A DNA stretch of 64,000 nt from Chloroflexota bacterium (GTDB lineage: Bacteria > Chloroflexota > Anaerolineae > Anaerolineales > Villigracilaceae). The notes under the pieces are model-generated. The model saw only the letters and a list, made by a program, of their open reading frames with translations, was not told the origin of the DNA and searched no databases. Position 1 is the stretch's first letter, and every line of letters begins with the position of its first letter. The DNA is taken from positions 62,001 through 126,000 of the forward strand of contig JACRPQ010000013.1 of the NCBI GenBank assembly GCA_016223135.1, read 5' to 3'. The position numbers were made by a program, and so were the translations under genes. Below, in pieces: positions 1 through 64,000 of the stretch.

Positions 1-1
1 T

Positions 2-790
2 GGTTCCGGTTCTACCGAAGTCACCGCCGTGCGCGACGTCTCCCTCGCGGTCCGCCCGGGCGAGATCGTTCTCATCATGGGTCCTTCCGGTTCAGGCAAG
101 ACCACGCTGCTCTCAATGCTCGGCGCGCTGCTCAAACCGACCGAAGGCGCGATTCAGTTGAACGGCACGACCATCAGCGCGCTGGCAGAAAACCGCCTGC
201 CGGATATTCGCCTCAAACAATTCGGTTTCATCTTTCAGGATTTCAACCTGCTCTCGGCGTTGACCGCATTGGAGAATGTTGCCATTGTGGCGGAACTCGC
301 GGGAGTCAAATCGGGTGAGGCGAGACGAAAAGCCGCTTCGCTCCTGACCGAATTGGGACTCGGCGAACGACTGCATTTCCTCCCCGAAAAATTATCCGGC
401 GGCGAAAAGCAGCGCGTCGCCATCGCCCGCGCCCTGGTCAACGACCCCAGCCTGATCCTTGCCGACGAGCCGACCGCGAATCTCGATTCAAAAATTGGTC
501 ACGAGATCATGCGCCTGCTCAGACGAATCGCCAAGGAACAAGGTCGCAGTGTGGTCATCGTCTCGCACGACCAGCGCATCAAAGACATCGCCGACCGCGT
601 GCTGTGGCTGGAGGATGGCGAGTTCAAAGAAACCGTAACCATGGCAATTGATCCAGTCTGCGGCATGTCGGTGGAACGGGAGAAGGCAGTCAGCGTGGAA
701 TGGAAGGGGAAAGCGTACTCGTTTTGCGCGAAAGGCTGCCGGGACGAATTCATGAGTAACCCGCAAAAGTTCATCACGGTCGTTTCATAA
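2..790 (+). CDS. ABC transporter ATPase (LolD/MacB type) with C-terminal YHS domain, 5' partial
   Basis: The gene enters from the left edge: codons before the GTG at 29 are in frame and read [10 protein letters not shown], normal for this family, so the true start lies outside the window. The ATPase half has Walker A (GPSGSGKTT), Q-loop (FQDFNLL), signature (LSGGEKQR) and Walker B ([12 protein letters not shown]), as in LolD/MacB ATPases that power lipoprotein release or tripartite efflux. The last ~45 residues form a YHS/TRASH-like metal-binding module ([16 protein letters not shown]), normally found in copper or heavy-metal proteins. The fusion suggests metal-linked transport, but that is inference. 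The permease partner is presumably upstream and is not visible. Confidence 0.85.
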
Positions 791-913
791 TACTTGCCAA
801 ATCGCACAGTTCGTGAATCCAGCGCCGCCATGCGCCATTTTGCTTATTTGTTGCACTAGCAGAATGGCGCTAGTACTTTCATGTCCGGGGAAATATCATC
901 AGGCAGACAAAAA

Positions 914-1924
914 ATGAAACGGATATTCAATATACTTTTGCTGGTTGGCAGTCTTGCGTCTGTGGCGGCTGCCATCTTTGTGGTTTCGGTAAAGCCCGCT
1001 TCAACCGTTGCCGCGCCGACTCTTCCGCCGGAATCAACTGTCCCGCCCGCACTGCCGCCACTCGATACAAATCCTTCCACCGTATCACTAGAGGGTGGCA
1101 TCCCGCGCTTCCTGCAATTAAAAACCAACCGGACGGATGGAGCCGGTTACGAAGTAACGGAATATGTAGTGAAAAGGGGTGATTCGCCCTGGTCCATTGC
1201 GCAGAAGTTCGATCTCAAACCGGAAACGATCCTGTGGGGGAATCCCAAACTGAACGCGGCGGCAGGCAGTCTGAAAACCGGCGACGTACTGATAATTCTT
1301 CCGGTGGACGGTGTTCTGCATGTTGCCGAAGAGGGGGATACCCTTGAAAAAATTGCGAGCCAGCATGAAGCCACTGTGCAGGAAATTTATGAATACTTTG
1401 GTAACGACTTTGATTTGACCCTGCCTCCACAATTGACGCCTGGGCAGCAGGTCATCGTTCCCAACGGAATCAGCCCCATCGCCTGGTCGGAGGCGCAGGT
1501 GCCGATTGCCGCCCAAAGCGGAGTCCGAGGCGGTTATTCTGGGAATGTCCCCAATTTGGGAAGCGGTTATTTCAGTTGGCCCGTCAATGGATACGTCCTT
1601 ACGCAGGAATATTGGAGCGGTCATCCCGGCCTCGATCTGGCGACCGATTTCCGTCAGCCCATCTTCGCCTCCGACAGCGGTACGGTGGTCTTCTCCGGCT
1701 GGGATGACACCGGTTATGGCTACTTTATCATCCTCGATCATGGAAACGGATATAAAACCACCTACGGGCACAATGAGGCAAACCTGGTATCGGTTGGACA
1801 AACCGTTGTTCAGGGACAGCAAATCGCCGAGGCGGGCAGCACCGGGAACTCCACCGGCGATCACCTCGACTTCCGCATTCTGTACAACGGCGTTTTCCTC
1901 AACCCGCTGGATTATTTGCCCTGA
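914..1924 (+). CDS. LysM-containing M23 family peptidoglycan endopeptidase
   Basis: The protein has an N-terminal membrane anchor or signal (MKRIFNILLLVGSLASVAAA), a Pro-rich linker, two LysM modules (around VKRGDSPWSIAQKF and VAEEGDTLEKIAS) and a C-terminal M23 domain (GHPGLDLATDF, YGHNEANL, GDHLDFRI, NPLDYLP). The family cuts peptidoglycan cross-links, or acts as a wall-binding activator, outside the membrane. The Zn ligands H-x3-D and a later H are present, but the usual final HLHF motif reads HLDF, so activity may be altered. The ATG at 914 is preferred over 881 because it places the hydrophobic segment at the N-terminus. A broken wall-enzyme gene follows directly. Confidence 0.87.
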   Translation: MKRIFNILLLVGSLASVAAAIFVVSVKPASTVAAPTLPPESTVPPALPPLDTNPSTVSLEGGIPRFLQLKTNRTDGAGYEVTEYVVKRGDSPWSIAQKFDLKPETILWGNPKLNAAAGSLKTGDVLIILPVDGVLHVAEEGDTLEKIASQHEATVQEIYEYFGNDFDLTLPPQLTPGQQVIVPNGISPIAWSEAQVPIAAQSGVRGGYSGNVPNLGSGYFSWPVNGYVLTQEYWSGHPGLDLATDFRQPIFASDSGTVVFSGWDDTGYGYFIILDHGNGYKTTYGHNEANLVSVGQTVVQGQQIAEAGSTGNSTGDHLDFRILYNGVFLNPLDYLP

Positions 1925-1936
1925 GCGAGATCAGCC

Positions 1937-2147
1937 ATGTCTCGCATGTCCCGCCGTGATTTTCTCAAAATAAGCGCCTCAACGCTTACGGGGCTGGCAT
2001 GATAATTTTGGCACACTCATGAACCGCGGCTGCGTGAACATGCGTATTGAAGAAGCCGAATGGCTGTGTCGCTGGGCGCGTCCATTGCACGATGCTAATC
2101 GTATCTATACTCCTGGCTATGGAACGCTGGTGGCGATTACCCCGTAA
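1937..2147 (+). pseudogene. L,D-transpeptidase (YkuD) remnant: Tat signal joined to the catalytic C-terminus by deletion
   Basis: Thirteen bases after the M23 gene an ATG opens a perfect twin-arginine start (MSRMSRRDFLKISAS), which stops at 2000 after 21 residues. From about 1998, in another frame, the sequence reads HDNFGTLMNRGCVNM and EEAEWLCRWARP and ends at TAA 2145-2147. That is the catalytic His/Cys region and C-terminus of YkuD transpeptidases, which make 3-3 peptidoglycan cross-links. The signal and the end of the enzyme survive, but the middle is deleted and the frame shifted. The gene is almost certainly non-functional. Confidence 0.72.
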
Positions 2148-2295
2148 CCAATATTTTGCCACATCGCGATTTGGTTTGGAAAGCAATAGGTGGCGTACAA
2201 GGAGTATGCATGTTTCGGGATAAGCGATCTGTTGCCCATCATTCCTACTGTTGCAAACAATGCTCATCTTCAGACAAAGGCTGGTGAAGTAAATG

Positions 2296-2334
2296 AATCG
2301 AAAGCGGCAGAGATGTTCTCTGCCGCTTTCGATT
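2296..2334. terminator. Perfect 18-bp hairpin followed by T-run
   Basis: The arms AATCGAAAGCGGCAGAGA and its exact complement are separated by 3 bases and followed by TTTTTG. It would terminate rightward transcripts from the M23 and transpeptidase region. The left arm shares AAAGCGGCAGAGAT with bases 11401-11414, next to the second copy of the diverged repeat. Confidence 0.75.
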
Positions 2335-2390
2335 TTTGACCTGCTTGTTAACTAAATTTTAGTCGGCAAATGCTGGGAAATGGTGTGTTT

Positions 2391-2477
2391 CCGCCACCTA
2401 CGTTCTTAAACGAAACTTATACCCATATACATGATTTGTACCTCATTGGTCAGATCTCATTGGGATATAGGGTTATT
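2391..2477 (+). repeat. Diverged direct repeat, copy 1
   Basis: This copy aligns almost without gaps to 11432-11519. Shared blocks include CCTACGTTC, AACTTATACCC and AGATCT, with an ending of the type GGATAnAGGGTnATT. Both copies can be read in one frame starting PPTF, with TYT a few residues later, so they may be remnants of one coding sequence. The product is not recognised. About 9 kb lies between the two copies. Confidence 0.5.
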
Positions 2478-2499
2478 TGTGTAGTTGTTGTAGGCTTGG

Positions 2500-2685
2500 T
2501 CATCCTAAAATAAACCAGCCTTTAGACAGTTCAAAGTTGTGCAAGATCAAGGTGCTGGTGTCGCTGAAATCGCCTGGTTCCAGAAAGAACTCGGAAGTCT
2601 CGCCATGCTTAGTAACCATAATGTGCTGGGATTGACCTGCTTCCACGCTTACATTGCGGATCGGATGGTCACGTGACCAAGAAGT
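2500..2685 (-). pseudogene. Coding remnant, unrecognised
   Basis: The minus-strand frame reads RNVSVEAGQSQHIMV, then KHGETSEFFLEPGDF and TLILHNFELSKGWFILG before TGA at 2500-2502. The composition is protein-like, but there is a stop just upstream at 2686-2688 and no convincing ATG or Shine-Dalgarno site. It looks like the C-terminal end of a decayed gene. The rest of 2148-2880 holds only the hairpin and repeat listed separately; the plus-strand frame at 2673-2888 is not convincing. Confidence 0.3.
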
Positions 2686-2880
2686 TCAGCCCATGCGTGT
2701 TGGCAGCAAGAGTCAAGGCGGCGTGGAGGCGTATTGAACCAGAAACAAGCTCAGGCGTTGGAAAGAAGCATGCTGTCCTCAAGCACGTCTATACTGACGC
2801 GGTCGTGCGCCAGCCCATGGAGTTTATCTTTAAGGATGTTTTCACACAGACCTCCGTTGGAAATGGAAGATCAGAAGATG

Positions 2881-4509
2881 TCACCTGATTCTCCTCCCGC
2901 GGCCTGCTAATCCAATGATGAATAACACCGCGGTGAGTCCCGCGTAAATAGCACTGATCTGCGGATTCGGAACTTTTTGATGAACTTGCATAAAGTCAAA
3001 GGCAGTGACGCCGTTCGCGCCCATGAACCACCAAGATAGGTAGATCACTTCGAACAGTCGCGGCGAGCCGCTCCAGGTGCCCAGGGCAAACGCCAGTGAG
3101 GGGATAAACAAAACCGCGACAAGGAATACCGAAAAGTGTTCCGTCTGATCGTTGATCAACATGCGCATGCCGGGTCCCACCAATGCCAGGATTCCAAGCA
3201 ATACACCAGACAGCCAGGCGGCTGGAACTTGCCTCTGCAATGGATGGGCGCTCGAATAGATCAATTTATATGTTTCGTGGTAGGTCTCGCGGGTTCCCAG
3301 TGAGGACCATGCCAGGACGGGCCAGAGCATCGCCAGGACGGGCACGACACGCCTGCCTCCAGGAGGACCGATCAATCCCAGCAATGAGATTGCAATCGCG
3401 ATGGCATACCACCACCAGCGTCTGCCCTTCAGCATTAACTTGAATTCAGCCAGAAGGATCGCGCCGAACCGGGAGCGCGAGACACGATCTGTGATGGGCG
3501 AAAGATTTACTTTGGAGGGAGCGGCAAAACTGGGTTCAGGAGCAGGATTCGGGATGCGACGACCCGGCAGGACCGAGCGCCAGAAGCGCTTCACTCCGGA
3601 CCCTGGGTTGGTACCAGAATCCCGAGCCGGATCGAAGCGATCAAAGGGTATGGAGGCTGTCGCTGCCAACCCGATGGCGAATATCAACCAGAACATGCGC
3701 CCCCCGATGTATGGCAGTGACCATTCCAAGCCAGACCAAACGATCACTTGCGGTACCCCGCCATATTCCGCGCCGCCGAAGTTGAAATGACCGTGGAAGG
3801 ATGGGCTGACCTGTCGCCCAATTTCCTGGAGCGCTGCCAGCGGATAAGAAAGCCCCAGTACGTCGGCATGCTGTTGAATTGTACCAATGTTATACCTGAA
3901 CATTCCGGGCAGACCGACGTAGTCCATGAAAAGCAGCCATGCGATGAAATAGATCACGTTCCCAAAACTCCCGCTTAGCGGCGGTGCGCTCTCGAACCAA
4001 ATGGCAACAGCGGCAGTTAATGCAAGCACCGGAAACCCCATCAACCAGATCGGGGCGAAGAGGTCCCAAAAATCTATTTGCAGGACTTCGGCGCGTGCCA
4101 GTTGCATGACCAGCGCCATGAGATTGAACACGACCAGCATCGTTGTGAGGGTTGCCAGGTTGCTCAGCCATTTGCCTAAGATATAGGCGGGCTTGCTGAT
4201 CGGAGTCGTCGCAACGATCTGACCCACGCGGCTCAATCGGTCGCGTTCGATGGTGTTCTTCACCAGGAAGTAACCAAATAATGGAAAGAGGATGACGGTC
4301 AGAATTCCAAATACGATTCCGATCCAGGCTGAGTTGTTGATGCCGCGCCAGGGTCCGAGTGCGAGCGCGAGAGTCGTGGAGTCGACCGGCGGAATGTAGA
4401 TATACCCAGCCAGCATGGACAGCCCAAGAATGATCAGGAAACCGGTTCGACGGGCGCGCTCGAGAAAATCCGCGCGCAGCATGTGATAGATCACTGACAG
4501 TGTATTCAT
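2881..4509 (-). CDS. ABC-2 type transporter permease
   Basis: This is a 542-residue polytopic membrane protein. It starts MNTLSVIYHMLRADFLERAR, followed by many hydrophobic segments (for example FLIILGLSMLAGYIYI, GIVFGILTVILFPLFGYF, LALTAAVAIWF and, in the C-terminal half, AIAIAISLLGLIG). The motif IVATTPISKPAYILGKW is typical of ABC-2 permeases. The start is at 4509, not the longer upstream frame, because the upstream ATPase stop overlaps this ATG by 4 bases (ATGA). Together they form an exporter in the plasma membrane; the substrate is unknown. No peptidase domain is present. Confidence 0.82.
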   Translation of the reverse strand: MNTLSVIYHMLRADFLERARRTGFLIILGLSMLAGYIYIPPVDSTTLALALGPWRGINNSAWIGIVFGILTVILFPLFGYFLVKNTIERDRLSRVGQIVATTPISKPAYILGKWLSNLATLTTMLVVFNLMALVMQLARAEVLQIDFWDLFAPIWLMGFPVLALTAAVAIWFESAPPLSGSFGNVIYFIAWLLFMDYVGLPGMFRYNIGTIQQHADVLGLSYPLAALQEIGRQVSPSFHGHFNFGGAEYGGVPQVIVWSGLEWSLPYIGGRMFWLIFAIGLAATASIPFDRFDPARDSGTNPGSGVKRFWRSVLPGRRIPNPAPEPSFAAPSKVNLSPITDRVSRSRFGAILLAEFKLMLKGRRWWWYAIAIAISLLGLIGPPGGRRVVPVLAMLWPVLAWSSLGTRETYHETYKLIYSSAHPLQRQVPAAWLSGVLLGILALVGPGMRMLINDQTEHFSVFLVAVLFIPSLAFALGTWSGSPRLFEVIYLSWWFMGANGVTAFDFMQVHQKVPNPQISAIYAGLTAVLFIIGLAGRGRRIR

Positions 4510-5405
4510 GTTTGCGCCTTTACTGGAAAAGGGGAGTGTCCGTTTGCAGAGATGATCTTGAGGTAGGCATCCTCGAACGTGGGCGCAGCACGACGCGCGG
4601 AACGATCCGGCGCGTCGTCTGCAATCACGCGCAGTTGGATCCCATCTGCCCGGCGCAGTGTGCCGCTGACCAGATATTTCTGTCTGGCTTGCATCAATTC
4701 CTGGCTGGGGATGGTCCACTCCCAAACGCGATTCTCAACACTGCTCAGGAGAGTCTCGGGCAGCGTGTTCATCAGCAGGCGTCCGTGATTGACCAGGACG
4801 ATTTGCGTAGCTGTGGCTTCGACATCTGAGACAATGTGCGTAGACAGGATCACGATCCGTTCCCCAGCCAGATCTGCGATGAGATTTCGAAAACGGACGC
4901 GCTCTTCGGGGTCCAAGCCGACTGTTGGCTCATCCACGATCAACAATTGCGGATCGTTGAGCAACGCCTGGGCGATCCCAATCCGCTGTTTCATGCCTCC
5001 TGAATAACCACCAAGAGGGCGTTTGCGCGCTTCGGTCAAGTTGACCAGTTGCAGCAACTCCTCAATCCTCCGCCGGGCAGTACGCGCGTCGAGTCCTTTG
5101 AGGGCGGCGAGATACCCCAGGAATTCCTGCGCGCTCAGGTTGGGATACACTCCGAATGATTGAGGCAGGTAGCCCAGCACTTTTCTGAGTTCGTCCGGTC
5201 GGCGGAGGATGTCGATCCCATTCCAAAGCACCCTGCCTTCCGTTGGCTGCATGATGGTTGCGAGGATGTTCATCAGGGTTGATTTTCCTGCGCCGTTGGG
5301 TCCAAGCAAACCCAGAATGCCCGGTCCGAGCCGCAGGCTGAAATCTTTCAGTCCCCAAACGCTGCCCGAATATTTTTTTCCTACACGGTCAATGACTAAA
5401 TCCAT
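4506..5405 (-). CDS. ABC-2 type transporter ATP-binding protein
   Basis: The 299-residue ATPase has Walker A (GPNGAGKST), Q-loop region (YLPQSFGVYPNLS), signature (YSGGMKQR), Walker B (LLIVDEPTVGLD) and H-loop (ILSTHIV). The extra ~85 residues after the ATPase core, with VENRVWEWTIPSQELM, are typical of the multidrug/bacteriocin-export group. It is translationally coupled to the permease by an ATGA overlap, so the two are almost certainly one exporter driven by ATP hydrolysis at the cytoplasmic face. The substrate cannot be inferred. Confidence 0.9.
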   Translation of the reverse strand: MDLVIDRVGKKYSGSVWGLKDFSLRLGPGILGLLGPNGAGKSTLMNILATIMQPTEGRVLWNGIDILRRPDELRKVLGYLPQSFGVYPNLSAQEFLGYLAALKGLDARTARRRIEELLQLVNLTEARKRPLGGYSGGMKQRIGIAQALLNDPQLLIVDEPTVGLDPEERVRFRNLIADLAGERIVILSTHIVSDVEATATQIVLVNHGRLLMNTLPETLLSSVENRVWEWTIPSQELMQARQKYLVSGTLRRADGIQLRVIADDAPDRSARRAAPTFEDAYLKIISANGHSPFPVKAQT

Positions 5406-5482
5406 TCTCTACCTGCCTTCGTATTCGTTGCGTGTCTTGCTCTCGTTGAAACCTTCAATAACAATATGATCGAGCCTGCGGC

Positions 5483-5968
5483 TTAATCGGGGAGCGGACC
5501 TAGGATTTCGATGTGATACTGAGCGCCCACTGCGGCAATGCGTTCCAGATCCAGCGGTGTATCGGGCACGGAGGTCAGATCTTTGGCCGGCTCACCCGCC
5601 TCGACCAGAAATTGGGCGAAACCCGAAGGAGTAGCCAGGATAAGGATGCGGGCTGACTCTGTTCCAACGACCCTGAAGCCATGGGGGATGTCGCGGGGCC
5701 CGAAGACATAGGTGCCCGACCTGGCATGGATTCTTTCATTGCCGCAAAATATGGTGAGTTCTCCCTCGAGGACGTAGAAGGCCTCGTGTTCGGCGTGATG
5801 GACGTGCAAAGGGGTGGCGTACCCAGGCGGGCACCACTCCTCAACAAGGTCAAACCTTTCTTCGGTTTGGGCGCCGGTCGCTTTCAACCGGGCGAGAACC
5901 CCTACACTCCAGAACGCCGGTCCTTCCTCATCTGTGAACATATAGGGATTGATTTGAGTTTCAAACAT
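5483..5968 (-). CDS. Cupin-domain protein
   Basis: This is a single-domain cupin of 161 residues. Motif 1 is GYATPLHVHHAEHEAFYVLEG, cut here for length to PLHVHHAEHEAFYVLEGE, with the metal-ligand pattern H-x-H-x(n)-E. Motif 2 is FGPRDIPHGFRV, with the last His. Such proteins are small metal-dependent enzymes or sensors, and the substrate cannot be predicted. It lies on the minus strand upstream of the exporter pair and divergent from the large regulator gene, so a shared regulatory region around 5969-6142 is plausible. Confidence 0.8.
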   Translation of the reverse strand: MFETQINPYMFTDEEGPAFWSVGVLARLKATGAQTEERFDLVEEWCPPGYATPLHVHHAEHEAFYVLEGELTIFCGNERIHARSGTYVFGPRDIPHGFRVVGTESARILILATPSGFAQFLVEAGEPAKDLTSVPDTPLDLERIAAVGAQYHIEILGPLPD

Positions 5969-6142
5969 ACTGCCTCCTCAAGGTAAAAGAGATTTGTGAC
6001 CAACAGGGGAACGAACGATGGACAGATTAAAAATCGAAAACCGGTGTTGTAGGTGTCGCAAACCCGCACAAAAAGGAGGACAAAACGATTACAATTATCC
6101 AGATTGTTGGATTATTGGTATGCCATTGGGAACAAATCGAGC

Positions 6143-8761
6143 ATGGACAGCCTAATTTCATTTGGCGCCTGGCTCAGGCGCCGCCGCAAAGCGCTTGACC
6201 TGACTCAGCAACAATTGGCGGACCGCATTGGATGCTCCCTCTCGGCTTTGCAAAAGATTGAGCGCGATACGCGCCGCCCTTCGCGTCAATTGGCTGAACT
6301 GCTCGCAACGCATTTGAATATTCCAGAGAATCAGCGGGGGTTGTTTTTGAAAATCGCCCGGGCCGAAAAGGCGGTGGACAGCCTTGACTCGCTCGCATTG
6401 ACATCTATTTCGGAATCTGCCCCCATTTCCGATTCCGAATTTCGTCCATACAGTGTGCCGCTCCCGCTAACTCCCATCATTGGCCGCGAACATGAACTAA
6501 ACCTGGTGAAGCAGCGTCTTCGAGAACCCCAGAGCCGCCTATTGACTTTGACAGGACCCGGAGGCGTTGGCAAAACATGCCTGGCGCTGGAAGCGGCGCA
6601 TCAGCTGCGGGACACCTTTCGTCACGGCGCCTGTGCGGCCTCACTGGCTGGCACAAGTTCCCCCGCGTTTATCGTGCCCGCGATCGCCGATTCTCTGGGA
6701 CTCAATTTTTCCGGCGCAACGGATCTCAGGGAGCAGTTGCTGAATTTCCTGGGGGATAAACAGATTTTGCTGGTCCTTGATAACCTGGAACATCTGTTGG
6801 AGGGTATCGAGTGGCTGGATGACCTTCTCGAACGTGCGCCAAACGTCAAACTGCTTGTTACCTCTCGTGAGCGACTCAATCTGCGCGCGGAATGGATCTT
6901 CGAGGTGGCTGGGCTGCCTGTCCCTGCAACAATCGAAACGGACAACCCTGAGTCGAACAGCGCCGTGGCATTATTTGCCCGGCGGGCCAGGCAGACGAAT
7001 CTGGACTTTTCTCTCGCGGCAGATGATTTGCCTCCGCTAAAACGCATCTGCCAGCTTGTTGATGGATTGCCGCTTGGACTGGAACTCGCCGCGACCTGGG
7101 TGCGGGTGATGTCGGTGAGGGAAATCGCCCGCGAGATCGAACGGAGCGTGGATTTTCTCACTACAACCGCGCGCGATGTGCCGGAACGCCACCGCTCCAT
7201 CCGCGCGGTATTCGACCATTCGTGGAATCTGCTCTCTGAAGAAGAACGCTCGACGATCATGCATCTTTCCGTATTTCGCGGCGGGTTTACGCGTTCAGCG
7301 GCAGAGCAGGTGTCAGGGGCATCCCTCTCCCTGCTTTCCTCTCTGGCTGCAAAATCCCTGATCCGGCGTGACTCTACCGGCAGGTTCGACCAGCACGAGC
7401 TGATTCGGCAATATGCCCGTGACCATCTCATTCGATCCGGTCAATTGGACGATGTCTGCGACCGGCATCTCGCCTTCTTTTTGTCACTTGCCGAGGAATC
7501 CAAATCAGAATTGCGCGGCTCCGAACAACTGGGTTGGTTGAACCGTTTGGAGCATGAACAGGATAACTTTCGAGCGGCGCTTGAATGGTCATTGAGACAT
7601 GAAGGCTCCACGGATAACATATCCCCTGCCGTGGAACAAACCATGCAGGCGGCTCTCAAACTGGCAGGCGCACTTTACCTGTTTTGGCGAAGGGGGGGCA
7701 AATGGAGTGAAGGCCGCAAATGGCTTCAGCGTGCTTTGACCCAGTCGGCGAGGTTGCCGGTCACCCGTGAGCGCGTCGAGGCGCTGGATGCTGCCGTACT
7801 TCTTGCTGTCGAACAGGCTGACACACAGGCCGCGCGCCAACTGGCGGAAGAAAACCTCACGCTGACACGGCGGATCGGCGATCCGTACGACTTTGCCCGC
7901 GCCATCAATTCTCTGGGACTGGTGTTTTGGAAACAGAAGGATTTTGACACGGCGCGCTCTTACTGCCAACAGGCACTGGTTGAATTCCGCAAACTGGACA
8001 GACCACTCGATGTTGCCGACACACTGCGCGCCCTAGGACATATTGCCACAAATCAGGATGACCTTGAACCGGCTCAAATGTATCTGGAGGAGTGCCAGGT
8101 CATTTTTCACGAGCACCATAACCAGATCGAGGCTCATGCCGCATTGAGCGATCTGGGGCTTCTGGCATATTTGCGCCAGGATTTCCCAACCGCGCTGTCG
8201 CGTCTCCAGAAAAGTCTGGAGTTCTTTCGTGAACTCGGACAGGTGGAAGGCGCCTCGCTGGCACTGAATAGACTGGGGGATGTCGCACGCTGTCAGAACG
8301 ATTACAACAAAGCAAAACAATACTATGAGGAGAGTCTACTCATGCATCGCGAGACAGGCGACAGGGACGGGATCCCAAGCGTGCTCCACAATCTGGGGTA
8401 CGTGGCACTACATCAGGGCGAGAATGCCAAAGCGATGGAATTGTTCAGGGAGGGACTTGCCATTCACATCGGGATGGGAAACCAGGCGGGCGTTGCAGAG
8501 TGTCTAGCCGGAATTGCCTCTGTGCTGACAATGCAAGGCAGCGTGGAAGACGGGGCTTGTCTGTTTGGGGTGGCTGAAGCCTTGCGCGAGAGAACAGGCG
8601 CCTCCCTCTGGCCCGCGAATCGCATCGAATATGATCGCAGTCTCGAGAGTCTCAGGCGATCCCTGGATGATTCGACTCTCGCGGCATCCTGGGCAGATGG
8701 ACGCGCCATGTCTGTTGAGCAGGCGACTGCCCGGATTTCAGACGTATATCAATATCGCTGA
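6143..8761 (+). CDS. XRE-HTH / NB-ARC ATPase / TPR transcriptional regulator
   Basis: This is an 872-residue regulator. An N-terminal XRE helix-turn-helix ([20 protein letters not shown]) is followed by an NB-ARC-type STAND ATPase with Walker A (TGPGGVGKT), Walker B ([12 protein letters not shown]), a sensor-like LVTSRERL and [11 protein letters not shown] long C-terminal array of tetratricopeptide repeats runs from about residue 540 to 830. STAND proteins oligomerise when a ligand binds the repeats. The ATG at 6143 is chosen because it begins at the HTH; the GTG frame at 6053 adds 30 basic residues with no domain. The target genes are probably local (cupin, exporter or small membrane protein), but this is inference. 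Confidence 0.85.
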
Positions 8762-9151
8762 AACCAGGAAACATAAGGTTGCGATCAGGATTCCTGTGAA
8801 AGGGAGTCGAAACCAGTATTTCTTTGCAAGATACAGATAACCCGCGCCCATCACTACTGCCAGCAGGCTGAAAACTTTTGTGTCGCGGATCACGTCCATG
8901 TGCCTTGAGGCAAGCAGGATATGAGAAGCGGAAAAGATCATCGCGCCGAGACTATGGCTGGCGTTGAATCCGATCCATGCGTTCCACATGGATGTCTCCT
9001 CCGTAAGCACTGGGGAGTCGCCCTTCATTGCATCCATCACCCGGCTGTCGTGAGACGAGAAACTGTTCGTAAATATCAAGCGCTGCAAATGGAGCGTTCC
9101 CAGGATTCCGATTATCGCCGCGCCAATGATCAGTAGGATTTGCTCAAGCAT
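8738..9151 (-). CDS. Small four-helix membrane protein (LIC_13387-like)
   Basis: The 137-residue protein has about four hydrophobic segments ([71 protein letters not shown]). The GTLHL and FNASHSLG motifs match a small family of uncharacterised membrane proteins annotated LIC_13387-like. Its 3' end overlaps the convergent regulator gene by 24 bases. No catalytic motif is visible and the function is unknown. Confidence 0.7.
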
Positions 9152-9226
9152 GGGTTCTCCCTATTAGCGAGTAATCAAATTTTTGGTGACAATGGGGAAT
9201 ACACCCAATTTGATGCCGCCATCGAA

Positions 9227-10084
9227 TTATCGAAGTTCCACATTTGCCAAACCTGAAAAGAAATTCGGATAAGCCGGGCTCCAACCCAATTCCAGCCGAG
9301 CCTTGGCGTTACTGCATCCCAGCGAAGGCAGGAATTTGGGTCCACCAGACTGTGGCGGGTCTGCGCCCAATTGCGCGGCGATGTGATTGAATAGGCGTTT
9401 GTAACTCACCTGTTCATCGTCCACGATGTTGTAGATGCTCCCGGCGGGCGCGTGTTCGAGCGCGGCGACGGCAGCGCGAGCCATATCAACGACATGAACT
9501 AGCGAAATCAAGTCACTTCCATCTCCCGGTATTGTTAAATTGCCCTCCCGCGCGGACTGCCGCCAGCCATCCTCCCGGCCGGTACCTGCTCCATAAAAGA
9601 TGCCTCCGCGCAGGATGCTCCATTCAATGCCGGAAGAACGCACCATCCCTTCCATGTCTGCCGCCGATTCACTGATTGGCGATACCTGCACGGGAGCGGA
9701 TTCATCCACAATCTGCTGTCCGTAATCGCCATAGAGCAGCGTGATGCTCTGTTGGATATACCGCCTCACGCCGTTCTTCAACACGGCATCGAGGAGATTA
9801 CGCGTCCCCTCGCGGCGGACACGGTCATTCAGACTCCAATCCTGGCTCCCATCTTTGGGAATCGCTGTGGCGAGATGGAATGCGGCATCACACCCATCTG
9901 CAGCGGCTTCCAGGCTGCTGCGGTCGAAGATATCCCCGCTTCTTACCTCGACCCCAGCCTGTTCCAGCAATCTGACGCTTTGACTCCGCCGGACAATTGC
10001 GCGAACATGATGTCCGCGTTCCAATAAACGCGGAATCACAATTCTTCCCAAAACGCCGGTCGCTCCAACTATCAATACGTTCAT
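9227..10084 (-). CDS. NAD(P)-dependent epimerase/dehydratase (atypical SDR)
   Basis: The 285-residue Rossmann protein has an N-terminal dinucleotide motif GATGVLG, a second-strand RAIVRR, an acidic residue after GDIFD, and the SIYNIVDDEQ motif common in extended or atypical SDRs. It probably catalyses an NAD(P)H-dependent reduction or epimerisation of a small or sugar-like molecule in the cytoplasm. A canonical YxxxK is not obvious: the position is occupied by the SITLLYGDYG region, so catalysis could differ. Nothing in the surroundings narrows the substrate. Confidence 0.82.
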   Translation of the reverse strand: MNVLIVGATGVLGRIVIPRLLERGHHVRAIVRRSQSVRLLEQAGVEVRSGDIFDRSSLEAAADGCDAAFHLATAIPKDGSQDWSLNDRVRREGTRNLLDAVLKNGVRRYIQQSITLLYGDYGQQIVDESAPVQVSPISESAADMEGMVRSSGIEWSILRGGIFYGAGTGREDGWRQSAREGNLTIPGDGSDLISLVHVVDMARAAVAALEHAPAGSIYNIVDDEQVSYKRLFNHIAAQLGADPPQSGGPKFLPSLGCSNAKARLELGWSPAYPNFFSGLANVELR

Positions 10085-10160
10085 GGCAGGCTCCTTTTAC
10101 TGAATTCATTCAATGATATGAGAATAATCACGCGAGTTTGCTTGCATCACCCGGAATCGA

Positions 10161-10943
10161 TCATGGCGCGGGGAGTTCAAAGGCTGCAATGAAACCGTTG
10201 GCGTTTACCTCGTACGATCGTTCGGACAGGTTTAGAAGGTTGAGCGGAATCGCCACGCGGGAGGGGATGCTGTCCGTCAGACAATCCTCACCTTCCATAA
10301 CGTACGAATCCAGGCGCACAAGGAACGTGGCTCCACCGCCACGGAGCAGGCGGATCTCGCCGAGTTGCGCGCAGGAGTTGGGCAGGTTGAAACCAACTAT
10401 GGCATGGACCGGGACTGGAGAGCCTTCCCCAACCTCGATGTCCACGCTTGCCACTTGGATGTCTTCCTTATGGAGGGCGGAGTTATCTCTCGGCGGGGAG
10501 GAGGCTGAAGAACCGGTCTCCAGGCTAAAGTCGGCGCGTGAGCCGTTGGCTTCCACACTATAATCGCCTGCGGGCAAACCGATCACATTCAATGGGATGC
10601 TCATCCTGAATGGCAGCGGGTCATTGATGCAGCCATCCACCATGGGACTGCCCAGGTCGGGGGTTGCGGAAAGTTTGATGATGAAGTTTGAGCCGTCTTG
10701 TTTGATTTCAGTGTACTCAACCTGCGAGCAGAGATCGGGCAGGTTCCCACGTACGATCACATGCACGGGGATCGGCGAACCGACTCCGACTTCGACTTCG
10801 ACCTGATCCACCTGAACCGGCTGGTACTCCCCGAATACCGGCGGAGGCGGTGGAGTTGGCGGAGTTGACGTCGCCAGCGGCGGACAGGCGCCGAGGATCA
10901 AAGTGAGGGTTAATGCGATGAAGAATAGGCTTCCTAATTTCAT
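10161..10943 (-). CDS. Lipoprotein with two related beta-domains
   Basis: A classical lipobox (LILGAC) follows a hydrophobic N-terminus, so the mature protein should be lipid-anchored outside the membrane, with a Thr/Pro linker. The remainder holds two copies of a ~95-residue module. Copy 1 has VQVDQVEVEVGVGSPIPVHVIV and NLPDLCSQ; copy 2 has IQVASVDIEVGEGSPVPVHAIV and NLPNSCAQ, quoted here as VEVGVGSPIPVH and VEVGEGSPVPVH for comparison. Each copy has two conserved Cys, likely a disulfide, and ends in a short YEVNANG/YSVEANG strand. No enzymatic motif is visible. The family is unrecognised. Confidence 0.72.
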   Translation of the reverse strand: MKLGSLFFIALTLTLILGACPPLATSTPPTPPPPPVFGEYQPVQVDQVEVEVGVGSPIPVHVIVRGNLPDLCSQVEYTEIKQDGSNFIIKLSATPDLGSPMVDGCINDPLPFRMSIPLNVIGLPAGDYSVEANGSRADFSLETGSSASSPPRDNSALHKEDIQVASVDIEVGEGSPVPVHAIVGFNLPNSCAQLGEIRLLRGGGATFLVRLDSYVMEGEDCLTDSIPSRVAIPLNLLNLSERSYEVNANGFIAAFELPAP

Positions 10944-10982
10944 GGTTATTCCTTCAACTGAGTTGATTTTTGGCTCATGTGT

Positions 10983-11027
10983 AATCCTGTGCGGACGTTA
11001 GAGAACGTCCACTACGCAATCAGGATT
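10983..11027. repeat. Nested inverted repeats upstream of the lipoprotein gene
   Basis: GGACGTT and AACGTCC (10993-10999, 11004-11010) form an inner hairpin. AATCCTG and CAGGATT (10983-10989, 11021-11027) form an outer arm pair. The structure starts 39 bases upstream of the lipoprotein ATG and could be a terminator-like or operator structure. No T-run follows. Confidence 0.45.
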
Positions 11028-11822
11028 TGCACATCTTTTACAGATGAGCCAACGAAGTTATACGAGAAAATGTTCTTGCGCAGGTCTGTAAAACCGGCAC
11101 AAAAAAACGGACAAAAAACCGGGCACAGCGCCTGAACCGAGGGACGTTTTATCTCCTGGCTTTCACTCCCCACCATGCTAAATAAGCAATGGAACGAGCG
11201 TAGGCAACGTTGTGTGAAATATAGTGGGAGCCCTTTCAGTTGGAAGAATTGGATTGCCACCCAGAAAAGGCACTGAGCTGAAGGTCAAAGCCTAAGGATA
11301 GATGATGATAAAGAATGGTTTGTGAGAATTTTCCCCGTTGCTCAGTTATTTGACCCTCTTTTTACGGTTCAACTTGCATGAAATAACATGAGGCGAGATA
11401 AAAGCGGCAGAGATACACTTCCGCCGCCTGCGTGCCGCCTACGTTCGCAATTGGAACTTATACCCGTATGCCAGATATGTACCCCGGCGGGTAGATCTTT
11501 TTGAGGATACAGGGTCATTCAGAACCTTTGTTGGTTTAGTATAAGGCATCGATTGGGCGGGTATGCTGGCGGTGTCGAATTCTGCTGCACATAGCAATGT
11601 CGCCTTATATACTCTCACAAGGAAACCATATTTGGGTCCCATTGATATCTGTCTTCACATTGGCAAAATTAATTGGTTGCTCGGGTTAGTGTACCAAGAA
11701 GGGCATGCGTCTATCAAGGGCATTTTCAAATGGTCCAAACACTAACCGACCCTCGGCATTCTTGGGGTCAGAGTAAGGTGGCATATTCAGTTGTGTCTTC
11801 GATGCAGAAGTCTGTATGCCGA
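11028..11822. other. Gene-poor interval at the boundary of the mobile region
   Basis: About 800 bases hold no frame I can support. The short frames here lack start signals and protein-like composition. The interval contains the second copy of the diverged repeat, preceded by AAAGCGGCAGAGAT at 11401. It separates ordinary chromosomal genes from the transfer operon, so an attachment site could lie here, but no duplicated core was recognised. Confidence 0.4.
11432..11519 (+). repeat. Diverged direct repeat, copy 2
   Basis: This is the partner of 2391-2477 in the same orientation. The plus-strand frame reads PPTFAIGTYTRMPDMYPGG before a stop. The similarity is clear to the eye but diverged, so the copies are old. 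Confidence 0.5.
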
Positions 11823-12371
11823 TTATAAAATCCTGTACATCCATAGGCAATCCGATTGTCCCAATACTTGACCTGTCAGACCCTTCCAAGCTAGGGGAAG
11901 TTCCAAGTCAAACAGGATACCGCAGCTCAAAACAGAGAGCTCATGACAAGTTGTATTTCGGGGCAGGGAGAACAACGGATTTCGTTCTGCATATTGAGAT
12001 AGCCGGCTACGTTTATCACGACGAATCAGGCGGATATCATTAGGCGAATGGGGACTCAGGATTATCTTGCTGTTGCCCTCAGCCGATCCACAGATTAACG
12101 CCTGTGGTGTGTCGAACGCCTCCACCACTTGCAAATCCATATCATAGCCGCAGACCTTTGTTGCTACCCTATTAAGCCAACCAAGCGGATCATCCACGCG
12201 CACATCACGTGCTAGTTTTTCACGCTTGATCCGCAAGTCCTGCGTAGCCCACATAACCACCTGATCACGCAAACCATCAATTGCCTTTCTCTGACGTTCA
12301 TTTCCGGCGCTGATCAACGCACCGAAGAAGATCACGGCAACGGCTACTACAAGAGCAAGAATTATTTCCAT
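11823..12371 (-). CDS. Membrane-anchored hypothetical protein
   Basis: The 182-residue protein begins with one hydrophobic helix (IILALVVAVAVIFFGALI), then a basic, largely soluble domain of unknown fold. It starts 4 bases after the preceding Thr-Pro-rich protein gene ends and is the last gene of the leftward transfer operon. The topology suggests a single-pass protein with a cytoplasmic domain. No family was recognised. Confidence 0.6.
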   Translation of the reverse strand: MEIILALVVAVAVIFFGALISAGNERQRKAIDGLRDQVVMWATQDLRIKREKLARDVRVDDPLGWLNRVATKVCGYDMDLQVVEAFDTPQALICGSAEGNSKIILSPHSPNDIRLIRRDKRSRLSQYAERNPLFSLPRNTTCHELSVLSCGILFDLELPLAWKGLTGQVLGQSDCLWMYRIL

Positions 12372-12374
12372 TTT

Positions 12375-14591
12375 TTACATTCCTTTCGGTTGGATTTGTT
12401 CATCATCTCTGGATGAGTCAATATCGTTTTGTTTGGATATGAGTCGGATACTCTCCTTCAACCGGTCCAGTGCCGCAGGACGGGGATCCACCACACTGGC
12501 AGACGAAATCGCAAGGAACAAGCCCAGCAAGCCAAGCAACTGCCAGAATGGGATTGACTTCCTCGGCTGAGCCGGCGCAGAGGGAGTTTCCGGCAATGGC
12601 GTTACCAACACCATCGTAGGGGTGGCAGGCTTCTGCGTGGGTATAAGTGTGACACGCGGTGTTATGGTGAGTGTTGGTGTTTGCGAGGGCGTCACTGTAA
12701 TGGTCGAGGTCGCTGCAAATGGGATCACGATCACGCCTGTATCCCTGCCGCACAGATCGTGAATATCACAAGCCACCGCCTCGACAGGATACTCTTCTGA
12801 TGGAGCCAGTGTCCCGTCTGCGAACCGCCTGTCCCAGGATATGGAGTCTGGGACTTTCCCCGGATCAAAGTTCAACACCAGCGCCGGCCAGCGATTTTGC
12901 GGGTCGCGGATCGTCACCTTCACGCTGGAAATCGGGAAGTGATTGGGGGATACTTTCAGTTTGCCAGATTCCCATATCCACCAACGCTCAGTAATGGAAA
13001 CACTGGGCGGACCATTATCAACGACCAGTGCGATAGAAACTGGATCGCCGACATTACTGGCCTGATCCCACCCGCGCATTAGCAACGTATATTGCCCGTT
13101 AGGCTCTTCATTGGATTGCCAGACAAAAGACCAGGCATCGCTGCCGCCCATTGAAACTGTTTGCCATGTAGTTCCACCATCCAGAGATAATTCACCGCCA
13201 ATGGCACCGGACGTTATATCTTGAAGCGTTCCTCCCAACAGCACGTCTCCTTGCACTACCTCTCCATTCAAGTGAGATTTAATTTGCGAAACAGGAGGAA
13301 CCGTATCCACGCGGATCACTTCGGATAGAGTTAATTCATTTCCAGCCACATCACGCGCATAGGCTAATACTGGATGAACTCCGTCCGTGAAGTGGATCGG
13401 GAATGCAACCCAGGTTACGCCTTCATCCGTGCTTCCTGATAGTAAAGAAAGCCCGGAAACTTCATCCGTTGCAGTTGCCGACACATCCACCTCTGAGATA
13501 TACCATCCATTTCTACCGTCCACCGTCGGAAGACCCAGATTGAGAACAGGCGGCGTGCCATCCCGCTGCCACGTGGACGATCCGCTAGCCGACCTGCCGC
13601 TCGTGGAAAGCGCAGTGAAGTTCGCCGTTCCAATTCCTTCAGGCAACGGGACGTTACAAGAACTTCCGCACGTGAAGGGAACGCCATTTAAGTCACCACT
13701 GATATGAAGGTCAAATCCCTGTGGATCACTGGCGGTCAATTCCAGAATCTCGTTGCCTCTGCACCAGCCGGCATCGCCCCACAGATCACAGATCACCTGC
13801 CCGGTGATTGTGGGAGGCAAGGGCGTTGGAGTCGGTGAGGGTGTATTGGTCGGCGTGAAGGTCGGTGTAAACGTCGGTGTTGGCGTAAAGGTGAACGTCG
13901 CCGTGGCTGTGTTCGTTGGCGTGAGAGTCGGAGTAAAGGTCGAAGTCGGTGTGTTCGTAATGGTAGGAGTGAAGGTGGCTGTAGCGGTCGCAGTTGGGGT
14001 GCGTGTCACAGTCGGTGTAAATGTGGGCGTTCGCGAAGGTGTAGGTGTAGCTGTGGAAGGCGGACCGATATATTCCACATCAATGGAACGAAAATCTACG
14101 TACCCGCCAGAGGCGGTCAAGGACCACGTTCGACAACCCGAAGGTACAGTGAGGTCCATACTGACGAAGCCTGGCAGCCCTGAGCCGGTCTGTAAATACC
14201 AGGTTTTGACCGCAGAACAAGCGCGAAGCGTGGCGCTTCCCGTCCCTGGGTCCGGGGTAAATCCCACCATGACCTCAAAGTAAGAGACGTTTCGGTCAAA
14301 GGAACCGCTTGCCACACCGCCATTGCCCAACCGGGTGACCCACTCGGAACAACTTGAACCGCAATACGTTCCACCTTCCTCCGGTGGTAGGGAAGAACCA
14401 TCCCGATGGGTGATGTACACGTACTGAGCAGGACCACTCCAATCGATGTAGCCAGTATTATGCGCCTGGTCGTAGGTGCGACCTTCCTGCAAGGCAATGG
14501 CAGCCAGTGGAGCCGCGCCTGTAGAAACTGTCGTCCATAGCAAGAGGACTGGAAGAAACAATGTAATCAAACCAATTCGCACATATCGCAT
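12375..14591 (-). CDS. Large secreted Thr-Pro-stalk surface protein with Ig-like domains
   Basis: The 738-residue protein has a signal peptide ([19 protein letters not shown]), an N-terminal beta-rich domain, a long degenerate Thr/Pro/Ser stalk (units such as TPTFTPT and [11 protein letters not shown], about residues 180-265) and repeated Ig-like regions ([32 protein letters not shown]-type strands). A second short TP stalk and a C-terminal transmembrane helix ([21 protein letters not shown]) with a charged tail follow. It is probably displayed on the cell surface. The start at 14591 has GGGAG six bases upstream. Its place in the transfer operon suggests an adhesin for mating contact, which is inference. 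Confidence 0.75.
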
Positions 14592-14608
14592 ATCAAACTC
14601 CCGCAGGA

Positions 14609-14776
14609 TCAATATTCCTGGAAATCCCGAATACCGAGATGAAACAAGAAGAACAGCAAAGCCGCCAGTGTCATCAGCACCAGACATGCGATCAGGAAGA
14701 ACTTGACCGGAACTACGAGCCCCAGCAAGTAACCTGCAAACAAACCAACGACAACTCCAGCGGCGAATTTGAACAT
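14609..14776 (-). CDS. 55-residue two-helix membrane protein
   Basis: This short gene encodes [19 protein letters not shown], then [20 protein letters not shown] and a C-terminal IRDFQEY: two transmembrane helices. It sits between neighbours with gaps of only 1 and 17 bases, so it is part of the transfer operon. A subunit of the transfer channel is a reasonable guess only. Confidence 0.6.
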
Positions 14777-14777
14777 C

Positions 14778-15137
14778 TCACTTCCCAGCCTCCGACCTCA
14801 GGATCATGGTCAGCCGGCGGGAATCGAGATCGCGCCACCAGGCGATTTCGTCCAGGATGAGATGGTATTCCCCAAGCATTCCTTTCATGGGCAGAGACTC
14901 AAACCACGTCCTCAGACCTGCTGTGAGTTCCTCCTCCATCTTCCCCTCTCGAATGAAGGCAATATCCATTTGAAATGGTTGCAGCGACTGCGCCTCAGGC
15001 TCGTTAGCTGCCTTCACTTTGCTACTATGAGCGTTCAACCATTCCAGAAACAGTCTCAGGCGAACGTTGTCCAGACGCAGGGCTTGGCTGGATATATCCG
15101 CTGCCATCTGCTCGATCAGAATATTCAAAGCATTCAT
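14778..15137 (-). CDS. Hypothetical soluble protein of the transfer operon
   Basis: The 119-residue, mostly helical protein (MNALNILIEQMAADISSQAL, ending LTMILRSEAGK) has no recognised family. The start at 15137 is supported by an ATGA overlap with the stop of the upstream 42-residue gene; an in-frame ATG three codons earlier is possible. The tight packing indicates one operon from the VirB4/VirD4 genes through this gene. Confidence 0.6.
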   Translation of the reverse strand: MNALNILIEQMAADISSQALRLDNVRLRLFLEWLNAHSSKVKAANEPEAQSLQPFQMDIAFIREGKMEEELTAGLRTWFESLPMKGMLGEYHLILDEIAWWRDLDSRRLTMILRSEAGK

Positions 15138-15262
15138 CGGTCCCATCCATTGTGTGGGCGAGACATGACCCAAGCGAGGTAAACGACTCCGAAGGCTACA
15201 ACTGCACAGGCAAGCGGGCCGCCGCAAAATACCAACACGAAACGGAGAATGATCGTGTCCAT
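15134..15262 (-). CDS. 42-residue single-helix membrane protein
   Basis: The gene begins MDTIILRFVLVFCGGPLACA, continues hydrophobic, and ends MSRPHNGWDR. Its ATG overlaps the stop of the VirD4-like gene by one base (TGATG), and its stop overlaps the next start (ATGA). Coupled translation at both ends argues that it is real despite its size. Function unknown. Confidence 0.55.
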   Translation of the reverse strand: MDTIILRFVLVFCGGPLACAVVAFGVVYLAWVMSRPHNGWDR

Positions 15263-17736
15263 CAGAAACCCAGCCTCCGTTCATCCTCCTGCGCCGCAGG
15301 TTGGGTGACCTTTGCTTTTTCCTTCTCCAACCTGACCGCCAGAAACTCTTCCAGCAGATGGGACAAGGCCGCGGGGAGCATGCCCTGCAGGACCCTGGAG
15401 GCTTTTTCCTGCCAGCCGTCGGCAGGCAGGTAATCCGCACGGTGGGCGGCCATGACTTCTTCAATCAGCGATTTGACTCGGGCGCCATCGGCGCGCGGCA
15501 GGGGCTTGATCTGGGTCAGCGTGGGCGGCTGCCAGCGGCCGGCGATGCGGGCGCGGAGCCAGCACTGCAAAGAGGGCAGGTCAAGCGTCATGTTCCCATA
15601 GCGCACCGTCGAACTCAATGTTGCGCGGATCAGGTCGGCGTCTTCCGGGTCGGGCGAGAAGAACATCTGCGTGGAGGTGTTGGCGAGCAAAGCCTGCACG
15701 ACCGGCTCCATGCCCTCCACCTTGCGCATCAATGACAGCGATTGAGCGAGCACGAACATGCGCGCGCCGAACTTGGCGCCCTCCGCCAGCATGGACTCCA
15801 GCCTCATCCCCGAACCGATCTCCTGCGCTTCATCCACGATAAAGTAAAAGGGAATGGACTTATCCATCGTGGCGCGGCGATACGCCGCATCGAAGACGTT
15901 GTACAAGACACTGGCGGTGAGTCGCGACCCTTCGCGTCCCATCTCGCCCGATGGCAGGCGTAGAACAACCCAAGCCTTTTCCTCCACCCAGCGGCTCATA
16001 TCCACAAAGCGGTCCTGGTGCATGGCGGCAAATAACCAGGGCGAGAGTTCCAGCGCCATCACCTTCGAGAGCACCGGGCTGATCACTTCCGTCACCCAGC
16101 CCTGACTCCACTTATCCACCTCCCCGGTTTGACCGAGCAGGGCATCCAACGCCAGCGCACCCATGCGTTCGCCGGGCGGCAACAGCGCCATCGCCTTGTG
16201 CCGCCACTCCTTGTTGAAAGCCATGAAAACCACGTGCAGGAGTCCGAGACCGTCTTCGGGATGTTTCTGATTCCAGGCATGCGCCAGGCGGAATAATCCA
16301 AGCAAAGCCGCCTGCATGCGCGGTCCCCAATAGTCATCCCAGATGCGACGACCGATTTGTACAATGGCGTTGCCGGACCAGGTAAAGTCAGGGACGGCGA
16401 GAAGATTCAACGGAATGACCTGCGGCTGGTCGGGAGTAATGATCCTCAGCCTCTGGATCGCCTTCTGTCGCGGCTCATCAGGCAATTGGGCAATCGCATC
16501 CAGAAAGGCATCCGCCAGTGAAACGTGCGGGTCGGTGAGGAAGATACCGGGCGCGTCATCCCCGCGGGCAAGCAATTGCTCCAACATCGCAAAGACAAAG
16601 GAGGATTTACCCGAACGGCTGCCGCCAGTCGCGAGTCCATGCCCATCCGGGTCTACACCGATTCGCTCCCCTGTGGCAACGCTCCACCCGATTTTGAATT
16701 CCGCTTCCAGTAATGGTTGGGAGGGAGGCGGGGCCGGTACCTCCTGCCAGACAGCGCGATCCAGGAGCCCCGAACCTTCACCGAGTTGAAGCGGAGCGAT
16801 CAGACCTGCCAGTTCACCGACTGGCAGCGGAAAGCCATATTTGCGGATTTCGGGCCATTCGTTGGCAAGCGGCTTCCAGGACTGTCTCCCTGCCAGGAGC
16901 GGCAAATCCATCCGGCAAGATAGCGTCATCGCGGCTTTGAGCAAAGGCTCCTGAACGCGCTTTTCCAACACCTCCTTGGGGATCGAGCGCCAATCCAGCC
17001 AATTGCGAATCCCCCAAGCGGAGGCGAGGCTGATCGCGACACCCGCGATCACGAACAAGAGAACCGGCAACGGGTTGAACCAGCCGGCGAACAGGATGCC
17101 CCCGCTGATGCCTGACATCAACATGCCAAGAAACAACCCGGCGCGCAGGAAATCCAGTTGCAGTCCCCATGCATTCGGGGTATTGTTTTCCACCCCGCCT
17201 TCCGTTCCATACGAATAGGCGGAAAGACTTCGCAGTTGTTCCTGCAGTTGATCTTCATTCCCCAGCAGCCACAATCTCAAGCTCACTTCCTCTCCACCCT
17301 GCGCCGCGCTGATCAAGCGGCTGCCAATGGCAAGCAGGGGGTCGCTGTCCTTTGCGGAGGCAATGAGCGATGGCAGGCGGTTGGAGGAATGCAAAACGTA
17401 TCCGCTTTCCTGGATGTTCACCGTTTCCAACCTTCGCCAGCGGGAATGCTGTCCGGTCATGGCCGCCCAGGACTGCACGACACCCTCTACGACATTCGGA
17501 GGCAAGAACAGGCGAACGCGCAATCCTTTCGGCGAGGCGAGCCATTCGACCACGGATGGAAACGGTAACTGCCCGATCCAGCTCATCACCTGCGCGCGCA
17601 GATCATCCAGGGCATGAGGGGCAAACAGCAATTCCCAAGCCTGCCATTGACCATTACACAGGGGACAGTTGTCAGGGTTAGAGGCAAACTCATAACCGCA
17701 CTTGATACATACATACCCGTTCTTTGGGTAGATCAT
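15262..17736 (-). CDS. VirD4/TraG-like coupling ATPase with N-terminal zinc ribbon
   Basis: The 824-residue protein has an N-terminal zinc ribbon (CIKCGYEF, CPLCNGQ), then two transmembrane helices around residues 200-245 (GLFLGMLMSGISGGILFAGW, LLFVIAGVAISLASAWGI). An ATPase domain follows with Walker A (GSRSGKSS), an arginine-rich sensor region and Walker B (FYFIVDEAQEIG). This is the arrangement of FtsK/HerA-family coupling proteins that feed DNA to type IV secretion channels at the membrane. The start at 17736 overlaps the VirB4-like stop by ATGA. The zinc ribbon at the N-terminus is unusual for VirD4. Confidence 0.78.
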   Translation of the reverse strand: MIYPKNGYVCIKCGYEFASNPDNCPLCNGQWQAWELLFAPHALDDLRAQVMSWIGQLPFPSVVEWLASPKGLRVRLFLPPNVVEGVVQSWAAMTGQHSRWRRLETVNIQESGYVLHSSNRLPSLIASAKDSDPLLAIGSRLISAAQGGEEVSLRLWLLGNEDQLQEQLRSLSAYSYGTEGGVENNTPNAWGLQLDFLRAGLFLGMLMSGISGGILFAGWFNPLPVLLFVIAGVAISLASAWGIRNWLDWRSIPKEVLEKRVQEPLLKAAMTLSCRMDLPLLAGRQSWKPLANEWPEIRKYGFPLPVGELAGLIAPLQLGEGSGLLDRAVWQEVPAPPPSQPLLEAEFKIGWSVATGERIGVDPDGHGLATGGSRSGKSSFVFAMLEQLLARGDDAPGIFLTDPHVSLADAFLDAIAQLPDEPRQKAIQRLRIITPDQPQVIPLNLLAVPDFTWSGNAIVQIGRRIWDDYWGPRMQAALLGLFRLAHAWNQKHPEDGLGLLHVVFMAFNKEWRHKAMALLPPGERMGALALDALLGQTGEVDKWSQGWVTEVISPVLSKVMALELSPWLFAAMHQDRFVDMSRWVEEKAWVVLRLPSGEMGREGSRLTASVLYNVFDAAYRRATMDKSIPFYFIVDEAQEIGSGMRLESMLAEGAKFGARMFVLAQSLSLMRKVEGMEPVVQALLANTSTQMFFSPDPEDADLIRATLSSTVRYGNMTLDLPSLQCWLRARIAGRWQPPTLTQIKPLPRADGARVKSLIEEVMAAHRADYLPADGWQEKASRVLQGMLPAALSHLLEEFLAVRLEKEKAKVTQPAAQEDERRLGF

Positions 17737-19583
17737 CGCGTGACTCCTGTTGCCCCCAACTGCTTCCAGAATTGAATCCACGTTGGGGGAATGGCTACCA
17801 GTACGGGGAACAGCGCCCCGCGTCCTGCAGAGGGAGCCGCGAGAAACACACGCGGCGGCAAGCGTGATGTAGTCTCTGCGTTCCTGCGGGCTTCACTTTC
17901 GGGAACGCCCAGAGAGCGATAGAAGGCAAAGGCTTCGTCCGGACCGAGCCGGCCAATGAAGGCGGTGGACGCCAGACTCAATGATGTGGGATTCTTCATC
18001 AGGTCGGCAGGTAAGTGAGTGATCAGTGTTACGCCTACGCCGCGCTTGCGCGCCCGTCTTCCGAGCTCGTCCAATAAGTCTGTAAACGGACCACTTCGCA
18101 ACAGACGCCAGCCTTCGTCAATGAAGATGTCCATCCCTTCGACTGTGCTCAGGACAGGCGGCTGTTTGCCGACCGTGACCGCGTGATACAGAAACCATGC
18201 CAGCACGGAATGCACGATGGCGCGGTTTTCTTCTCGCAGGGAAGAGAGATCGAAGTTCCACCATTGGCCGGTTGGAAAGTGAGGTGAAAGGAGGGATTTA
18301 GGTCTGTCGAAGAAGCCCTCGAACAACCCGCCGCGCATGAAGGGTCGCAACAATGCCAGAGGCATCGCCGCTTCGGGCGCATTGATCGTTCCCAGTGTCT
18401 CCACGAATTCCGCAATGGACATTGCGCCGGGTCTGCGTTCCCATCTGCGCTTTACGGCTTCATGTAAAGCAGCCTGAACGCCAGGCGATAAGACCGACTC
18501 ACCGGCAAGGGCGGCGATTAGGAAACGAACAGCAAGTAAAAGTTCAGCCGGGTTTTCACCCTGTAACGGGTGAATGAGGCATGTTTCTTTATCTTCCGGA
18601 ATGCCAGCCGGCACGACCTTGCCGCCGACCGCTTCACACAGTTTGTTGTTCTCTCCCTCCGGATCAATGGAGATAACGGTGCGTCCCTGCAATAACCGCT
18701 GCAGCATGATCCAGCGCAATAGACTGGTCTTGCCCGCGCCGGGTTCACCGAGGATCAACGTGGTCGCATGAGGCGGAGGCGGGACGGCAGGGTCCAAGCC
18801 TTTCGTGAACGAGAAATGCACATCCCGCCCATCGCGCGCATGTGTTCCGATCCAGACTGAATCTTCAACAGGCAATACTTGCCTTGAAGGTGCAGGTAAT
18901 AATGGAAGTGTTTCTTCGAGGAAAAGAGTCGGTTCGTCCAGCCCAGGGAACAGTTTTCCTCCGGGCTGAAAATGATGCAGGGCGCGCTCGGCGATATAGA
19001 AGAGCCGCTGAGCGGTAAGTCCCCGCGCCCGTAAAATCGATTCGATGACTCTGCGTGCAGCCTCAGCTTCCTCGAAGCGATTGCGCTCTACAAAGAGCGC
19101 CGACATCAAGGCAATTTGGAAAGCTGGCTTGCCAAAGGTCAATTCCGATTCGGCGGCGTCCATCGCATGATCGGCGGAACGTTCCGCCATCGAAGGGCGG
19201 CGACCGGTCTTTTCCGCCAGCGCCATCATGAAACCTTCGAAGAGAGTCCGGCGCGCACGCAGGGAACCGCGCAGGACATCCGGCGGTTCGCGGCGCAGAG
19301 CCAGTGAGTAGATCACCGGCAGGTTGGGATAGAAGACATCGGCTGTGAGGCGCGACCAGGGGCGGTCTGTCATGCCAGGCACGCCAGCGCCGCGCGCAGA
19401 CAAGGGAAGCAGATACCCGCCCGGAAAGAGCAGGTGGTCTTCCAGGATTTCCACGGCTTCGGAGGCGATGGAGGCGGCAAACTGGTCTTGGGGTTCAGGC
19501 ATGAGCGGCATGATACAAAAAGATACGGACGGGTCTTTCGTCCGTGTCGCTAATTCCATTGAGTATTCGTAGGTACTGTTCAC
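17733..19583 (-). CDS. VirB4-like conjugation ATPase, C-terminal part (probably 5'-truncated)
   Basis: The 616-residue ATPase has Walker A (GEPGAGKTS) and Walker B (MDIFIDEGWRLL), RARKRGVGVTLITHL and STAFIGRLGPDEAF, which identify the VirB4/TraC family that energises type IV secretion. Walker A lies near residue 280, much earlier than in full VirB4 proteins. The start is a GTG without a Shine-Dalgarno site, and the reading frame stays open upstream to 19605, with SNPQVNSTYEYSMEL spanning the assumed start. The missing N-terminal part is probably the 173-aa gene at 23453-23974, now separated by inserted DNA. Confidence 0.8.
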   Translation of the reverse strand: MNSTYEYSMELATRTKDPSVSFCIMPLMPEPQDQFAASIASEAVEILEDHLLFPGGYLLPLSARGAGVPGMTDRPWSRLTADVFYPNLPVIYSLALRREPPDVLRGSLRARRTLFEGFMMALAEKTGRRPSMAERSADHAMDAAESELTFGKPAFQIALMSALFVERNRFEEAEAARRVIESILRARGLTAQRLFYIAERALHHFQPGGKLFPGLDEPTLFLEETLPLLPAPSRQVLPVEDSVWIGTHARDGRDVHFSFTKGLDPAVPPPPHATTLILGEPGAGKTSLLRWIMLQRLLQGRTVISIDPEGENNKLCEAVGGKVVPAGIPEDKETCLIHPLQGENPAELLLAVRFLIAALAGESVLSPGVQAALHEAVKRRWERRPGAMSIAEFVETLGTINAPEAAMPLALLRPFMRGGLFEGFFDRPKSLLSPHFPTGQWWNFDLSSLREENRAIVHSVLAWFLYHAVTVGKQPPVLSTVEGMDIFIDEGWRLLRSGPFTDLLDELGRRARKRGVGVTLITHLPADLMKNPTSLSLASTAFIGRLGPDEAFAFYRSLGVPESEARRNAETTSRLPPRVFLAAPSAGRGALFPVLVAIPPTWIQFWKQLGATGVTR

Positions 19584-19604
19584 TTGGGGGTTTGAGGAAC
19601 TTCC

Positions 19605-19807
19605 CTATCTAGTTCGTGTCCAAGAAATAATCCAGGGGCGTACTTTACGAGTGCAAAACCTTGAAATTAGCCGAAAAAAACGAGCCGTACTGCTCTGCCA
19701 AGAAATCCGCCAGTGCCGTAGTTGTCGAGCGCGAAAACCTTGAATTTAGCCGAAAAAAACACCCCGCACTGCTCCGCTAAGGGGATTTCTTGGACGCGAA
19801 CTATCTA
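19605..19807. mobile_element. MITE-like element: near-perfect terminal inverted repeats and 7-bp direct flanks
   Basis: TAGTTCGTGTCCAAGAAAT at 19610-19628 is the inverse complement, with one mismatch, of 19785-19803. CTATCTA occurs directly at 19605-19611 and 19801-19807 and partly overlaps the arms, like a target duplication. Inside, two direct ~50-bp units with AACCTTGAA and TTAGCCGAAAAAAAC lie at about 19653-19701 and 19733-19782. No coding frame is present. It sits between the truncated VirB4 gene and the inserted two-gene module. Confidence 0.5.
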
Positions 19808-19828
19808 ACAATCCAGCATCCCAGACTG

Positions 19829-19834
19829 TATAAT
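19829..19834 (+). promoter_or_regulatory. Probable -10 box of the inserted two-gene module
   Basis: A consensus TATAAT lies 20 bases before the ATG at 19855. The -35 region is weak. A transcript from here would begin near 19841, which rules out the GTG at 19837 as start and favours 19855. Confidence 0.4.
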
Positions 19835-19854
19835 CAGTGATACTGCATGGACCT

Positions 19855-20559
19855 ATGGCCAATTCAAACTACGTAAGCCACGACCATATTTTGCCTCCTG
19901 TGTCAGAGGAACCCTTTGCGCTTTCTTCGCAACAGCAACTGCTCTATGAGGTATTGGGAGAATTTGATAACCCAATGGCGCGAATCTATTTGGGCGCAAT
20001 ATTTGTCTTGGGCGATTCCAAGAATCCGGATCGGCTTGCTCTTGCTGCTCATAATTTTCGAGAATTGCTTTCGAGGCTTCCAAAGCGATTAGGTCTTGAT
20101 ACAAAATCCTTCCAGGAAAAATTGGATAGCGAGTTGTTCTCGCTTAGGGAACAATGGGATAGGGCACAACGTAATTCCAAGTGCCGGCGCTCAGATTCCT
20201 GGGATGGTGAGATTGATCCTCCATTACTCAAATTCCTTTCTCTAATCCCTACATTTTTTGATTGGTATGATTCAATTAGGCCCCGTAGAAAACAAGTGGT
20301 GACGCGTGCCCTGCGAAAGCTTGATCCAGCACCTGTAAATTTACCTTCGCACATTGAACAGGAACATTGGCAAGAATGGCAAGCGCTGTATTCCTATTTT
20401 GCTGCCGTTGCTCATCATGAGAAACACGTCAACATGGAGGAATTTCAATCGCAAGTAAACAGATTGGAGATATATTTAGTTACACGACTCCGACCTAGGA
20501 CATTCGAAGACATTAAGGATATCGAAAATCTCATAAGACGGGCCGAGGGAAATGATTGA
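19855..20559 (+). CDS. Helical hypothetical protein, first gene of an inserted pair
   Basis: The 234-residue, mostly alpha-helical protein is not recognised. It contains a conserved-looking AAVAHHEKHVNMEEF segment near the C-terminus and ends in a charged helix (DIKDIENLIRRAE). It runs opposite to the surrounding transfer operon and is visibly richer in A+T. Its stop overlaps the start of the next gene by 8 bases, so the two are translationally coupled and probably act together. A HEPN-like or helical adaptor fold is possible but cannot be shown from the residues seen. Confidence 0.6.
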   Translation: MANSNYVSHDHILPPVSEEPFALSSQQQLLYEVLGEFDNPMARIYLGAIFVLGDSKNPDRLALAAHNFRELLSRLPKRLGLDTKSFQEKLDSELFSLREQWDRAQRNSKCRRSDSWDGEIDPPLLKFLSLIPTFFDWYDSIRPRRKQVVTRALRKLDPAPVNLPSHIEQEHWQEWQALYSYFAAVAHHEKHVNMEEFQSQVNRLEIYLVTRLRPRTFEDIKDIENLIRRAEGND

Positions 20560-23416
20560 TCCGAAGTATATCGAGCAGATCGTAGAAAAAATTAAGCAGC
20601 GTGGGGCTAGCTATGAGTATTTTTTTGACCATATCCAATCCCCAGACTGGATTAAACCGCTGAAGGATAAAGGGTTCTTGATACAAGCGCCAGAACCAAT
20701 AGAAGAAGGTAATCATATTCAGTTTCCTCGGTGGCCAGAATCGCGATATTTGATGAGGGTCGCACCTCTTGCGCCAGAACTTGTCATGGAAGTCGCACTA
20801 GGCTTTGCCAACACCAACAATACTCAGGTACAGATAGATCTTATAGATATGACGATGGCTATGCCACCCAATCTTGGCGCAAAGCTGGCACCCTTTGTGG
20901 AAGAATGGATCAACAAACCTTATTTACTGCTCCCAAGGAGAGTTGCAGACTATATTGGATACCTTATACGCGGCAAGGATATCGCGGCAGCACTTAAGGT
21001 AACCGAGGTATTGCTAAAAATTGTTCCAGGGCGATTACCAGATGAAATCATGAAGGACGGGGCACCTCCCTCATGGTTGCCCGAGCCAAGGCCGCAAATA
21101 GAGATTTGGGATTTTGAAGAATTCTTAAGGGGAGCGTTTCATGAATTGAGACAGGCTGCACCTCGAGATGCTCTTAGCCTGCTTTGTAAGGTCTTACTTC
21201 AGGTGCTTGAGTTACGAACTTATCAACAGGTCCCTGAATTCATTGATTACTCGCAGATCTGGAGACCTGCAATTGAACCTCATGTGCAAAATGCTGACCA
21301 TGATGACATAAAGGATCTTTTGGTGTCAGCTGTGCGAGATACAGCGGTTTACCTTATTGAAAATCAACCCGAATTATTGAGAGAAATTGTGGATGAATTT
21401 GATGGATTGAAATGGATAGTCTTTAAGAGGATTTCCCTCTACTTGATCGATAAATTCGGTAAAACCGATATGGCATTGGTGGTCTCCAAGCTAACTGACT
21501 ATGAATTGTTTAATGATCATAACGTATATCACGAATACATTCACCTGGCTCAAAGCTATTTCGGGGATCTGGAAGATGGGCAGCGAAATGAGATCCTTGG
21601 CTGGATTGGGCGCGGGCCATATCTTACATATTATGCCGAACGGGAAACGAGAGAAAAAGGTCAACCACCATCTGAAGAAGACCTCACGACTCAAAAAGAG
21701 TATTGGCAATTACGTCGGTTGACTGTTCTTAAGGATGTATTGCCTGAACCCTGGAAGCAGACTTGGGGAGTACTTATGAATAAGCACTCGGAACCCGAGC
21801 ATCCTGATTTACTATCGTGGTCATCCGGTGTTCAATGGGGGCCGCGAAGTCCGCTCAGTGCAGAAGAGATCGAAAACATGCCGATCGAAGAATTGTCGAA
21901 ATTCCTCAAAGAATGGAACCAACCAGAGGGCTTTTCGATGGAATCACCAGGGGGTATTAGCCGGATGCTAGTAGAAGCAGTATCTAAAAATCCGGGCAAA
22001 TATGTAAATAAGATCGAAGAATTTGTTGGCTTGGACGCAACTTATGTTCGAGGCTTGATTTCGGGACTACGGGAAGCCTTCCGTGGGTCACAACCTTTTG
22101 ACTGGGTCCCTGTTCTTGACCTATTTGAGTGGGTAATGAAACAGCCTAGGGAAATCCTAGGGCGCAGTTCGGAGGATCTCGGCGATCGTGATCCAAATTG
22201 GGGTTGGACGCGAAAAGAGATCGCTTACCTCCTAGAGGCATGCTTAGAGAAGTTGGATAAAGAAATTCTTCCGTTCAAGCATAGAGATAGAATCTGGGGA
22301 ATTCTGGAGGGCTTGACGGCGGATCCAGAACCTTCCCCTTCCTACGAAGAGCAGTATGGCGGTTCAAACATGGATCCTGCAACGCTTTCACTAAATACAA
22401 CTAGAGGCGCCGCATTTCATGCGTTGATTGCCTTTGCAGTATGGTGTAATCATCACCTAACTCTCCAAGATCCCCGAGAGGAAGACGCCTCACGTTGTCT
22501 TCAGAGAGCAATTGACCTACTCCAAAAGCATCTGGATATTGCCCAGGAACCTGCACTGGCGATCCGATCTGTTTACGGCTGGAGATTTGGGGCATTGATG
22601 TATTTGAGCCAGGATTGGGCGGACTCAATCAAGGATATCGTTTTTGTTCTCGACAAAAGTTTACATAAATATTGGAGGGCCGCTTGGGACGCTTTTGTTC
22701 AGTTCAATCGGCCCACTGACAATTACTGGAAGATGCTCCAGGATGTTTATCAGACTGCTATTGATAGATTAGACCGCATTAACGTCCTGGCATCATGGGC
22801 AGGTAATGCAAATGAGAAACTAGCCGAACATTTAATGGTGTATTACTGGCGAGGAATAATAAACATAGAATCGCCCGAGCTCCGAAGCTTCTGGAAAAAG
22901 GCCTGGAAGGAGTTGCGGGGTCATGCATTTGATTTCATTGGAAGGATTCTTTACAATACTACGGACGAATTACCCAGCGAAATCGTTGACAGGTTCAAAT
23001 TGCTGTTTCAAGAAAGGCTGAAACAGGCAAAGGAGAGCGAAGCAAAAGAAACTTTCTCAGATGAGGTCAAGGCTTTTGGTTGGTGGTTTGCTTCTGGAGC
23101 GTTCGACAGCGAATGGGCGTTTGAACACCTTGCTGAAGTCTTGAAATTGTTTGGCAAGGTGGAAGCTGGGCACTTAGTTGTGAAACGACTTTCCAGCCTT
23201 GCCCAGGAATTTCCGCTTAAAGCTGTATCAATTCTTGGAGCATTGATAGAGGGGGATGAAAAGGGTTGGGGAATTCACGTCTATCGTGACGATGCAAAAA
23301 TAGTTCTTCAAACAGCATTAGCAAGCCCTGACGATTCTGCAAGAAGAGCAGCATCGAAGTTAATAAACCAATTAGGTGCACGAGGTCATCTACATTTTGG
23401 TGAGCTGCTAGGCTGA
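20552..23416 (+). CDS. 954-residue HEAT-like helical repeat protein, second gene of an inserted pair
   Basis: The large protein is alpha-helical throughout. The N-terminal block (SPDWIKPLKDKGFL, FPRWPESRYLMRVA) is followed by a long run of amphipathic helix pairs resembling HEAT/ARM repeats, to the end. No nuclease, ATPase, protease or membrane motif is visible. The scaffold-like form, coupling to the upstream gene, A+T-rich composition and position as opposite-strand cargo inside a conjugation gene are typical of accessory or defence modules. The function is unknown; a sensor/scaffold role is inference. Confidence 0.65.
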   Translation: MIDPKYIEQIVEKIKQRGASYEYFFDHIQSPDWIKPLKDKGFLIQAPEPIEEGNHIQFPRWPESRYLMRVAPLAPELVMEVALGFANTNNTQVQIDLIDMTMAMPPNLGAKLAPFVEEWINKPYLLLPRRVADYIGYLIRGKDIAAALKVTEVLLKIVPGRLPDEIMKDGAPPSWLPEPRPQIEIWDFEEFLRGAFHELRQAAPRDALSLLCKVLLQVLELRTYQQVPEFIDYSQIWRPAIEPHVQNADHDDIKDLLVSAVRDTAVYLIENQPELLREIVDEFDGLKWIVFKRISLYLIDKFGKTDMALVVSKLTDYELFNDHNVYHEYIHLAQSYFGDLEDGQRNEILGWIGRGPYLTYYAERETREKGQPPSEEDLTTQKEYWQLRRLTVLKDVLPEPWKQTWGVLMNKHSEPEHPDLLSWSSGVQWGPRSPLSAEEIENMPIEELSKFLKEWNQPEGFSMESPGGISRMLVEAVSKNPGKYVNKIEEFVGLDATYVRGLISGLREAFRGSQPFDWVPVLDLFEWVMKQPREILGRSSEDLGDRDPNWGWTRKEIAYLLEACLEKLDKEILPFKHRDRIWGILEGLTADPEPSPSYEEQYGGSNMDPATLSLNTTRGAAFHALIAFAVWCNHHLTLQDPREEDASRCLQRAIDLLQKHLDIAQEPALAIRSVYGWRFGALMYLSQDWADSIKDIVFVLDKSLHKYWRAAWDAFVQFNRPTDNYWKMLQDVYQTAIDRLDRINVLASWAGNANEKLAEHLMVYYWRGIINIESPELRSFWKKAWKELRGHAFDFIGRILYNTTDELPSEIVDRFKLLFQERLKQAKESEAKETFSDEVKAFGWWFASGAFDSEWAFEHLAEVLKLFGKVEAGHLVVKRLSSLAQEFPLKAVSILGALIEGDEKGWGIHVYRDDAKIVLQTALASPDDSARRAASKLINQLGARGHLHFGELLG

Positions 23417-23452
23417 TACTTTCGAAAAAAAGATCCGGGTTATGGTAGCTTT

Positions 23453-23974
23453 TTAACTATATTCCAGGCAAGGATTAAGTATCCAGTGTGTTAAGATTTC
23501 AATTTCGTTTTGGCGAAGATAATTCACCCGTAGCCCAAAGCCAGTACATAATCCACTCAGCCCCTCCCACCAGGCGATTCCCTCATCGCCGTGTAAGACA
23601 AACTCCAACATCGTGCGGCGTACAAACGGTAATGGATACTCCTGTATAGCAAGTAACAGGCCTTGATGCAAAATGCCCATCCCTTCCGTGTTTGACGCGC
23701 TCCATTTTTGCACCTCTCCCTGAAACCGCAGCCTTGGTTCCGGATCGGGCCAGAATAATTGCAAAAGCCGCAGTGTCCAACCCGGCTGCATAGAAGACAG
23801 AATCGCCTGATACGCCTCCTGCGGTCGCACGTCGGGGCGATCCGGGTCGGCATACAACTCTGCGAACAGGCGGCGCGTATCATCTTCGCCAATCAGCGCG
23901 GCATGATTGCCGACCTGTGTAAAGCCCATCGCCAGTACAAAGGTGCGCGTCGAGCCAACGACCTGCTCCGCCAT
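23453..23974 (-). CDS. VirB4-like N-terminal fragment of the transfer operon
   Basis: The 173-residue protein starts MAEQVVGSTRTFVLAMGF with its ATG overlapping the CpaF-like stop by one base (TAATG). It ends RQNEIEILTHWILNPCLEYS, resembling the 'LNP' region near the end of the first domain of VirB4/TraC ATPases. Added to the 616-aa gene at 17733-19583 the total is about 789 residues, the size of a normal VirB4. The likely reading is one gene split by the 19.6-23.45 kb insertion. Alternatively it is an independent small subunit. Confidence 0.5.
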   Translation of the reverse strand: MAEQVVGSTRTFVLAMGFTQVGNHAALIGEDDTRRLFAELYADPDRPDVRPQEAYQAILSSMQPGWTLRLLQLFWPDPEPRLRFQGEVQKWSASNTEGMGILHQGLLLAIQEYPLPFVRRTMLEFVLHGDEGIAWWEGLSGLCTGFGLRVNYLRQNEIEILTHWILNPCLEYS

Positions 23975-25422
23975 TACATCCCTCCCTTGAAAATGGCTTC
24001 GGGAATGTTCAAGTCTGTTGCGCGAAAGCCGGGGCGCATGGGACGATTGCCGGTTGGGATCAAGCCTTTGCCCTGTTCATAACGGAATAACGGAGAAAAG
24101 GAGGGGCGTCCCGCCGTGCGTTCCACAATGGGAGATACCTCCACGATCTCGCGCACGATCTGCCCATGCTGCGGATTGCGCTCGATATACACTGCCGCGG
24201 TCACCGCTTCCGCAAAGGATTGGGCGATCTGCACATCGGACATGCGCGCCGCGTCGGGATGTGCCTGCACCACTTGCAGGAAACGCGGCCAGACATGCTC
24301 GGCGCTGGTAGCATGGATCGTGAAGGCAGAATGACCATGTCCGGTTGCTGCCGCGCGAATGAGTTCCCAGGCTTCTGCTCCACGCGCTTCGCCAATCACG
24401 ACTCCGTGCGGGCGTGATCGTAGAGCTGAACGGATCAGGTCATACATGGTCACCGGCGGCGGACCGCCGCGAATCTCAGGGCGGGTTACCGTGTAAACGA
24501 TATTCCCTGTATCACTCCTGCCATCGCCGTTCCAGCCGTTCAGAATGATCTCATTGCTGTCCTCCACAATGAACAAACGGATCGCCCCGCGCGGGTAGTA
24601 ATCCAGCATCTCCTGCAAAATCCTTTGACCGACAAATGTCTTGCCCGAACCCGTTGTGCCAGCGATGACCAGCGTGCCCCCATGCACCATCACGCTCAAC
24701 AGGTAGTTGGCGGCTTCAGGCGTGAGAATGCCGTCCCCACGCGGGAAGTCTTTCAGATCGAATTTGGGGCGCGGAACAGGGGGGAGTCTGTTCTGACAAA
24801 GCGTAGCCAAACTCCCCTGCGTGAGATCGGATTCCGTGCGGTAATTCGAGATACGGAGGGTGATCGTATCTCCGTAGGGCGAAGCCGGCGGCATGATGTA
24901 ATTGATGCGCACGCCTTTTCTCCGTACCGTTCCATCTGCGAGCGGAACCATGACCTGCAACATGGCGTCGGCAATCGGATAATCGGGCGTCGGCGCGCGC
25001 TGGCCGGCGCGGTCAATCATGACGCGCAAAGCATCGCCAATCCCATCAGGAGCTGAGCCGACGTGTTCCCAGCCGTTTGATGTAGTGTACACGTAGATGT
25101 GCCCCAGGTTGATGGCGATGTCTTCGATGTCGGATCGGGCGATGAGTTCGAGCAGGGGACCCATGCCGGAGAGATCGCCGATCAAACGCAGGATGTATTC
25201 TGGCGGTAATGTCACACCCGCATCAACCGCCCGCGCGCTCACTTCTTCAAAGACCTGGCGCGCCAGGGCTTCGATTTCGGTCGAAGTCATACTGCGTTGC
25301 AGGGACTCAATGGCTTTCTTTGCACGCCCCTCTTCCGCGAGAATATTCCACCAGCGTTCCATTTCATCCGCGGAGCGCGCTTCGGTCACAGGTTTAAGTG
25401 TCTTGCCAGCAATATCGAACAT
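23974..25422 (-). CDS. CpaF/TadA/VirB11-family secretion ATPase
   Basis: The 482-residue hexameric traffic ATPase has an N-terminal helical domain (about 1-130), then Walker A (AGTTGSGKTF), an Asp-box region (IVEDSNEI), Walker B (GVVIGEARGAEAWEL) and the His-box (GHSAFTIHATSAEHVWPRF). CpaF/VirB11 proteins sit at the cytoplasmic face and power Tad pili or type IV secretion. It is six bases downstream of the CpaE-like gene and coupled to the VirB4-like fragment, so it belongs to the same machine. Confidence 0.88.
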   Translation of the reverse strand: MFDIAGKTLKPVTEARSADEMERWWNILAEEGRAKKAIESLQRSMTSTEIEALARQVFEEVSARAVDAGVTLPPEYILRLIGDLSGMGPLLELIARSDIEDIAINLGHIYVYTTSNGWEHVGSAPDGIGDALRVMIDRAGQRAPTPDYPIADAMLQVMVPLADGTVRRKGVRINYIMPPASPYGDTITLRISNYRTESDLTQGSLATLCQNRLPPVPRPKFDLKDFPRGDGILTPEAANYLLSVMVHGGTLVIAGTTGSGKTFVGQRILQEMLDYYPRGAIRLFIVEDSNEIILNGWNGDGRSDTGNIVYTVTRPEIRGGPPPVTMYDLIRSALRSRPHGVVIGEARGAEAWELIRAAATGHGHSAFTIHATSAEHVWPRFLQVVQAHPDAARMSDVQIAQSFAEAVTAAVYIERNPQHGQIVREIVEVSPIVERTAGRPSFSPLFRYEQGKGLIPTGNRPMRPGFRATDLNIPEAIFKGGM

Positions 25423-25428
25423 CGTCTT

Positions 25429-26790
25429 CTATCCCTTTCCGAACCAGCCGCGTTTTTTATTGGGATTCGGCAACAGTCCAACGCGCGACGCGCCTTCCCG
25501 CACGGCAGGGACAAAATGCGCGGCAAAACCCAGAAGCGAATCTGCGAAGGGACCGAGTTCTTCCAGTTTTTCTTTCTTGTATCTCCAGATCAGGATATCA
25601 TCGCGGCGGTCCGAGTTCACCGCCTGCGCCGCAAGACGCGGATCCACGATGGGTAGGATGCCGTTGGGGATGAGCGCCAGTTCGATCTTGTCTTCACTCA
25701 AGGCTTGTTGCAACATCTTGTGCGCCGCCTTGAAGCCGTCGCCCACCACCTGGTTGTAGCAAAGCTTCACGCGACTCCCCACGAACTCATGCGCGCTGCC
25801 CTTGCCGACTACGCTTGCCAGGGAGTTGATCATCCTTGCGATCCAGCGGCGGGTTTCTGCCAGATCGGGAATTTCAGGTTTGATGACGATCGCAATACCT
25901 TCAGCGGCTTTTAGCGCGGCGCGGTGGACCACGTGGGCAGGATTGATTCCCACATCCATGATGACCACACCTCCCGCCGCAACCCCCGCTTCATACAAAC
26001 CTTGTATTACTTCCGCAACCTTCGCTTCCTGTTGCAGGACTTCATCGCCGAGATCATCAGTGATGAGACCCGGCAAGACACGCAGGGTCGGTAAATTTTC
26101 TAACGGAGTAAAGGCATTGAGATAGGCCGCTCCCGAAGCCACATTGCTCATCACGCCTTTATTGGCTTTCGCGATCTCGCGCCGGAGCAAACCGATCATG
26201 GTCGTGTTGACGCGCTCCATCCGCATGTGATATTGCAATGCGCCGGCATTGCCGTCTGCGTCCACAAGATATGTGGTGATGCCCGACAAAGCCAGCGCCA
26301 CAGCAAGATTAACTGCCACTGTCGTCTTACCCGTACCACCTTTCGGGGAAGTGATGGCAATCTTTCGTACCGCCATCCCGGATTGAATGCGAGCCGACAT
26401 ATCGCTGCCCAGCACCGCACGGCGATATTGATCGTCCGCCGCCAGATTTCCGGCATCGGCACGACGCAATTCTTCATACAGTTTATTGATGTCCACATCC
26501 GAGGGCGGGTACGCCAAGGCCGGCACGCCCACACCATTTGCCCAGGACGACATGCCATCGCCCACACCGGCGATGACGAAGATCAACTTGCCACGTTCCG
26601 CCGCCTTGACCAGACTCTCGGGCGAGACGGATGATTCAGGCGAAACCACGATCAAAGCACGAAAGTCAAATAAATCAATGTGCTGCGGCGTAAAGGCAGC
26701 GATCTGCGCAATGACCGAATGACCCTGCTCTGCAAGTTGCATGTTCAGGCGCGAGGTCACGGTTCCCGCGCCAAGTAATAGGACCTGCAT
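25429..26790 (-). CDS. CpaE/ParA-type ATPase
   Basis: The 453-residue protein has an N-terminal receiver-like or Rossmann domain (VLLLGAGTVTSRLNMQL) followed by a deviant-Walker ParA/MinD ATPase (SPKGGTGKTTVAVNLAVALA, DADGNAGAL, VIMDVGINPAH). CpaE proteins position Tad or secretion complexes. Its stop and start overlaps tie it to the CpaB-like gene upstream and the CpaF-like gene downstream, the usual CpaB-CpaE-CpaF order. The C-terminal tail is basic (KKRGWFGKG). Confidence 0.82.
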   Translation of the reverse strand: MQVLLLGAGTVTSRLNMQLAEQGHSVIAQIAAFTPQHIDLFDFRALIVVSPESSVSPESLVKAAERGKLIFVIAGVGDGMSSWANGVGVPALAYPPSDVDINKLYEELRRADAGNLAADDQYRRAVLGSDMSARIQSGMAVRKIAITSPKGGTGKTTVAVNLAVALALSGITTYLVDADGNAGALQYHMRMERVNTTMIGLLRREIAKANKGVMSNVASGAAYLNAFTPLENLPTLRVLPGLITDDLGDEVLQQEAKVAEVIQGLYEAGVAAGGVVIMDVGINPAHVVHRAALKAAEGIAIVIKPEIPDLAETRRWIARMINSLASVVGKGSAHEFVGSRVKLCYNQVVGDGFKAAHKMLQQALSEDKIELALIPNGILPIVDPRLAAQAVNSDRRDDILIWRYKKEKLEELGPFADSLLGFAAHFVPAVREGASRVGLLPNPNKKRGWFGKG

Positions 26791-27707
26791 TACCGTCCTC
26801 CTCCCAACACTTCTTCCCGATCCGACTTGAACAGGTCCTCGAAGTCCCAGTAGGTGAAACCGGCAGTCGGAGTTTCATCCCCGCGCGCCATCAATGAGAC
26901 AACCAGGCGATCTCCCTGTTGCAAGGCGAGCGACAATACTTCGCGGCTTTCATTCGGGATGAGCAGGATCAGCATTTGCGGCTGGTCGAAGGTCGCGAAG
27001 GCAGAATCGGAATTGCTTGAATCGGTCGAGTCGGTTTGAGGCGGCAACCCCTGAACGGCGATCACGCGCACGCCCATCGGGAACAAATCCTTCGCCAGCG
27101 GCGGCAGGGCGCGGCTCAATGCTTCTGCCTGTTCGACCTCCTGCAGGGCAGGCGTCGCGGTTGGCTCGATTCCATAGCCGGGTTGAAGGATGATCTCAGG
27201 CATGGCGGTTGGAGTCGTCATCTGTTGCGGTCGGCTGGTGATCACGACCGTCACGCCGATCAGATCGCCTGGCAGGAACGCCTCTGCGTCGGGCGCGATA
27301 AGGTTCATTGCGTCCAATGGCAGAGGGAAGAGACTGTATACGGGATACTGCGCGAGCACGGCGGAAAGGCGCGTCCCCTCCGCAGCCTGCGCGAGAATGG
27401 CAGACCGAAAAATGGGTTGACCGCTGAAAATGGGTTGCGCCGCCACGCCGCCGACGACTGCTGTGACCTCCTCACCAGGGATATACAGGGTAGCGCTGTC
27501 ATCCTGAAAGACTGTCTTGACGGCGAGATCGTTTGGAGTGATGACATCGCCGATGTTGAGATCGCGCGTGGCGGATAAAACCGAAATCGTGGGCGGTCTT
27601 TGCGCCGCGCCCAGCGCATTCAGGGCGATGAATGCCACCAGAAAGACGGCGACCGACACACCGAGCACGACCACGTTGAGGCCGGTCGAGGCGATTCGTT
27701 TAAGCAT
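26790..27707 (-). CDS. CpaB/RcpC-like SAF-domain protein
   Basis: The 305-residue envelope protein starts with a transmembrane helix (LNVVVLGVSVAVFLVAFIAL), followed by a SAF domain (ATRDLNIGDVITPNDLAVKT, GQPIFRSAIL) and a longer extracytoplasmic part. CpaB/RcpC proteins work at the outer side of Tad secretion channels. The start at 27707 is chosen because AGGAG lies 8 bases upstream; the ATG six codons earlier lacks a ribosome site. The start overlaps the upstream gene by 8 bases. Confidence 0.75.
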   Translation of the reverse strand: MLKRIASTGLNVVVLGVSVAVFLVAFIALNALGAAQRPPTISVLSATRDLNIGDVITPNDLAVKTVFQDDSATLYIPGEEVTAVVGGVAAQPIFSGQPIFRSAILAQAAEGTRLSAVLAQYPVYSLFPLPLDAMNLIAPDAEAFLPGDLIGVTVVITSRPQQMTTPTAMPEIILQPGYGIEPTATPALQEVEQAEALSRALPPLAKDLFPMGVRVIAVQGLPPQTDSTDSSNSDSAFATFDQPQMLILLIPNESREVLSLALQQGDRLVVSLMARGDETPTAGFTYWDFEDLFKSDREEVLGGGR

Positions 27708-28299
27708 TAGTGTTTCTCCTATCATTGGATTTCCAGGGCAGTTGGCTCTGGTTGAAATTATGCCGCAGGGCAGGGGTTGCTTCGATCACTTCTTCGAGAC
27801 GTTCCAGCGTTTGGCGCATGAGACTGTGCAGGACCATCATCACAAAATCGGTTCGTACATGATTGGACTTGAACAATCGGTCATGCGCTTGAGCAACGTT
27901 ACGAGCCACATCCATCACATCGGAATTTGCAAGAGCCTCCGCCGAAATGCGCGGCATGTCTGGAAAACATGCCTGGATCAAATCTGCCAATTGCTTTTGG
28001 ATATGTCCCGGAAATTCTGGTTCTGGCTGTGGAGGTTCTGCGACAAATTGAGTTGGCGGGATTAGTAGATCAGCAACAGAAGTGTTTGGGTTGGTTCGCA
28101 ATTGCTCCAATGCGCGCGGGATGCGTTTGAGTCCGGCTTGGATTGCCTCCTCCAGCCGCTCCTGCGCCTGCGGCGTCAAGGCTGAAACGGCTTCGACGTT
28201 GCGCAGGGAAACGTGTCCGCGGAGACCCTCAGGCAATGACTCCAGCATCCGCTGCCAGCGTTCCCGTTTGGATTGGTACGTCTCGCTCATGCGGCGCAT
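27700..28299 (-). CDS. Hypothetical protein of the transfer operon
   Basis: The 199-residue, hydrophilic, helical protein has no recognised domain. It is rich in charged residues, with TPQAQERLEEAIQAGLKRIP and SLMRQTLERLEEVIEATP, which suggest coiled or bundled helices. Alternative starts are the ATGs at 28299 and 28290; neither has a strong Shine-Dalgarno site. Overlap with the CpaB-like gene places it in the same operon. Confidence 0.6.
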   Translation of the reverse strand: MRRMSETYQSKRERWQRMLESLPEGLRGHVSLRNVEAVSALTPQAQERLEEAIQAGLKRIPRALEQLRTNPNTSVADLLIPPTQFVAEPPQPEPEFPGHIQKQLADLIQACFPDMPRISAEALANSDVMDVARNVAQAHDRLFKSNHVRTDFVMMVLHSLMRQTLERLEEVIEATPALRHNFNQSQLPWKSNDRRNTNA

Positions 28300-28355
28300 G
28301 ATACAAAAGCGTGTCGGTGGGTGTGGCGTCTTTGTCGTTTGGTGTATCGGCTGTC

Positions 28356-29267
28356 TTATCTTTCTTCAGCGATGATCTGGATATTTTTGATGAAAAACTG
28401 TTTCTCCCCTTCATTCTGGTATTTCAACTCCATCGTTGGACCAATCTCCAACCAGCGGCGGGTTTTGTGAACGACCCATGAGTTGTCGCTCCACACGTGG
28501 ACTTCCACCGGTCCAAACGCGGGCATGGACATCTGGCAATTGATGTTTCCATCAACCTTCACGATACCCATCCACTCCGTCGGGCTGATCCAGCGCAAGC
28601 GAATCTCGTATTCATGCAAGGCGTGCGCGTCCACGTCGAGAGAAGCGACTTCCACGGGCATCCAATTCAGAGCGAGATAACACAGCGCGCCATTGACGCC
28701 CTGGATGGACGACTCCTGCCCGGCGACCGCAAAACCGAACATGTCGAATGGCTTTGCGAACATCCCGTCTTCCTGGAGCGTCCCATGCGGCTGGAAGATC
28801 ACGCCGGCAGTTCCGTAGAAATTCTCACTGACTTTGGAGGAGAACTTCAACACCACATCGCTCGAAGGCGTCGGGCGAAAGCCTCTTCCGCCGATGAGGG
28901 TGACATTGTTGTATTGCCCCGCGGCCGGTTTCTGCATCGGATTGGAGTTTTCCTCTTGGAAATCCGGATCGGGAAAGTGCTGGATAGTGAGTCTATGATC
29001 GAATGTCATGGAAGCGGAATGCCAGGCGCGATCTTGCGAAACCTGCCCACCGCCGTTGATGATGGAGAACTCCCAAAAGCGCGGAGACAACCCTTCTGCA
29101 AATTCGTCCTCGATCGGTTCCGGGTTTTGGAATTCCAGCGAGGCATTTGCCGACAGGTCCGTGAGCCGCCTCGTTTCACTCCAGATCGTCCACGCAGAAT
29201 ACAGTTGCTGGTAATTCAATCCGAGTAATAAAAGCAGGGGCGCGAATAGCCAGACAAGAATTTTCAT
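28356..29267 (-). CDS. Membrane-anchored beta-sandwich protein, first gene of the transfer operon
   Basis: The 303-residue protein has an N-terminal signal anchor (MKILVWLFAPLLLLLGL), then a beta-rich domain resembling concanavalin-like sandwiches (LTIQHFPDPDF, NNVTLIGGRGFRPTPSSDVV quoted in part, YEIRLRWISPTEWMGIV). It may bind sugar or wall material outside the cell. The start at 29267 is supported by GAAAGGA nine bases upstream; TTG 29288 and ATG 29276 are alternatives. It is the first leftward gene after a 1-kb divergent intergenic region. Confidence 0.6.
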   Translation of the reverse strand: MKILVWLFAPLLLLLGLNYQQLYSAWTIWSETRRLTDLSANASLEFQNPEPIEDEFAEGLSPRFWEFSIINGGGQVSQDRAWHSASMTFDHRLTIQHFPDPDFQEENSNPMQKPAAGQYNNVTLIGGRGFRPTPSSDVVLKFSSKVSENFYGTAGVIFQPHGTLQEDGMFAKPFDMFGFAVAGQESSIQGVNGALCYLALNWMPVEVASLDVDAHALHEYEIRLRWISPTEWMGIVKVDGNINCQMSMPAFGPVEVHVWSDNSWVVHKTRRWLEIGPTMELKYQNEGEKQFFIKNIQIIAEER

Positions 29268-29707
29268 GTTGCTCATCCTTTCGATCAATATTCCTTTCGA
29301 GTTTTTTAGAGGAGGTACAAGTGGTTACAAAACCACGTCTCACCTGCACGGCGAATAATACGAAACCGCTTCGCAGCGTATGCGGCGCGTGTCGCTACAG
29401 TATCGAGAGGGGAGTTGGCAGTCTTGCGCTGATGGATTTAGGCATGAAATCCATAGGCGGACAACCCACATAATCAAACAGCCTCATGAAGAAATTCCGG
29501 TACAAGAATGGAAACTATTCCCTGTTTGCCCCACCTGAATTTTGCCTGCCGTCTGAGTGTAATTCGCGCTAAATCAAAATGATCAAGCGAATAGGTCAGG
29601 AAATAACGCTACATCCTCTGGAAGGGTTCACGACATACTGTAGATCCACCCGTAGGTAAGAGGGGCGTGAAAACGCGCCAGAAAATCGATTCTGCCGCCT
29701 ACGTGCT

Positions 29708-29735
29708 TTGACAGATTCCCGCACATCCATATAAT
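29708..29735 (+). promoter_or_regulatory. Consensus sigma-70 promoter for the rightward operon
   Basis: TTGACA (29708-29713) and TATAAT (29730-29735) are both perfect, separated by 16 bases. The first supported gene begins 540 bases downstream, so transcripts would carry a long structured leader. Confidence 0.7.
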
Positions 29736-29776
29736 CCGCACTGTTCCTACTTCCCACAATCCATCCCCTCTCCCCA

Positions 29777-29802
29777 AGAAGCCTGGCAAACGCCGGGCTT
29801 CT
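29777..29802 (+). promoter_or_regulatory. Leader stem-loop
   Basis: AGAAGCCTGGC and GCCGGGCTTCT form an 11-bp stem (one G-T pair) with an AAAC loop, about 35 bases after the expected transcription start. No T-run follows, so a leader or regulatory RNA structure is more likely than a terminator. Confidence 0.45.
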
Positions 29803-29969
29803 ACCGCTGTCTCACAACCCCAGCTACCTGCACACGAAAGGAAACCATATTCACGAATTCAAGAACCAAAACAACTTCATCTCTCCACCAAAGTCAACAA
29901 GTAACGAGCATGCTGGATCCAACTGCCTGAATCGCCAGAACAAATCATAAACCGATGGGAAGCAGGAAC

Positions 29970-30077
29970 ATGAGTGCTTCAACAACAAGTAGTTTGACCT
30001 CTACTCAAAATGCTCGTGACGATTCCCGACACAGTTCGAGTTTGGCGGACTGTATCGGCGATAAACGCGCGGAATAA
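29970..30077 (+). CDS. Possible 35-residue leader ORF
   Basis: The frame reads MSASTTSSLTSTQNARDDSR and ends CIGDKRAE. A weak AGCAGGA lies before the ATG. It is rich in Ser and Thr and has no known relative that I recognise. It lies inside the long leader and may be a regulatory peptide or chance. Confidence 0.25.
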   Translation: MSASTTSSLTSTQNARDDSRHSSSLADCIGDKRAE

Positions 30078-30146
30078 ACCGTTCCTTCTCTTCAAAGGAG
30101 GTTCACCTCACCAACACGACAACTGAATATCCCCATCAAGCAAGCA

Positions 30147-30191
30147 AAAACGGGCGCTGTCCTGGATTTTTCCAGGCGGCGCCCGTTTTCG
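30147..30191 (+). promoter_or_regulatory. GC-rich leader hairpin with T-run
   Basis: AAAACGGGCGC and GCGCCCGTTTT flank an inner CCTGG/CCAGG pair and end in TTTTCGTTTCCCAG. It is the first of a series of hairpins that end in a similar T-rich, CCCAG-type sequence in front of genes of this operon. Confidence 0.5.
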
Positions 30192-30279
30192 TTTCCCAGC
30201 GAGGACTCATCGGGGTGAAAGGCCCGATAAAAAGTGAGATCGCCCGGCTGCAACCGAACGATCTCAAAGGACATAGAAC

Positions 30280-30507
30280 ATGTGTTCCGATAATACCACA
30301 ACCAGCAAGACTGTCAAGATTTCCGCGCCCTTTCGCCTGAACGCCGCGCAGCGCAAAGTGCTCGTGGACGGCCGGTTGCTCAACGTCGCCGCCCCTTCCG
30401 GACGACAGCAGGGCGACTACCTGTATTCCGCCACCGTTACACTGCTGCGCGAGGACGCGGCGGTGTACACGACTGCGCCCGACTGGGCAAGCGTCGAAAT
30501 CCGATGA
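30280..30507 (+). CDS. Small hypothetical protein, first gene of the replication operon
   Basis: The 75-residue protein (MCSDNTTTSKTVKISAPFRL, ending TTAPDWASVEIR) has AAAGGA eight bases before the ATG. It looks like a compact beta-rich domain. No family is recognised. Its position at the head of the operon suggests a regulatory or accessory DNA-processing role, without direct evidence. Confidence 0.5.
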   Translation: MCSDNTTTSKTVKISAPFRLNAAQRKVLVDGRLLNVAAPSGRQQGDYLYSATVTLLREDAAVYTTAPDWASVEIR

Positions 30508-30594
30508 AGCGAACCCGACACGCCGGTCCGCGAGGATGCGTGATCATGCTCTCCGGTTGGAAAGATTTAATCATTTCAAACAAGGAGACAGATC

Positions 30595-30702
30595 ATGAGA
30601 ACCCTCGCACTATTACTCATCCTGGTCGCCATCGCCGCGAGCCAGCCTCATCACTGGTTATCGGCCGTCATGGCTGCCCTCGCCCATTGCCTGGGAGGAT
30701 AG
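30595..30702 (+). CDS. 35-residue membrane peptide
   Basis: MRTLALLLILVAIAASQPHH begins a short hydrophobic peptide that ends AHCLGG. An excellent AAGGAG site lies 8 bases upstream. It overlaps no other supported gene and precedes the primase gene. Function unknown. Confidence 0.45.
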   Translation: MRTLALLLILVAIAASQPHHWLSAVMAALAHCLGG

Positions 30703-30747
30703 TGCACATACGAAAACTCCAATCAAGAGGAGGTCGAAGGAAAGGAC

Positions 30748-31740
30748 ATGGAAGATATCTTATCCGCCGCCGAAGAAATCCTGGGTCAGGCGGTTCGAGT
30801 GGAACGCCACCGCGACTGGGCCATCTTCTGGTGCCCCTTCCATAACGATGCAAGCCGTGAAGGGCAAGGCGGTCATCCCAACTTTGGCGTCCATCTGGTA
30901 AAGGGATACTGGAAGTGCCTGCGCTGTGGCGCCACGGGCGGTTCGCTGAATGCCTTGCGAATCAAACTCGGGCAGGCCTGGAAACCGCCTGTATCGGCAA
31001 TACAGCCGACACGCCCTCCCAAGCCGCCGACACAGGTGCAAATGCTGGATGAAGCCATGTCGGAAGCGCGTTCGTATGTCCAGCGTTCACCCGCATGGGC
31101 TTATCTCTCCCAACGCGGCGTGCTTCCGTACACAGCGCTGGTGTATGGACTTGGCTATGGTATTCCCGTTCCACTAGTCCATCGGGGAATCATCGAAGCC
31201 GCAAAACAGTCCATGATGGTGCGCCGTGACGGGACCTGGTTGTGGGCGGGCGGCGTGGTGTACGCCGATCCGCCGACACGCCCCACAGTGATGAACGTTC
31301 GTTACATCCCTGAAGAGCAACTGCCCAAAGGCGCGCGCACCTTCCAGCCGGAGAAGAATCACAAGACCTGGGGCAACCGCATCCAGCCGCTTGGCAGCTG
31401 GCGCATCGTTCCCTCCACGCGCACGCTGGTTGTGCTGGAAGGGCTGTTCGACATGCTCATCACGGCGCAGAAACTGCACCAACTCGGACGCGATGCCGAC
31501 ACGGTCGCGGTGTACACCAACGGCGCCAGTCCGTCTGCAAAAATGCACCGGTGGTTCAGCGAACACAGCGAATACGAATACGTGTTGTTGCGCGACCCCG
31601 ACAAGGCGGGCGTCGAATGGGCGCACACTGTATCGGCGTCCATCCGAGGCGGCGGCGCGAAGGTGCGCACAATCAAACCGCCCGACCGGCTCGACCCGGA
31701 CGAAGCCATCCTGAGCGGATGGTGGCCGTCCGCCATCTAA
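30748..31740 (+). CDS. DnaG-like primase (CHC2 zinc finger plus Toprim)
   Basis: The 330-residue protein has an N-terminal CHC2-type zinc finger (CPFHND, NFGVHL, CLRCGATGG), then a linker and a Toprim domain with VVLEGLFDML (the catalytic Glu), YTNGA and LLRDPDKAGVEWA (the Asp pair). It should make RNA primers for element replication or for second-strand synthesis after transfer. It is shorter than chromosomal DnaG and lacks a helicase-binding domain, as expected of mobile-element primases. The SSB and clamp genes follow in the same operon. Confidence 0.8.
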   Translation: MEDILSAAEEILGQAVRVERHRDWAIFWCPFHNDASREGQGGHPNFGVHLVKGYWKCLRCGATGGSLNALRIKLGQAWKPPVSAIQPTRPPKPPTQVQMLDEAMSEARSYVQRSPAWAYLSQRGVLPYTALVYGLGYGIPVPLVHRGIIEAAKQSMMVRRDGTWLWAGGVVYADPPTRPTVMNVRYIPEEQLPKGARTFQPEKNHKTWGNRIQPLGSWRIVPSTRTLVVLEGLFDMLITAQKLHQLGRDADTVAVYTNGASPSAKMHRWFSEHSEYEYVLLRDPDKAGVEWAHTVSASIRGGGAKVRTIKPPDRLDPDEAILSGWWPSAI

Positions 31741-31757
31741 TCCATCCCATTCCCTGT

Positions 31758-31788
31758 ATCGGGGAGCGATCGCAAATCGCTCCCCGAT
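31758..31788 (+). promoter_or_regulatory. Intercistronic hairpin before the 46-residue gene
   Basis: ATCGGGGAGCGAT and its exact complement pair around a 5-base loop, followed by TTTCATTTCCCC and then AAGGAG. Confidence 0.6.
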
Positions 31789-31813
31789 TTCATTTCCCCA
31801 AGGAGAACCAATC

Positions 31814-31954
31814 ATGTCAACGTTCACTCTTATCGTCCTTCTGATCGCAGCCCTCTTCCTGGGCTGGGCGGTCTGGTTCGTGATCGCCATGATCCGCTAC
31901 ATCGCCTCCGGCCAGTACGATGTGGACAAACGCCTGCGCGACATCTGCCGCTAA
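31814..31954 (+). CDS. 46-residue single-helix membrane protein
   Basis: The gene encodes MSTFTLIVLLIAALFLGWAV, continues WFVIAMIRYIASGQYD and ends in a charged tail (DVDKRLRDICR). A clear AAGGAG lies seven to eight bases before the ATG. It sits between primase and SSB. It may tether replication proteins to the membrane, but that is inference. Confidence 0.55.
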   Translation: MSTFTLIVLLIAALFLGWAVWFVIAMIRYIASGQYDVDKRLRDICR

Positions 31955-31978
31955 ACCAAATTCAACAAGGAGAAAACA

Positions 31979-32404
31979 ATGTCCAAGCAATACAACAAAA
32001 CCACATTCGTCGGTCATCTTGGAACCGACCCGGAAATGCGCTATACGCCCTCCGGCACGCCCGTGACGTCCTTCAATGTTGCCAACAACGACCAGTACAC
32101 CAACGACAAGGGTGAAGTCATCAAGACCACCACCTGGTTTCGCTGCGCGGCCTGGGGGAAGCAGGCGGAGGTCTGCAACCAGTACTTGCGTAAGGGCAGC
32201 AAAGTGCTGATCGAGGGCAGGCTCACACCGGATAAAAACACAGGTCGCCCGAGGTTATGGACGCGTCAGGACGGCACAGTGCAAGCCGATTATGAACTGA
32301 AGATTCTTGAAATTCACTTCCTGGATAACAAGAACAGCGGTTCCGAATCAGGCTCCGAATCCAGCGATGTGCAAGGTCCGTCCGAAGACGAAATTCCATT
32401 CTAG
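31979..32404 (+). CDS. ssb: Single-stranded DNA-binding protein
   Basis: The 141-residue OB-fold protein is a standard SSB: KTTFVGHLGTDPEMRYTPSG, VTSFNVANN, TTWFRCAAWGKQAE, GSKVLIEGRL, then a Ser/Glu-rich tail ending in the acidic tip DEIPF, which recruits partner proteins. It protects single-stranded DNA during element transfer and replication. It is spaced by AAGGAG in the operon between primase and clamp. It is almost certainly an element-borne copy additional to the chromosomal one. Confidence 0.93.
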   Translation: MSKQYNKTTFVGHLGTDPEMRYTPSGTPVTSFNVANNDQYTNDKGEVIKTTTWFRCAAWGKQAEVCNQYLRKGSKVLIEGRLTPDKNTGRPRLWTRQDGTVQADYELKILEIHFLDNKNSGSESGSESSDVQGPSEDEIPF

Positions 32405-32417
32405 ACACCAATCACGC

Positions 32418-32445
32418 AAACGGGAGTCCATCCGGACTCCCGTTT
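32418..32445 (+). promoter_or_regulatory. Intercistronic hairpin before the clamp gene
   Basis: AAACGGGAGTCC and GGACTCCCGTTT form a perfect 12-bp stem with a 4-base loop, followed by CAAACCCAGGAG, the ribosome site of the next gene. Confidence 0.6.
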
Positions 32446-32465
32446 CAAACCCAGGAGACAACATA

Positions 32466-33632
32466 ATGATCACCATTCAACAAGATACCTTGCACGCCGC
32501 GCTGAACGCTGTGACGCGCGCCAGCCTCAAGAGTTCCCTGATGGCTGCCTTTTCGCTCGTGCGGCTGGACGCCAACACCAACGGCGTCATGCGCCTGTCC
32601 TGTTTCAACGGCGAGACCGCCGCGCGCGCCGCGGTGAACGTGGACTGCAACGAAGATCTGTCTGTGAGCGTGGATGCCATGACCTTGAAAGCCGTGGTGG
32701 AGACCCTCGCGGGCGAAATCTGCCTGTCCGTGGAACAGAACTCGCTCATCCTGCAAGGCGCCTCCACAAAAACCACCCTGCGCATCGTGGACGAGCCGCT
32801 TCCCGTCATCGGCGAGGAAAGTATTCAAACCATTGCCACGCTCTCGGGCGTCACGTTCCGGAGTCTTGCACGCGTCCTGGCCTTTGCCTCCACGGATGAT
32901 GCGCGTGCAGTCTTACAGGTACTGCATCTGATGTTGGATCAGGAATCCGTGATCGCACAGACAGCCGATGGATACTCCGCCGGTTACGTGCGCGAAAGCA
33001 TCGAGGGACCAGCAGAACCCACCTCGGTTTCCCTGCCCCTGAGTTTTGCCCGCGTGCTGTCCACGCTGGTGGATGACCGCGACAAGATTCGCCTGGGAAC
33101 TTCAGGACCCAATCGCTACATCTTCCAGATCACGAATGCAGAGAGTTCCAAAGACCTGACTCTGGCGACCGTCACCTCCGCGGAGAACTTTCCCTCCGCG
33201 CAGATCACGACCCTGATCGAAGAGGCGAGAAACAATACAATCGCTCACCTTCAGGTGCAACAGAACAGCCTGATGCAGTCCATCCGCATGGTGAACGCGA
33301 TGGGCACGCAAAGCACGTTCATCAAGGCCGTGAACGGCGCGGCGAAGATCGCCTCTGCGGAAACCGAGACCGGACAGGCGCGCAACATCCTGGAAGGTAC
33401 AGCCAGCGGTGAAGACACCAGTATCTGGCTGTCCGCCGTTTTTCTGAAACGCGCGGCGGAAGCCTGCAAGGGCGAACTAGCCATCCGGATCAGCGGCGGG
33501 CAGAAACCCATCCTGACCGAGGCGGGCAGTTTCACGGCGGTCATCATGCCAATGATGGTGGAGGGGAACAAGGATCCCTTCCCGGAGGATGAAGCCATCG
33601 CGATCCGCCTGCCTGAAATGGCAATGGCATAA
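32466..33632 (+). CDS. DNA polymerase III beta-clamp-like protein
   Basis: The 388-residue protein has three DnaN-like domains: ITIQQDTLHAALNAVTRAS, EICLSVEQNSLILQG, LSGVTFRSLARVLAFAST and the C-terminal MPMMVEG-type strand found in sliding clamps. Sliding clamps tether polymerase to DNA. The second domain is divergent and the size is close to DnaN. The start at 32466 follows CAGGAG. It probably serves element replication rather than the chromosome. Confidence 0.75.
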   Translation: MITIQQDTLHAALNAVTRASLKSSLMAAFSLVRLDANTNGVMRLSCFNGETAARAAVNVDCNEDLSVSVDAMTLKAVVETLAGEICLSVEQNSLILQGASTKTTLRIVDEPLPVIGEESIQTIATLSGVTFRSLARVLAFASTDDARAVLQVLHLMLDQESVIAQTADGYSAGYVRESIEGPAEPTSVSLPLSFARVLSTLVDDRDKIRLGTSGPNRYIFQITNAESSKDLTLATVTSAENFPSAQITTLIEEARNNTIAHLQVQQNSLMQSIRMVNAMGTQSTFIKAVNGAAKIASAETETGQARNILEGTASGEDTSIWLSAVFLKRAAEACKGELAIRISGGQKPILTEAGSFTAVIMPMMVEGNKDPFPEDEAIAIRLPEMAMA

Positions 33633-33654
33633 CCACCGAAAACAAATCGTTTCG

Positions 33655-33687
33655 AGACGGCGTGGCGTCGATGATGTCACGCCGTCT
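33655..33687 (+). promoter_or_regulatory. Intercistronic hairpin before radC
   Basis: AGACGGCGTG and CACGCCGTCT form a 10-bp stem, followed by TCGTTTCCCAGGAG, the same T-rich and CCCAGGAG tail seen before the clamp gene. Confidence 0.6.
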
Positions 33688-33705
33688 TCGTTTCCCAGGA
33701 GACTC

Positions 33706-34425
33706 ATGATTACCACCAACAACCAGTTACTCCTTCACACACCCACCCATTACGAACAGCCCAAACTGAAGACCATACCCCTGCGCGAGCAGCCCGCCTA
33801 TCGCGTCGCGCAAAACGCAACCGCCTGCAATCTCACGGAACTCATGGCGGCGGTGATTGGCGGGCAAAGGCAGATCGAGATCGCGCAGGCTCTGCTGGCG
33901 CGTTTCGAGGGAGACATCCGCCGTTTGTATCAGGCGCACCCGATGGAACTGGCGAAGGTCAAGGGCATCAGCCAGGCGACCGCGGTTCGGATCAAAGCCG
34001 CGCTCAATCTGGGCTTGCGGCTCAACCTTCCCAATGAAGAACGCCCCACGATCAATTCTCCCGCAGACGCCGCCGCGCTCGTTCAACACGACATGAGCCT
34101 TCTGGAAAAGGAGCACCTGCGCACATTGCTTCTGGACCGGCGCAATCGCGTGCTGGAAATCGTGGAGGTCTATCAAGGGTCGGTGAATTCCTCACAGGTG
34201 CGCGTGGGCGAAATCTTTCAGGCAGCCGTGGGGCGAATGGCATCCGCCCTGGTGGTGGTACACAATCACCCATCGGGGGATCCGACTCCTTCGCCCGATG
34301 ATGTCGCTGTGACGCGCGCCATCGTGCAGGCGGGCAAGTTGCTGGACATCGAAGTGCTCGACCACCTCGTGATCGGCCAAGGCAGGTGGGTCAGCCTCAA
34401 GGAACGCGGGATGGGCTTCACGTAG
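33706..34425 (+). CDS. radC: RadC family JAB-domain protein
   Basis: The 239-residue protein has an N-terminal helix-hairpin-helix (VKGISQATAVRIKAAL) and a C-terminal JAB domain with a complete metal motif (HNHPSGDPTPSPDD) and a Glu before it. RadC-type JAB proteins are common on mobile elements; their biochemical role is unsettled. The start at 33706 follows CCAGGAG. The neighbours are replication and accessory genes of this operon. Confidence 0.88.
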   Translation: MITTNNQLLLHTPTHYEQPKLKTIPLREQPAYRVAQNATACNLTELMAAVIGGQRQIEIAQALLARFEGDIRRLYQAHPMELAKVKGISQATAVRIKAALNLGLRLNLPNEERPTINSPADAAALVQHDMSLLEKEHLRTLLLDRRNRVLEIVEVYQGSVNSSQVRVGEIFQAAVGRMASALVVVHNHPSGDPTPSPDDVAVTRAIVQAGKLLDIEVLDHLVIGQGRWVSLKERGMGFT

Positions 34426-34433
34426 GAGGATCC

Positions 34434-34814
34434 ATGCCGATGCAACTGATGCTCGACTTCACTCCCAAACCGCTTTTCCAGCCCAAGCCAGTCGCCAGAA
34501 ACACAAGCTGGGTGGATGTGAGCGATATTGCGAGAGGGACGGGTTTCACACTTCCAGTTGAAGTGAGCGTGTCCTTGAGCGATGCCCTTGCGCCCCTGCA
34601 AACGGAGGACGAAGCGGAGTACGACCAGCGCCTCTACGATGCCCTGTGGCTCGCGCATCATTATCTCTCGCTGGACCAACGCCAATCCATCACATTCACC
34701 TTCGACTTTCTGCGAGAAGACTCGCGCGGCGGAAAGTTGACGGAGGCCAGCCTGCGATTGCGGGTCGAAGAGCAAAACCAGCTTGTACTGATCGGCTTGC
34801 CGCAAGATTTCTAG
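34434..34814 (+). CDS. DUF6573-like protein
   Basis: The 126-residue protein has the WVDVSDIARGTGFTLPVEVS signature of DUF6573 proteins found on conjugative elements, and a C-terminal strand-rich part. TAGGAGG at the radC stop is the ribosome site. Function unknown. Confidence 0.55.
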   Translation: MPMQLMLDFTPKPLFQPKPVARNTSWVDVSDIARGTGFTLPVEVSVSLSDALAPLQTEDEAEYDQRLYDALWLAHHYLSLDQRQSITFTFDFLREDSRGGKLTEASLRLRVEEQNQLVLIGLPQDF

Positions 34815-34822
34815 GAGGCAAC

Positions 34823-35218
34823 ATGGCTTTCTATCTTGGCAGGCGCGGACCGGACGATCTCGTCCTGTTCCGCTCCTCTACAATCCCAACCAAAGAGTCG
34901 CATGGTCATCTGTATACGGCAGTGATCGGTCCGTTCAAGAGCAAGGTCGGGGCGAGTTACTTTGCCCGCTATGGACGGAACAACCCGCACATCCGCACGG
35001 CAGACGATGCCGAACGCCTGGCGCGCGCAGACCCGCGCATGGAACAGGCAATCGTCGAGGAAAGCATGACCGACGAGGAACTGGCGATTGCGCTGGAGTG
35101 CGACGCGCAGGATCAAGCCGAATATTCCCCACAACTCAACCTGCCGTTTCAATCCCGGCAGGAATTTTTTCAAACACAAGGAGCAATCTCATGCCCAACT
35201 GGTGCGAGAACGAACTGA
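34823..35218 (+). CDS. Hypothetical protein
   Basis: The 131-residue protein starts MAFYLGRRGPDDLVLFRSST. It contains GHLYTAVIGPFKSKVGASYFA and TADDAERLARADPRMEQAI, shown here in part only. The start follows CTAGGAGGCAAC. The 3' end overlaps the next gene by 28 bases. No family recognised. Confidence 0.6.
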   Translation: MAFYLGRRGPDDLVLFRSSTIPTKESHGHLYTAVIGPFKSKVGASYFARYGRNNPHIRTADDAERLARADPRMEQAIVEESMTDEELAIALECDAQDQAEYSPQLNLPFQSRQEFFQTQGAISCPTGARTN

Positions 35219-35886
35219 CCATCACCGGTCCCGATGTACGCAAAGTCTTGGAAGCCATTCGCTCCGAATCACATGCAGATGAGGATGCCCGCGTCCTGGA
35301 TTTCAACCGGATCATTCCCTACCCAAAGATATTCAAGGATATGGATCAGCGCGCGCAGGTCTACCGCGAAAGACTCTCCGCAATCGCAAAGGATGATCCG
35401 CACCGCAAGCAAAAACTGGAATCCCTGGCCGCCGAATATGGCGTAGAACCCGGCGCGCCCTGGATTAAGGACGGCTACAACTCCGGCGGTTATGAGTGGT
35501 GCTGTGAGAATTGGATGACGAAATGGAACGCAACGCGCGTCCATCTCACAACCCGCGAAGACACGTCGCGGGATTCGTTCCACAAGACCGTCGCCTGCTC
35601 GCACTGCAAAACGAGTCACAAGATCGAAGGCATGACAATCCTGACCTGCGCGCAATGCGGCGCGCCACTGCCGGACGATCCGCCCATCCGGGCATTCCTG
35701 GAATTCGACACCGCCTGGAGCCCGCCCGTACCCGTCATCGAAAAACTGGCAGGCATGTTTCCGGACCACGAGTTCGACCTGAAATACTATGAGGGCGGGA
35801 TCGGGTTCTGCGGTCACGCCCGCTGGTCCGGCGGCGAGGAACAGTTCCACGAGCAGGACGAATACAGCGGCCCGCGCGGCGGATGA
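35191..35886 (+). CDS. API92-like ferredoxin-fold protein
   Basis: The 231-residue protein begins MPNWCENELTITGPDV, the hallmark of the API92/DUF1281-like family of mobile elements. A CxxC pair (CSHCKTS, CAQCGAP) suggests an added zinc ribbon. The C-terminal part (FDLKYYEGGIGFCGHARW) matches the same family. The start at 35191 follows AAGGAG and overlaps the previous gene. The role is unknown. Confidence 0.7.
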   Translation: MPNWCENELTITGPDVRKVLEAIRSESHADEDARVLDFNRIIPYPKIFKDMDQRAQVYRERLSAIAKDDPHRKQKLESLAAEYGVEPGAPWIKDGYNSGGYEWCCENWMTKWNATRVHLTTREDTSRDSFHKTVACSHCKTSHKIEGMTILTCAQCGAPLPDDPPIRAFLEFDTAWSPPVPVIEKLAGMFPDHEFDLKYYEGGIGFCGHARWSGGEEQFHEQDEYSGPRGG

Positions 35887-35926
35887 TTTCAATCTTCAAC
35901 CACAAAAATCCAAAAGGAGCATTTCC

Positions 35927-36694
35927 ATGTCCCATTATTACACTGAGCACCAGCGCATGAAGCCCGTGCTCGACCTGGCGCGCAAACTGGATATTGCCAC
36001 CAATCCGCATCCCGCCGCGATCTTCGAGGCTGGGAACGGTGGCTTTCAAGTTTGGTGCACGCCATTGGATCATCCCCAGGGGTGGAACGGAATTACGATG
36101 AACTCCGGTGCATTTTCCAAGCCCTGCGAATACGTGGGCAGCGTGCACTGGAAATGGGAGGATGACAAAATCGTGGCTCTCGAAATTGAAACAACGGCGT
36201 ACGCGCTTGCAGACCAGAAGCCGGACGAATACACCCAGTCCATGAACCTCTCGTTAAACGATCACCGCCGCACGATCTTCAACCGCGACGCGGACATCGA
36301 GTGGCTCAAGGAAAAAGTGACCTGGCTGTTCGCCGAGGCTGGAGCGCCTCTGCTACCGTTCGAGTATGAGCAGGCGGCGCTTTCTCAAATCGGACCCTAC
36401 ATCCTCGCCCATTACATCTCTGATGCAGATGAATACGTGGTGATCGTCTCGCCCGAATTGGATCCGCAGGAATTTTGCAAGCCCGGTTATGAGGTCGCGC
36501 GCACGCTGGAGATTTGGCGAGCCGGCGAGTTCCCCGCCGACGTGCCTCTGCGTCCGGATTACGAATACCAGGAGGCGGATACCGAACCCGACGAAGGTCC
36601 GCTGGTGGAACAGTATGAAAACGCCTCCCGCCTCGGCGATGACGGCTGGCTCGAAGCAGCGTTCGAAGACAGTATCAGCGGCTGGAGCGAATAG
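35927..36694 (+). CDS. Hypothetical acidic protein
   Basis: The 255-residue protein starts MSHYYTEHQRMKPVLDLARK after AAAGGAG. It is acidic, with the ending EYQEADTEPDEGPLVEQYEN, and contains a beta-rich N-terminal part (GFQVWCTPLDHPQGWNGI). No family recognised. It belongs to the accessory stretch of the operon. Confidence 0.6.
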   Translation: MSHYYTEHQRMKPVLDLARKLDIATNPHPAAIFEAGNGGFQVWCTPLDHPQGWNGITMNSGAFSKPCEYVGSVHWKWEDDKIVALEIETTAYALADQKPDEYTQSMNLSLNDHRRTIFNRDADIEWLKEKVTWLFAEAGAPLLPFEYEQAALSQIGPYILAHYISDADEYVVIVSPELDPQEFCKPGYEVARTLEIWRAGEFPADVPLRPDYEYQEADTEPDEGPLVEQYENASRLGDDGWLEAAFEDSISGWSE

Positions 36695-36704
36695 ATCAAA
36701 ATCC

Positions 36705-36740
36705 GCTCGGAGGGCGCCGATGTCGCCCTCCGAGCTTTTT
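36705..36740 (+). terminator. Intercistronic hairpin with T-run
   Basis: GCTCGGAGGGCG and CGCCCTCCGAGC form a perfect 12-bp stem with a 7-base loop, followed by TTTTT. The next gene's GGAGA ribosome site starts immediately after, so partial termination inside an operon is likely. Confidence 0.65.
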
Positions 36741-36752
36741 GGAGAACCAACC

Positions 36753-37160
36753 ATGACCACACTCTTTCAAGAAACCATTGAACATCTGTTGAAGTCCCAC
36801 CATCTGCTGGACGCCTTTCAGACCCGGGAAGATTTTCACGTCCGCTTCGACATGCCCCCATACCAACCCCTGGTGATCGAGCGGCACGGCGAACTGATCA
36901 GCGTCGCGCACTATTACGAACAGAACGGCGACTTAATTGCTGACCCAGATGTAGAACTGCATTACCCATCCTGGACACCGACTGCGATCACCCAGGCTCT
37001 CGGATATCGCCGTGGGAAATTCATCGAGCGCGATGGCAAGACCTATGTGGACGCTCGCTTCCACAAGGAAGTCTCATCCTTCCTGGCGCTGTGGGCGCGG
37101 AATATCAAGGCGCAGGGTTGGGCGGTGAAAGGACAGGTGCACCATGACGAACGCGACTGA
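36753..37160 (+). CDS. DUF6908-like protein
   Basis: The 135-residue protein has HYYEQNGDLIADPDVELHYP and a C-terminal WARNIKAQGWA, a pattern I associate with DUF6908 proteins of mobile elements. It overlaps the following gene by 17 bases. Function unknown. Confidence 0.6.
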   Translation: MTTLFQETIEHLLKSHHLLDAFQTREDFHVRFDMPPYQPLVIERHGELISVAHYYEQNGDLIADPDVELHYPSWTPTAITQALGYRRGKFIERDGKTYVDARFHKEVSSFLALWARNIKAQGWAVKGQVHHDERD

Positions 37161-37599
37161 ACCCAACATCCGCTTTCGCTACCTGTACCGCGATGCCAGC
37201 AACTACAAACAGCACGGCGAGGCGGTTTTCACCAACCACGACCTCATGCCTGTCGAGGAAATCGAGAAGCAAATCCGCGCCTTTCTGAAGGAGGGCGAAT
37301 ACTTCATCGCTCAGCAGGTGAACATCGAGGAATGGTTCTTCGACGCCCTGTATGAGGACGACCATCCCTGGCACGAGTTCAGCCGGGTGGAAGCCACAAC
37401 CGCGCCTGCCTTCGATCCCGAGAACTGGAGCGAACACCAACACAAGAGAGACATCCGGGAATTCATTGCGGAATTGGAAACGGCGCGACGCTCAGGCTGG
37501 GACGAAACGAGGGTGCGCCCGGATGTCGCCCGGCTGCTGGCGAGGCAAAAGGATGAGTTGAAGCGGAGATTCGAGGCGGGGGAGGATGTTCTGAAATGA
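37144..37599 (+). CDS. Hypothetical protein
   Basis: The 151-residue protein starts MTNATEPNIRFRYLYRDASN, with IRAFLKEGEYFIAQQVNI and a Glu/Arg-rich helical end. It overlaps the previous and next genes (17 and 4 bases), so translation is coupled. Short proteins of this type occur widely on conjugative elements. Function unknown. Confidence 0.6.
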   Translation: MTNATEPNIRFRYLYRDASNYKQHGEAVFTNHDLMPVEEIEKQIRAFLKEGEYFIAQQVNIEEWFFDALYEDDHPWHEFSRVEATTAPAFDPENWSEHQHKRDIREFIAELETARRSGWDETRVRPDVARLLARQKDELKRRFEAGEDVLK

Positions 37600-37919
37600 A
37601 CGCATCCAAACCCGATCTGGTCATCCTGCCGTTCATAGCCTTGATCCGGGGAACATCCATTCATCTCACGTTCGAGCAGGCCATCGAGATGTTGAGCAAG
37701 GGAGATGGAACGCAGGTGCAAATCGAGCGCAGTTACCCCGGCGCGCCGCACGCCCTCGGCTGGACGATCTTCCGCCGCACTGCCGTGAAATACCTCTACG
37801 AAAACGAACCGCTCTTCCGCTTCGAGCGTGGCGCGCGGGCATATATCCGCAAGGCGTATGCCATCCGCTATTCGCTCAACGGCGACGATTGTCTCACCCA
37901 TTCCCATTTACATCTCTAA
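37596..37919 (+). CDS. Hypothetical protein
   Basis: The 107-residue protein (MNASKPDLVILPFIALIRGT, ending DDCLTHSHLHL) starts on an ATGA overlap. The middle (GTQVQIERSYPGAPHALGWT) is polar. No domain recognised. Confidence 0.5.
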   Translation: MNASKPDLVILPFIALIRGTSIHLTFEQAIEMLSKGDGTQVQIERSYPGAPHALGWTIFRRTAVKYLYENEPLFRFERGARAYIRKAYAIRYSLNGDDCLTHSHLHL

Positions 37920-37930
37920 AGGAGAAATCC

Positions 37931-38497
37931 ATGTACGACTACATGATCGAAGAAATGGCGGATGCCATCACAAAAGATCTCCGCGTGGACAACAACGATG
38001 CGCTTCGCGTCCTCCATCAATTCTGGGAGGACAAGATCGCCCACGTCTGGCAGGTGGACGACGTGCTGGAATGCGCCATGAATGCCGGAAAACCGATCAC
38101 CAGGGCGGACGCCCTGGAATTGTTGCAGAACATCTTCGAGGATCTCGACTCCGAACTGGGCATCACATGGACGACCCTCGAGGTTGAATTGCAGGAGTAT
38201 CACCTGAACTGGAAACGACTGCCTGTTGATCAATACACCGAAGTGATCGGTGTCTTCAAAGTCTGGCGGCAGGGGAACCCGGTCGCCCACCAGGTTGGAC
38301 TCTTTCCGGACCGTATCGAGGGCAACCTGCCGAAAGCCATCGCGCTTGCCAAATCCATGGCGGATGAAAAACCCGGTGCGCCGATCCTGATCGGCTGCGA
38401 GCCGCGGCAATCCGACAAAGTCGAGCCGTGGCTGGAAGTGATTCGGGCGGAGGAGGGCGCGCAGATCGAGGAAAAGGAGAAGCCATGCACGCGGTAA
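37931..38497 (+). CDS. Hypothetical acidic helical protein
   Basis: The 188-residue protein begins MYDYMIEEMADAITKDLRVD after AAAGGAG. It is strongly helical and acidic, with FWEDKIAHVWQVDDVLECAM, and ends in a Lys/Glu tail. A tiny frame at 38485-38544 (MHAVKPGQRTHILTIHSKE) starts inside its end after AAAGGAG and could be a coupled leader. Function unknown. Confidence 0.55.
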   Translation: MYDYMIEEMADAITKDLRVDNNDALRVLHQFWEDKIAHVWQVDDVLECAMNAGKPITRADALELLQNIFEDLDSELGITWTTLEVELQEYHLNWKRLPVDQYTEVIGVFKVWRQGNPVAHQVGLFPDRIEGNLPKAIALAKSMADEKPGAPILIGCEPRQSDKVEPWLEVIRAEEGAQIEEKEKPCTR

Positions 38498-38547
38498 AGC
38501 CAGGACAACGCACCCACATCCTGACCATACATTCAAAGGAGTGAAGT

Positions 38548-39627
38548 ATGTATCACTGGACCCAACCCTACGAAGACGACTATATCAAGGAACGGATCGA
38601 GGAATTGAGACAGGCGCAGGAGAACGCCGCGCGAAACGGCAAAATCCTGGTCGCCCCCTACGAGCAATTCTGGCTTCCGGTCTTGAACGACATGCCGGAT
38701 GTGGAATATCTTGGTAGGCAAACGCACCGCGCGCCCTATGGGACGTTCGAACCTGCGGCCGATATGCCTTTTCATGGCGCGTTGTGGTTCACCCCGGAAC
38801 CCGGCGCTGATCTCCCGCCTGCGTTGAAAAACATCAAGGAATGGATGCCCGCCGGCGCGGTGGTAGACATGAACGCCCGCACGGTGAAAATCCAGGTGGA
38901 GGAGATCGAGATCACCTTCACCAGCATTGACGTCAGCCTGAACGCGCATGAACTGCTGAGGGAGATCAACCGCGAACTGGTGCGCGTCAATGCGGGCGTG
39001 TATGTGTGGAGGATCGAGCCGGTGGATGAGGCCTCTCCCGTGCGCCATCTGTATCCTGACGGACGGATTCCCGTTCTGAGCAACGCGCACACGCGCGCCG
39101 ACGTGACCGGTTTCGCCCTCCTGGCGGATCGTCCCTACCAGCGCACGCTCGTTTACGTTGGGATCGCCGCCCACAAGACCAGCGTGGAGAGTCTGTGGGC
39201 TTCGCTGATCCGCGGACGCGGCGGGTGTTCCCTGCGCGGCGCGTCTGTGTTGGCAGATGGCGAGGTGAAGATGGTGACCCAGCCATTGGCGGAATTCAAT
39301 GTCCTGCACACAGGCATCATCTGCCGCAAGGCTCTGCCCGGCAAGTGGGAGGCAAAGGACGATGCGGTCTATGCCCTGGTCTTTGAACAAGGAACAGACG
39401 TTGAGTCGGATTTGCAGTCGCTGGCGTTGAAACGCTTGCAGGAGGCCCTGGCATTTCCCATACCGGACACGTGGGCTAAGGCCCTGTGGGAACATGCGCT
39501 GGAGGCGGAATACATCCAGCGTCTGGAAACCGGTGGGGATTGCCGCGGCGGAGTAAGAATTGATTTGACCAAACCCTGGCAGGAACTGGTGCAGAACCTG
39601 CTCGCGCAGGAAGCCCTGAAAGTGTAG
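38548..39627 (+). CDS. Hypothetical protein of the replication operon
   Basis: The 359-residue protein starts MYHWTQPYEDDYIKERIEEL. It has an AAAGGAG site and runs directly into the next gene after a short gap. Beta-rich stretches (VKIQVEEIEITFTSIDVSLN) and an unusual Gly/Cys loop (LIRGRGGCSLRG) are visible. No recognised domain. Confidence 0.6.
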   Translation: MYHWTQPYEDDYIKERIEELRQAQENAARNGKILVAPYEQFWLPVLNDMPDVEYLGRQTHRAPYGTFEPAADMPFHGALWFTPEPGADLPPALKNIKEWMPAGAVVDMNARTVKIQVEEIEITFTSIDVSLNAHELLREINRELVRVNAGVYVWRIEPVDEASPVRHLYPDGRIPVLSNAHTRADVTGFALLADRPYQRTLVYVGIAAHKTSVESLWASLIRGRGGCSLRGASVLADGEVKMVTQPLAEFNVLHTGIICRKALPGKWEAKDDAVYALVFEQGTDVESDLQSLALKRLQEALAFPIPDTWAKALWEHALEAEYIQRLETGGDCRGGVRIDLTKPWQELVQNLLAQEALKV

Positions 39628-39636
39628 GAGGATGTC

Positions 39637-40026
39637 ATGTTCCAAACCGTTTCACCTCAACAAATCTTCGACCCGCGTTTTTGGCAGGTCTCGGAGGACA
39701 ACGCCGCCTACTGGCTGGCGCAGTTGCGCAAAGCCGACTGGCAATACCTGCTGACGTTCATTGATGTGAAATTGCCGGTGAAAACAAAGAAGCAGGCGAT
39801 GGCGGAGGCTGCCTTGCAGCATTACGAGTTTGTTGTCTGCGAGAGACGCGGGGACGTCTGGCAGTTGTGGACAGAGTTGCGCCAGACGCATCGCCTCCTG
39901 CTCATCCAGTTTCGCCACTCCGAGTCCGACTGGTCGCGCGGCATGGCGGAGTTCGTCCATTTGGGGAAAGGCGAGCCGCTGGGTTTTGTGAACATCGCCG
40001 GGCGGTTGTTCTGCCGTGTGAAGTAA
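39637..40026 (+). CDS. Hypothetical protein
   Basis: The 129-residue protein (MFQTVSPQQIFDPRFWQVSE) ends in a conserved-looking GFVNIAGRLFCRVK. It follows the previous gene by 9 bases with TAGGAGG as ribosome site. No family is recognised. Confidence 0.55.
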   Translation: MFQTVSPQQIFDPRFWQVSEDNAAYWLAQLRKADWQYLLTFIDVKLPVKTKKQAMAEAALQHYEFVVCERRGDVWQLWTELRQTHRLLLIQFRHSESDWSRGMAEFVHLGKGEPLGFVNIAGRLFCRVK

Positions 40027-40044
40027 TAACCAAAATTCAACTCG

Positions 40045-40072
40045 ATCCCCCATGCCAATCGGCGTGGGGGAT
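40045..40072 (+). promoter_or_regulatory. Intercistronic hairpin before the methyltransferase-helicase gene
   Basis: ATCCCCCATGCC and GGCGTGGGGGAT form a 12-bp stem (one wobble) with a 4-base loop, followed by TTTTCATTTCAAG and then AAGGAG. Confidence 0.6.
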
Positions 40073-40096
40073 TTTCATTTCAAGAAGGAGATTGGT

Positions 40097-43000
40097 ATGC
40101 GTCCTCCCGCTATAGAGAAAATGGGTTGGTATCCCACATCCACCCGCGTTGCCGAATTGCTCACAACGTATTTCAAACCCGCCGAGTCTGGCAGATTGCT
40201 CGATCCCTGCGCAGGCGAAGGCACGGCAGCATCCATCCTGGCGAAAGCTTTGAACTGCCAGAGTTGGGGCGCGGAATTATCGCCCTCCCGCGCCGCGCTT
40301 GCCTCGGAAAAGATGGACCACCTGTTCAACGCGCCCTGGCAATCCTGTCACCTGACCAACGAGTCCATCACCCTGCTGTTTCTCAACCCACCATACAGCC
40401 ATGACCGCTTGGGTGACCAGAAACGCCTGGAACTCGAGTTCCTGAAATCCACCACACCCAAATTGATGCGCGGTGGCGCGTTGATCTACATCGTGCCGCA
40501 CCCGCTCCTGCGCGATCTGGATGTGGCTTCCCATCTGGCTGGGTATTACGAAAACATCACCGTTCATCGCTACCCTGAAACCGAATTCAATCAGGTCATC
40601 GTGATGGCGGTGAAGCGGTTGAAGTTCAAGATGCCGTCCAATGAGGAGGTTCAACAGGTGCAGGCATGGGCGGAGATCGAGCCGCCGATGTTGGTAGAAG
40701 TGGACGAGCCGTTGTACACACTCCTGCTTTCGTCCGACAAAAGCGCCAGCGGTCAGCCGGTCCGCTTCTCCCGTCTGGACTGGCAGCCGGAGGAGGTCGT
40801 GGATGCCACGCAGAAACGCGGCGTTCATTCCTCGAAGGAATGGCTCGATCTGCTCAACCCCTCGCGCGGATTGGGGGAATTCAAACAGCCGGTTATGCCT
40901 TTGAAAAAGGGACATATCGCCATGCTGATGGCGTCCGGCATGATGGGTACTCTGCGCCTGAATGACGATGATGGCAAGCCCATGCTGGTCAAGGGCCGCG
41001 TGGTGAAGGTTACGGAAAAGATTGAAGAGACGATGGACAAGAAGGGTAAGACAACATCGGAGGTCTTTCGAGATCGCTTTGTCTCGACGGTTGCCATCCT
41101 GCGACAGAGCGGGATCGAGATCATAGACAAGGTCGAGCCGCTCTCGAACTTAATGCACAAGTACGGCGACCAGATCGGAGCGCACATCCTCTCCACGTAT
41201 CGCCCGCTGTATAACTTCGATCCCAAACCGGAAGAGATTGCCATACTAGACACATTGGGCATGAAGCGTAAACCGCTGCCCGGACAGGAAAAGCCAGGTC
41301 TGCTTCCGACACAACGTCACATCGCTGCTGGAATTGCAAGGGCGATCAAAAAGCATGGCGTTGGGAATGTGCAAGGCGAGATGGGCGTTGGGAAAACTGT
41401 CGTGGGCGCGGCAGTTTTGGAATTGCTGGGTGCCTACCCAGCCATTATCCTCTGCCCGCCGCATCTCGTCCCCAAATGGATTCGCGAGATCGAGGAGACC
41501 ATTCCCGGCGCAAAGGCAATGGAGCTAAGTCGCATCGGACGGAATGCGGATGACCCCGGCGATGTGAATGACGTGCGCAGATTCCTGCAAATGTATAAGG
41601 AAGGAAAATTGGGGCAAAAGCCTGTTGCGGTCATCGCCCACACCTCTGCAAAATATGGCGCGGGCTGGGAACACGCGGTAATCCGCAAGAGGTTTGTGGA
41701 TGAGGAGGATGGTCGCGTATTTGAAGCCTTGTCCTGCCCTGCGTGCGGCTTTCCGATCCAGATTGATCTACCCGGCGGGTTTGTGACTACCGCAACCACC
41801 ATTGAAGAACTTGGCGATAAACGTCGATTCTGCCAGGCTGAAATCACCGGCTATGAACTGGATGAGCACAGGCGGCTGGTTCGCGACGAACATGGCAGCC
41901 CGGTCTGGGGAAAACGAAGTTGCGGCACGCCGTTGTTCCAGTTCGTTGGGCGGCGGTGGGCGATCGCAGATTACATCACCAAACATGCCAAAGGTGAATT
42001 CAAGTTGCTCATCGCGGATGAATGCCACCAGTTTTCTGCAAAAGCCTCGGATCGGGGTATCGCATTTCACCAACTTGTCGGTGCGACCAAATATGCACTG
42101 ACTCTGACCGGCACGTTCTTCGGTGGGCGCTCGACCTCCATTTTCTGGCTGTTGCATCGCCTGAATGCTGGCGTACGAAGAGACTTTGCCTTCAACGATG
42201 AGAAACGCTGGGCGAGATTATATGGCGTGCTGGAAACGACCCGGAAAAGTAAACGCACCGACGATGATGGCGACGAGGATGGTTTCACCGGCAACCGCCG
42301 CTACCAGAATCAGGCGAAGGAACAGCCGGGCATCTCGCCCGCCATCGTGAACCGTCTGCTCGATACGACGGTCTTCCTGTCGCTGAAGGATTTGGGGCTG
42401 GCTCTGCCTCATTACGCCGAAGAAGTCGTCACTCTGAATATGATGGACGAGCAGGGCAGGCAGTATCGCTCGATGGAGAAGAAACTGCGCGACCTGGCGC
42501 TCAATAACCGCCGCTATCTCTCGACCTGGCTGCAATGGACTCTCGCTCGTCCGAACTCCGCCTTTCGCGATGAAGTGGTGGAGATTGACGAAGTGGATCG
42601 CAAAGGTGAGTTCCTGCGCAAGCGGCAGCTGATGGCGCTCCCCGCCGTCGTTGACGGCGCAACCATGCCGAAGGAAGGCTGGCTCGTGGATTTCTGCCGC
42701 TCCGAACGCCAGCAGGGACGCAAGGTGCTGATCTATCTCCGCCAGACCGGAACGCGCGACATTCAGGATCGCATCTTGAAAATCCTGCGGGATGGAGGCG
42801 TGCGCGCCGAGGTGCTGCACAGCGGCATCAACCCCCGCAAGCGTGAAGAATGGATCGCGAAGCGGGTCGTTGGGCTGGATGCGCTGGTCGTCAATCCACG
42901 ATTGGTGGAGACAGGGCTTGATCTGATCGCATTCTCTTCCGTTGTGTTCGCCGAGATCGAGTACAGTCTGTACACGTTGTGGCAGGCTGTTCGCAGGGTG

Positions 43001-43417
43001 TGGAGGTTGGGTCAGACCAAACCTGTGAAGGCGATCTTCTCGGTCTACAGCGATGCGATGGAAGCGCGGGCACTCGCGTTGATGGGGCAGAAGATGAAAG
43101 CGGCGCAACTTCTGTATGGGGATGAGGTCGGCGGCGCTATCGTCCCTGAAGAAGATGGAGATATCTTGATGAAACTGGCGCGCGAAGCGCTTGAGACCGC
43201 CGACTTGCCTGATCTGCAATCTCTGTTTGCGGATGAAGTGATTGTCTCCAATTCACCGATGGGATGCCCGACGGCTCCGAGCGCGCCGCTGCCTGTTCCA
43301 GAAGCACCCACAGTCGTATCCTGGGCAGACTGGATGTCACAAAGGAACGTTGCAGTGCGGTCTGGCAACCGTGGACGATCCAGGCAGGCGGCGCAAAATC
43401 AAATCTCGCTGTTCTAA
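40097..43417 (+). CDS. DUF6094 methyltransferase fused to an SF2/SNF2-type helicase
   Basis: The 1106-residue fusion begins with an N-terminal adenine-type methyltransferase resembling DUF6094: motif I LLDPCAGEGTAA and motif IV LFLNPPYSHDR. A helicase follows with Walker A (GEMGVGKTV), CPPHLVPKW, a DECH box (LIADECHQF), TLTGTFFGG, and a C-terminal RecA lobe with IYLRQTGTRD, VNPRLVETGLDL and QAVRRVWRLGQ. Several CxxC pairs between residues 540 and 640 suggest a zinc module in an insertion. The start at 40097 has AAGGAG six bases upstream; the longer frame at 40052 would cover the hairpin. It may modify or remodel element DNA, or protect it from host restriction. Confidence 0.8.
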   Translation: MRPPAIEKMGWYPTSTRVAELLTTYFKPAESGRLLDPCAGEGTAASILAKALNCQSWGAELSPSRAALASEKMDHLFNAPWQSCHLTNESITLLFLNPPYSHDRLGDQKRLELEFLKSTTPKLMRGGALIYIVPHPLLRDLDVASHLAGYYENITVHRYPETEFNQVIVMAVKRLKFKMPSNEEVQQVQAWAEIEPPMLVEVDEPLYTLLLSSDKSASGQPVRFSRLDWQPEEVVDATQKRGVHSSKEWLDLLNPSRGLGEFKQPVMPLKKGHIAMLMASGMMGTLRLNDDDGKPMLVKGRVVKVTEKIEETMDKKGKTTSEVFRDRFVSTVAILRQSGIEIIDKVEPLSNLMHKYGDQIGAHILSTYRPLYNFDPKPEEIAILDTLGMKRKPLPGQEKPGLLPTQRHIAAGIARAIKKHGVGNVQGEMGVGKTVVGAAVLELLGAYPAIILCPPHLVPKWIREIEETIPGAKAMELSRIGRNADDPGDVNDVRRFLQMYKEGKLGQKPVAVIAHTSAKYGAGWEHAVIRKRFVDEEDGRVFEALSCPACGFPIQIDLPGGFVTTATTIEELGDKRRFCQAEITGYELDEHRRLVRDEHGSPVWGKRSCGTPLFQFVGRRWAIADYITKHAKGEFKLLIADECHQFSAKASDRGIAFHQLVGATKYALTLTGTFFGGRSTSIFWLLHRLNAGVRRDFAFNDEKRWARLYGVLETTRKSKRTDDDGDEDGFTGNRRYQNQAKEQPGISPAIVNRLLDTTVFLSLKDLGLALPHYAEEVVTLNMMDEQGRQYRSMEKKLRDLALNNRRYLSTWLQWTLARPNSAFRDEVVEIDEVDRKGEFLRKRQLMALPAVVDGATMPKEGWLVDFCRSERQQGRKVLIYLRQTGTRDIQDRILKILRDGGVRAEVLHSGINPRKREEWIAKRVVGLDALVVNPRLVETGLDLIAFSSVVFAEIEYSLYTLWQAVRRVWRLGQTKPVKAIFSVYSDAMEARALALMGQKMKAAQLLYGDEVGGAIVPEEDGDILMKLAREALETADLPDLQSLFADEVIVSNSPMGCPTAPSAPLPVPEAPTVVSWADWMSQRNVAVRSGNRGRSRQAAQNQISLF

Positions 43418-43466
43418 AGTCCCGCATTCTATAGCCGAAATTGGTTATGAAGAATGCGGGGAAACG

Positions 43467-43499
43467 ACACCAGCCCGGGTGGGATGCCCGAGCTGGTGT
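43467..43499 (+). promoter_or_regulatory. Intercistronic hairpin before the DUF6011-like gene
   Basis: ACACCAGCCCGGG and CCCGAGCTGGTGT pair with one mismatch and a 7-base loop, followed by ATTCTATTCAGGAGG. Confidence 0.55.
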
Positions 43500-43520
43500 A
43501 TTCTATTCAGGAGGATCACG

Positions 43521-43949
43521 ATGGAAGGAAAACCCAGATGCAAAAAGTGTGGTCGGGCTTTGAAGTCTCCTGCCAGCATCGCCAGGGGAATGGGACCCAA
43601 ATGCGCGGGAGTTGCCGGTGCGCGCGGAAAGAGTGTGCGTGTCAGAATGAAGCGGAGTTCGGGAAAGGTATACCAGGGCATAGGCACAAGGAGCAAACAG
43701 ATGCTTCTATTGCCTGGCGAATTACCCGCTAAACCATTGAGCAAGCGAGAGCAATATCGCCGGCGGCGGGAGGAACGCAGACGGATGTTCGAAATGCGTG
43801 AGGCGTTCCAATGCGGCTTGCTGTTGCCGCAGCGCAAGCCGCTGGTGTACGTTCCGCTGAAGGATGGCAACTGGAAGGAAACCCCAAGCGGCAGAGTCAT
43901 CTCACACGAAAGATTGCAGGAGTATCTGAGGCGATACCGGTTCATCTAA
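43521..43949 (+). CDS. DUF6011-like zinc-binding protein
   Basis: The 142-residue protein starts MEGKPRCKKCGRALKSPAS, followed by GMGPKCAG, the metal site typical of DUF6011. The rest is very basic (KREQYRRRREERRRMFEMRE), suggesting nucleic-acid binding. CAGGAGG precedes the start. It is the last gene of the rightward operon and is followed by a strong terminator. Confidence 0.72.
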   Translation: MEGKPRCKKCGRALKSPASIARGMGPKCAGVAGARGKSVRVRMKRSSGKVYQGIGTRSKQMLLLPGELPAKPLSKREQYRRRREERRRMFEMREAFQCGLLLPQRKPLVYVPLKDGNWKETPSGRVISHERLQEYLRRYRFI

Positions 43950-43955
43950 ACAGCA

Positions 43956-43988
43956 AGCCCCTGATGGTGAAAATCAGGGGCTTTTTTG
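43956..43988 (+). terminator. Rho-independent terminator of the replication operon
   Basis: AGCCCCTGAT and ATCAGGGGCT form a 10-bp stem with a 7-base loop, followed by TTTTTTG. It lies 6 bases after the last stop and faces the end of the converging defence operon. Confidence 0.9.
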
Positions 43989-44082
43989 TTTTAAGCACTT
44001 ATACATGATATTTTTAAAAACTCCCCGAAATTGCTTGATTTCTTTCTCTTTCAGCACGCGGAAGGTCTCGCTGGAGAGCATT

Positions 44083-45282
44083 CTATGGGTTTGAACCCGC
44101 AGCATCTTCTATTCGCTTCATCACTAGACTGATAACTACCAGTTGGTCGAGAGCCTCATAAGGACCAATCTTTACCCATTCTTTATCTTTGGGTTCATGC
44201 CCTTTTGGATGTCGGAAAGCCATAAAAACTCCAATTCCCAAATGACCATAACCTCTCTGTTCGTTTTGTTGAGAACGATAATCTGGCGATGTTGATTCGA
44301 GAGGATTAAGTCTTATCACAGGTTTTAGATTTTCATCTTTGGCATTCGGATCGCCCAAAATCTTTTTCACAGCCTGGACCTCAGTAATATTAATGTCGCC
44401 CGAACATTTTCGAAGAAAATCGAAAAAGACTTTGCAAGCCTCAAAGACGGCACTAAAGTAACTGCCGTTCTTGAAATCTTCCTCGGCTATTTTTCTAATA
44501 CTGGGATGCAATGGATAAAAATCAAACAGCATTATAGGGTCAGGTCTGCTTGTTTGCTGCATCAGTGCTTCATAGAGCAAAACCAATTCCCACTCAGATA
44601 AAATCCGTCTGGTGTCGAACTCCTCCGCCTTATTGAGTAAGATGGTGTCAGAAATGCTTTCAAATTGTGACCAGTACTGGCTTTTATCAACCTTTTCTCC
44701 ATATCTTTCTGACCACCATAAAATAACAAGGGTGTCCGTTATATCAACTGGTTTCAACAAGGGTAAATCAATTTTCTCTCCCAGTTCTCTAAGCGCGGCG
44801 TTGAATAGCATTTGCCTCGCAACAGAGCCTTTGACGTGTGAAGAAATGTCGCTGATCAGAGTCTCTCTCGCTTCGCTGCTCTCCAGCGCGGAAGCACCCA
44901 GCGCCATTAGGAAAACCTGTTCTGGAAAGCGGAACGGTGAAAATCTATCGTCCTGACCGACACTCAATTCTTGGAGCATCTTTACGGTCTTTTCCACATA
45001 CGACTCGCTTATCGAGAGTTGAAGGTGTTTCCGAAGCCAGATGAAAAAAAGCAAAGGACCGATATTGCGTTTGTATACCCAGGCAGACTCCTCCTGAACC
45101 CAAGAATCCAACCGCTGAAGCACATCCTGAAGCAACAGCGATTGCGCCCCTCTTTCATGAGCGAAAGCATAAGCCAGCCAGGAGGCTACGAAAGGGTCCC
45201 ATTCCTGGTCAAGTTCGTTTTTGCGCACAAGCAAGGCACGCTTAACGTCTCCGCGGTATTGAAGTAGGTTTAAAGAAACCAT
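44083..45282 (-). CDS. Ymh/HEPN-like domain effector protein
   Basis: The 399-residue protein is the last gene of the leftward defence operon. Residues 1-250 are helical and unrecognised. The C-terminal domain (about 250-395) matches the Ymh family (TIGR02391): PLHPSIRKIA, then NGSYFSAVFEACKVFFDFLR and an R-x4-H motif (RHPKGH, residues 357-362) like that of HEPN ribonucleases. HEPN domains cut RNA in toxin and abortive-infection systems. The start overlaps the Argonaute-like gene by 13 bases, so the two are coupled. The likely role is a toxic RNase or sensor released by the Argonaute; this is inference, not shown. Confidence 0.7.
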   Translation of the reverse strand: MVSLNLLQYRGDVKRALLVRKNELDQEWDPFVASWLAYAFAHERGAQSLLLQDVLQRLDSWVQEESAWVYKRNIGPLLFFIWLRKHLQLSISESYVEKTVKMLQELSVGQDDRFSPFRFPEQVFLMALGASALESSEARETLISDISSHVKGSVARQMLFNAALRELGEKIDLPLLKPVDITDTLVILWWSERYGEKVDKSQYWSQFESISDTILLNKAEEFDTRRILSEWELVLLYEALMQQTSRPDPIMLFDFYPLHPSIRKIAEEDFKNGSYFSAVFEACKVFFDFLRKCSGDINITEVQAVKKILGDPNAKDENLKPVIRLNPLESTSPDYRSQQNEQRGYGHLGIGVFMAFRHPKGHEPKDKEWVKIGPYEALDQLVVISLVMKRIEDAAGSNP

Positions 45283-46568
45283 GCTTTGTCCGCCAGCAAG
45301 CCCAGTTGGGCTACATGTTGACTCCAGGTGTCAACGCCTATCTCGGCAATCAAATCCGCAATCAAGCGGGAATAGTTCAACGTGGCCGGCACCGATTGAG
45401 CATTAAAGCCGCGCCAGTTTACAGCAACAAATTCATAAACCTGTCGCGTCAATCGTTGAAATTCGCTTATCGGCAGCGTTGACCGGGTGTCAAAGCCAAT
45501 TTCAAACAAGCGGGGGACACCCCTGCGGTTGCGAGTTTCTTCACCTGTTCGGAAATCTCGCTTGCGACCATCTAGAAAGAGCAAGGCACTCGTTTCAGAA
45601 AGGTTTACTTTAATACCAGGTTGAGGAACGTAACTCGCATGTGCAGTGTCGAACAGATGATAACTGCTGTATTCGTTCAAGTGGAGAATGGCATAGGGAA
45701 TATTTGCGCCCAGCAATTTCATCGCTTGCTCTGCTGCATAGAACTCGCGGAATTTCCCTGGCTTTTTACACAGGTGTATCACGATTTCATCAGGTTGTCG
45801 GTTTAGTTGAGTATATTCACGACACGCCTTCACGATAACGCTTGCCAGCGACTCTTGATACGCTTCCCGATTTTCCCAATAAACTGGCTGGGGAGCAATG
45901 CTCGAAAAGAACAGGTAATCTCCATCGCTGCTGAAAAGCGTAACGAAACCGACTACCATTCGCTTTTGTTCGTCCTGAGCGCGGCTTATGCCTAGCACCA
46001 GGCTCTTTTGTTTCTGCGAAGACAAAACTGTCCAGGGTGTTCCGCCAATTTTGGCGTACATTTGTAGCGCAATGTTTTCAAGTGTCCAGGGCAATTGAGA
46101 TGGATTGCGGAGTTTTTCCTGCGTAACAAATTGGCTGGGGATGCCAAGACCAATCAAAATGGACTTGGCGCTGGTATAGAAGGCAGGGTTGCGCGTTGAA
46201 GCCAACAGAAGCACGATGTCCGGCTGGGCGTCCCGAACCAGGCCACGAATATTTTTATCCAGTTGCTCCGGCGTTTCTCCTGGAATGCCGCGTTCACCAC
46301 AAATGGTTAACGGAATCCGAAACAATTTGTGAAAGCCCGCAAAAGACCCGTTCCCGTTTTGCAGACCGCCAACGACGGTTTGCTTCGCGCCTTGTAGATT
46401 TGCGGGGTAAATCACCAGACAGTTCACTTTGTCTTTTCCCAACGTCATCGCATCGTATGGACCATAGTTCTGGATGCCGCGGCGTGGATAGTAATCCCGT
46501 TGACTGAGGGAGGAAGCGCTGAATCGCAAAGCCGGGGCTGAAAGTTTTTCGCCAACAAAATACAGCAT
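45270..46568 (-). CDS. Truncated, catalytically inactive prokaryotic Argonaute (MID-PIWI), AfAgo-like
   Basis: The 432-residue protein carries the Argonaute signature KIGGTPW (residues 173-179), PYAILHLNE (291-299), VNWRGFNAQSVPATLNYSRL (383-402) and a C-terminal WFL, as in Archaeoglobus AfAgo, where the end of the chain helps bind the guide 5' end. The RNase H-type tetrad is lost: GIS replaces the first GxD, IVIHLC the second region and NYS the last. It is a MID-PIWI protein of about 430 residues without PAZ or N domain. The ATG is preceded by GAGGTAAGGT. Its neighbours supply the missing domains and a probable effector. Confidence 0.85.
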   Translation of the reverse strand: MLYFVGEKLSAPALRFSASSLSQRDYYPRRGIQNYGPYDAMTLGKDKVNCLVIYPANLQGAKQTVVGGLQNGNGSFAGFHKLFRIPLTICGERGIPGETPEQLDKNIRGLVRDAQPDIVLLLASTRNPAFYTSAKSILIGLGIPSQFVTQEKLRNPSQLPWTLENIALQMYAKIGGTPWTVLSSQKQKSLVLGISRAQDEQKRMVVGFVTLFSSDGDYLFFSSIAPQPVYWENREAYQESLASVIVKACREYTQLNRQPDEIVIHLCKKPGKFREFYAAEQAMKLLGANIPYAILHLNEYSSYHLFDTAHASYVPQPGIKVNLSETSALLFLDGRKRDFRTGEETRNRRGVPRLFEIGFDTRSTLPISEFQRLTRQVYEFVAVNWRGFNAQSVPATLNYSRLIADLIAEIGVDTWSQHVAQLGLLADKAWFL

Positions 46569-46579
46569 ACCTTACCTCG

Positions 46580-47317
46580 CTACAAAATCACAGGAAAGGG
46601 AACGGATTCCAATTGCGCCTGTCCACCACACGGCAAAAGGAAAGTGTGAAACTCCTGAGCAAATGGAAGCAGATAACTGTGCATGCGTATTTGGGAGATT
46701 TGCAGGTTGAAGCGGGTTGTGCCGCGCAGGAATTCTTCCTGAACGACCAATGCTTCGTTTAGCGCGTTTCTTGCGCGCATTTGCGGCATGTTGAGTGGAG
46801 TGCCGTTTTCATCCTGATAAGCCCAGGTTGCGTCCACAACCAATCCCAGGGACTCTACAGCAGGGTAATAAGCGCAGCGTAAATCATACCCGGCGAAAAC
46901 TTTGACCTTTCCCTGTGTTGTTATCCCCTTTGGAGACAGTTGAAATATCTCCGCTCTAGCATCAAAACCCTTCGGGGAAATTTTTCTTCTTTGCCAAAAG
47001 CCTTTGGATAAGGCTGATGCAATGAGTCCCTCCAATACCACACGTGCGGCGAGCACAGGTGTGTCCTTTAGAAGCATCTGGCTCTTCTCAAAGCCCCTGG
47101 CTAACAGAAATGTGACTGATTCCTGACCGTATCCGTACACGCGGTCGTTATGGGCGTACACGGAAACCTGTGCCTGTGCGCTGTCTATTTCGTTCCTCAA
47201 TGACCGCAAGTCAACGGCTTTTGCCCGCGAGGTGACCATCACCTGCACAGGCTCATCAGGCAATATCACCGGGAAAATGTTGGTATAAATGCCGGGTTGT
47301 AATTGCACTTGGCTCAC
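46580..47317 (-). CDS. Argonaute N/L1/L2-domain-like partner protein
   Basis: The 245-residue protein is encoded directly before the MID-PIWI gene with a 11-base gap. It contains FAGYDLRCAYYPAVESLGL and VVDATWAYQDENG, the kind of segment seen in N/L1/PAZ-proximal parts of long Argonautes. In Archaeoglobus a separate N-L1-L2 protein (AfAgo-N) forms a heterodimer with the MID-PIWI chain, and the size here fits that. The GTG start has GGAGG seven bases upstream. An APAZ-like origin is an alternative. It lacks nuclease motifs. The 136-base gap to drmB may contain its own promoter. Confidence 0.6.
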   Translation of the reverse strand: MSQVQLQPGIYTNIFPVILPDEPVQVMVTSRAKAVDLRSLRNEIDSAQAQVSVYAHNDRVYGYGQESVTFLLARGFEKSQMLLKDTPVLAARVVLEGLIASALSKGFWQRRKISPKGFDARAEIFQLSPKGITTQGKVKVFAGYDLRCAYYPAVESLGLVVDATWAYQDENGTPLNMPQMRARNALNEALVVQEEFLRGTTRFNLQISQIRMHSYLLPFAQEFHTFLLPCGGQAQLESVPFPVIL

Positions 47318-47453
47318 TGCAAACCTCCGTCTTCTTCATTCTTCGCTTATTTCGCGGCTTTAGTTATTTCCACGCTCCTAGGTATGACCGCAGATACAGG
47401 TATTATGCTCTTCATCCCAGTGAAAGGAATGGCAGTAGAAAGCCATAGATTGA

Positions 47454-49334
47454 TTATTCAAAGAAGGCAATCTTAGCATTACTTATTGTACCTATCAGCA
47501 CTGCCCTATCAAGGTATCTGTTTCCCTTTTCACACGATGTTTCAGGGGCAAAAGTACAGGCATGGCAGGCTGCAGCGTGTAGGGTCGCGTTTCCATACTC
47601 AGGTTTATGCTCGGAGCATGTCGGATCGGAAGTGCAAAGAGTGGCGGCCTCCAAGGCGGATTCTATGTGATAACCCAATAATTCCGGCAAGCCCAGATTG
47701 ACCAAGCCGCCGAGGGTCCCTTCGCTGTCTGGCGCTGAAGTGTAAAGTAGAATGCCTGCCATGGGGCCGCCATCGTCTTCCGGGGCACGGGAATAAATCC
47801 TCTCTCGAATGCTGGCTTGTGTATAACCACTTTCCAGGATAATCTGTCTCATCAAGATATGACTGAATGTGTGTAGAAGTATATAACGCATTCCTGGGAA
47901 GTTGGCAGATGGATTTGAAAAATTGCGCATCTTGCGCCATTCTTTGTGCGCGGCAAAAAAAGTACGTTCCTGTTCTTGCACCGCCGGCCTCGAAAGCCAG
48001 GATTGAATCTTTGATTCATCGAATTGGATAAAAATGCCTTCTCCGCGCACCTCGACAGCAGGAACCCAATTCAGTTTTGAGCGGCTCAACGGTGCGGTAT
48101 CAATTCTTTGTTCCTCATCGAGTTCATCCAATTCACCGGGAGAATCGATTCGGGTAAAGCCGGCCAATGCTTTTACTTCTCTTAGGCGATCAGCCAACAC
48201 AACCTTCGAAATCAAAAATCTGTATTTTTCAGGAGCAGGCATTTTCCTGATCTGGAAATCTGTTGACCTTAATTGATCGTTGCCGGATGAAAACGCAGCC
48301 CATTCGGGAAGCACGAGATCTGGATATTGTTCTACTTCTTCATTGACTGCACGGGATTCCTTTTTGCTTTTGATGATCTCGAGAATTTCCTCCAGGGAAC
48401 ACCCTGCAAAGGACTTAAGATCGCCTCTCTTCTGAGCATACTTGAGGGCGTCCAGACTATCAACGTCATTTAGTATTCCCCAATGATCATCCACCAATAC
48501 AGATAATTTATCGGTGGTGGCGGGAATGGCAATCGTACTCAGAATCTGTGGAAACCACAGGTTGGACGCGCCCAATAGAATAGGGCGCATTTTCAGGTTA
48601 CAGCCATCGGGATCATAATCATGCAAATGAGGTCTTCGGGCGGTGCAAACAGGCATTTTTTCGCGATTGTCACGCCCAAATGCTTCCGCCATTTGACGAC
48701 GAATTCCACAGGTCTCACATTGGATGAACAGGTCGCGCGCTTCGCCCGAGGGACCGTATTCCTGCAGGGTTATGCTGGGAGTTCCTGAACAGAGTTTCTC
48801 GCCAAAGTAATGGACAAACTCCATCCAGGGAAAATCGTCCAAATGACCCTTTTCGCACGCTACAAGAAAACGGGCGGGTAATGCCGTTGGAGCCTTGTTT
48901 TTAGCAAACTTGCAGTTTGCATGAGCATAACGTGTCCGATCTGGGCGATAACGATTTGCGTGGAGTTCAAATAGATTTGTGTCCAGTGATGCCAAGGTCC
49001 GGCATGCCGGGCAAACCATCCATTTGGGAAATGTTCCCACAGGTACGCCGATTAGGGCTTCCTGCTCCAGTGGGTTGACAGATTGATCTGGGCTGGAAGG
49101 CAGGGAATACATCCTTTGGATGTGCGGACCAATCGCTGCCCTCAAACCGAGCAGGAGTCGATCTTCTTTTATCTCGTGAACGTAATTGGGATCCTGTGTC
49201 CAGTCATCCAATCCAGATACGATGACCGAAATTTGAGGTAAATCCACGATCGCGCCAACACCAAAACTGTAAAGCAACTGGCTTGGATTCAGTTCTCCAA
49301 CGCGGAAGTTGTTGGGATAATTATTGGGTGTCAT
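47454..49334 (-). CDS. drmB: DISARM protein DrmB (DUF1998)
   Basis: The 626-residue protein begins VGELNPSQLLYSFGVGAIVD, the family start. It contains zinc pairs (CPACRTL, CETCGIRR) and a C-terminal DUF1998 block (LLHTFSHILMRQIILESGYT, GGPMAGILLYTSAPDSEGTL) ending with a Cys-rich segment (CSEHKPEYGN, CHACTFAPETSC). DrmB forms a complex with DrmA in DISARM and is proposed to sense or engage invading DNA. Its start overlaps the drmA stop by ATGA. It is the core component that identifies this operon as DISARM. Confidence 0.9.
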   Translation of the reverse strand: MTPNNYPNNFRVGELNPSQLLYSFGVGAIVDLPQISVIVSGLDDWTQDPNYVHEIKEDRLLLGLRAAIGPHIQRMYSLPSSPDQSVNPLEQEALIGVPVGTFPKWMVCPACRTLASLDTNLFELHANRYRPDRTRYAHANCKFAKNKAPTALPARFLVACEKGHLDDFPWMEFVHYFGEKLCSGTPSITLQEYGPSGEARDLFIQCETCGIRRQMAEAFGRDNREKMPVCTARRPHLHDYDPDGCNLKMRPILLGASNLWFPQILSTIAIPATTDKLSVLVDDHWGILNDVDSLDALKYAQKRGDLKSFAGCSLEEILEIIKSKKESRAVNEEVEQYPDLVLPEWAAFSSGNDQLRSTDFQIRKMPAPEKYRFLISKVVLADRLREVKALAGFTRIDSPGELDELDEEQRIDTAPLSRSKLNWVPAVEVRGEGIFIQFDESKIQSWLSRPAVQEQERTFFAAHKEWRKMRNFSNPSANFPGMRYILLHTFSHILMRQIILESGYTQASIRERIYSRAPEDDGGPMAGILLYTSAPDSEGTLGGLVNLGLPELLGYHIESALEAATLCTSDPTCSEHKPEYGNATLHAAACHACTFAPETSCEKGNRYLDRAVLIGTISNAKIAFFE

Positions 49335-52300
49335 TCCTGAGGTTCCTCCCCTTCCACAATCTTTACTGGGGTTCTTAGCTCATAGTTGTTCAAGATCAAA
49401 GTCACAGGAGGCTCGACATCCCGCAAGCTGGTAAGACAGGTAAACATATCTTTTTCCCTGCCGGGTGGAACCAGCAATCCTATGGTATGTCCATCATTCT
49501 CTGTTTTATACCCAAGCGAGCCCCCGCCCCGCGAGATTGTTGTAGCGTTCGCAAGCCAGTTCGAGATTCGAAGATTGAGTTCTTCGCGGATGATTTCTTC
49601 CAATTCAGAATTGAATGTAATATTGGCTGCCCGTTGGCTGATTTCGTTCATGGCGCGAATGATGAAGTCGTGTCCTGCCTTCAACGAGCCTGCATCTCGA
49701 TTACCGTTGAACTTATCACCCAGGAGGCGCACATAAGAGACCAGCAAAGCGCTCAAGCCGCGATCCATGGCGCGGGCGGAAAATGGCGTGACAGAAAGCG
49801 GCTCCACCTGTTGATACAACGTAGCATGATAATGTTCGAAACGCTCAAAATGGCTTAGATCGCGTGGGCGCACCCAGTTGTATACGGTACAGACCAGACC
49901 CGGGAAACGACGCCCGATACGGCTGGTGGCTTGAATGTATTCAGCAGTGTATTTCGGTTGACCTGTAACCACCATCAATCCCAGTCGCGGAACGTCCACG
50001 CCGACCGAGATCATATTCGTGGCAAGAAGAACGTCGATCGGTATTTCTGAGTAATCAATCTTTTCCTTGGTCTTGGATTTCGTCTGTCTTTCTTTTTCCG
50101 TGTTGGGATCGAAGACCGCATTCAAGCGATCCAGGGTTTCAGGAATATCGGTCGCGCCAACACGAGATGTTAATTCCTTAATGCTGTTGGTATGGAACTT
50201 TCTGTTTTCCATGCCGCGTTTGTCCATTTGACGCAAGCGAGTGCTAATCGCGTCGTCCACAAGACGCCTTAGCCCACCAAGCTCACGCATGGCGTTGAAG
50301 TAACCGATCAAGGTCATGTAGGGATCGGCTGCTCCTCCGTATTTTTTATAAAGGAATTGCGCAGCGGACAAAAAGGCGGAATAGACGCGGATCATGACAA
50401 CTTTTGCCTGCACGCCTGGAGCACAAACTCCAAAATACAAACGCCCTGGAGTCTCCTCTGATGGAGAGATTTGACGCGAGAAGAAGTTATCCTCGATATC
50501 CAAGCCTGAGGGCGGGAATATATTGGCTTTCCGCATATATAGCGCATGGACCTGTTCGGATGCTCTCCGAATGGTTGCGCTGGATGCAATCACTTTTGGG
50601 CGTACGATCTTGTGTTGATACTCCCATGTGGAGAGACCATCTATAGCCGTTTCGTACAAACCAACCAATGTCCCCAGTGGACCGTTGATCAAGTGAAGTT
50701 CATCCTGGATAATCAAATCCGGCGGGCGGAGCGGACCGCGTTCTTCGCTCTTAACGGCAGGCAGACCGCTCTGCTTATGTGCAGGGTGGGATTCGGAATC
50801 ATCGATGTCCGGGGAGCGAAAGCCATGCCGCGGGCAATAAGCATTGACTTTGCCAAAAAGCATTTGCACTTCGCCCTTCCAGGGCATTTGGGCAAATTTA
50901 TCCACGGTTGCTATCAACAGGGAAGGCAGGCGACGATAGACTTCTTCGTCCACAACTACCACGGGGAGTCCTTCCCCCTTCGCATTCCGTTCATTGAACT
51001 CACATTTGGATGATGGACAATACACATAGGTACGGCCTGCGCCAGCCTTAAACGTCTCGACCTGAATATCTCGACCAGGGATTAAGGTCTCGCCACACCA
51101 AGGGCAGTTGGTTAGTTGATGAGGTGTGCCACTGCCGCCGATTGCCGAACTGCGAAAACTTCCCCCCCGTCGATATTCCTTGACAACCTGATCGCTCTCA
51201 TCCGTCCAGTTTGGCGTGCTGCGCATACCGATCCACAAACCGATGCGGAAGGGTTCGTTCCCCCATTTTCCGATATCCGATTTACGAATCAGTTCGCACG
51301 CACAGATCAAGGCAGTAGCGCGTTGGAATTGTTGCAATGTCAGCAGGCGCAACGTGTAACGCATGAGGACGGTTACTCCAGCGCTGCCATCATATTCTCC
51401 CATCCTGCCTTGTAAACGGCGGATGGCAAGTGTGAAGGCTGTGAGCCCCAAATAAGCTTCTGTTTTTCCGCCGCCAGTGGGGAACCAGAGAACATCGGCA
51501 ATCGCAGAGGTGGGATCACTTCGTTCGGGATGAGTTGGATCCACCATGCCAGGAAGGTTGATCAGGATAAAGGCAAGCTGGAACAGGTACCAGGTCCGAT
51601 TTTGAGGCGTGTCAATTTCCTCCAGTGTTTGGTTTTTCTTTTGCCTCACTGATAAGGTATACAAGGAGTGAACACGTTGCTGCCACATGGCGCGATTGGC
51701 AAAGCGGAAGGCATCCGCCGCCTGCGGATTTGTATCCAACAGGGCAATCGCATTCTCGAGTCGGGAAAGTATCCGCTGACAGTTTTCGACGACCGTTTTG
51801 GCTTGATTAGTATAGGGCTGTAGGTCAGGTACGGGTGAAATAGCGCGGGCTTGAATTGAGTCGAGCCAAATGCGGTATGCAATCAAAAGAGGAGAAAGTG
51901 CAACGCTGAATTGACCATCGGGAATCTCGGACAGTGTCTTCATATCCAATACAACACCTTTGAGACCAGGTACATCATCGGGATCGGGCGCAATGGTCTT
52001 GGGAAGTTCGTAAGTCGGCGCGGTATCCGTTTTGATACGCACGGCGCGATCAAAACTGCCCTCCAGCAGTTCAACATGGGTGGCGACTCCGTGACCCACC
52101 GCAAACTCAACTTGCTTTCGATACACCATTTGCATGGCAAGGTCTTCTGGATTTGCATCGCCGCGGACATTCATGCGGCGGATGAAGATTGGCTCGCCGT
52201 CTGGAGCTTCGACAGTCAACTCGGGTTGGAATATCCACGCCGTATCCTTGAGTTGACGCGGCTCCTGCTGTCCATTGACCAAGAACAAGGTGATTACCCA

Positions 52301-52825
52301 CTGATCGGCAATCCGCCGAATGCGCCCATCTATATAGACATCGGGAAATTCCTGGTCTGGAATCCATCGGGGGATACGTCCTTCTTTGATGGGGATGGGT
52401 TCGCTGGAGGCTTCGATTTGCTTGCGCTTCCAAACAGGCTTGGGTGGATCGAGATCCAAGCCGAGTTCGGCGCTGGGAATTCGGTCATAATGCCCCCATC
52501 GAGCAGTGACTACAATTTCGCTGGCTTCAGGCGCGATCGTAAACGTCATTCCCATGGAGGATGGCAACATGGTGCGTCCTTGCACGTTGACAGGCTCGCT
52601 CTTGCCATCTTCTCCATCAGTTCCATCGAAAGCAAGGTCTTCATCCTCTTCGGGCAGGGGAGTTTGTCCTTTGGGCGCAAGCAGACCCAATATGTAACGA
52701 TCCCGCACAGTTTGTTCGGTGATGATCTCTTCTGGACCGTTTGCAGGACCAAGAAGGTCGCGCATGACAATTTCGAGCAATTCTTGTCGGATCTTTACTG
52801 GTGTAGCGGTAAGCGCATCTGACAT
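49331..52825 (-). CDS. drmA: DISARM helicase DrmA
   Basis: The 1164-residue SF2 helicase has Walker A (FPTGGGKTEAYL), a DExH box (IIQDELHLI), motifs LLATNMISVGVDVPRLGLMV and QATSRIGRRFPGLVC, and a Cys cluster (CPWCGETL, YCPSSKCEF). DrmA is the central DNA-translocating helicase of DISARM and binds DrmB. The start at 52825 is favoured by GAGGAAACGAA before the ATG; the ATG at 52864 overlaps the previous gene but has no clear ribosome site. The order drmA-drmB is standard. Confidence 0.92.
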   Translation of the reverse strand: MSDALTATPVKIRQELLEIVMRDLLGPANGPEEIITEQTVRDRYILGLLAPKGQTPLPEEDEDLAFDGTDGEDGKSEPVNVQGRTMLPSSMGMTFTIAPEASEIVVTARWGHYDRIPSAELGLDLDPPKPVWKRKQIEASSEPIPIKEGRIPRWIPDQEFPDVYIDGRIRRIADQWVITLFLVNGQQEPRQLKDTAWIFQPELTVEAPDGEPIFIRRMNVRGDANPEDLAMQMVYRKQVEFAVGHGVATHVELLEGSFDRAVRIKTDTAPTYELPKTIAPDPDDVPGLKGVVLDMKTLSEIPDGQFSVALSPLLIAYRIWLDSIQARAISPVPDLQPYTNQAKTVVENCQRILSRLENAIALLDTNPQAADAFRFANRAMWQQRVHSLYTLSVRQKKNQTLEEIDTPQNRTWYLFQLAFILINLPGMVDPTHPERSDPTSAIADVLWFPTGGGKTEAYLGLTAFTLAIRRLQGRMGEYDGSAGVTVLMRYTLRLLTLQQFQRATALICACELIRKSDIGKWGNEPFRIGLWIGMRSTPNWTDESDQVVKEYRRGGSFRSSAIGGSGTPHQLTNCPWCGETLIPGRDIQVETFKAGAGRTYVYCPSSKCEFNERNAKGEGLPVVVVDEEVYRRLPSLLIATVDKFAQMPWKGEVQMLFGKVNAYCPRHGFRSPDIDDSESHPAHKQSGLPAVKSEERGPLRPPDLIIQDELHLINGPLGTLVGLYETAIDGLSTWEYQHKIVRPKVIASSATIRRASEQVHALYMRKANIFPPSGLDIEDNFFSRQISPSEETPGRLYFGVCAPGVQAKVVMIRVYSAFLSAAQFLYKKYGGAADPYMTLIGYFNAMRELGGLRRLVDDAISTRLRQMDKRGMENRKFHTNSIKELTSRVGATDIPETLDRLNAVFDPNTEKERQTKSKTKEKIDYSEIPIDVLLATNMISVGVDVPRLGLMVVTGQPKYTAEYIQATSRIGRRFPGLVCTVYNWVRPRDLSHFERFEHYHATLYQQVEPLSVTPFSARAMDRGLSALLVSYVRLLGDKFNGNRDAGSLKAGHDFIIRAMNEISQRAANITFNSELEEIIREELNLRISNWLANATTISRGGGSLGYKTENDGHTIGLLVPPGREKDMFTCLTSLRDVEPPVTLILNNYELRTPVKIVEGEEPQE

Positions 52826-52853
52826 TTCGTTTCCTCGGGTTGCTTGGTGATTC

Positions 52854-53543
52854 TTAAGGATCATTCACATCGAAGCGATTATAGATATCTTGCATCGTTC
52901 CTTGCGCTTCTCCATTCACCTTGCGTCCTTTGAAATAAGCGACAACTTCTTTATACCCACCCCATAAGCCAAAGTCATATCTGACATCGCAAAGCGGACG
53001 TTCATGATCTGGGCAAAGACAGGACCAAATAAATCCAAGCATTTCATCCCCTGGAATGAAACGCGGTTGATTGTGGGAAGGTGCTCCTCTATCTGGAGCA
53101 AAGAGAATACTCCGAACGGTTATCTTCTTTTCTTCAAAATCAATACTGCGAAAATGCTCAGGTCTTTGAACCTCCTGCGTTGCTACAATATCCTGGAACC
53201 TTTGAGCAACTTGCTCAACTTCTTGGTCGGAGAACAAACCAATCCAACGAACAACCTTGCGAATCGATTCCAGATTGTTACGAAGAGCAGAGTTAAAGCG
53301 CAAATGTTCCTCCTGTCCTTTAACCTCACAAATCAAAACATCGGTGCGATCGCGGGGAATTTGCAGCCACGGAGATGGCTCTACTTCACGCTCGCGCTCC
53401 GAATTGTAAGGAAAGCGCACAGCCAAGATATCAATTTCAGTTAAATTGCCATCAGGCGCATGGGCAATAAAACCCGACGTGAAATACCCGTTAAGCCGCA
53501 AGTACAGCGTGGCAAGCAACTCCTGCAAATCGCTCTTATCCAT
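52854..53543 (-). CDS. PD-(D/E)XK-like nuclease or restriction-type protein in the DISARM operon
   Basis: The 229-residue protein has an N-terminal LTEIDILAVRF and then DVLICEVKGQ, i.e. the D-x(n)-E-x-K order of PD-(D/E)XK nucleases, though the core cannot be proven from motifs alone. The rest is helical and ends near a basic patch. It is inserted between drmMI and drmA, with 2 bases to drmMI and a short gap to drmA. It is not a phospholipase-D type DrmC (no HxK(x4)D). It could provide the nuclease activity of this DISARM variant. Confidence 0.65.
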   Translation of the reverse strand: MDKSDLQELLATLYLRLNGYFTSGFIAHAPDGNLTEIDILAVRFPYNSEREREVEPSPWLQIPRDRTDVLICEVKGQEEHLRFNSALRNNLESIRKVVRWIGLFSDQEVEQVAQRFQDIVATQEVQRPEHFRSIDFEEKKITVRSILFAPDRGAPSHNQPRFIPGDEMLGFIWSCLCPDHERPLCDVRYDFGLWGGYKEVVAYFKGRKVNGEAQGTMQDIYNRFDVNDP

Positions 53544-53545
53544 AA

Positions 53546-56500
53546 TTACAACAACTCCATTTGCCCATCCGTAGACTCGGATTTCTTGCTCCTCTTTCGC
53601 GCTCCACCCTCTTTCTTCTTCCCTCCCTTCTCATGCAGCCCCGCCTTGACCTCCTCCTCATACCGCTCGTGATTCAACTTCAACAGCCGTGACAGCACTT
53701 CCCGCCGCGCGGATTCGGAGATGGTGTAGCGGATTCCCTGTGCCGTCTCGTGGAAGCCATGTTCCAAATCCAGATCGCTCCAGCCATACGCGGCAGCAAC
53801 GGCATTGTCCATCTCGACATGCAACTCCCGCAAGCGGACAATGTCTGACGCGCTTTCTTTCGGGTTGTGGAAGCGGTTGTATGTGGACGTCAACCCTTCC
53901 TGACGTGCCAGCATGATTTGACGGCGATGTTCGTGATATGTTGTACCGATTTTTTCTAAACCTTCACGGTTTATTGGGAAAGGAAAAGTTTGAAAACAAT
54001 CCGTTGGAGAATATCTCAAATCCGTTTTCAAAGTTGAACTATATTTCCAAGCCCACAACTCGTGAATTGTAGATTGGAGTATAGAATATGAAGCGCCATC
54101 TTCATACGCAAAAACTACAACTTGGTCAGATAGGACCCAGTCTTTAGGCACAAAGCAAGGCGCATGAGTTTTGGACACACGAGCCCTAACAATCACTTTT
54201 CCAAGATTGTCTGTGGCTTTATACAACTCTGAACGTAAATTCCAGAACTTCCACCATTCATATACCATACGGGGATATTTTTTTGCGTCTTTTGTGGCAC
54301 GTTCAGGATACACATTTTCTTCTACTATTTGAAAACAATCAGGATATTTTTGCGCTTGTTCCTTCGTCATTTCCCCGAAGTTAATAACCCATCTTCGTGG
54401 AGATTGGTCAAAACGGCTATTTAGATCCTCCCCGTTTAGGTAAGGAAACAGAACCTCTTGATTGCGGGCATCTTTTCTTATCAAAGATAATGCTTGTTCA
54501 GGTTCTAGTATAAATCCCATGCCCAAAACAATAGATCCCTGAAAACTCTTTTTGTCATTTTTCTCAAGACGTTTTGGTTCTCCTAAAGAGACGGTGCTGT
54601 CAAGAAGTGTAGAAATAAACTCAACTGGTTTTTGGTCTAACAATTTGTGACCGTTATAAGTTCCCTTGAAAATGTGAACGATACTTACATAAACAGCAGC
54701 AATGCCTGGCCATTCATAGGTATTCACCGCATAGTAAATATCACCTTTATTGTTCGAGATGTGCTCAAGACCTGCCATTCGGGTATCGCCTTGAGCAATT
54801 GTGTTTGTTGCTATAAGTCCTAAAGTACCTTTCTGCCGCAAAAAATCAAATCCGCGCAAAAAGAAGTAGGAACATAAATCCGCACCACCAGAAGACGAAG
54901 GGTACAAATTATGCAAGGCACTGACATATTTTTCGCCGTACTGTGCAAAAATATTTCTTCCGCCCAAAAAAGGCGGATTTCCAACAAACGCACTAAAACC
55001 ACCATTTTCAAACACTTCGGGAAATTCAAATTCCCAATGAAAGGCACGTTCTTTCTTGGCAACATTCAAAGCACGGGCGGCATCGGGATGTTTTCCTATA
55101 TCAACGACTCCATCCAATTCACCTGCCATATAAGGGAACAACAAACCCAATTGCAATTCCTCAATCTCGTTATCGTTCAACCCCAACAAGCGTGCGCCCG
55201 TCAACAGGTCACAGCCGCGTTTGACGTGCTGCATGGCGGCGTCGGCTTCCTTCAACAGCGCGGCTTTCAACTCCGAGTCGCGCACGTCCTTCACTTCAAA
55301 GGCTTCCAGTTCGCGCCGTTTCTGGCGGGCGGTCTCCAATTGCAGGCGCAACTGCTCATCGAACAAGGTCATCGCCGCGTCCTTATAGCCATGCGCCCAG
55401 CGCAAAAAGTCATCCGCGCTCGCGCCTACCAGCGAGTCCCCGCACTTCAAGGCGTGGTCAAGGAAACTGAACGGGCGTCCCTTCGCCATCGTCGTCAGCC
55501 ACAGCGACAGTTTGGCGATCTCCACTGCCAGCGGGTTCTTATCCACCCCATAGAGACAGCGATCCGCTACCAGCCGCCGCGCCAGGATCATCCGCTCGTC
55601 TTCATCCTTTGGCAGCAGCGTCTCGCCTGGCAAACCTTTTGAAGGCTGACCCTCGGGCGTGATTTGAATCCCGCCCTCACTAGCAGTCGCCCACGCTTCC
55701 ATCAACCGCTCAGCAAGATAACGATCTGCCTGTACCAGAAATCCTGCCGAGCCCATCGCCATATCGCAAACTTTCAATGAGAGAATTTCAGCAGGCGAGC
55801 GTAGTTTCCATTCCTCGCGCGGCAATCCCTCCGCAGGTCCAATATAGACCAGCGGCTCCAACGTGTGTTGCACAATCGGTTCAGTCAGGCTGCGTGGTGT
55901 GTAATGCGTTCCTGTCGCCCGTCGCGTCACTCCGGCCGTCACGTACACACTTCCAGGCAGGAACACCGCAGGCATCCCAAAATCGTCCTCACGGATCAGC
56001 CCCGCAAATGGCAGTACCTGCTGAAAGACCTGCGGATCATTTCCACACGCGCTTTTCAAATGCTGGATTTGGAGGGAATCCAACTCTGTGGACAGACTCC
56101 GCTTGATGGCGTTTTCCGTGCGACCCGTGTTTTCCGCCAGATATTTGGCGAATCGCTCTGGACCCTTTGCCTGCTCGGCGGATAATTGAGAGAGTCCAAT
56201 CTCGGGCTCGCGGTCGCGCGACCCGACCAGTCCCAGAACAACTTCGTTCGCCCGCACCGCCGTATGATCGAGCAAACCCTCATAGACGTGCCCGATCTGC
56301 TCCACATCCAGCGAACGGAAACTCAAACGCCTCGGCTCCTTCCCGCCGCCAGGCACAGGCATTCGCAGGTTTTGCAGCGCCTCCAGCAAATGCAACACCG
56401 TGCGGTTGCTGATTGGTAACGGAGTCTCCTCCTCGCTCTCCCCTCTCCTTTTAGGAGATCGCGAAGCATCCCGAGTGTTTGCCGAGGGAGGGTCGGGGGT

Positions 56501-57643
56501 GAGGTGGGTGAGGGCAGATCTCCCCTCCAAAAACGGAAACCGATTAGGATCGAACAGACTCCCACCATACGCAGGCAATCGCAATCGGTCATGTTGTATC
56601 CCACCATACACCGCGCGGAAGGTCGCCAGCAATCTGCACCACGCATCGAAGCGACGTTCCAACACCTCTTCACCATGTTGATCGGCGATCTCGCGCAACT
56701 GTGCCCGCAACGTCGAAACGGCATAATACTGGTCATACAATGGGTCGCCCAGCAGGAGCAGTCCGCGTTCTTCTGCCGAGAACAGGAAGACCAAGCGCAT
56801 CATCACCGTCAACGCGGCTTCGTACAACTCCGATTCGCCAATGCCCTGCAACAACTTTCGTCCACGGTCCTGGTCAGCGCGGTCAATCGAGCGGATGAGC
56901 ACCTCCACCGCATGCCGCACTTGATACCCCAACTGGTCGGTAACTTCCTGCTGTTCATTGACGCTGTCAGCGAGCATGCCTTCCAGCGTATCTTTATCCT
57001 GCACGGAGAAGAACCGCCGCGCGCTCAACAGGCTTCTAAACGAACGTAAGGTCAGCGGCTCCTCGAACCACAGACTCGCATACCAGGAAACAAATGCAGA
57101 TGTCTCGCCGCGCGCAGCGTCCACCAACATCCACTGCTCACCGTTCGTCACCAACCCCAAGCGGACTCCCGTTGCCCGCAGCAACTCCATCATCCGCATC
57201 GCAGGCGAAGCCTTCCAGCGTTTCTCCGCCACCGTCTTGTCCAGGTTTTGACCGATAGAATATACCTGCACCAACATACGTGGATTGGCAGGATTCTTCG
57301 GCTCATGCAGGACCAGATCAGGTGACAACGTTTCCCCATGTTCGGCAAAGGTCACTCGCAACGTCGGCGGGGTTGCTATCCCCTCGGCAATCGTCTCATT
57401 TGAAAACCCGAGCAAACGCTCAAGCACATACCGTACCCAAAGCGTGTGGATCGCGGGATCGGGACGCAATCCCTGCTGGTCGTCCAGCCACTCCTCATAT
57501 GCCAGCCGCGCTTCACGGCTCGTCTCTGCATCATGCGCTTCCAATCCCTGTGGAAATACACGCATCAACACAGGCAGGCTCAGGAAGGGACCTGAAATAT
57601 CAAGCAGGGATAACCATTCGTTGTGATGTTTCGCGATGGACAT
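53546..57643 (-). CDS. drmMI: DISARM class 1 adenine methyltransferase DrmMI
   Basis: The 1365-residue protein is an N6-adenine methylase: THYTPRSLTEPIVQHTLEPL, motif I CDMAMGSAGFLVQADRYLAE, GVDKNPLAVEIAKLSLWLTT and motif IV FVGNPPFLGG, with a C-terminal target-recognition-like half. In DISARM the methylase marks self DNA so that it is spared. Residues 374-408 (HLTPDPPSANTRDASRSPKR and beyond) form a low-complexity insert that looks like a translated genomic repeat. The gene is two bases from drmD and two from the nuclease-like gene. Class 1 is indicated by this adenine type. Confidence 0.88.
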   Translation of the reverse strand: MSIAKHHNEWLSLLDISGPFLSLPVLMRVFPQGLEAHDAETSREARLAYEEWLDDQQGLRPDPAIHTLWVRYVLERLLGFSNETIAEGIATPPTLRVTFAEHGETLSPDLVLHEPKNPANPRMLVQVYSIGQNLDKTVAEKRWKASPAMRMMELLRATGVRLGLVTNGEQWMLVDAARGETSAFVSWYASLWFEEPLTLRSFRSLLSARRFFSVQDKDTLEGMLADSVNEQQEVTDQLGYQVRHAVEVLIRSIDRADQDRGRKLLQGIGESELYEAALTVMMRLVFLFSAEERGLLLLGDPLYDQYYAVSTLRAQLREIADQHGEEVLERRFDAWCRLLATFRAVYGGIQHDRLRLPAYGGSLFDPNRFPFLEGRSALTHLTPDPPSANTRDASRSPKRRGESEEETPLPISNRTVLHLLEALQNLRMPVPGGGKEPRRLSFRSLDVEQIGHVYEGLLDHTAVRANEVVLGLVGSRDREPEIGLSQLSAEQAKGPERFAKYLAENTGRTENAIKRSLSTELDSLQIQHLKSACGNDPQVFQQVLPFAGLIREDDFGMPAVFLPGSVYVTAGVTRRATGTHYTPRSLTEPIVQHTLEPLVYIGPAEGLPREEWKLRSPAEILSLKVCDMAMGSAGFLVQADRYLAERLMEAWATASEGGIQITPEGQPSKGLPGETLLPKDEDERMILARRLVADRCLYGVDKNPLAVEIAKLSLWLTTMAKGRPFSFLDHALKCGDSLVGASADDFLRWAHGYKDAAMTLFDEQLRLQLETARQKRRELEAFEVKDVRDSELKAALLKEADAAMQHVKRGCDLLTGARLLGLNDNEIEELQLGLLFPYMAGELDGVVDIGKHPDAARALNVAKKERAFHWEFEFPEVFENGGFSAFVGNPPFLGGRNIFAQYGEKYVSALHNLYPSSSGGADLCSYFFLRGFDFLRQKGTLGLIATNTIAQGDTRMAGLEHISNNKGDIYYAVNTYEWPGIAAVYVSIVHIFKGTYNGHKLLDQKPVEFISTLLDSTVSLGEPKRLEKNDKKSFQGSIVLGMGFILEPEQALSLIRKDARNQEVLFPYLNGEDLNSRFDQSPRRWVINFGEMTKEQAQKYPDCFQIVEENVYPERATKDAKKYPRMVYEWWKFWNLRSELYKATDNLGKVIVRARVSKTHAPCFVPKDWVLSDQVVVFAYEDGASYSILQSTIHELWAWKYSSTLKTDLRYSPTDCFQTFPFPINREGLEKIGTTYHEHRRQIMLARQEGLTSTYNRFHNPKESASDIVRLRELHVEMDNAVAAAYGWSDLDLEHGFHETAQGIRYTISESARREVLSRLLKLNHERYEEEVKAGLHEKGGKKKEGGARKRSKKSESTDGQMELL
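56420..56520 (-). repeat. In-frame repeat-like insert in drmMI
   Basis: The segment contains the palindrome-like CTCCTAAAAGGAG and TCGCGA-rich text and translates to a Pro/Ser/Arg low-complexity stretch with no relation to the flanking methylase. Such Pro/Arg/Glu-rich readings are typical of interspersed palindromic repeats that have entered genes in frame. The methylase frame is preserved. Confidence 0.4.
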
Positions 57644-57645
57644 AG

Positions 57646-60600
57646 TTATTTCGTCAACTTTTCAGGTACGAGGAACGTCACAGCCACAGGGAACATCCTC
57701 GGTTGCGGGTCTGCGAAACGTTTGCGGATTTGTTCCTGCTCCGCTTTGATCTCATTCGGGATTTCCTGCAATCGTCGGCGCAAGGCATCCATGTTGCGGT
57801 TCAACTGATCCTTCTCATCAGTAGAGAACAATTCCAATTGAAGGACTTCAGGTTCATCCAGTTCATTTTTGATTGCCTGCGCCAGTTCATTGAGGATCGC
57901 TTCGATGTTTTTTGTTTCCATTTCGGCGCGTTCATCGAGCAGTTTTTGTACGCCATCCATTCGGTCTGCCTTGCGTGCCTCCAGCGACTGCATCAACTGA
58001 GGCATGATCTTTTCATACATGCCCAGAAGTCGCTCCCGCATTTCTTTTGAAGGCTCGGCTTCCGTTGCGCTTTCCAGCGCCCTGGCAACCTGGCTCACAT
58101 TCATCCTTGAGAAGCGCCCCTCTCGCAGGACGCCACCCGCCGTAATGATTTCTTCATGCAGGCGATATTGATCCCCGCCGATCACCACCAGTCGCGCATG
58201 AGCGACTACAGCAGGCGTATCCAGCACAGCATCAGGCACCAGCCGCGACGTGATTCTATGCAAACCCTTCTTGCTTCTCGGTGACCAGACCTCTGCCCGC
58301 AGCAACCGTAAGGACATCTGCACCAGTTTGTGATTGAGGTGCGCCAGCACCACATCGTCCCGATCCTTGACCAGGTTTTGATCGAAGACGATTGGGCGCG
58401 TTTCCTTCGTGTGCGGGTGAACCAATCCCTTCGTAGACTCCGCCCAACTACCCGTCAAAGCGGGCAATTCGAAAACGGGGCAGGGTGCATTGTGGTCGGA
58501 TTTCCGCGTCCACAGCCCCTCGACTTCTGTTTCGATGAGCGGTCTTTGCCCTGCAAGTTCCAGGGCGGTTTGCACCACCGAGGCGATATTCTCGGATGAA
58601 AAGTTCAGATCGCGGCGCGTTTCTTGAAGCTGTTCCATGTGGCGGGCAATTTGTGCGCGTAAATTCCGTTCGAATTTCAAGACGCGCCGCACAGGTTCGC
58701 TGTCTTTCTCGGCTTGCTCGGTCTGCAATCGGGTGCGCCTGCCGAGCATGGCTTCCTCCACTTGCGCAGCGATGACGGGACCCACCTTGCCCAAATCCTC
58801 CCTGATTTGTTCCACCTTGCGAACAGCAACCATCAAGAATTCCAAGTCTGCATCCAGCACATCTGTGGGAGTATTCCAAATCTCCGTTTGTCTGCTGTAT
58901 CCCTTGCTCACAAAATGATACACAAGCACGTTTTTCTTTTGTCCATGACGGTCGAGGCGTCCGTTGCGTTGTTCCAGACGATTTGGATTCCATGGGATTT
59001 CCATGTGGATGATCTGATGACAATGGTTCTGCAGGTCGATGCCTTCGGAGGCGGCGTCGGTGGCAAGCAGGATACGCACAGGGCTTTTGTCGGGCGCCGT
59101 TTGGAACGCTGCCTTGATAGCCTCGCGTTTGTCGCTTTCCATGCCGCCATACAGGGTCATCAACCTTCCCTCTTCCGTGAACCCTTCGATTGCCAGAATA
59201 TGGTGAAGCCAGTTCAGGGTCGCGCGGTACTCGGTAAAGATCACGACCCGTTCATCCGTCCATTTGCCATCTCTCTTGATGTTTTTCCTGAGCCAGTTCA
59301 ACAACTCGTTCATCTTGCTGTCGGGGCGGCGTTCTGCTTTCTCTGCCCAGGTAAGCATCTTTTTCAACAAATCTTTCTCTTGCGCGCTTAGTTTCGGTAG
59401 TAATTCGGAAGCGGTTGCCAGTGCATCGCCTGAAACGTCTTCATCGTCGGTATCTTCCTGCTCAGCCTGATCCAATTGCTGCCGCAGGATCCCAAAATTC
59501 ACTCTTGGTTTCTTTTGAGCGTCTGTTTTTCGTACAGCATTTAATGACCTTTCGTGCTGCTGTAGCGTGCTCAGAAAAGCGGCAGGCGACGAAAACAGTC
59601 TCTTCTTAAGCAGTTTCAACACGAACTCAGTTGCATATTGCTCGGTCGTATCCCTGGTGTTCCTTTGACGGAGCTCCGAATACTCTCTCAGCCAGTCATG
59701 AGCTTCGCGCTCTTCTTGTGTGTAGGGAACTTCAATCGCCTGAATCTCCCGCTTTGGGAATCTCGAAGTTCCATCGAACAGGGGCGGCAGTTCAGACTTC
59801 ATCCTGCGCACCATCACAGCCTGTAATTGCTGGCGGTCGGGCGTCACTCCCCTTGCAAATCGTTGGTCGTCGAGCAATTCCAAAAGGGCTGAAAAACTCT
59901 CCTGGTATCCGTTATGGGGGGTAGCCGTCAGGAATAACTTATGCTCAAAGTGGGGAGCCAGCATGCGAATCGCCTCCGTACGAAGGGAGTCGGTTGCATA
60001 TCGCCCGCGGCCCACTGGCGCGCAGTTGTGCGCCTCGTCCACGATCAAGACATCAAACTTGCGTGGATATTTTGATTCGCCCTCCGCGGGCAGCAACTCT
60101 TTTAGCATCCTCATCGAGCGGTCGCGCTTGATAAAGTCAATGGAAGTGATCAGGCGGGGAAAATGGGACCATGGATTCGTATGTAGTCCCCGCGTCCTGC
60201 GTAACTCACGCATCAAGTCCGAGTCCACGATTCTGAATTCCAGCCCGAATTTATCCCGCATCTGGTCCCGCCACTGGATCTGCAGGGACGAAGGGCATAC
60301 AATAAACACCGTTCGAGCGCGATTGCGAAGCAGTAGTTCCTGCACGATCAAACCTGCTTCGATTGTCTTTCCCAGTCCAACATCGTCGGCGATCAACAGA
60401 TTAGCACGCGGCATTTGCACAGCGCGAACCAGCGGGTCAAGTTGATAATCCTCGATTGTGATGCCGCTTCGAAATGGGGCTTGCAACAAGCGGGCATCCG
60501 CCGACGAAATGGCTCCCCAACGAACTGCATTCAAGAAGGCGTCAAATCTCCTGGGCGTGTCGAAACCTGTTGCCTCTGGCAGACCAACGCGTTCGTCTAT

Positions 60601-60804
60601 CCGCGCATCTGGTTCGATTTCCCAGACCACTTCCAAACTTTCCCCCAACGCATCATCCTCGATGGAATTCAATGAGATAAGATGCTGTGGCTGTTCAGTA
60701 ATATCAGCCAGCGCGCTTGGTTGTACGCCAGCCACCACAAATCTGTGCTGCCGCACCGCTACTATTTGACCTTGCTCGGGGATTTGTTTATTTGACAGTT
60801 GCAT
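57646..60804 (-). CDS. drmD: DISARM class 1 SNF2-like helicase DrmD
   Basis: The 1052-residue SNF2/RapA-type ATPase has motif I LIADDVGLGKTIEAGLIVQE, motif Ia CPSSLQIQW, DEAH box (VLIVDEAHNCAP), FLTATPHNGYQES and C-terminal motifs LLATDAASEGIDLQNHCHQI and EQRNGRLDRHGQKKN. Adenine methylase and DrmD together define class 1 DISARM. The long C-terminal part is coiled-coil rich. The gene starts the DISARM set; about 130 bases lie between it and the upstream fragment, room for a promoter, though none is convincing. Confidence 0.9.
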   Translation of the reverse strand: MQLSNKQIPEQGQIVAVRQHRFVVAGVQPSALADITEQPQHLISLNSIEDDALGESLEVVWEIEPDARIDERVGLPEATGFDTPRRFDAFLNAVRWGAISSADARLLQAPFRSGITIEDYQLDPLVRAVQMPRANLLIADDVGLGKTIEAGLIVQELLLRNRARTVFIVCPSSLQIQWRDQMRDKFGLEFRIVDSDLMRELRRTRGLHTNPWSHFPRLITSIDFIKRDRSMRMLKELLPAEGESKYPRKFDVLIVDEAHNCAPVGRGRYATDSLRTEAIRMLAPHFEHKLFLTATPHNGYQESFSALLELLDDQRFARGVTPDRQQLQAVMVRRMKSELPPLFDGTSRFPKREIQAIEVPYTQEEREAHDWLREYSELRQRNTRDTTEQYATEFVLKLLKKRLFSSPAAFLSTLQQHERSLNAVRKTDAQKKPRVNFGILRQQLDQAEQEDTDDEDVSGDALATASELLPKLSAQEKDLLKKMLTWAEKAERRPDSKMNELLNWLRKNIKRDGKWTDERVVIFTEYRATLNWLHHILAIEGFTEEGRLMTLYGGMESDKREAIKAAFQTAPDKSPVRILLATDAASEGIDLQNHCHQIIHMEIPWNPNRLEQRNGRLDRHGQKKNVLVYHFVSKGYSRQTEIWNTPTDVLDADLEFLMVAVRKVEQIREDLGKVGPVIAAQVEEAMLGRRTRLQTEQAEKDSEPVRRVLKFERNLRAQIARHMEQLQETRRDLNFSSENIASVVQTALELAGQRPLIETEVEGLWTRKSDHNAPCPVFELPALTGSWAESTKGLVHPHTKETRPIVFDQNLVKDRDDVVLAHLNHKLVQMSLRLLRAEVWSPRSKKGLHRITSRLVPDAVLDTPAVVAHARLVVIGGDQYRLHEEIITAGGVLREGRFSRMNVSQVARALESATEAEPSKEMRERLLGMYEKIMPQLMQSLEARKADRMDGVQKLLDERAEMETKNIEAILNELAQAIKNELDEPEVLQLELFSTDEKDQLNRNMDALRRRLQEIPNEIKAEQEQIRKRFADPQPRMFPVAVTFLVPEKLTK

Positions 60805-60936
60805 TGCTGTTGATTTCGACCACAGATACTATGCCCATTACGGCTATTGTATTCAGTTGAAGATGAGTAATAACGGAGCGTGATATTCACCCTCCATTTT
60901 CCAGTTTCATAAGTTTAAGACAGAAATGTTCAGGCG

Positions 60937-61257
60937 TCAATTTGTCAAAATGATTACTATACCCCATTCCAAAAAAGGCAATTCCCCAAACCTTCGTGAA
61001 CTTCCCATCACCACAGCCACCTCATCCGGCAAATCCACGCACGCCCAGCGCGCGGCCTCGTGCACCCAGTTCGTACTCAACTGCGCAAACACCAACCGTA
61101 CTCCTGTCCGTTCACATAAATTCCGCGCCTGATCCAACCTCTTTGTCGTAACCTCTGTGATTTCATCTCTATCCTTGTGGTCGTCTCCTACTTCCAACCA
61201 GAACAAAGTTTCATATCCTTGAATCCTTCCCCATTCTACGCAATACTCTCCTCTGTC
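60937..61257 (-). pseudogene. Orphan C-terminal gene fragment following the E1 stop
   Basis: The frame directly follows the TAG stop of the JAB-E1 gene in the same phase and reads EYCVEWGRIQGYETLFWLEV, then LDQARNLCERTGVRLVFAQL, STNWVHEAARWACVDLPDE and FGELPFLEWG. It is clearly protein-like but has only a TTG (61206) as possible start and no Shine-Dalgarno site. It resembles the ends of replication-relaxation-type proteins of mobile elements, but I am not sure. It is best read as a truncated gene. Confidence 0.4.
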
Positions 61258-62649
61258 CTATTTTGCCAGCTTGGTCAGTGTTGGCAATAGGGCTAGATCG
61301 CCAAATCCCTTCACCTTCTGACAAATACACTTCTTATCGAAATTTGTTGTTCCTCGGTTGGATAAACCAGTGAGGAAATCATAATTTATTCGGCTGATTT
61401 CTCCAGCGTCGCCCATAAAATTTGTGAGTAGATGAATAAACAGGGATACGGCAGAACTTGCTACGCTTGATGTAAAACTTATTACTGCCGGCGTCTTGGA
61501 ATCAATATCCTCGACATATCCTTGTTCAAGCAGGTGTCGTCGCTCTTCAATCGGCATGCTCTCTGTTGCAATTCTCTCGGATCGGAGGAATTGCTTGCAC
61601 CACAGGCAGGGCTTATCCGGTCGAAGAATATCCATTGTGCCTATTGCGTGAGAAATCACACCAGCATCAGATGTGATTCGGACACCAAGGTTGATGGTTG
61701 GAATCATATACTGATAGGCAATCTGGTTGACAATAGAACGACCCCAATGTTCATCTGTGCAGAGAAAGAGAACATCTCGACCCAGTAGTAGCGAAGCAGT
61801 CTTACCCAACACTACATTTTGACTGACTGCACGAATCTGCGCATTCGGATTTATCCTTCTTAGATTCGAAGCAACCAGGTTAACCTTATACTCAGAAAAG
61901 AATCTAGATTTCCTTACTGACCCATAATACGTACCGTAGACACGAGAAAGATTTGTCGGAGAAAATTTATCAGGATCAATCAGTACGAGATCCAAAACCC
62001 CAAGTCGCACTAATTGTTCGGAAATGGGCGAACCTGTTCCTCCTAGCCCAATGATGCCCACCTTGGCGCGGGAGATAGCCAATTGCCCATCTTTCCCAAA
62101 TGCCCTTACTTGACGGTCATACAAATCCAGTTTGGCTGAACCGCTTGAAACCTTTTGCAATTCAATTTTTTGAATGTGGTGTCCTATCACAACAATCTCG
62201 TCCAGGTGGATAGGCTGGGAATTATTTGCAAGCCATATCCTGCCTGTAGTATTGTCGGGAGTAAAAAGCAGACTTGCTATAGGCGCTCTTGCTAGGATGA
62301 ATTGTCGAAGGGTATTTGCAATCCTCTCCTCCCCATAATCATCCGATTGTGAATATCTTAGTCCACTTGGATGACTATGACATATCACTGCCCCTAATTG
62401 GTTTGCCTCACACAAGGCGATCAAGCCATTAATAGCCTGAGGTGCAACTTCAAGGCGATATTCGTTTTGAACCAACATCATGTGTTTGGGAACTGAAATG
62501 GGTCGTCTTACGAGAATATCTGTTTGATCGCCATATTCAGCGATTCCTGCTAATGCAAAAGCTCCCGCTTCATCCGGTAAATCAGCCAAGACCATACTGC
62601 GCAGTTTATCAAAATCTTTACGAGAGATTTTTAACCTGTATTTTTTCAT
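61258..62649 (-). CDS. JAB protease-E1 fusion of a ubiquitin-like conjugation operon
   Basis: The 463-residue fusion begins with a JAB/JAMM domain (about 1-150, CHSHPSGLRYSQSDDYGEER with HxHP and the final Asp; the usual Ser position is Gln beside serines). A ThiF/E1-like adenylation domain (about 190-440) follows, with GLGGTGSPISEQLVRLG, VLIDPDKFSPTNLSRV, CTDEHWGRS and zinc Cys pairs (CLWC, CIC). The JAB part would trim or remove the ubiquitin-like protein; the E1 part would adenylate its C-terminal Gly. The start overlaps the E2-like stop by ATGA. Confidence 0.85.
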   Translation of the reverse strand: MKKYRLKISRKDFDKLRSMVLADLPDEAGAFALAGIAEYGDQTDILVRRPISVPKHMMLVQNEYRLEVAPQAINGLIALCEANQLGAVICHSHPSGLRYSQSDDYGEERIANTLRQFILARAPIASLLFTPDNTTGRIWLANNSQPIHLDEIVVIGHHIQKIELQKVSSGSAKLDLYDRQVRAFGKDGQLAISRAKVGIIGLGGTGSPISEQLVRLGVLDLVLIDPDKFSPTNLSRVYGTYYGSVRKSRFFSEYKVNLVASNLRRINPNAQIRAVSQNVVLGKTASLLLGRDVLFLCTDEHWGRSIVNQIAYQYMIPTINLGVRITSDAGVISHAIGTMDILRPDKPCLWCKQFLRSERIATESMPIEERRHLLEQGYVEDIDSKTPAVISFTSSVASSAVSLFIHLLTNFMGDAGEISRINYDFLTGLSNRGTTNFDKKCICQKVKGFGDLALLPTLTKLAK

Positions 62650-63035
62650 TGGTTGCTCTTCACAGCTCTAGCAAGACCGTTGTTTACAAACTCCAGATAC
62701 ATGGATAAATTTCCAATACTAGGATTCCAACCTTGAGGATGCCAAGAAAATCTCCGCCACTGTTGACCGAGGTGATCTTCAAGCGAATCTGCATTAGTAG
62801 GTGTCCGTCCATCTTCGCACAACAAGTCTGGCGCCGTCCAGAACATGTCTGGGTTGCCGTTTGGATATGATATGGGTATGCGTAACAGCAATCTGGTGCT
62901 TTGCTTGTTATACATTGGAGGCAGTGGATAATCATCCAATATTATATTTGCAAACCCATCCCCCTCGATCAATTCCACCTTGTAACCACCATCTCTCAAG
63001 CCCGCAATTTCTTGAAGCAGGATGTCGGTCAACAT
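62646..63035 (-). CDS. E2-like conjugating protein (Prok-E2 family E)
   Basis: The 129-residue protein starts MLTDILLQEIAGLRDGGYKV one base after the stop of the ubiquitin-like gene (TGATATG). It has LRIPISYPNGNPDMFWTAPD, a Cys in LLCEDGRTP and QQWRRFSWHPQGWNP, matching the bacterial E2-like family E. It lacks a canonical HPN triad; the reactive residue could be the Cys or the Ser of FSWH. It should accept the ubiquitin-like protein from the E1 partner. Confidence 0.78.
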   Translation of the reverse strand: MLTDILLQEIAGLRDGGYKVELIEGDGFANIILDDYPLPPMYNKQSTRLLLRIPISYPNGNPDMFWTAPDLLCEDGRTPTNADSLEDHLGQQWRRFSWHPQGWNPSIGNLSMYLEFVNNGLARAVKSNQ

Positions 63036-63036
63036 A

Positions 63037-63276
63037 TCAGCCGAAGGTCCCAGGCGGCACAACGCGGTAACGTTGACCGTTTTCAATTTGGACAGGCGCA
63101 GTAATCTGAATATCGTCAACTGGCAGCTGACCCTCCGGGTCCGGCGATTTGTTGACCAGCCATACCTCATAGTCGCTTGGAGCCCCCACCGCGTCTCTGA
63201 AATCCTGTGGAGTAAGTTCGGACTTCTCGAAGTGGTACGGTTTTTGGTTGATATGAATAGTGATTTTCTTTGTCAT
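63037..63276 (-). CDS. Ubiquitin-like protein (Multi_ubiq type) with C-terminal Gly
   Basis: The 79-residue protein (MTKKITIHINQKPYHFEKSE, middle APSDYEVWLVNKSPDPEGQ, end YRVVPPGTFG) is a single ubiquitin-like domain resembling multi-ubiquitin proteins. It ends directly in Gly, so no processing is needed before activation. The start at 63276 is fixed by AGGAG seven bases upstream; the longer frame at 63351 is not needed. It is the first gene of the conjugation operon. Confidence 0.82.
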   Translation of the reverse strand: MTKKITIHINQKPYHFEKSELTPQDFRDAVGAPSDYEVWLVNKSPDPEGQLPVDDIQITAPVQIENGQRYRVVPPGTFG

Positions 63277-63374
63277 GATATTTCTCCTAAGTTGGAATGG
63301 AAGAATTCGCAATGTTGACAAGCCATTGCCGAATTCTCCTCTGCCGCCCAATTAGAGAAGCGGCTTTCATGCCT

Positions 63375-63439
63375 GTTAATACCGGCGTGCTACAAATTTT
63401 TGCCATTTTGACCAAAAACTGGCGGATGGCGGTATTAAC
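63375..63439. promoter_or_regulatory. Inverted-repeat pair in the divergent promoter region
   Basis: GTTAATACCG (63375-63384) and CGGTATTAAC (63430-63439) are exact complements 45 bases apart, in the interval between the ubiquitin-like gene and the sigma-like gene. A second pair, TGATTGGAT (63440-63448) and ATCCAATCA (63493-63501), lies beside it. They could be operators shared by both divergent promoters. Confidence 0.4.
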
Positions 63440-63561
63440 TGATTGGATCACACGGTCGCGTTGATTTGTGTGATTTGTCGTAAAATTGATCTATCCAATC
63501 ATAAAGAAGGAATAAGAATCCAATGCCAGGGCATACCTAAATCTTCAACAGGGAGGTTATT

Positions 63562-64000
63562 TTGGACGAGAAAAAAAGACAACTTCTAAATGATTTTCCG
63601 TGGGAAGAAACCTACCCTAAACTTGTGGCGTTTGCGGAGTGGGTTATTCAAGGGAAGAACTGGAGTTCCGGCGTTCTTCCCAAAGGACAAACTGCGGAAA
63701 CCATCGTACAAGATGTGATTACGAAGACCCTCACTGGGAAGCGGAATTGGGACCCTGAAAGGGGAGACTTGCTCGATTGGTTGAAATGGGTGATTAAGAG
63801 CGATATCAGCCATTTAGCGGAATCGGCTGCCAACAAACGCGACGTGCGTCTAGATAGTCTCAGTAACGATCCGGCAGTTGACCAAATCGAGTACAAGGCG
63901 GGCCGTGAGTCACGTGTCAGGCCTCAGGACGCCTCTCCTGAAGAAGCAATGATTGCGGTTGAGACGGAAGATGAACTGATGGCTTCCGCCAGATTGAAAA
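63562..64000 (+). CDS. Sigma-70 family (ECF-like) regulator, 3' partial
   Basis: The gene starts at TTG 63562 after a strong GGGAGG site seven bases upstream and runs off the window. It reads LDEKKRQLLNDFPWEETYPK, then IVQDVITKTLTGKRNWDPER and DLLDWLKWVIKSDISHLAES, the layout of sigma-factor region 2 in which an early helix pair is followed by 'LLDWL..VI.SDI'. It could be a small sigma factor or a related DNA-binding regulator. It is divergent from the ubiquitin-like operon. Confidence 0.5.
   Translation, partial: MDEKKRQLLNDFPWEETYPKLVAFAEWVIQGKNWSSGVLPKGQTAETIVQDVITKTLTGKRNWDPERGDLLDWLKWVIKSDISHLAESAANKRDVRLDSLSNDPAVDQIEYKAGRESRVRPQDASPEEAMIAVETEDELMASARLK

Follow-up and report, generated by a model that had tools for sequence, protein, structure and literature searches.

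A split, predicted inactive long-B Argonaute and a HEPN (Ymh) protein beside a class 1 DISARM operon: a candidate mobile module

Genes of the locus

The window (the whole stretch of DNA analysed, 64,000 nt) carries a DISARM operon assigned by its gene families to class 1 (drmA, drmB, drmD, drmMI), followed on the same minus strand by three genes, hereafter the trio (Table 1). These encode, in order, AgoN (245 aa), a MID-PIWI Argonaute (Ago, 432 aa) and a HEPN (Ymh) protein (399 aa). AgoN lies 136 nt past the end of drmB, Ago begins 11 nt past AgoN, and the last two genes overlap by 13 nt. A preliminary description, made from the sequence alone, had reported three coupled genes here in the drmC position; all three were recovered with this gap and overlap, and no drmC was recognised among the scanned neighbours. 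According to passages of PMC12458937, drmC typically follows drmB, i.e. the trio occupies its usual place. A strict phospholipase-D motif (drmC) is found in at least 6 of 24 other DISARM loci (a lower bound).

Table 1. Coordinates of the trio and of the DISARM operon in the window
Feature	Coordinates	Strand	Description
AgoN	46580..47317	-	245 aa; predicted N-L1-L2 subunit of a split long-B Argonaute; starts with GTG, GGAGG upstream
Ago	45270..46568	-	MID-PIWI subunit, predicted catalytically inactive, 432 aa; C-terminal WFL
HEPN effector	44083..45282	-	399 aa; predicted helical N-terminal domain (about 1-248) and Ymh/HEPN RNase domain (about 258-395)
Ago/effector overlap	45270..45282	-	13 nt; TGG of the terminal WFL of Ago gives TG of the effector ATG
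DrmB	47454..49334	-	NCBIfam NF038324, 678.4 bits (cut-off 240)
DrmA helicase	49331..52864	-	NCBIfam NF038325, 1354.8 bits (cut-off 950)
229-aa gene within the DISARM operon	52854..53543	-	PD-(D/E)XK-like by eye (EIDIL ... ICEVKG)
DrmMI methyltransferase	53546..57643	-	PADLOC PDLC02643, 1750.7 bits
DrmD SNF2-like helicase	57646..60804	-	NCBIfam NF038317, 1331.4 bits (cut-off 610)

The locus resembles class 1 DISARM in that drmD, drmMI, drmA and drmB all adjoin the trio. It differs by the lack of a recognised drmC and by the additional 229-aa gene; the trio itself does not belong to the DISARM gene set. The 229-aa protein has no PADLOC family, no Pfam family above cut-off and a weak YraN match (0.0098); among 201 genomes, it was matched in its own genome only.

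The three ORFs of the trio are real genes, since homologues of all three occur elsewhere in this gene order. The frame of the effector, which is the overlap frame, is open over at least 250 aa in 81 of 83 other long-B loci and starts there with ATG (59), GTG (22), TTG (2) or CTG (0) (sample: best 80 of 294 relatives). An independent promoter ahead of AgoN was considered and rejected: a promoter-like site is present (47512-47485), with 2 such sites observed in the stretch versus 4.0 expected.

The split Argonaute and its HEPN (Ymh) partner

The AlphaFold2 model of AgoN has a pLDDT of 90.4. Its five best Foldseek matches in the PDB are all AfAgo-N (E 7.4e-9 to 4.9e-8, prob 1.00), and a profile search also gave AfAgo-N (E 0.0027), in agreement with the AfAgo-N/AfAgo-like split proposed earlier. 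A PADLOC match of AgoN to a CARF protein (E 0.00038) was set aside because it is weak against this clear fold match.

Ago matches Pfam Piwi (2.6e-21), PADLOC pAgo (7.5e-75) and the PADLOC pAgo_II models; its top PDB matches are RsAgo, AfAgo and EcAgo. It is predicted to consist of MID and PIWI only, without N/PAZ, and to be nearest to long-B Argonautes. The PIWI D1 position is a serine (S195) in 14/14 homologues. The D2 position is C267 here, and D or E in 0/14. At these positions the putatively active protein of locus L007 has GID and RDG. The inactivity already suspected in the preliminary description is thus predicted from two aspartate positions (D1, D2) of the tetrad. Residues Y131, K135, Q146 and K173, which we take to be those of a YK-type 5'-phosphate pocket, are invariant in 14/14 homologues. 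The YK pocket type is that of long-B pAgos (PMC6299218). AgoN and Ago probably assemble into a single Argonaute of two chains. In the available part of PMC10954474, the AfAgo-N/AfAgo pairing improves guide-RNA-mediated DNA binding.

The third protein matches PADLOC Aga_HEPN over residues 1-394 (2.1e-98). The profile search of its C-terminus, for which a Ymh/HEPN-like domain had been announced, bore this out with Pfam Hypoth_Ymh (PF09509; 6.8e-19, 68.3 bits, cut-off 25) and TIGR02391 (6e-16, 58.7 bits, cut-off 39.45). The Rx4-6H motif (R357-x4-H362) is present in 12/12 homologues that reach the region; the row of L038 ends at the contig end. The effector model has no Foldseek match below E 0.1 in the PDB and its R-x4-H loop is the least certain part (pLDDT under 50 at 358-368), so the HEPN assignment rests on sequence families. 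Structure comparison (VIA) gave alpha/alpha-toroid proteins for residues 1-248, with Z scores as high as 14.7, which unrelated helical models can also attain. No HEPN chain is among the Foldseek and VIA matches listed, the latter covering mainly residues 1-248. No ABC-ATPase is fused to the HEPN domain: Pfam finds only Ymh in the 399-aa protein. HEPN domains are known as RNases, and the effector is a predicted HEPN (Ymh) endoribonuclease. Ymh is a HEPN family that occurs in operons with restriction-modification (R-M) genes, as described in part of PMC3710099.

Recurrence and neighbouring operons

Of the 294 relatives in the genome scan, the best 80 were retained; together with three plasmid loci, L009 and the window, they form the sample for the frequencies given. 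In 12 other genomes of this sample the trio is again present as a unit, and none of these has a DrmB match. The DrmB model has no match in 13/13 other genomes searched, most of them of unstated completeness. Reciprocally, AgoN/Ago are found beside drmB in 0/24 other drmB loci, from 49 other matching genomes (two of the loci reach less than 600 nt past drmB). The expected co-occurrence of the three genes is therefore upheld and that with DISARM is not. The adjacency is a single case; a DISARM-specific module is rejected, and with it the proposal that the trio is part of DISARM.

Pairwise identities of the three proteins correlate (r 0.90-0.91; 12 loci, 66 pairs, no species-tree correction); AgoN, Ago and the HEPN protein are inherited jointly. 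No sign of a phage-borne origin emerged when viral contigs were scanned with the HEPN protein and with its alignment; the scan with the Ago alignment gave two distant Ago loci. In plasmids, 66 records matched the HEPN protein, all over less than 80% of its length, and the matches listed are C-terminal. The search with Ago gave 12 records; of the three inspected, two are single-chain loci and the third is a split haloarchaeal trio.

By annotation, a same-strand methylation-based operon adjoins the trio in 11/13 loci (window included; best 80 of 294). It is of Type I, Type III-like, Hma, DpdE-like helicase plus IIG, or DISARM. The immediate upstream partners (DrmB, HsdS, HsdM, HmaC, methylases) are unrelated to each other. 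The partners swap, since the Ago of Thermanaerothrix daxensis is 80% identical yet neighboured by a DpdE-like helicase and a IIG/DrmMI-like methylase.

Plain co-location in a defence island, with the trio and DISARM independent and adjacent without function, is a real possibility, on balance rather improbable; it is compatible with a guided RNase. The single DISARM partner and the absence of DrmB matches in the 13 other genomes agree with it. Since 17/69 other long-B cassettes also adjoin R-M genes (best 80 of 294), the signal is in part due to the usual clustering in defence islands. The excess in the trio group is modest: leave-one-locus-out BLAST gave, on a conservative count, 8/13 trio loci versus 17/69 other long-B loci (p=0.012; relatedness ignored, several contigs short). 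L044, L047 and L030 (split, without HEPN match) were excluded from both sides. As run, the control gave 9/13 (p=0.003); this count includes the doubtful L034, where a helicase tail matches a TmtA-like gene, and drops to 8/13 if L034 is removed. Two positives of the control are also doubtful (L048, weak helicase match; L062, methylase match on the other strand). Recounts gave 8/13 versus 15/69 (p=0.006) and, with L036/L043 counted once, 7/12 versus 17/69 (p=0.025), relatedness ignored in both. The window, L009 and L041 are BLAST-negative because their own genes were left out.

A Pfam control covered the nearest upstream ORF in 58/69 and the downstream one in 61/69 control loci; for the remaining loci, the contig offered no ORF on that side, a very short one or just the effector. 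Counts are per family, not per locus. Among the 25 commonest families listed, Methylase_S (7/58) and ResIII (3/58) are found upstream, and HSDR_N (5/61) and ResIII (6/61) downstream.

Co-location does not lead one to expect the layout of the loci. The trio is on the same strand as its upstream gene, at -1 nt (L040), 2 nt (L038), 3 nt (L036, L043), 21 nt (L041), 37 nt (L037) and 67 nt (L033), but at 136 nt in the window, 124 nt in L039 and about 725 nt in L009. Moreover, long-B cassettes are not merely near R-M genes but lie colinear between hsdM/S and hsdR in 15/82 loci (best 80 of 294): L036, L037 and L043 of the trio group and 12/69 others. Directly after the cassette, L036 and L043 carry a repeat of 42-44 codons that stand near the hsdS end; it shares 67% and 84% identity, respectively, with the copy ahead of the cassette. 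Insertion of the cassette at the hsdS 3' end would be expected to leave such a duplication.

Proposed function and related systems

The preferred explanation, with a probability of roughly 0.6 as a whole, is that the trio is a mobile module, a split inactive long-B Argonaute with a downstream HEPN (Ymh) effector, and not part of DISARM; joined to operons that mark self by methylation, it would act as a second line in the form of a guide-programmed RNase. The AgoN+Ago complex would take up a short guide with a 5' phosphate, by analogy with AfAgo and RsAgo an RNA, and pair it with invader DNA. Pairing would release or activate the HEPN protein, which would cut cellular RNA and stop growth. Beside DISARM, the trio would be a second line, as is PrrC behind Type I restriction. 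We infer these steps, from complex formation, guide and target type to activation, RNA target and growth arrest, as well as any exchange with DISARM. The logic first suggested (guided sensing frees an RNase while DNA restriction acts in parallel) is plausible, but the context points to methylation-based operons generally.

The closest known system is AfAgo-N/AfAgo/Af1317 (Manakova 2024, PMC10954474), of which the part available describes the same order (N, MID-PIWI, effector), the N-L1-L2 fold and an inactive PIWI. Effectors of AfAgo type combine a helical and a variable domain, with HEPN named among the predicted ones; Af1317 differs in being called a homologue of a membrane effector. HEPN is also listed there as one of the downstream effectors of long-B pAgos, both split and single-chain. 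The HEPN partner, initially thought undescribed, is thus already published as a prediction beside split long-B Argonautes, and PADLOC has an Aga_HEPN model. Among the PADLOC Aga_HEPN and pAgo class II models, Aga_HEPN matches the effector over nearly its full length; it is a detection model, not a characterised system. A term search of the main text of PMC10954474 gave no restriction, methyltransferase or DISARM context, and searches of the open-licence PMC literature yielded no experimental study of a HEPN-type long-B system.

BPAN, BPAS and BPAM, as presented in part of PMC10620215, share the inactive long-B Argonaute and the adjacent toxic effector gene. They differ by full-length Argonautes and by effectors that are a PD-(D/E)XK DNase, Sir2 or a membrane protein; the word HEPN is absent by term search. 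Abortive infection is the mode of action of BPAN, whose effector is of PD-(D/E)XK type, and may also be that of the Sir2 and membrane types (PMC10620215).

Two further comparisons come from passages of PMC3710099. PrrC is a HEPN RNase encoded with, and embedded in, Type I hsdMSR; it is a second line that acts once restriction is inhibited, and some cassettes have a comparable place. Its regulators are an ABC ATPase and the restriction complex instead of an Argonaute, and the likeness would be one of working only. ParaMORC-Ymh has the same HEPN family and R-M neighbourhoods; its regulator is a GHKL ATPase, whose place is taken in the trio by the split Argonaute.

The PrrC precedent (PMC3710099) and the colinear hsdM/S-[cassette]-hsdR loci also lend themselves to another reading, judged unlikely: the split Ago, the restriction complex or both would hold the HEPN protein inactive, phage inhibition of the complex would free it (cf. 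T4 Stp and PrrC), and guides would matter little. The pocket residues invariant in 14/14 are needless for a pure guard, and with upstream partners that are unrelated, a single surface for direct contact is difficult to envisage. Substitution of the trio for DrmC as nuclease arm of DISARM is very improbable in view of the 12 genomes with the trio and without DrmB match, the 24 other drmB loci without AgoN/Ago and the RNase nature of HEPN domains. It would agree with the place after drmB and with the proposal, in part of PMC9142583, that DrmAB may recruit other nucleases.

The preferred reading, a guide-programmed second line, can be extended tentatively, to a view that is itself doubtful. Methylation-based operons (Type I, Type III-like, Hma, DpdE-like/IIG, DISARM) may repeatedly recruit long-B Argonaute-effector cassettes as guide-programmed suicide arms. 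Restriction would give either the trigger (its own failure) or the guides/fragments that load the Argonaute, and modification state and sequence sensing would form one two-tier circuit. The HEPN-type split Argonaute would do so most, and would here have joined DISARM.

The finding makes two questions testable: what HEPN-type long-B Argonautes do, and whether there is communication between restriction or DISARM complexes and the Argonaute-effector cassettes of their operons. Simple constructs for the latter test can be derived from the loci with a colinear hsdM/S-Ago-effector-hsdR order (15/82, best 80 of 294).

The Argonaute-HEPN trio beside the DISARM operon

The trio lies downstream of drmB in the order AgoN, Ago, HEPN protein gene; gaps are 136 nt (drmB-AgoN) and 11 nt (AgoN-Ago), and Ago and the HEPN protein gene overlap by 13 nt. 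The three ORFs match the preliminary description in coordinates and location 3′ of drmB; they are on the minus strand. The class 1 DISARM operon upstream encodes DrmD, DrmMI, a 229-aa protein, DrmA and DrmB. DrmA, DrmB and DrmD exceed the NCBIfam cut-offs; DrmMI was identified by PADLOC. No drmC was recognised in this operon; DISARM is reported to occur often without drmC, which is dispensable (PMC9142583). The 229-aa gene (between drmMI and drmA) shows a PD-(D/E)XK pattern by eye and a weak YraN match; its family is unassigned, a search of 200 further genomes from the phylum gave no match, and it could encode a DISARM nuclease. Upstream of drmD, a Prok-E2 family E gene precedes a gene for an E1-like ThiF protein, which also matches JAB below threshold: a predicted ubiquitin-like conjugation pair adjoining DISARM.

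Coordinates of the features. Strand is given for the trio.
Feature	Sequence	Position	Strand	Type
AgoN	window	46580-47317	minus	ORF
Ago	window	45270-46568	minus	ORF
HEPN protein	window	44083-45282	minus	ORF
Ago-HEPN overlap	window	45270-45282		
229-aa gene	window	52854-53543		
Prok-E2 family E and ThiF genes	window	61258-63170		
SNF2-type helicase	window	40052-43417		
Second copy of hsdS piece	L036	4043-4168		
Second copy of hsdS piece	L043	4002-4133		
Frame overlapping Ago	L044	2246-2575		
Methylase adjoining trio	L009	13260-16859		
Second Argonaute of the window's genome and the restriction genes before it	L011 (contig C10)	78-8419		
SNF2-type helicase	L011 (contig C10)	11755-14964		

AgoN has no family match in Pfam or NCBIfam. 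The best PDB sequence for its profile (14 homologues) is AfAgo-N (E 0.0027). The top five PDB matches of its AlphaFold2 model (pLDDT 90.4) are AfAgo-N chains (8old, 8olj, 8pvv, 8ok9; E 7.4e-9 to 4.9e-8), followed by short-Argonaute system subunits and RsAgo. Because AfAgo-N leads both series, the 245-aa protein, initially described as N-domain-like, is an N-L1-L2 subunit.

Ago matches Pfam Piwi (2.6e-21) and, in the PDB, RsAgo, AfAgo and EcAgo. Y131, K135, Q146 and K173, the 5′-phosphate pocket residues, are invariant in 14 homologues, and the C-terminus is WFL. The first two positions of the catalytic tetrad were scored: the first aspartate is replaced by serine (S195) in 14/14 homologues and the second position is D or E in 0/14 (C267 in the window). 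In L007, a long Argonaute from this phylum that is putatively active, these positions read GID and RDG. Ago is predicted to be inactive.

The HEPN protein (399 aa) matches PADLOC Aga_HEPN (2.1e-98, residues 1-394), Pfam Ymh (68.3 bits, cut-off 25) and TIGR02391 (58.7, cut-off 39.45), in line with the Ymh/HEPN-like C-terminus first noticed. R357-x4-H362 is present in 12/12 alignment rows reaching this region; the 13th (L038) ends with its contig. Ymh was placed in the HEPN superfamily, in operon with restriction-modification (R-M) genes, by Anantharaman et al. 2013 (PMC3710099). The model (pLDDT 87.3) has no significant PDB match and a low-confidence motif loop; residues 1-248 were likened to alpha/alpha toroids (VIA). 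The HEPN assignment therefore rests on sequence families.

Recurrence of the trio and its neighbours

A scan of GTDB species genomes for Ago gave 294 relatives; the analysis used the best 80. The closest loci among these (L033-L043) are from Thermanaerothrix daxensis (Ago 80% identical to that of the window), Candidatus Methanodesulfokora, Blastocatellia, Kapaibacterium (two), bacterium HR15, an Armatimonadetes MAG, Zixibacteria, WOR-3, Archaeoglobaceae and archaeon HR04. A separate scan gave L009, in genome G019 of the window's phylum. AgoN and HEPN protein genes both adjoin Ago in 12/12 of these loci (in L038 the HEPN gene runs off the contig); the trio thus recurs as a unit. Across 66 pairs from 12 loci, the window among them, the pairwise identities of AgoN, Ago and the HEPN protein are correlated with one another at 0.90-0.91. 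The next relative among the best 80, L044 (Jordarchaeum), has a split Argonaute of the same group and no HEPN gene; its effector has apparently been lost or replaced. The frame overlapping its Ago downstream has only 109 aa and shows no BLAST relationship to the HEPN protein. The effectors of the haloarchaeal loci L030 and L047, which also have split Argonautes, likewise do not match it by BLAST. The trio is rare in the window's phylum: Aga_HEPN matches are found in 17/400 genomes (full-length only in the window's genome and G019) and Ago matches in 7/301 (close only in the same two).

The trio is not a DISARM part: the DrmB model has no match in 13/13 other genomes (L033-L044, G019; most of unstated completeness). 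DrmB matches at E 0.001 or better occur in 50/400 genomes of the phylum, the window's included, and AgoN or Ago adjoins drmB in 0/24 loci fetched from other genomes (two with <600 nt of flank there).

Neighbours of the 13 trio loci. By annotation, 11/13 have methylation-based defence on the same strand.
Locus	Strand	Neighbours
window	same	DISARM
L009	same	N6/N4 methylase and ResIII protein, ~725 nt away
L033, L035	same	DpdE-like helicase and IIG/DrmMI-like methylase (seemingly frame-shifted in L035)
L041	same	HmaA, HmaB, HmaC
L036, L037, L038, L040, L043	same	Type I genes
L039	same	Type I: hsdM end upstream, hsdS downstream
L034	divergent (outside the 11)	TmtA-like gene; 0.9 kb upstream sequence
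L042	other (outside the 11)	methylase

As a control, trio neighbours were used as queries in a leave-one-locus-out BLAST (within 6 kb). Positives are 9/13 trio loci vs 17/69 long-B loci of other kinds (one-sided Fisher p=0.003). Restricted to loci with ≥4 kb of flank, they are 8/12 vs 17/62 (p=0.012). One positive, L034, is doubtful: without it the trio count is 8/13 (p=0.012), and with L036 and L043 also counted once, 7/12 (p=0.025). Since these statistics ignore relatedness, the excess of methylation-based defence beside the trio is suggestive, not proof. The pAgo-R-M link as such is not new: Makarova et al. (PMC2743648) reported R-M and other defence genes enriched near pAgo, and Ryazansky et al. 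(PMC6299218) HsdS among pAgo operon proteins.

The L009 methylase carries an insertion that contains a DUF559 domain and matches intein splicing below threshold. The window's genome has a second Argonaute (AlbA_2/HATPase/Piwi, 1118 aa), again 3′ of restriction genes: immediately before it are Type III-like genes for an N6/N4 methylase and a ResIII/RE_endonuc protein. The SNF2-type helicase on C10 is interrupted, at an apparent Walker A motif (by eye), by an intein-like insertion that carries a LAGLIDADG domain; the window's helicase (85% identical over 674 aa) lacks it and has an N-terminal DUF6094 methylase domain.

Cassettes in hsd operons, and a conserved gene overlap

Single-chain Argonaute-effector cassettes are colinear between hsdM/S and hsdR in 12/69 control loci (L045, L063, L068, L070, L071, L075, L082, L083, L087, L092, L100, L107; in L063, whose contig starts there, only hsdS is seen upstream). 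The same arrangement in L036, L037 and L043 gives 15/82 in all. The HEPN anticodon nuclease PrrC has a comparable place, embedded with hsdMSR (PMC3710099). In L036 and L043, an hsdS end precedes the cassette, and 42-44 codons from near the hsdS end are present a second time 10-20 nt past the HEPN gene; this duplicate resembles a scar left by insertion at the hsdS 3′ end.

The Argonaute C-terminus in 83 long-B loci (L030-L112) is WFL (82) or WFI (1). The tryptophan TGG and its preceding base form NTG, from which the effector frame runs on, for at least 250 aa in 81/83 loci (exceptions: L044, L049). The 13-nt overlap is present in the window and L009. Effector start codons at the overlap are ATG (59), GTG (22), TTG (2) and CTG (0). 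As C precedes 24% (A 31%) of the 655 TGG codons inside these Argonaute genes, the overlap looks selected as effector start site. It would couple effector synthesis to Argonaute synthesis.

Proposed role

A split Argonaute with a HEPN effector is an already known kind: it was predicted by Manakova et al. 2024 (PMC10954474) and PADLOC has a model. No description of the colinear hsd arrangement or the HEPN/DISARM case was found in open-licence PMC main texts. Within the literature searched, four features are new: the single case of a DISARM context, the range of methylation-based partners, the colinear placement within hsd operons, and the overlap conserved between Ago and effector genes.

Of the possible readings, a guide-programmed abortive module is best supported. 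It draws on AfAgo-N/AfAgo, which binds DNA via guide RNA (PMC10954474), and on long-B systems with other effectors, for which abortive infection is shown (BPAN) or suggested (PMC10620215). AgoN and Ago would form a complex and take up a guide, probably RNA; the loaded complex would recognise invader DNA and unleash the HEPN RNase on a presumed RNA target. Since the trio usually sits in methylation-based operons, this suggests a second line if modification-based defence fails, following the PrrC pattern.

Follow-up and report, generated by a model that had tools for sequence, protein, structure and literature searches.

A Bub-type ubiquitin-like conjugation operon of a Chloroflexota bacterium, probably carried as a cassette with its own sigma-factor switch

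The window, which is the whole stretch of 64,000 nucleotides that was analysed, consists of bases 62001-126000 of contig C6 (JACRPQ010000013.1) of the 3.8-Mb genome of a Chloroflexota bacterium (G000). Near its end lies an operon predicted to encode a ubiquitin-like protein (Ubl), an E2-like protein and a fusion of a JAB protease with an E1, and divergent from this operon is a trio of genes that overlap or nearly abut and are mostly past the window end. The features of the locus, in window coordinates, are the following.

60953..61233, minus strand: leftover 3'-terminal part of a gene for 373 aa, one copy of a direct repeat of 281 bp, whose other copy (86% identity) lies past the window end at about 65510-65790
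61258..62649, minus strand: JAB-E1 fusion (BubCD-like) gene, 463 aa, JAB N-terminal and ThiF/E1 C-terminal
62646..63035, minus strand: E2 (BubB-like) gene, Prok-E2_E, 129 aa
63037..63276, minus strand: Ubl (BubA-like) gene, 79 aa, a single β-grasp domain with the C-terminus VVPPGTFG
63377..63405, minus strand: promoter-like site towards the bub operon, TGGCAAAAA-N13-GGTATTA
63409..63437, plus strand: promoter-like site towards the sigma operon, TGACCAAAA-N13-GGTATTA
63562..64000, plus strand, continuing to about 64203 past the window end: ECF-like sigma factor gene, 213 aa
about 64190-64636, outside the window: gene for a helical protein (X), 148 aa, no family match
about 64638-65450, outside the window: ImmA/IrrE M78 peptidase gene, PF06114 with E 4.7e-13

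The original prediction of three overlapping genes at this place is correct as to the three genes and as to the overlap of the JAB-E1 gene with the E2 stop codon, with which it shares 4 nt (ATGA), but not as to Ubl and E2, which are separated by 1 nt if E2 starts at 63035. The longest open reading frame of E2 begins at 63170; relatives and Pfam place the start at the ATG at 63035, giving 129 aa, and by these comparisons 63170 is not a likely start. The Ubl gene is preceded by an AGGAG ribosome site. The order of the three genes is kept in related genomes, at 53-92% identity, and also on plasmids from many phyla, and therefore the operon is not a product of chance.

The E1 half of the fusion protein matches PF00899 (ThiF) with an E-value of 1.7e-31, far over the cut-off, and the JAB half matches PF14464 with an E-value of 4.6e-4, under the gathering score, with its JAMM residues intact; the protein as a whole matches Citrobacter BubCD in PDB (9ea4_A) with a phmmer E-value of 3e-27. 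An alignment of 18 sequences conserves all of the JAMM residues (E27, H91, H93, S100, D103) and all of the adenylation residues (G201/G204/G206, D225/D227, N233, R236, K255, D299, R304), so the predicted E1 has kept every ATP-binding residue, a point on which the original prediction had been made to depend. No Cys of E1 is invariant in this alignment; the crossover-loop residue Y378 is invariant in 18/18 sequences. PDB entry 9eav, which combines BubCD with BubB and one BubA domain, has Phe in place of Tyr at the BubCD position equivalent to Y378, and Citrobacter BubCD chains in PDB carry the substitution D104A, of which the mutated JAMM Asp aligns to D103; thus, the depositors of these structures apparently regarded both residues as functional. 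A role of Y378 in E1 is likely.

The 79-aa protein has no family match in Pfam, NCBIfam or PADLOC, nor by phmmer in PDB, and its identification as a Ubl is based on profile comparison and fold. A profile of four Chloroflexota Ubls compared by HHalign with a profile of Multi_ubiq-type relatives gave 93%, and the AlphaFold model, for which eight relatives were used, has a mean pLDDT of 83.6 and shows a β-grasp with the element order β-β-α-β; the PDB folds that Foldseek ranks highest for it are those of bacterial multi-ubiquitin proteins, of ThiS and of Citrobacter BubA. The modelled fold and the C-terminus VVPPGTFG agree with the prediction of a Gly-ending ubiquitin-like protein, which hinged on the presence of a Ubl fold. 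The C-termini among its relatives are TFG, TFGGTDGV, TFGEK and TFGR, and those with the three longer endings would need to be trimmed to TFG, whereas the Ubl of the window, which already ends in Gly, would not. In Citrobacter, BubA and BubB are one open reading frame, of which the solved chains meet after Asn-Gly. The function of the JAB domain is very probably both the removal of Ubl and its maturation.

The E2 protein matches PF14462 (Prok-E2_E) with an E-value of 2.9e-20 and 72.7 bits, well above the cut-off of 25, in accordance with its predicted assignment to family E, and matches Citrobacter BubB in PDB with a phmmer E-value of 6e-7. No Cys is conserved in an alignment of 15 E2 sequences; C72, the sole Cys of the window's E2, was considered as the catalytic residue and rejected, as it is present in the nearest relatives only. 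S97 belongs to the motif W-R-R-F-S-W-H (W-x-F-S-x-H in relatives), and this position is Ser in 14/15 sequences and Cys in 1/15. Exchange of Ser and Cys at one position of E2 makes S97 a candidate nucleophile, and the alignment suggests transfer of Ubl as an ester rather than a thioester through S97. The work of Ye et al. 2026 on Bub is reported to describe oxyester rather than thioester intermediates. The pattern of an E1 Tyr and an E2 Ser/Cys provides concrete mutants with which to probe ester-based Ubl transfer. A family-E E2 with Cys at the position of the conserved Ser (W-Y-C-I-H) is found at 6561-6977 of locus L034 (G132), with a JAB-E1 gene beside it at 7012-8466.

Judged by its protein families and conserved residues, the system is a Bub operon, of a kind already known though new in this lineage, and not a new system. 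Family and PDB matches bear out the predicted Ubl, family-E E2 and JAB-E1 fusion, which together form an operon of Bub type, and of the two known systems with which comparison had been proposed, Bub was matched (BubCD, BubB) and Bil was not. With the Bub operon of Citrobacter (BubA/BubB/BubCD; PDB 9EA4, 9EA5, 9EA8, 9EAE, 9EAV; Ye et al. 2026) it shares the Ubl, the family-E E2 that lacks a conserved Cys, and the JAB-E1 fusion with its JAMM and adenylation residues and invariant Tyr; the Ubl here is a single domain encoded by its own gene, whereas that of Citrobacter is multi-domain and fused to E2. The operon likewise corresponds to type 6e of Iyer, Burroughs and Aravind 2006 (PMC1779556), which consists of a Ubl of one to three domains, a Cys-less E2/RWD-like protein of a family that they termed inactive, an E1 with N-terminally fused JAB and, often, a metal-binding protein; this usual fourth protein is missing here. 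The JAB-E1 fusion, which the original prediction had singled out, is not a novelty; it was described in 2006 as part of type 6e (PMC1779556), and the fusion protein of Citrobacter, BubCD, is already solved.

The Chloroflexota form of Bub is compact, with one Ubl domain and without DUF6527 (PF20137), a frequent but not universal component of Bub operons that was found in none of G000, G012, G044, G056 and G908. DUF6527 is likewise not listed beside the Bub operon of Acidiphilium. Plasmids of proteobacteria, Deinococcus and others have the same gene order plus DUF6527 and sometimes a phosphotransferase, with the core genes annotated as multiubiquitin - E2/UBC - ThiF. In many Bub operons (L022, L023, L028, L006), a phosphotransferase-like gene (APH/TCAD9) lies between E1 and DUF6527. 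The Bil operon, which we take to correspond to type 6d, resembles this operon in combining Ubl, E1, E2 and JAB, but type 6d has separate JAB and E1 proteins and conserves a Cys and a His in its E2, whereas here JAB and E1 are fused and the E2 Cys is absent. Type II CBASS, which has a Cap2-type E2-E1 fusion and a CD-NTase, was rejected because E2 is a separate gene here and no CD-NTase was seen among the neighbours.

Of the three divergent genes, the first encodes a protein that aligns to the ECF sigma model TIGR02937 over residues 18-201 (regions 2 and 4) with 27 bits against the NCBIfam cut-off of 42.9, and that scores 21 bits in Pfam, below the cut-off of 24. The 148-aa X protein, for which only a poor model was obtained (pLDDT 57), matched no family, and to call it an anti-sigma factor is a guess. 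Seven loci in four lineages were found to have the trio. It also adjoins the operon in G012, G044 and G056, and lies beside the Bub operon L004 of genome G907, in which the Bub E1 is 57% identical to that of the window. In G115 (L041 135-2411, G115:C59), it faces a DUF2188 gene, and both twin sites are present. DUF2188 is a small protein. PMC13373217 lists YegP-like genes among the cargo of CapK+CapS. The operon that a second trio in G907 (L099 4417-8413, G907:C2) faces comprises genes for a Multi_ubiq Ubl (1e-20), a DUF6791-ThiF protein (DUF6791 with 1e-50) and DUF6527, and looks like a 6e subtype with another domain instead of JAB. The sigma and X proteins of L099 are 56-57% identical to those of the window, yet the cargo is different; those of L004 are only 23-25% identical, although its bub operon is closer to that of the window. 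Thus, controller and cargo have been exchanged, and both the existence of the controller and its portability are evident from sequence comparison.

Known controllers of Bub operons are CapW, CapH+CapP and CapK+CapS, in place of which sigma-X-ImmA is found here. CapP holds an ImmA/IrrE-type peptidase. The trio resembles CapH+CapP in that it, too, includes such a peptidase, and in that its regulatory genes likewise occur beside Bub and other operons; however, the HTH repressor partner of CapH+CapP is absent, its place being taken by a sigma70-like protein together with a helical protein of no assigned family. Compared with CapH+CapP and CapK+CapS alike, a sigma-like factor with its own putative twin promoters replaces the HTH repressor, and the helical protein is additional. 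In one survey, two known controller sets together account for 278/544 operons, if they do not overlap. A sigma-based controller is not mentioned in the accessible part of a survey of controllers and none was found by literature search; the sigma-X-peptidase control module is probably undescribed so far.

The 285-bp intergenic region between the two divergent operons holds an inverted repeat at 63375-63439, the twin site itself being a 61-bp inverted repeat, with a counterpart in the corresponding position of L004. Each half has the form TGRCMAAAA-N13-RGTATWA, which read as -35 and -10 elements is TGGCAA-N17-GTATTA, and the halves are face to face. The motif was derived from the window and L004 alone and then tried at the G115 locus L041, where both halves are present with one mismatch each; dinucleotide shuffles of the G115 region contained even one such half in only 2/5000 cases. 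Exact matches in the whole G000 genome are these two halves only, with a third, weak site (G000:C10:95750) that has one mismatch and is unpaired, and no paired motif was found beyond these loci in 396 genomes of the class. A motif scan of other genomes found a further exact match in G907, which led to the second trio (L099); there, only the half that faces the Ubl operon matches exactly. The spacing within a half is 13 in every exact site, whereas the two halves are 3 (window, L004) or 2 (L041) apart, and this combination of a constant inner spacing with a variable gap is more easily reconciled with two promoters than with a single operator. Being short and specific, the site can be used for finding more cargo operons, as it already was for the second Ubl operon of G907. 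An exact single motif without the trio at G115:C35:1467-1495, located upstream of a gene for a metallophosphatase-like protein, is perhaps there by chance.

Copies of the 281-bp repeat flank the bub operon and its controller as one cassette, and in G056 and G012 the same unit is flanked by 271-bp repeats (79-80%), which suggests insertion or recombination at the end of a gene. Nearby genes encode T4SS-like proteins and conjugation-type ATPases, and thus the unit appears to be a cassette in a probably mobile region. Viral contigs contain neither a JAB-E1 relative nor a twin site, and among phage records the only matches are weak ones, from Listeria phages to the E1 half, with no sign of phage carriage. 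PADLOC confirms DISARM (DrmD, DrmMI, DrmA, DrmB) as a neighbour, along with a short pAgo, in agreement with the original prediction.

The best explanation for the locus as a whole is a Bub conjugation operon that is carried as a cassette with its own sigma switch (probability roughly 0.6). From the genes, residues, twin sites, conservation and portability described above, we infer the following biochemical and regulatory steps. The E1 half of the fusion would adenylate Gly79 of Ubl, which would then move to E2, a Cys-less protein with S97 as candidate nucleophile, perhaps aided by Y378 of E1, and from there to targets; the fused JAB metalloprotease would take Ubl off again, and in relatives that have C-terminal extensions or a Ubl-E2 fusion it would also mature it. 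As proposed here from the example of CapH+CapP, the ImmA/IrrE peptidase may be activated by a stress signal, for instance single-stranded DNA, and in its active form may destroy an inhibitor, the helical protein being the candidate anti-sigma factor or peptidase substrate. Once released, the sigma factor would drive transcription from both face-to-face promoters, with positive feedback on its own operon and expression of bub. Whereas CapW, CapH+CapP and CapK+CapS relieve repression, a sigma factor for one promoter pair would be a switch by activation, and the controller is in this respect more important than the tagging operon itself. The chances are about even that it is a portable, peptidase-triggered sigma switch for Ubl operons and other cargo, which would add a fourth class to the controllers of immune pathways, and the first in which activation is by a dedicated sigma factor.

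The twin site could instead be an operator, at which the sigma-like or the helical protein binds the palindrome as a dimeric repressor that is cleaved by the peptidase, with transcription from housekeeping promoters. The inverted repeat itself is compatible with such an arrangement, as are the pairs of HTH and ImmA/IrrE genes that adjoin other Bub operons (fused in L005) and the finding that CapP cleaves a repressor, CapH (PMC13373217). This explanation is nonetheless unlikely, given that the spacing of 13 is fixed inside each half but not between halves, that L099 is exact only in the half facing its Ubl operon, and that the geometry of TGGCAA-N17-GTATTA is promoter-like in the presence of a sigma-like gene. 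As for the tagging operon, it is quite improbable that E2 is a catalytically dead, RWD-like protein and that nothing is tagged, Ubl being used for sulfur transfer or filaments and merely processed by JAB. In favour of this are the lack of a conserved Cys in E2, the judgement of Iyer et al. 2006 that the family is inactive (PMC1779556), the relationship of E1 to MoeB/ThiF as well, and the existence in PDB of filaments of multi-ubiquitin proteins; against it, S97 is nearly invariant and the neighbourhoods showed no gene for sulfur transfer. A sulfur-carrier pathway was rejected as E1 falls far short of the MoeB/ThiF cut-offs.

The operon had also been proposed to be a third layer of a defence island, acting jointly with the adjacent DISARM and Argonaute. 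Adjacency and the location of the cassette in a mobile-element region with T4SS-like genes agree with this proposal, but DrmD is absent from the five other operon genomes G012, G044, G056, G907 and G908, and the flanking DNA differs in each, with transposase or reverse transcriptase genes in relatives or, in L003/G044, a PLD-helicase downstream of the operon. A variable flank and the absence of DrmD in relatives leave a functional tie to DISARM unsupported, and bub and its controller move together as a unit bounded by direct repeats; joint action is highly improbable, and the proposed third layer is weak. Other genes of the window include, at 44083-47317, that of a 432-aa Argonaute of the short type (pAgo in PADLOC) together with its TIGR02391 partner and a neighbour of 245 aa that is unclassified, and a gene at 6053-8761 for a 902-aa protein with HTH, NB-ARC and TPR domains, a candidate STAND-type regulator or defence protein.
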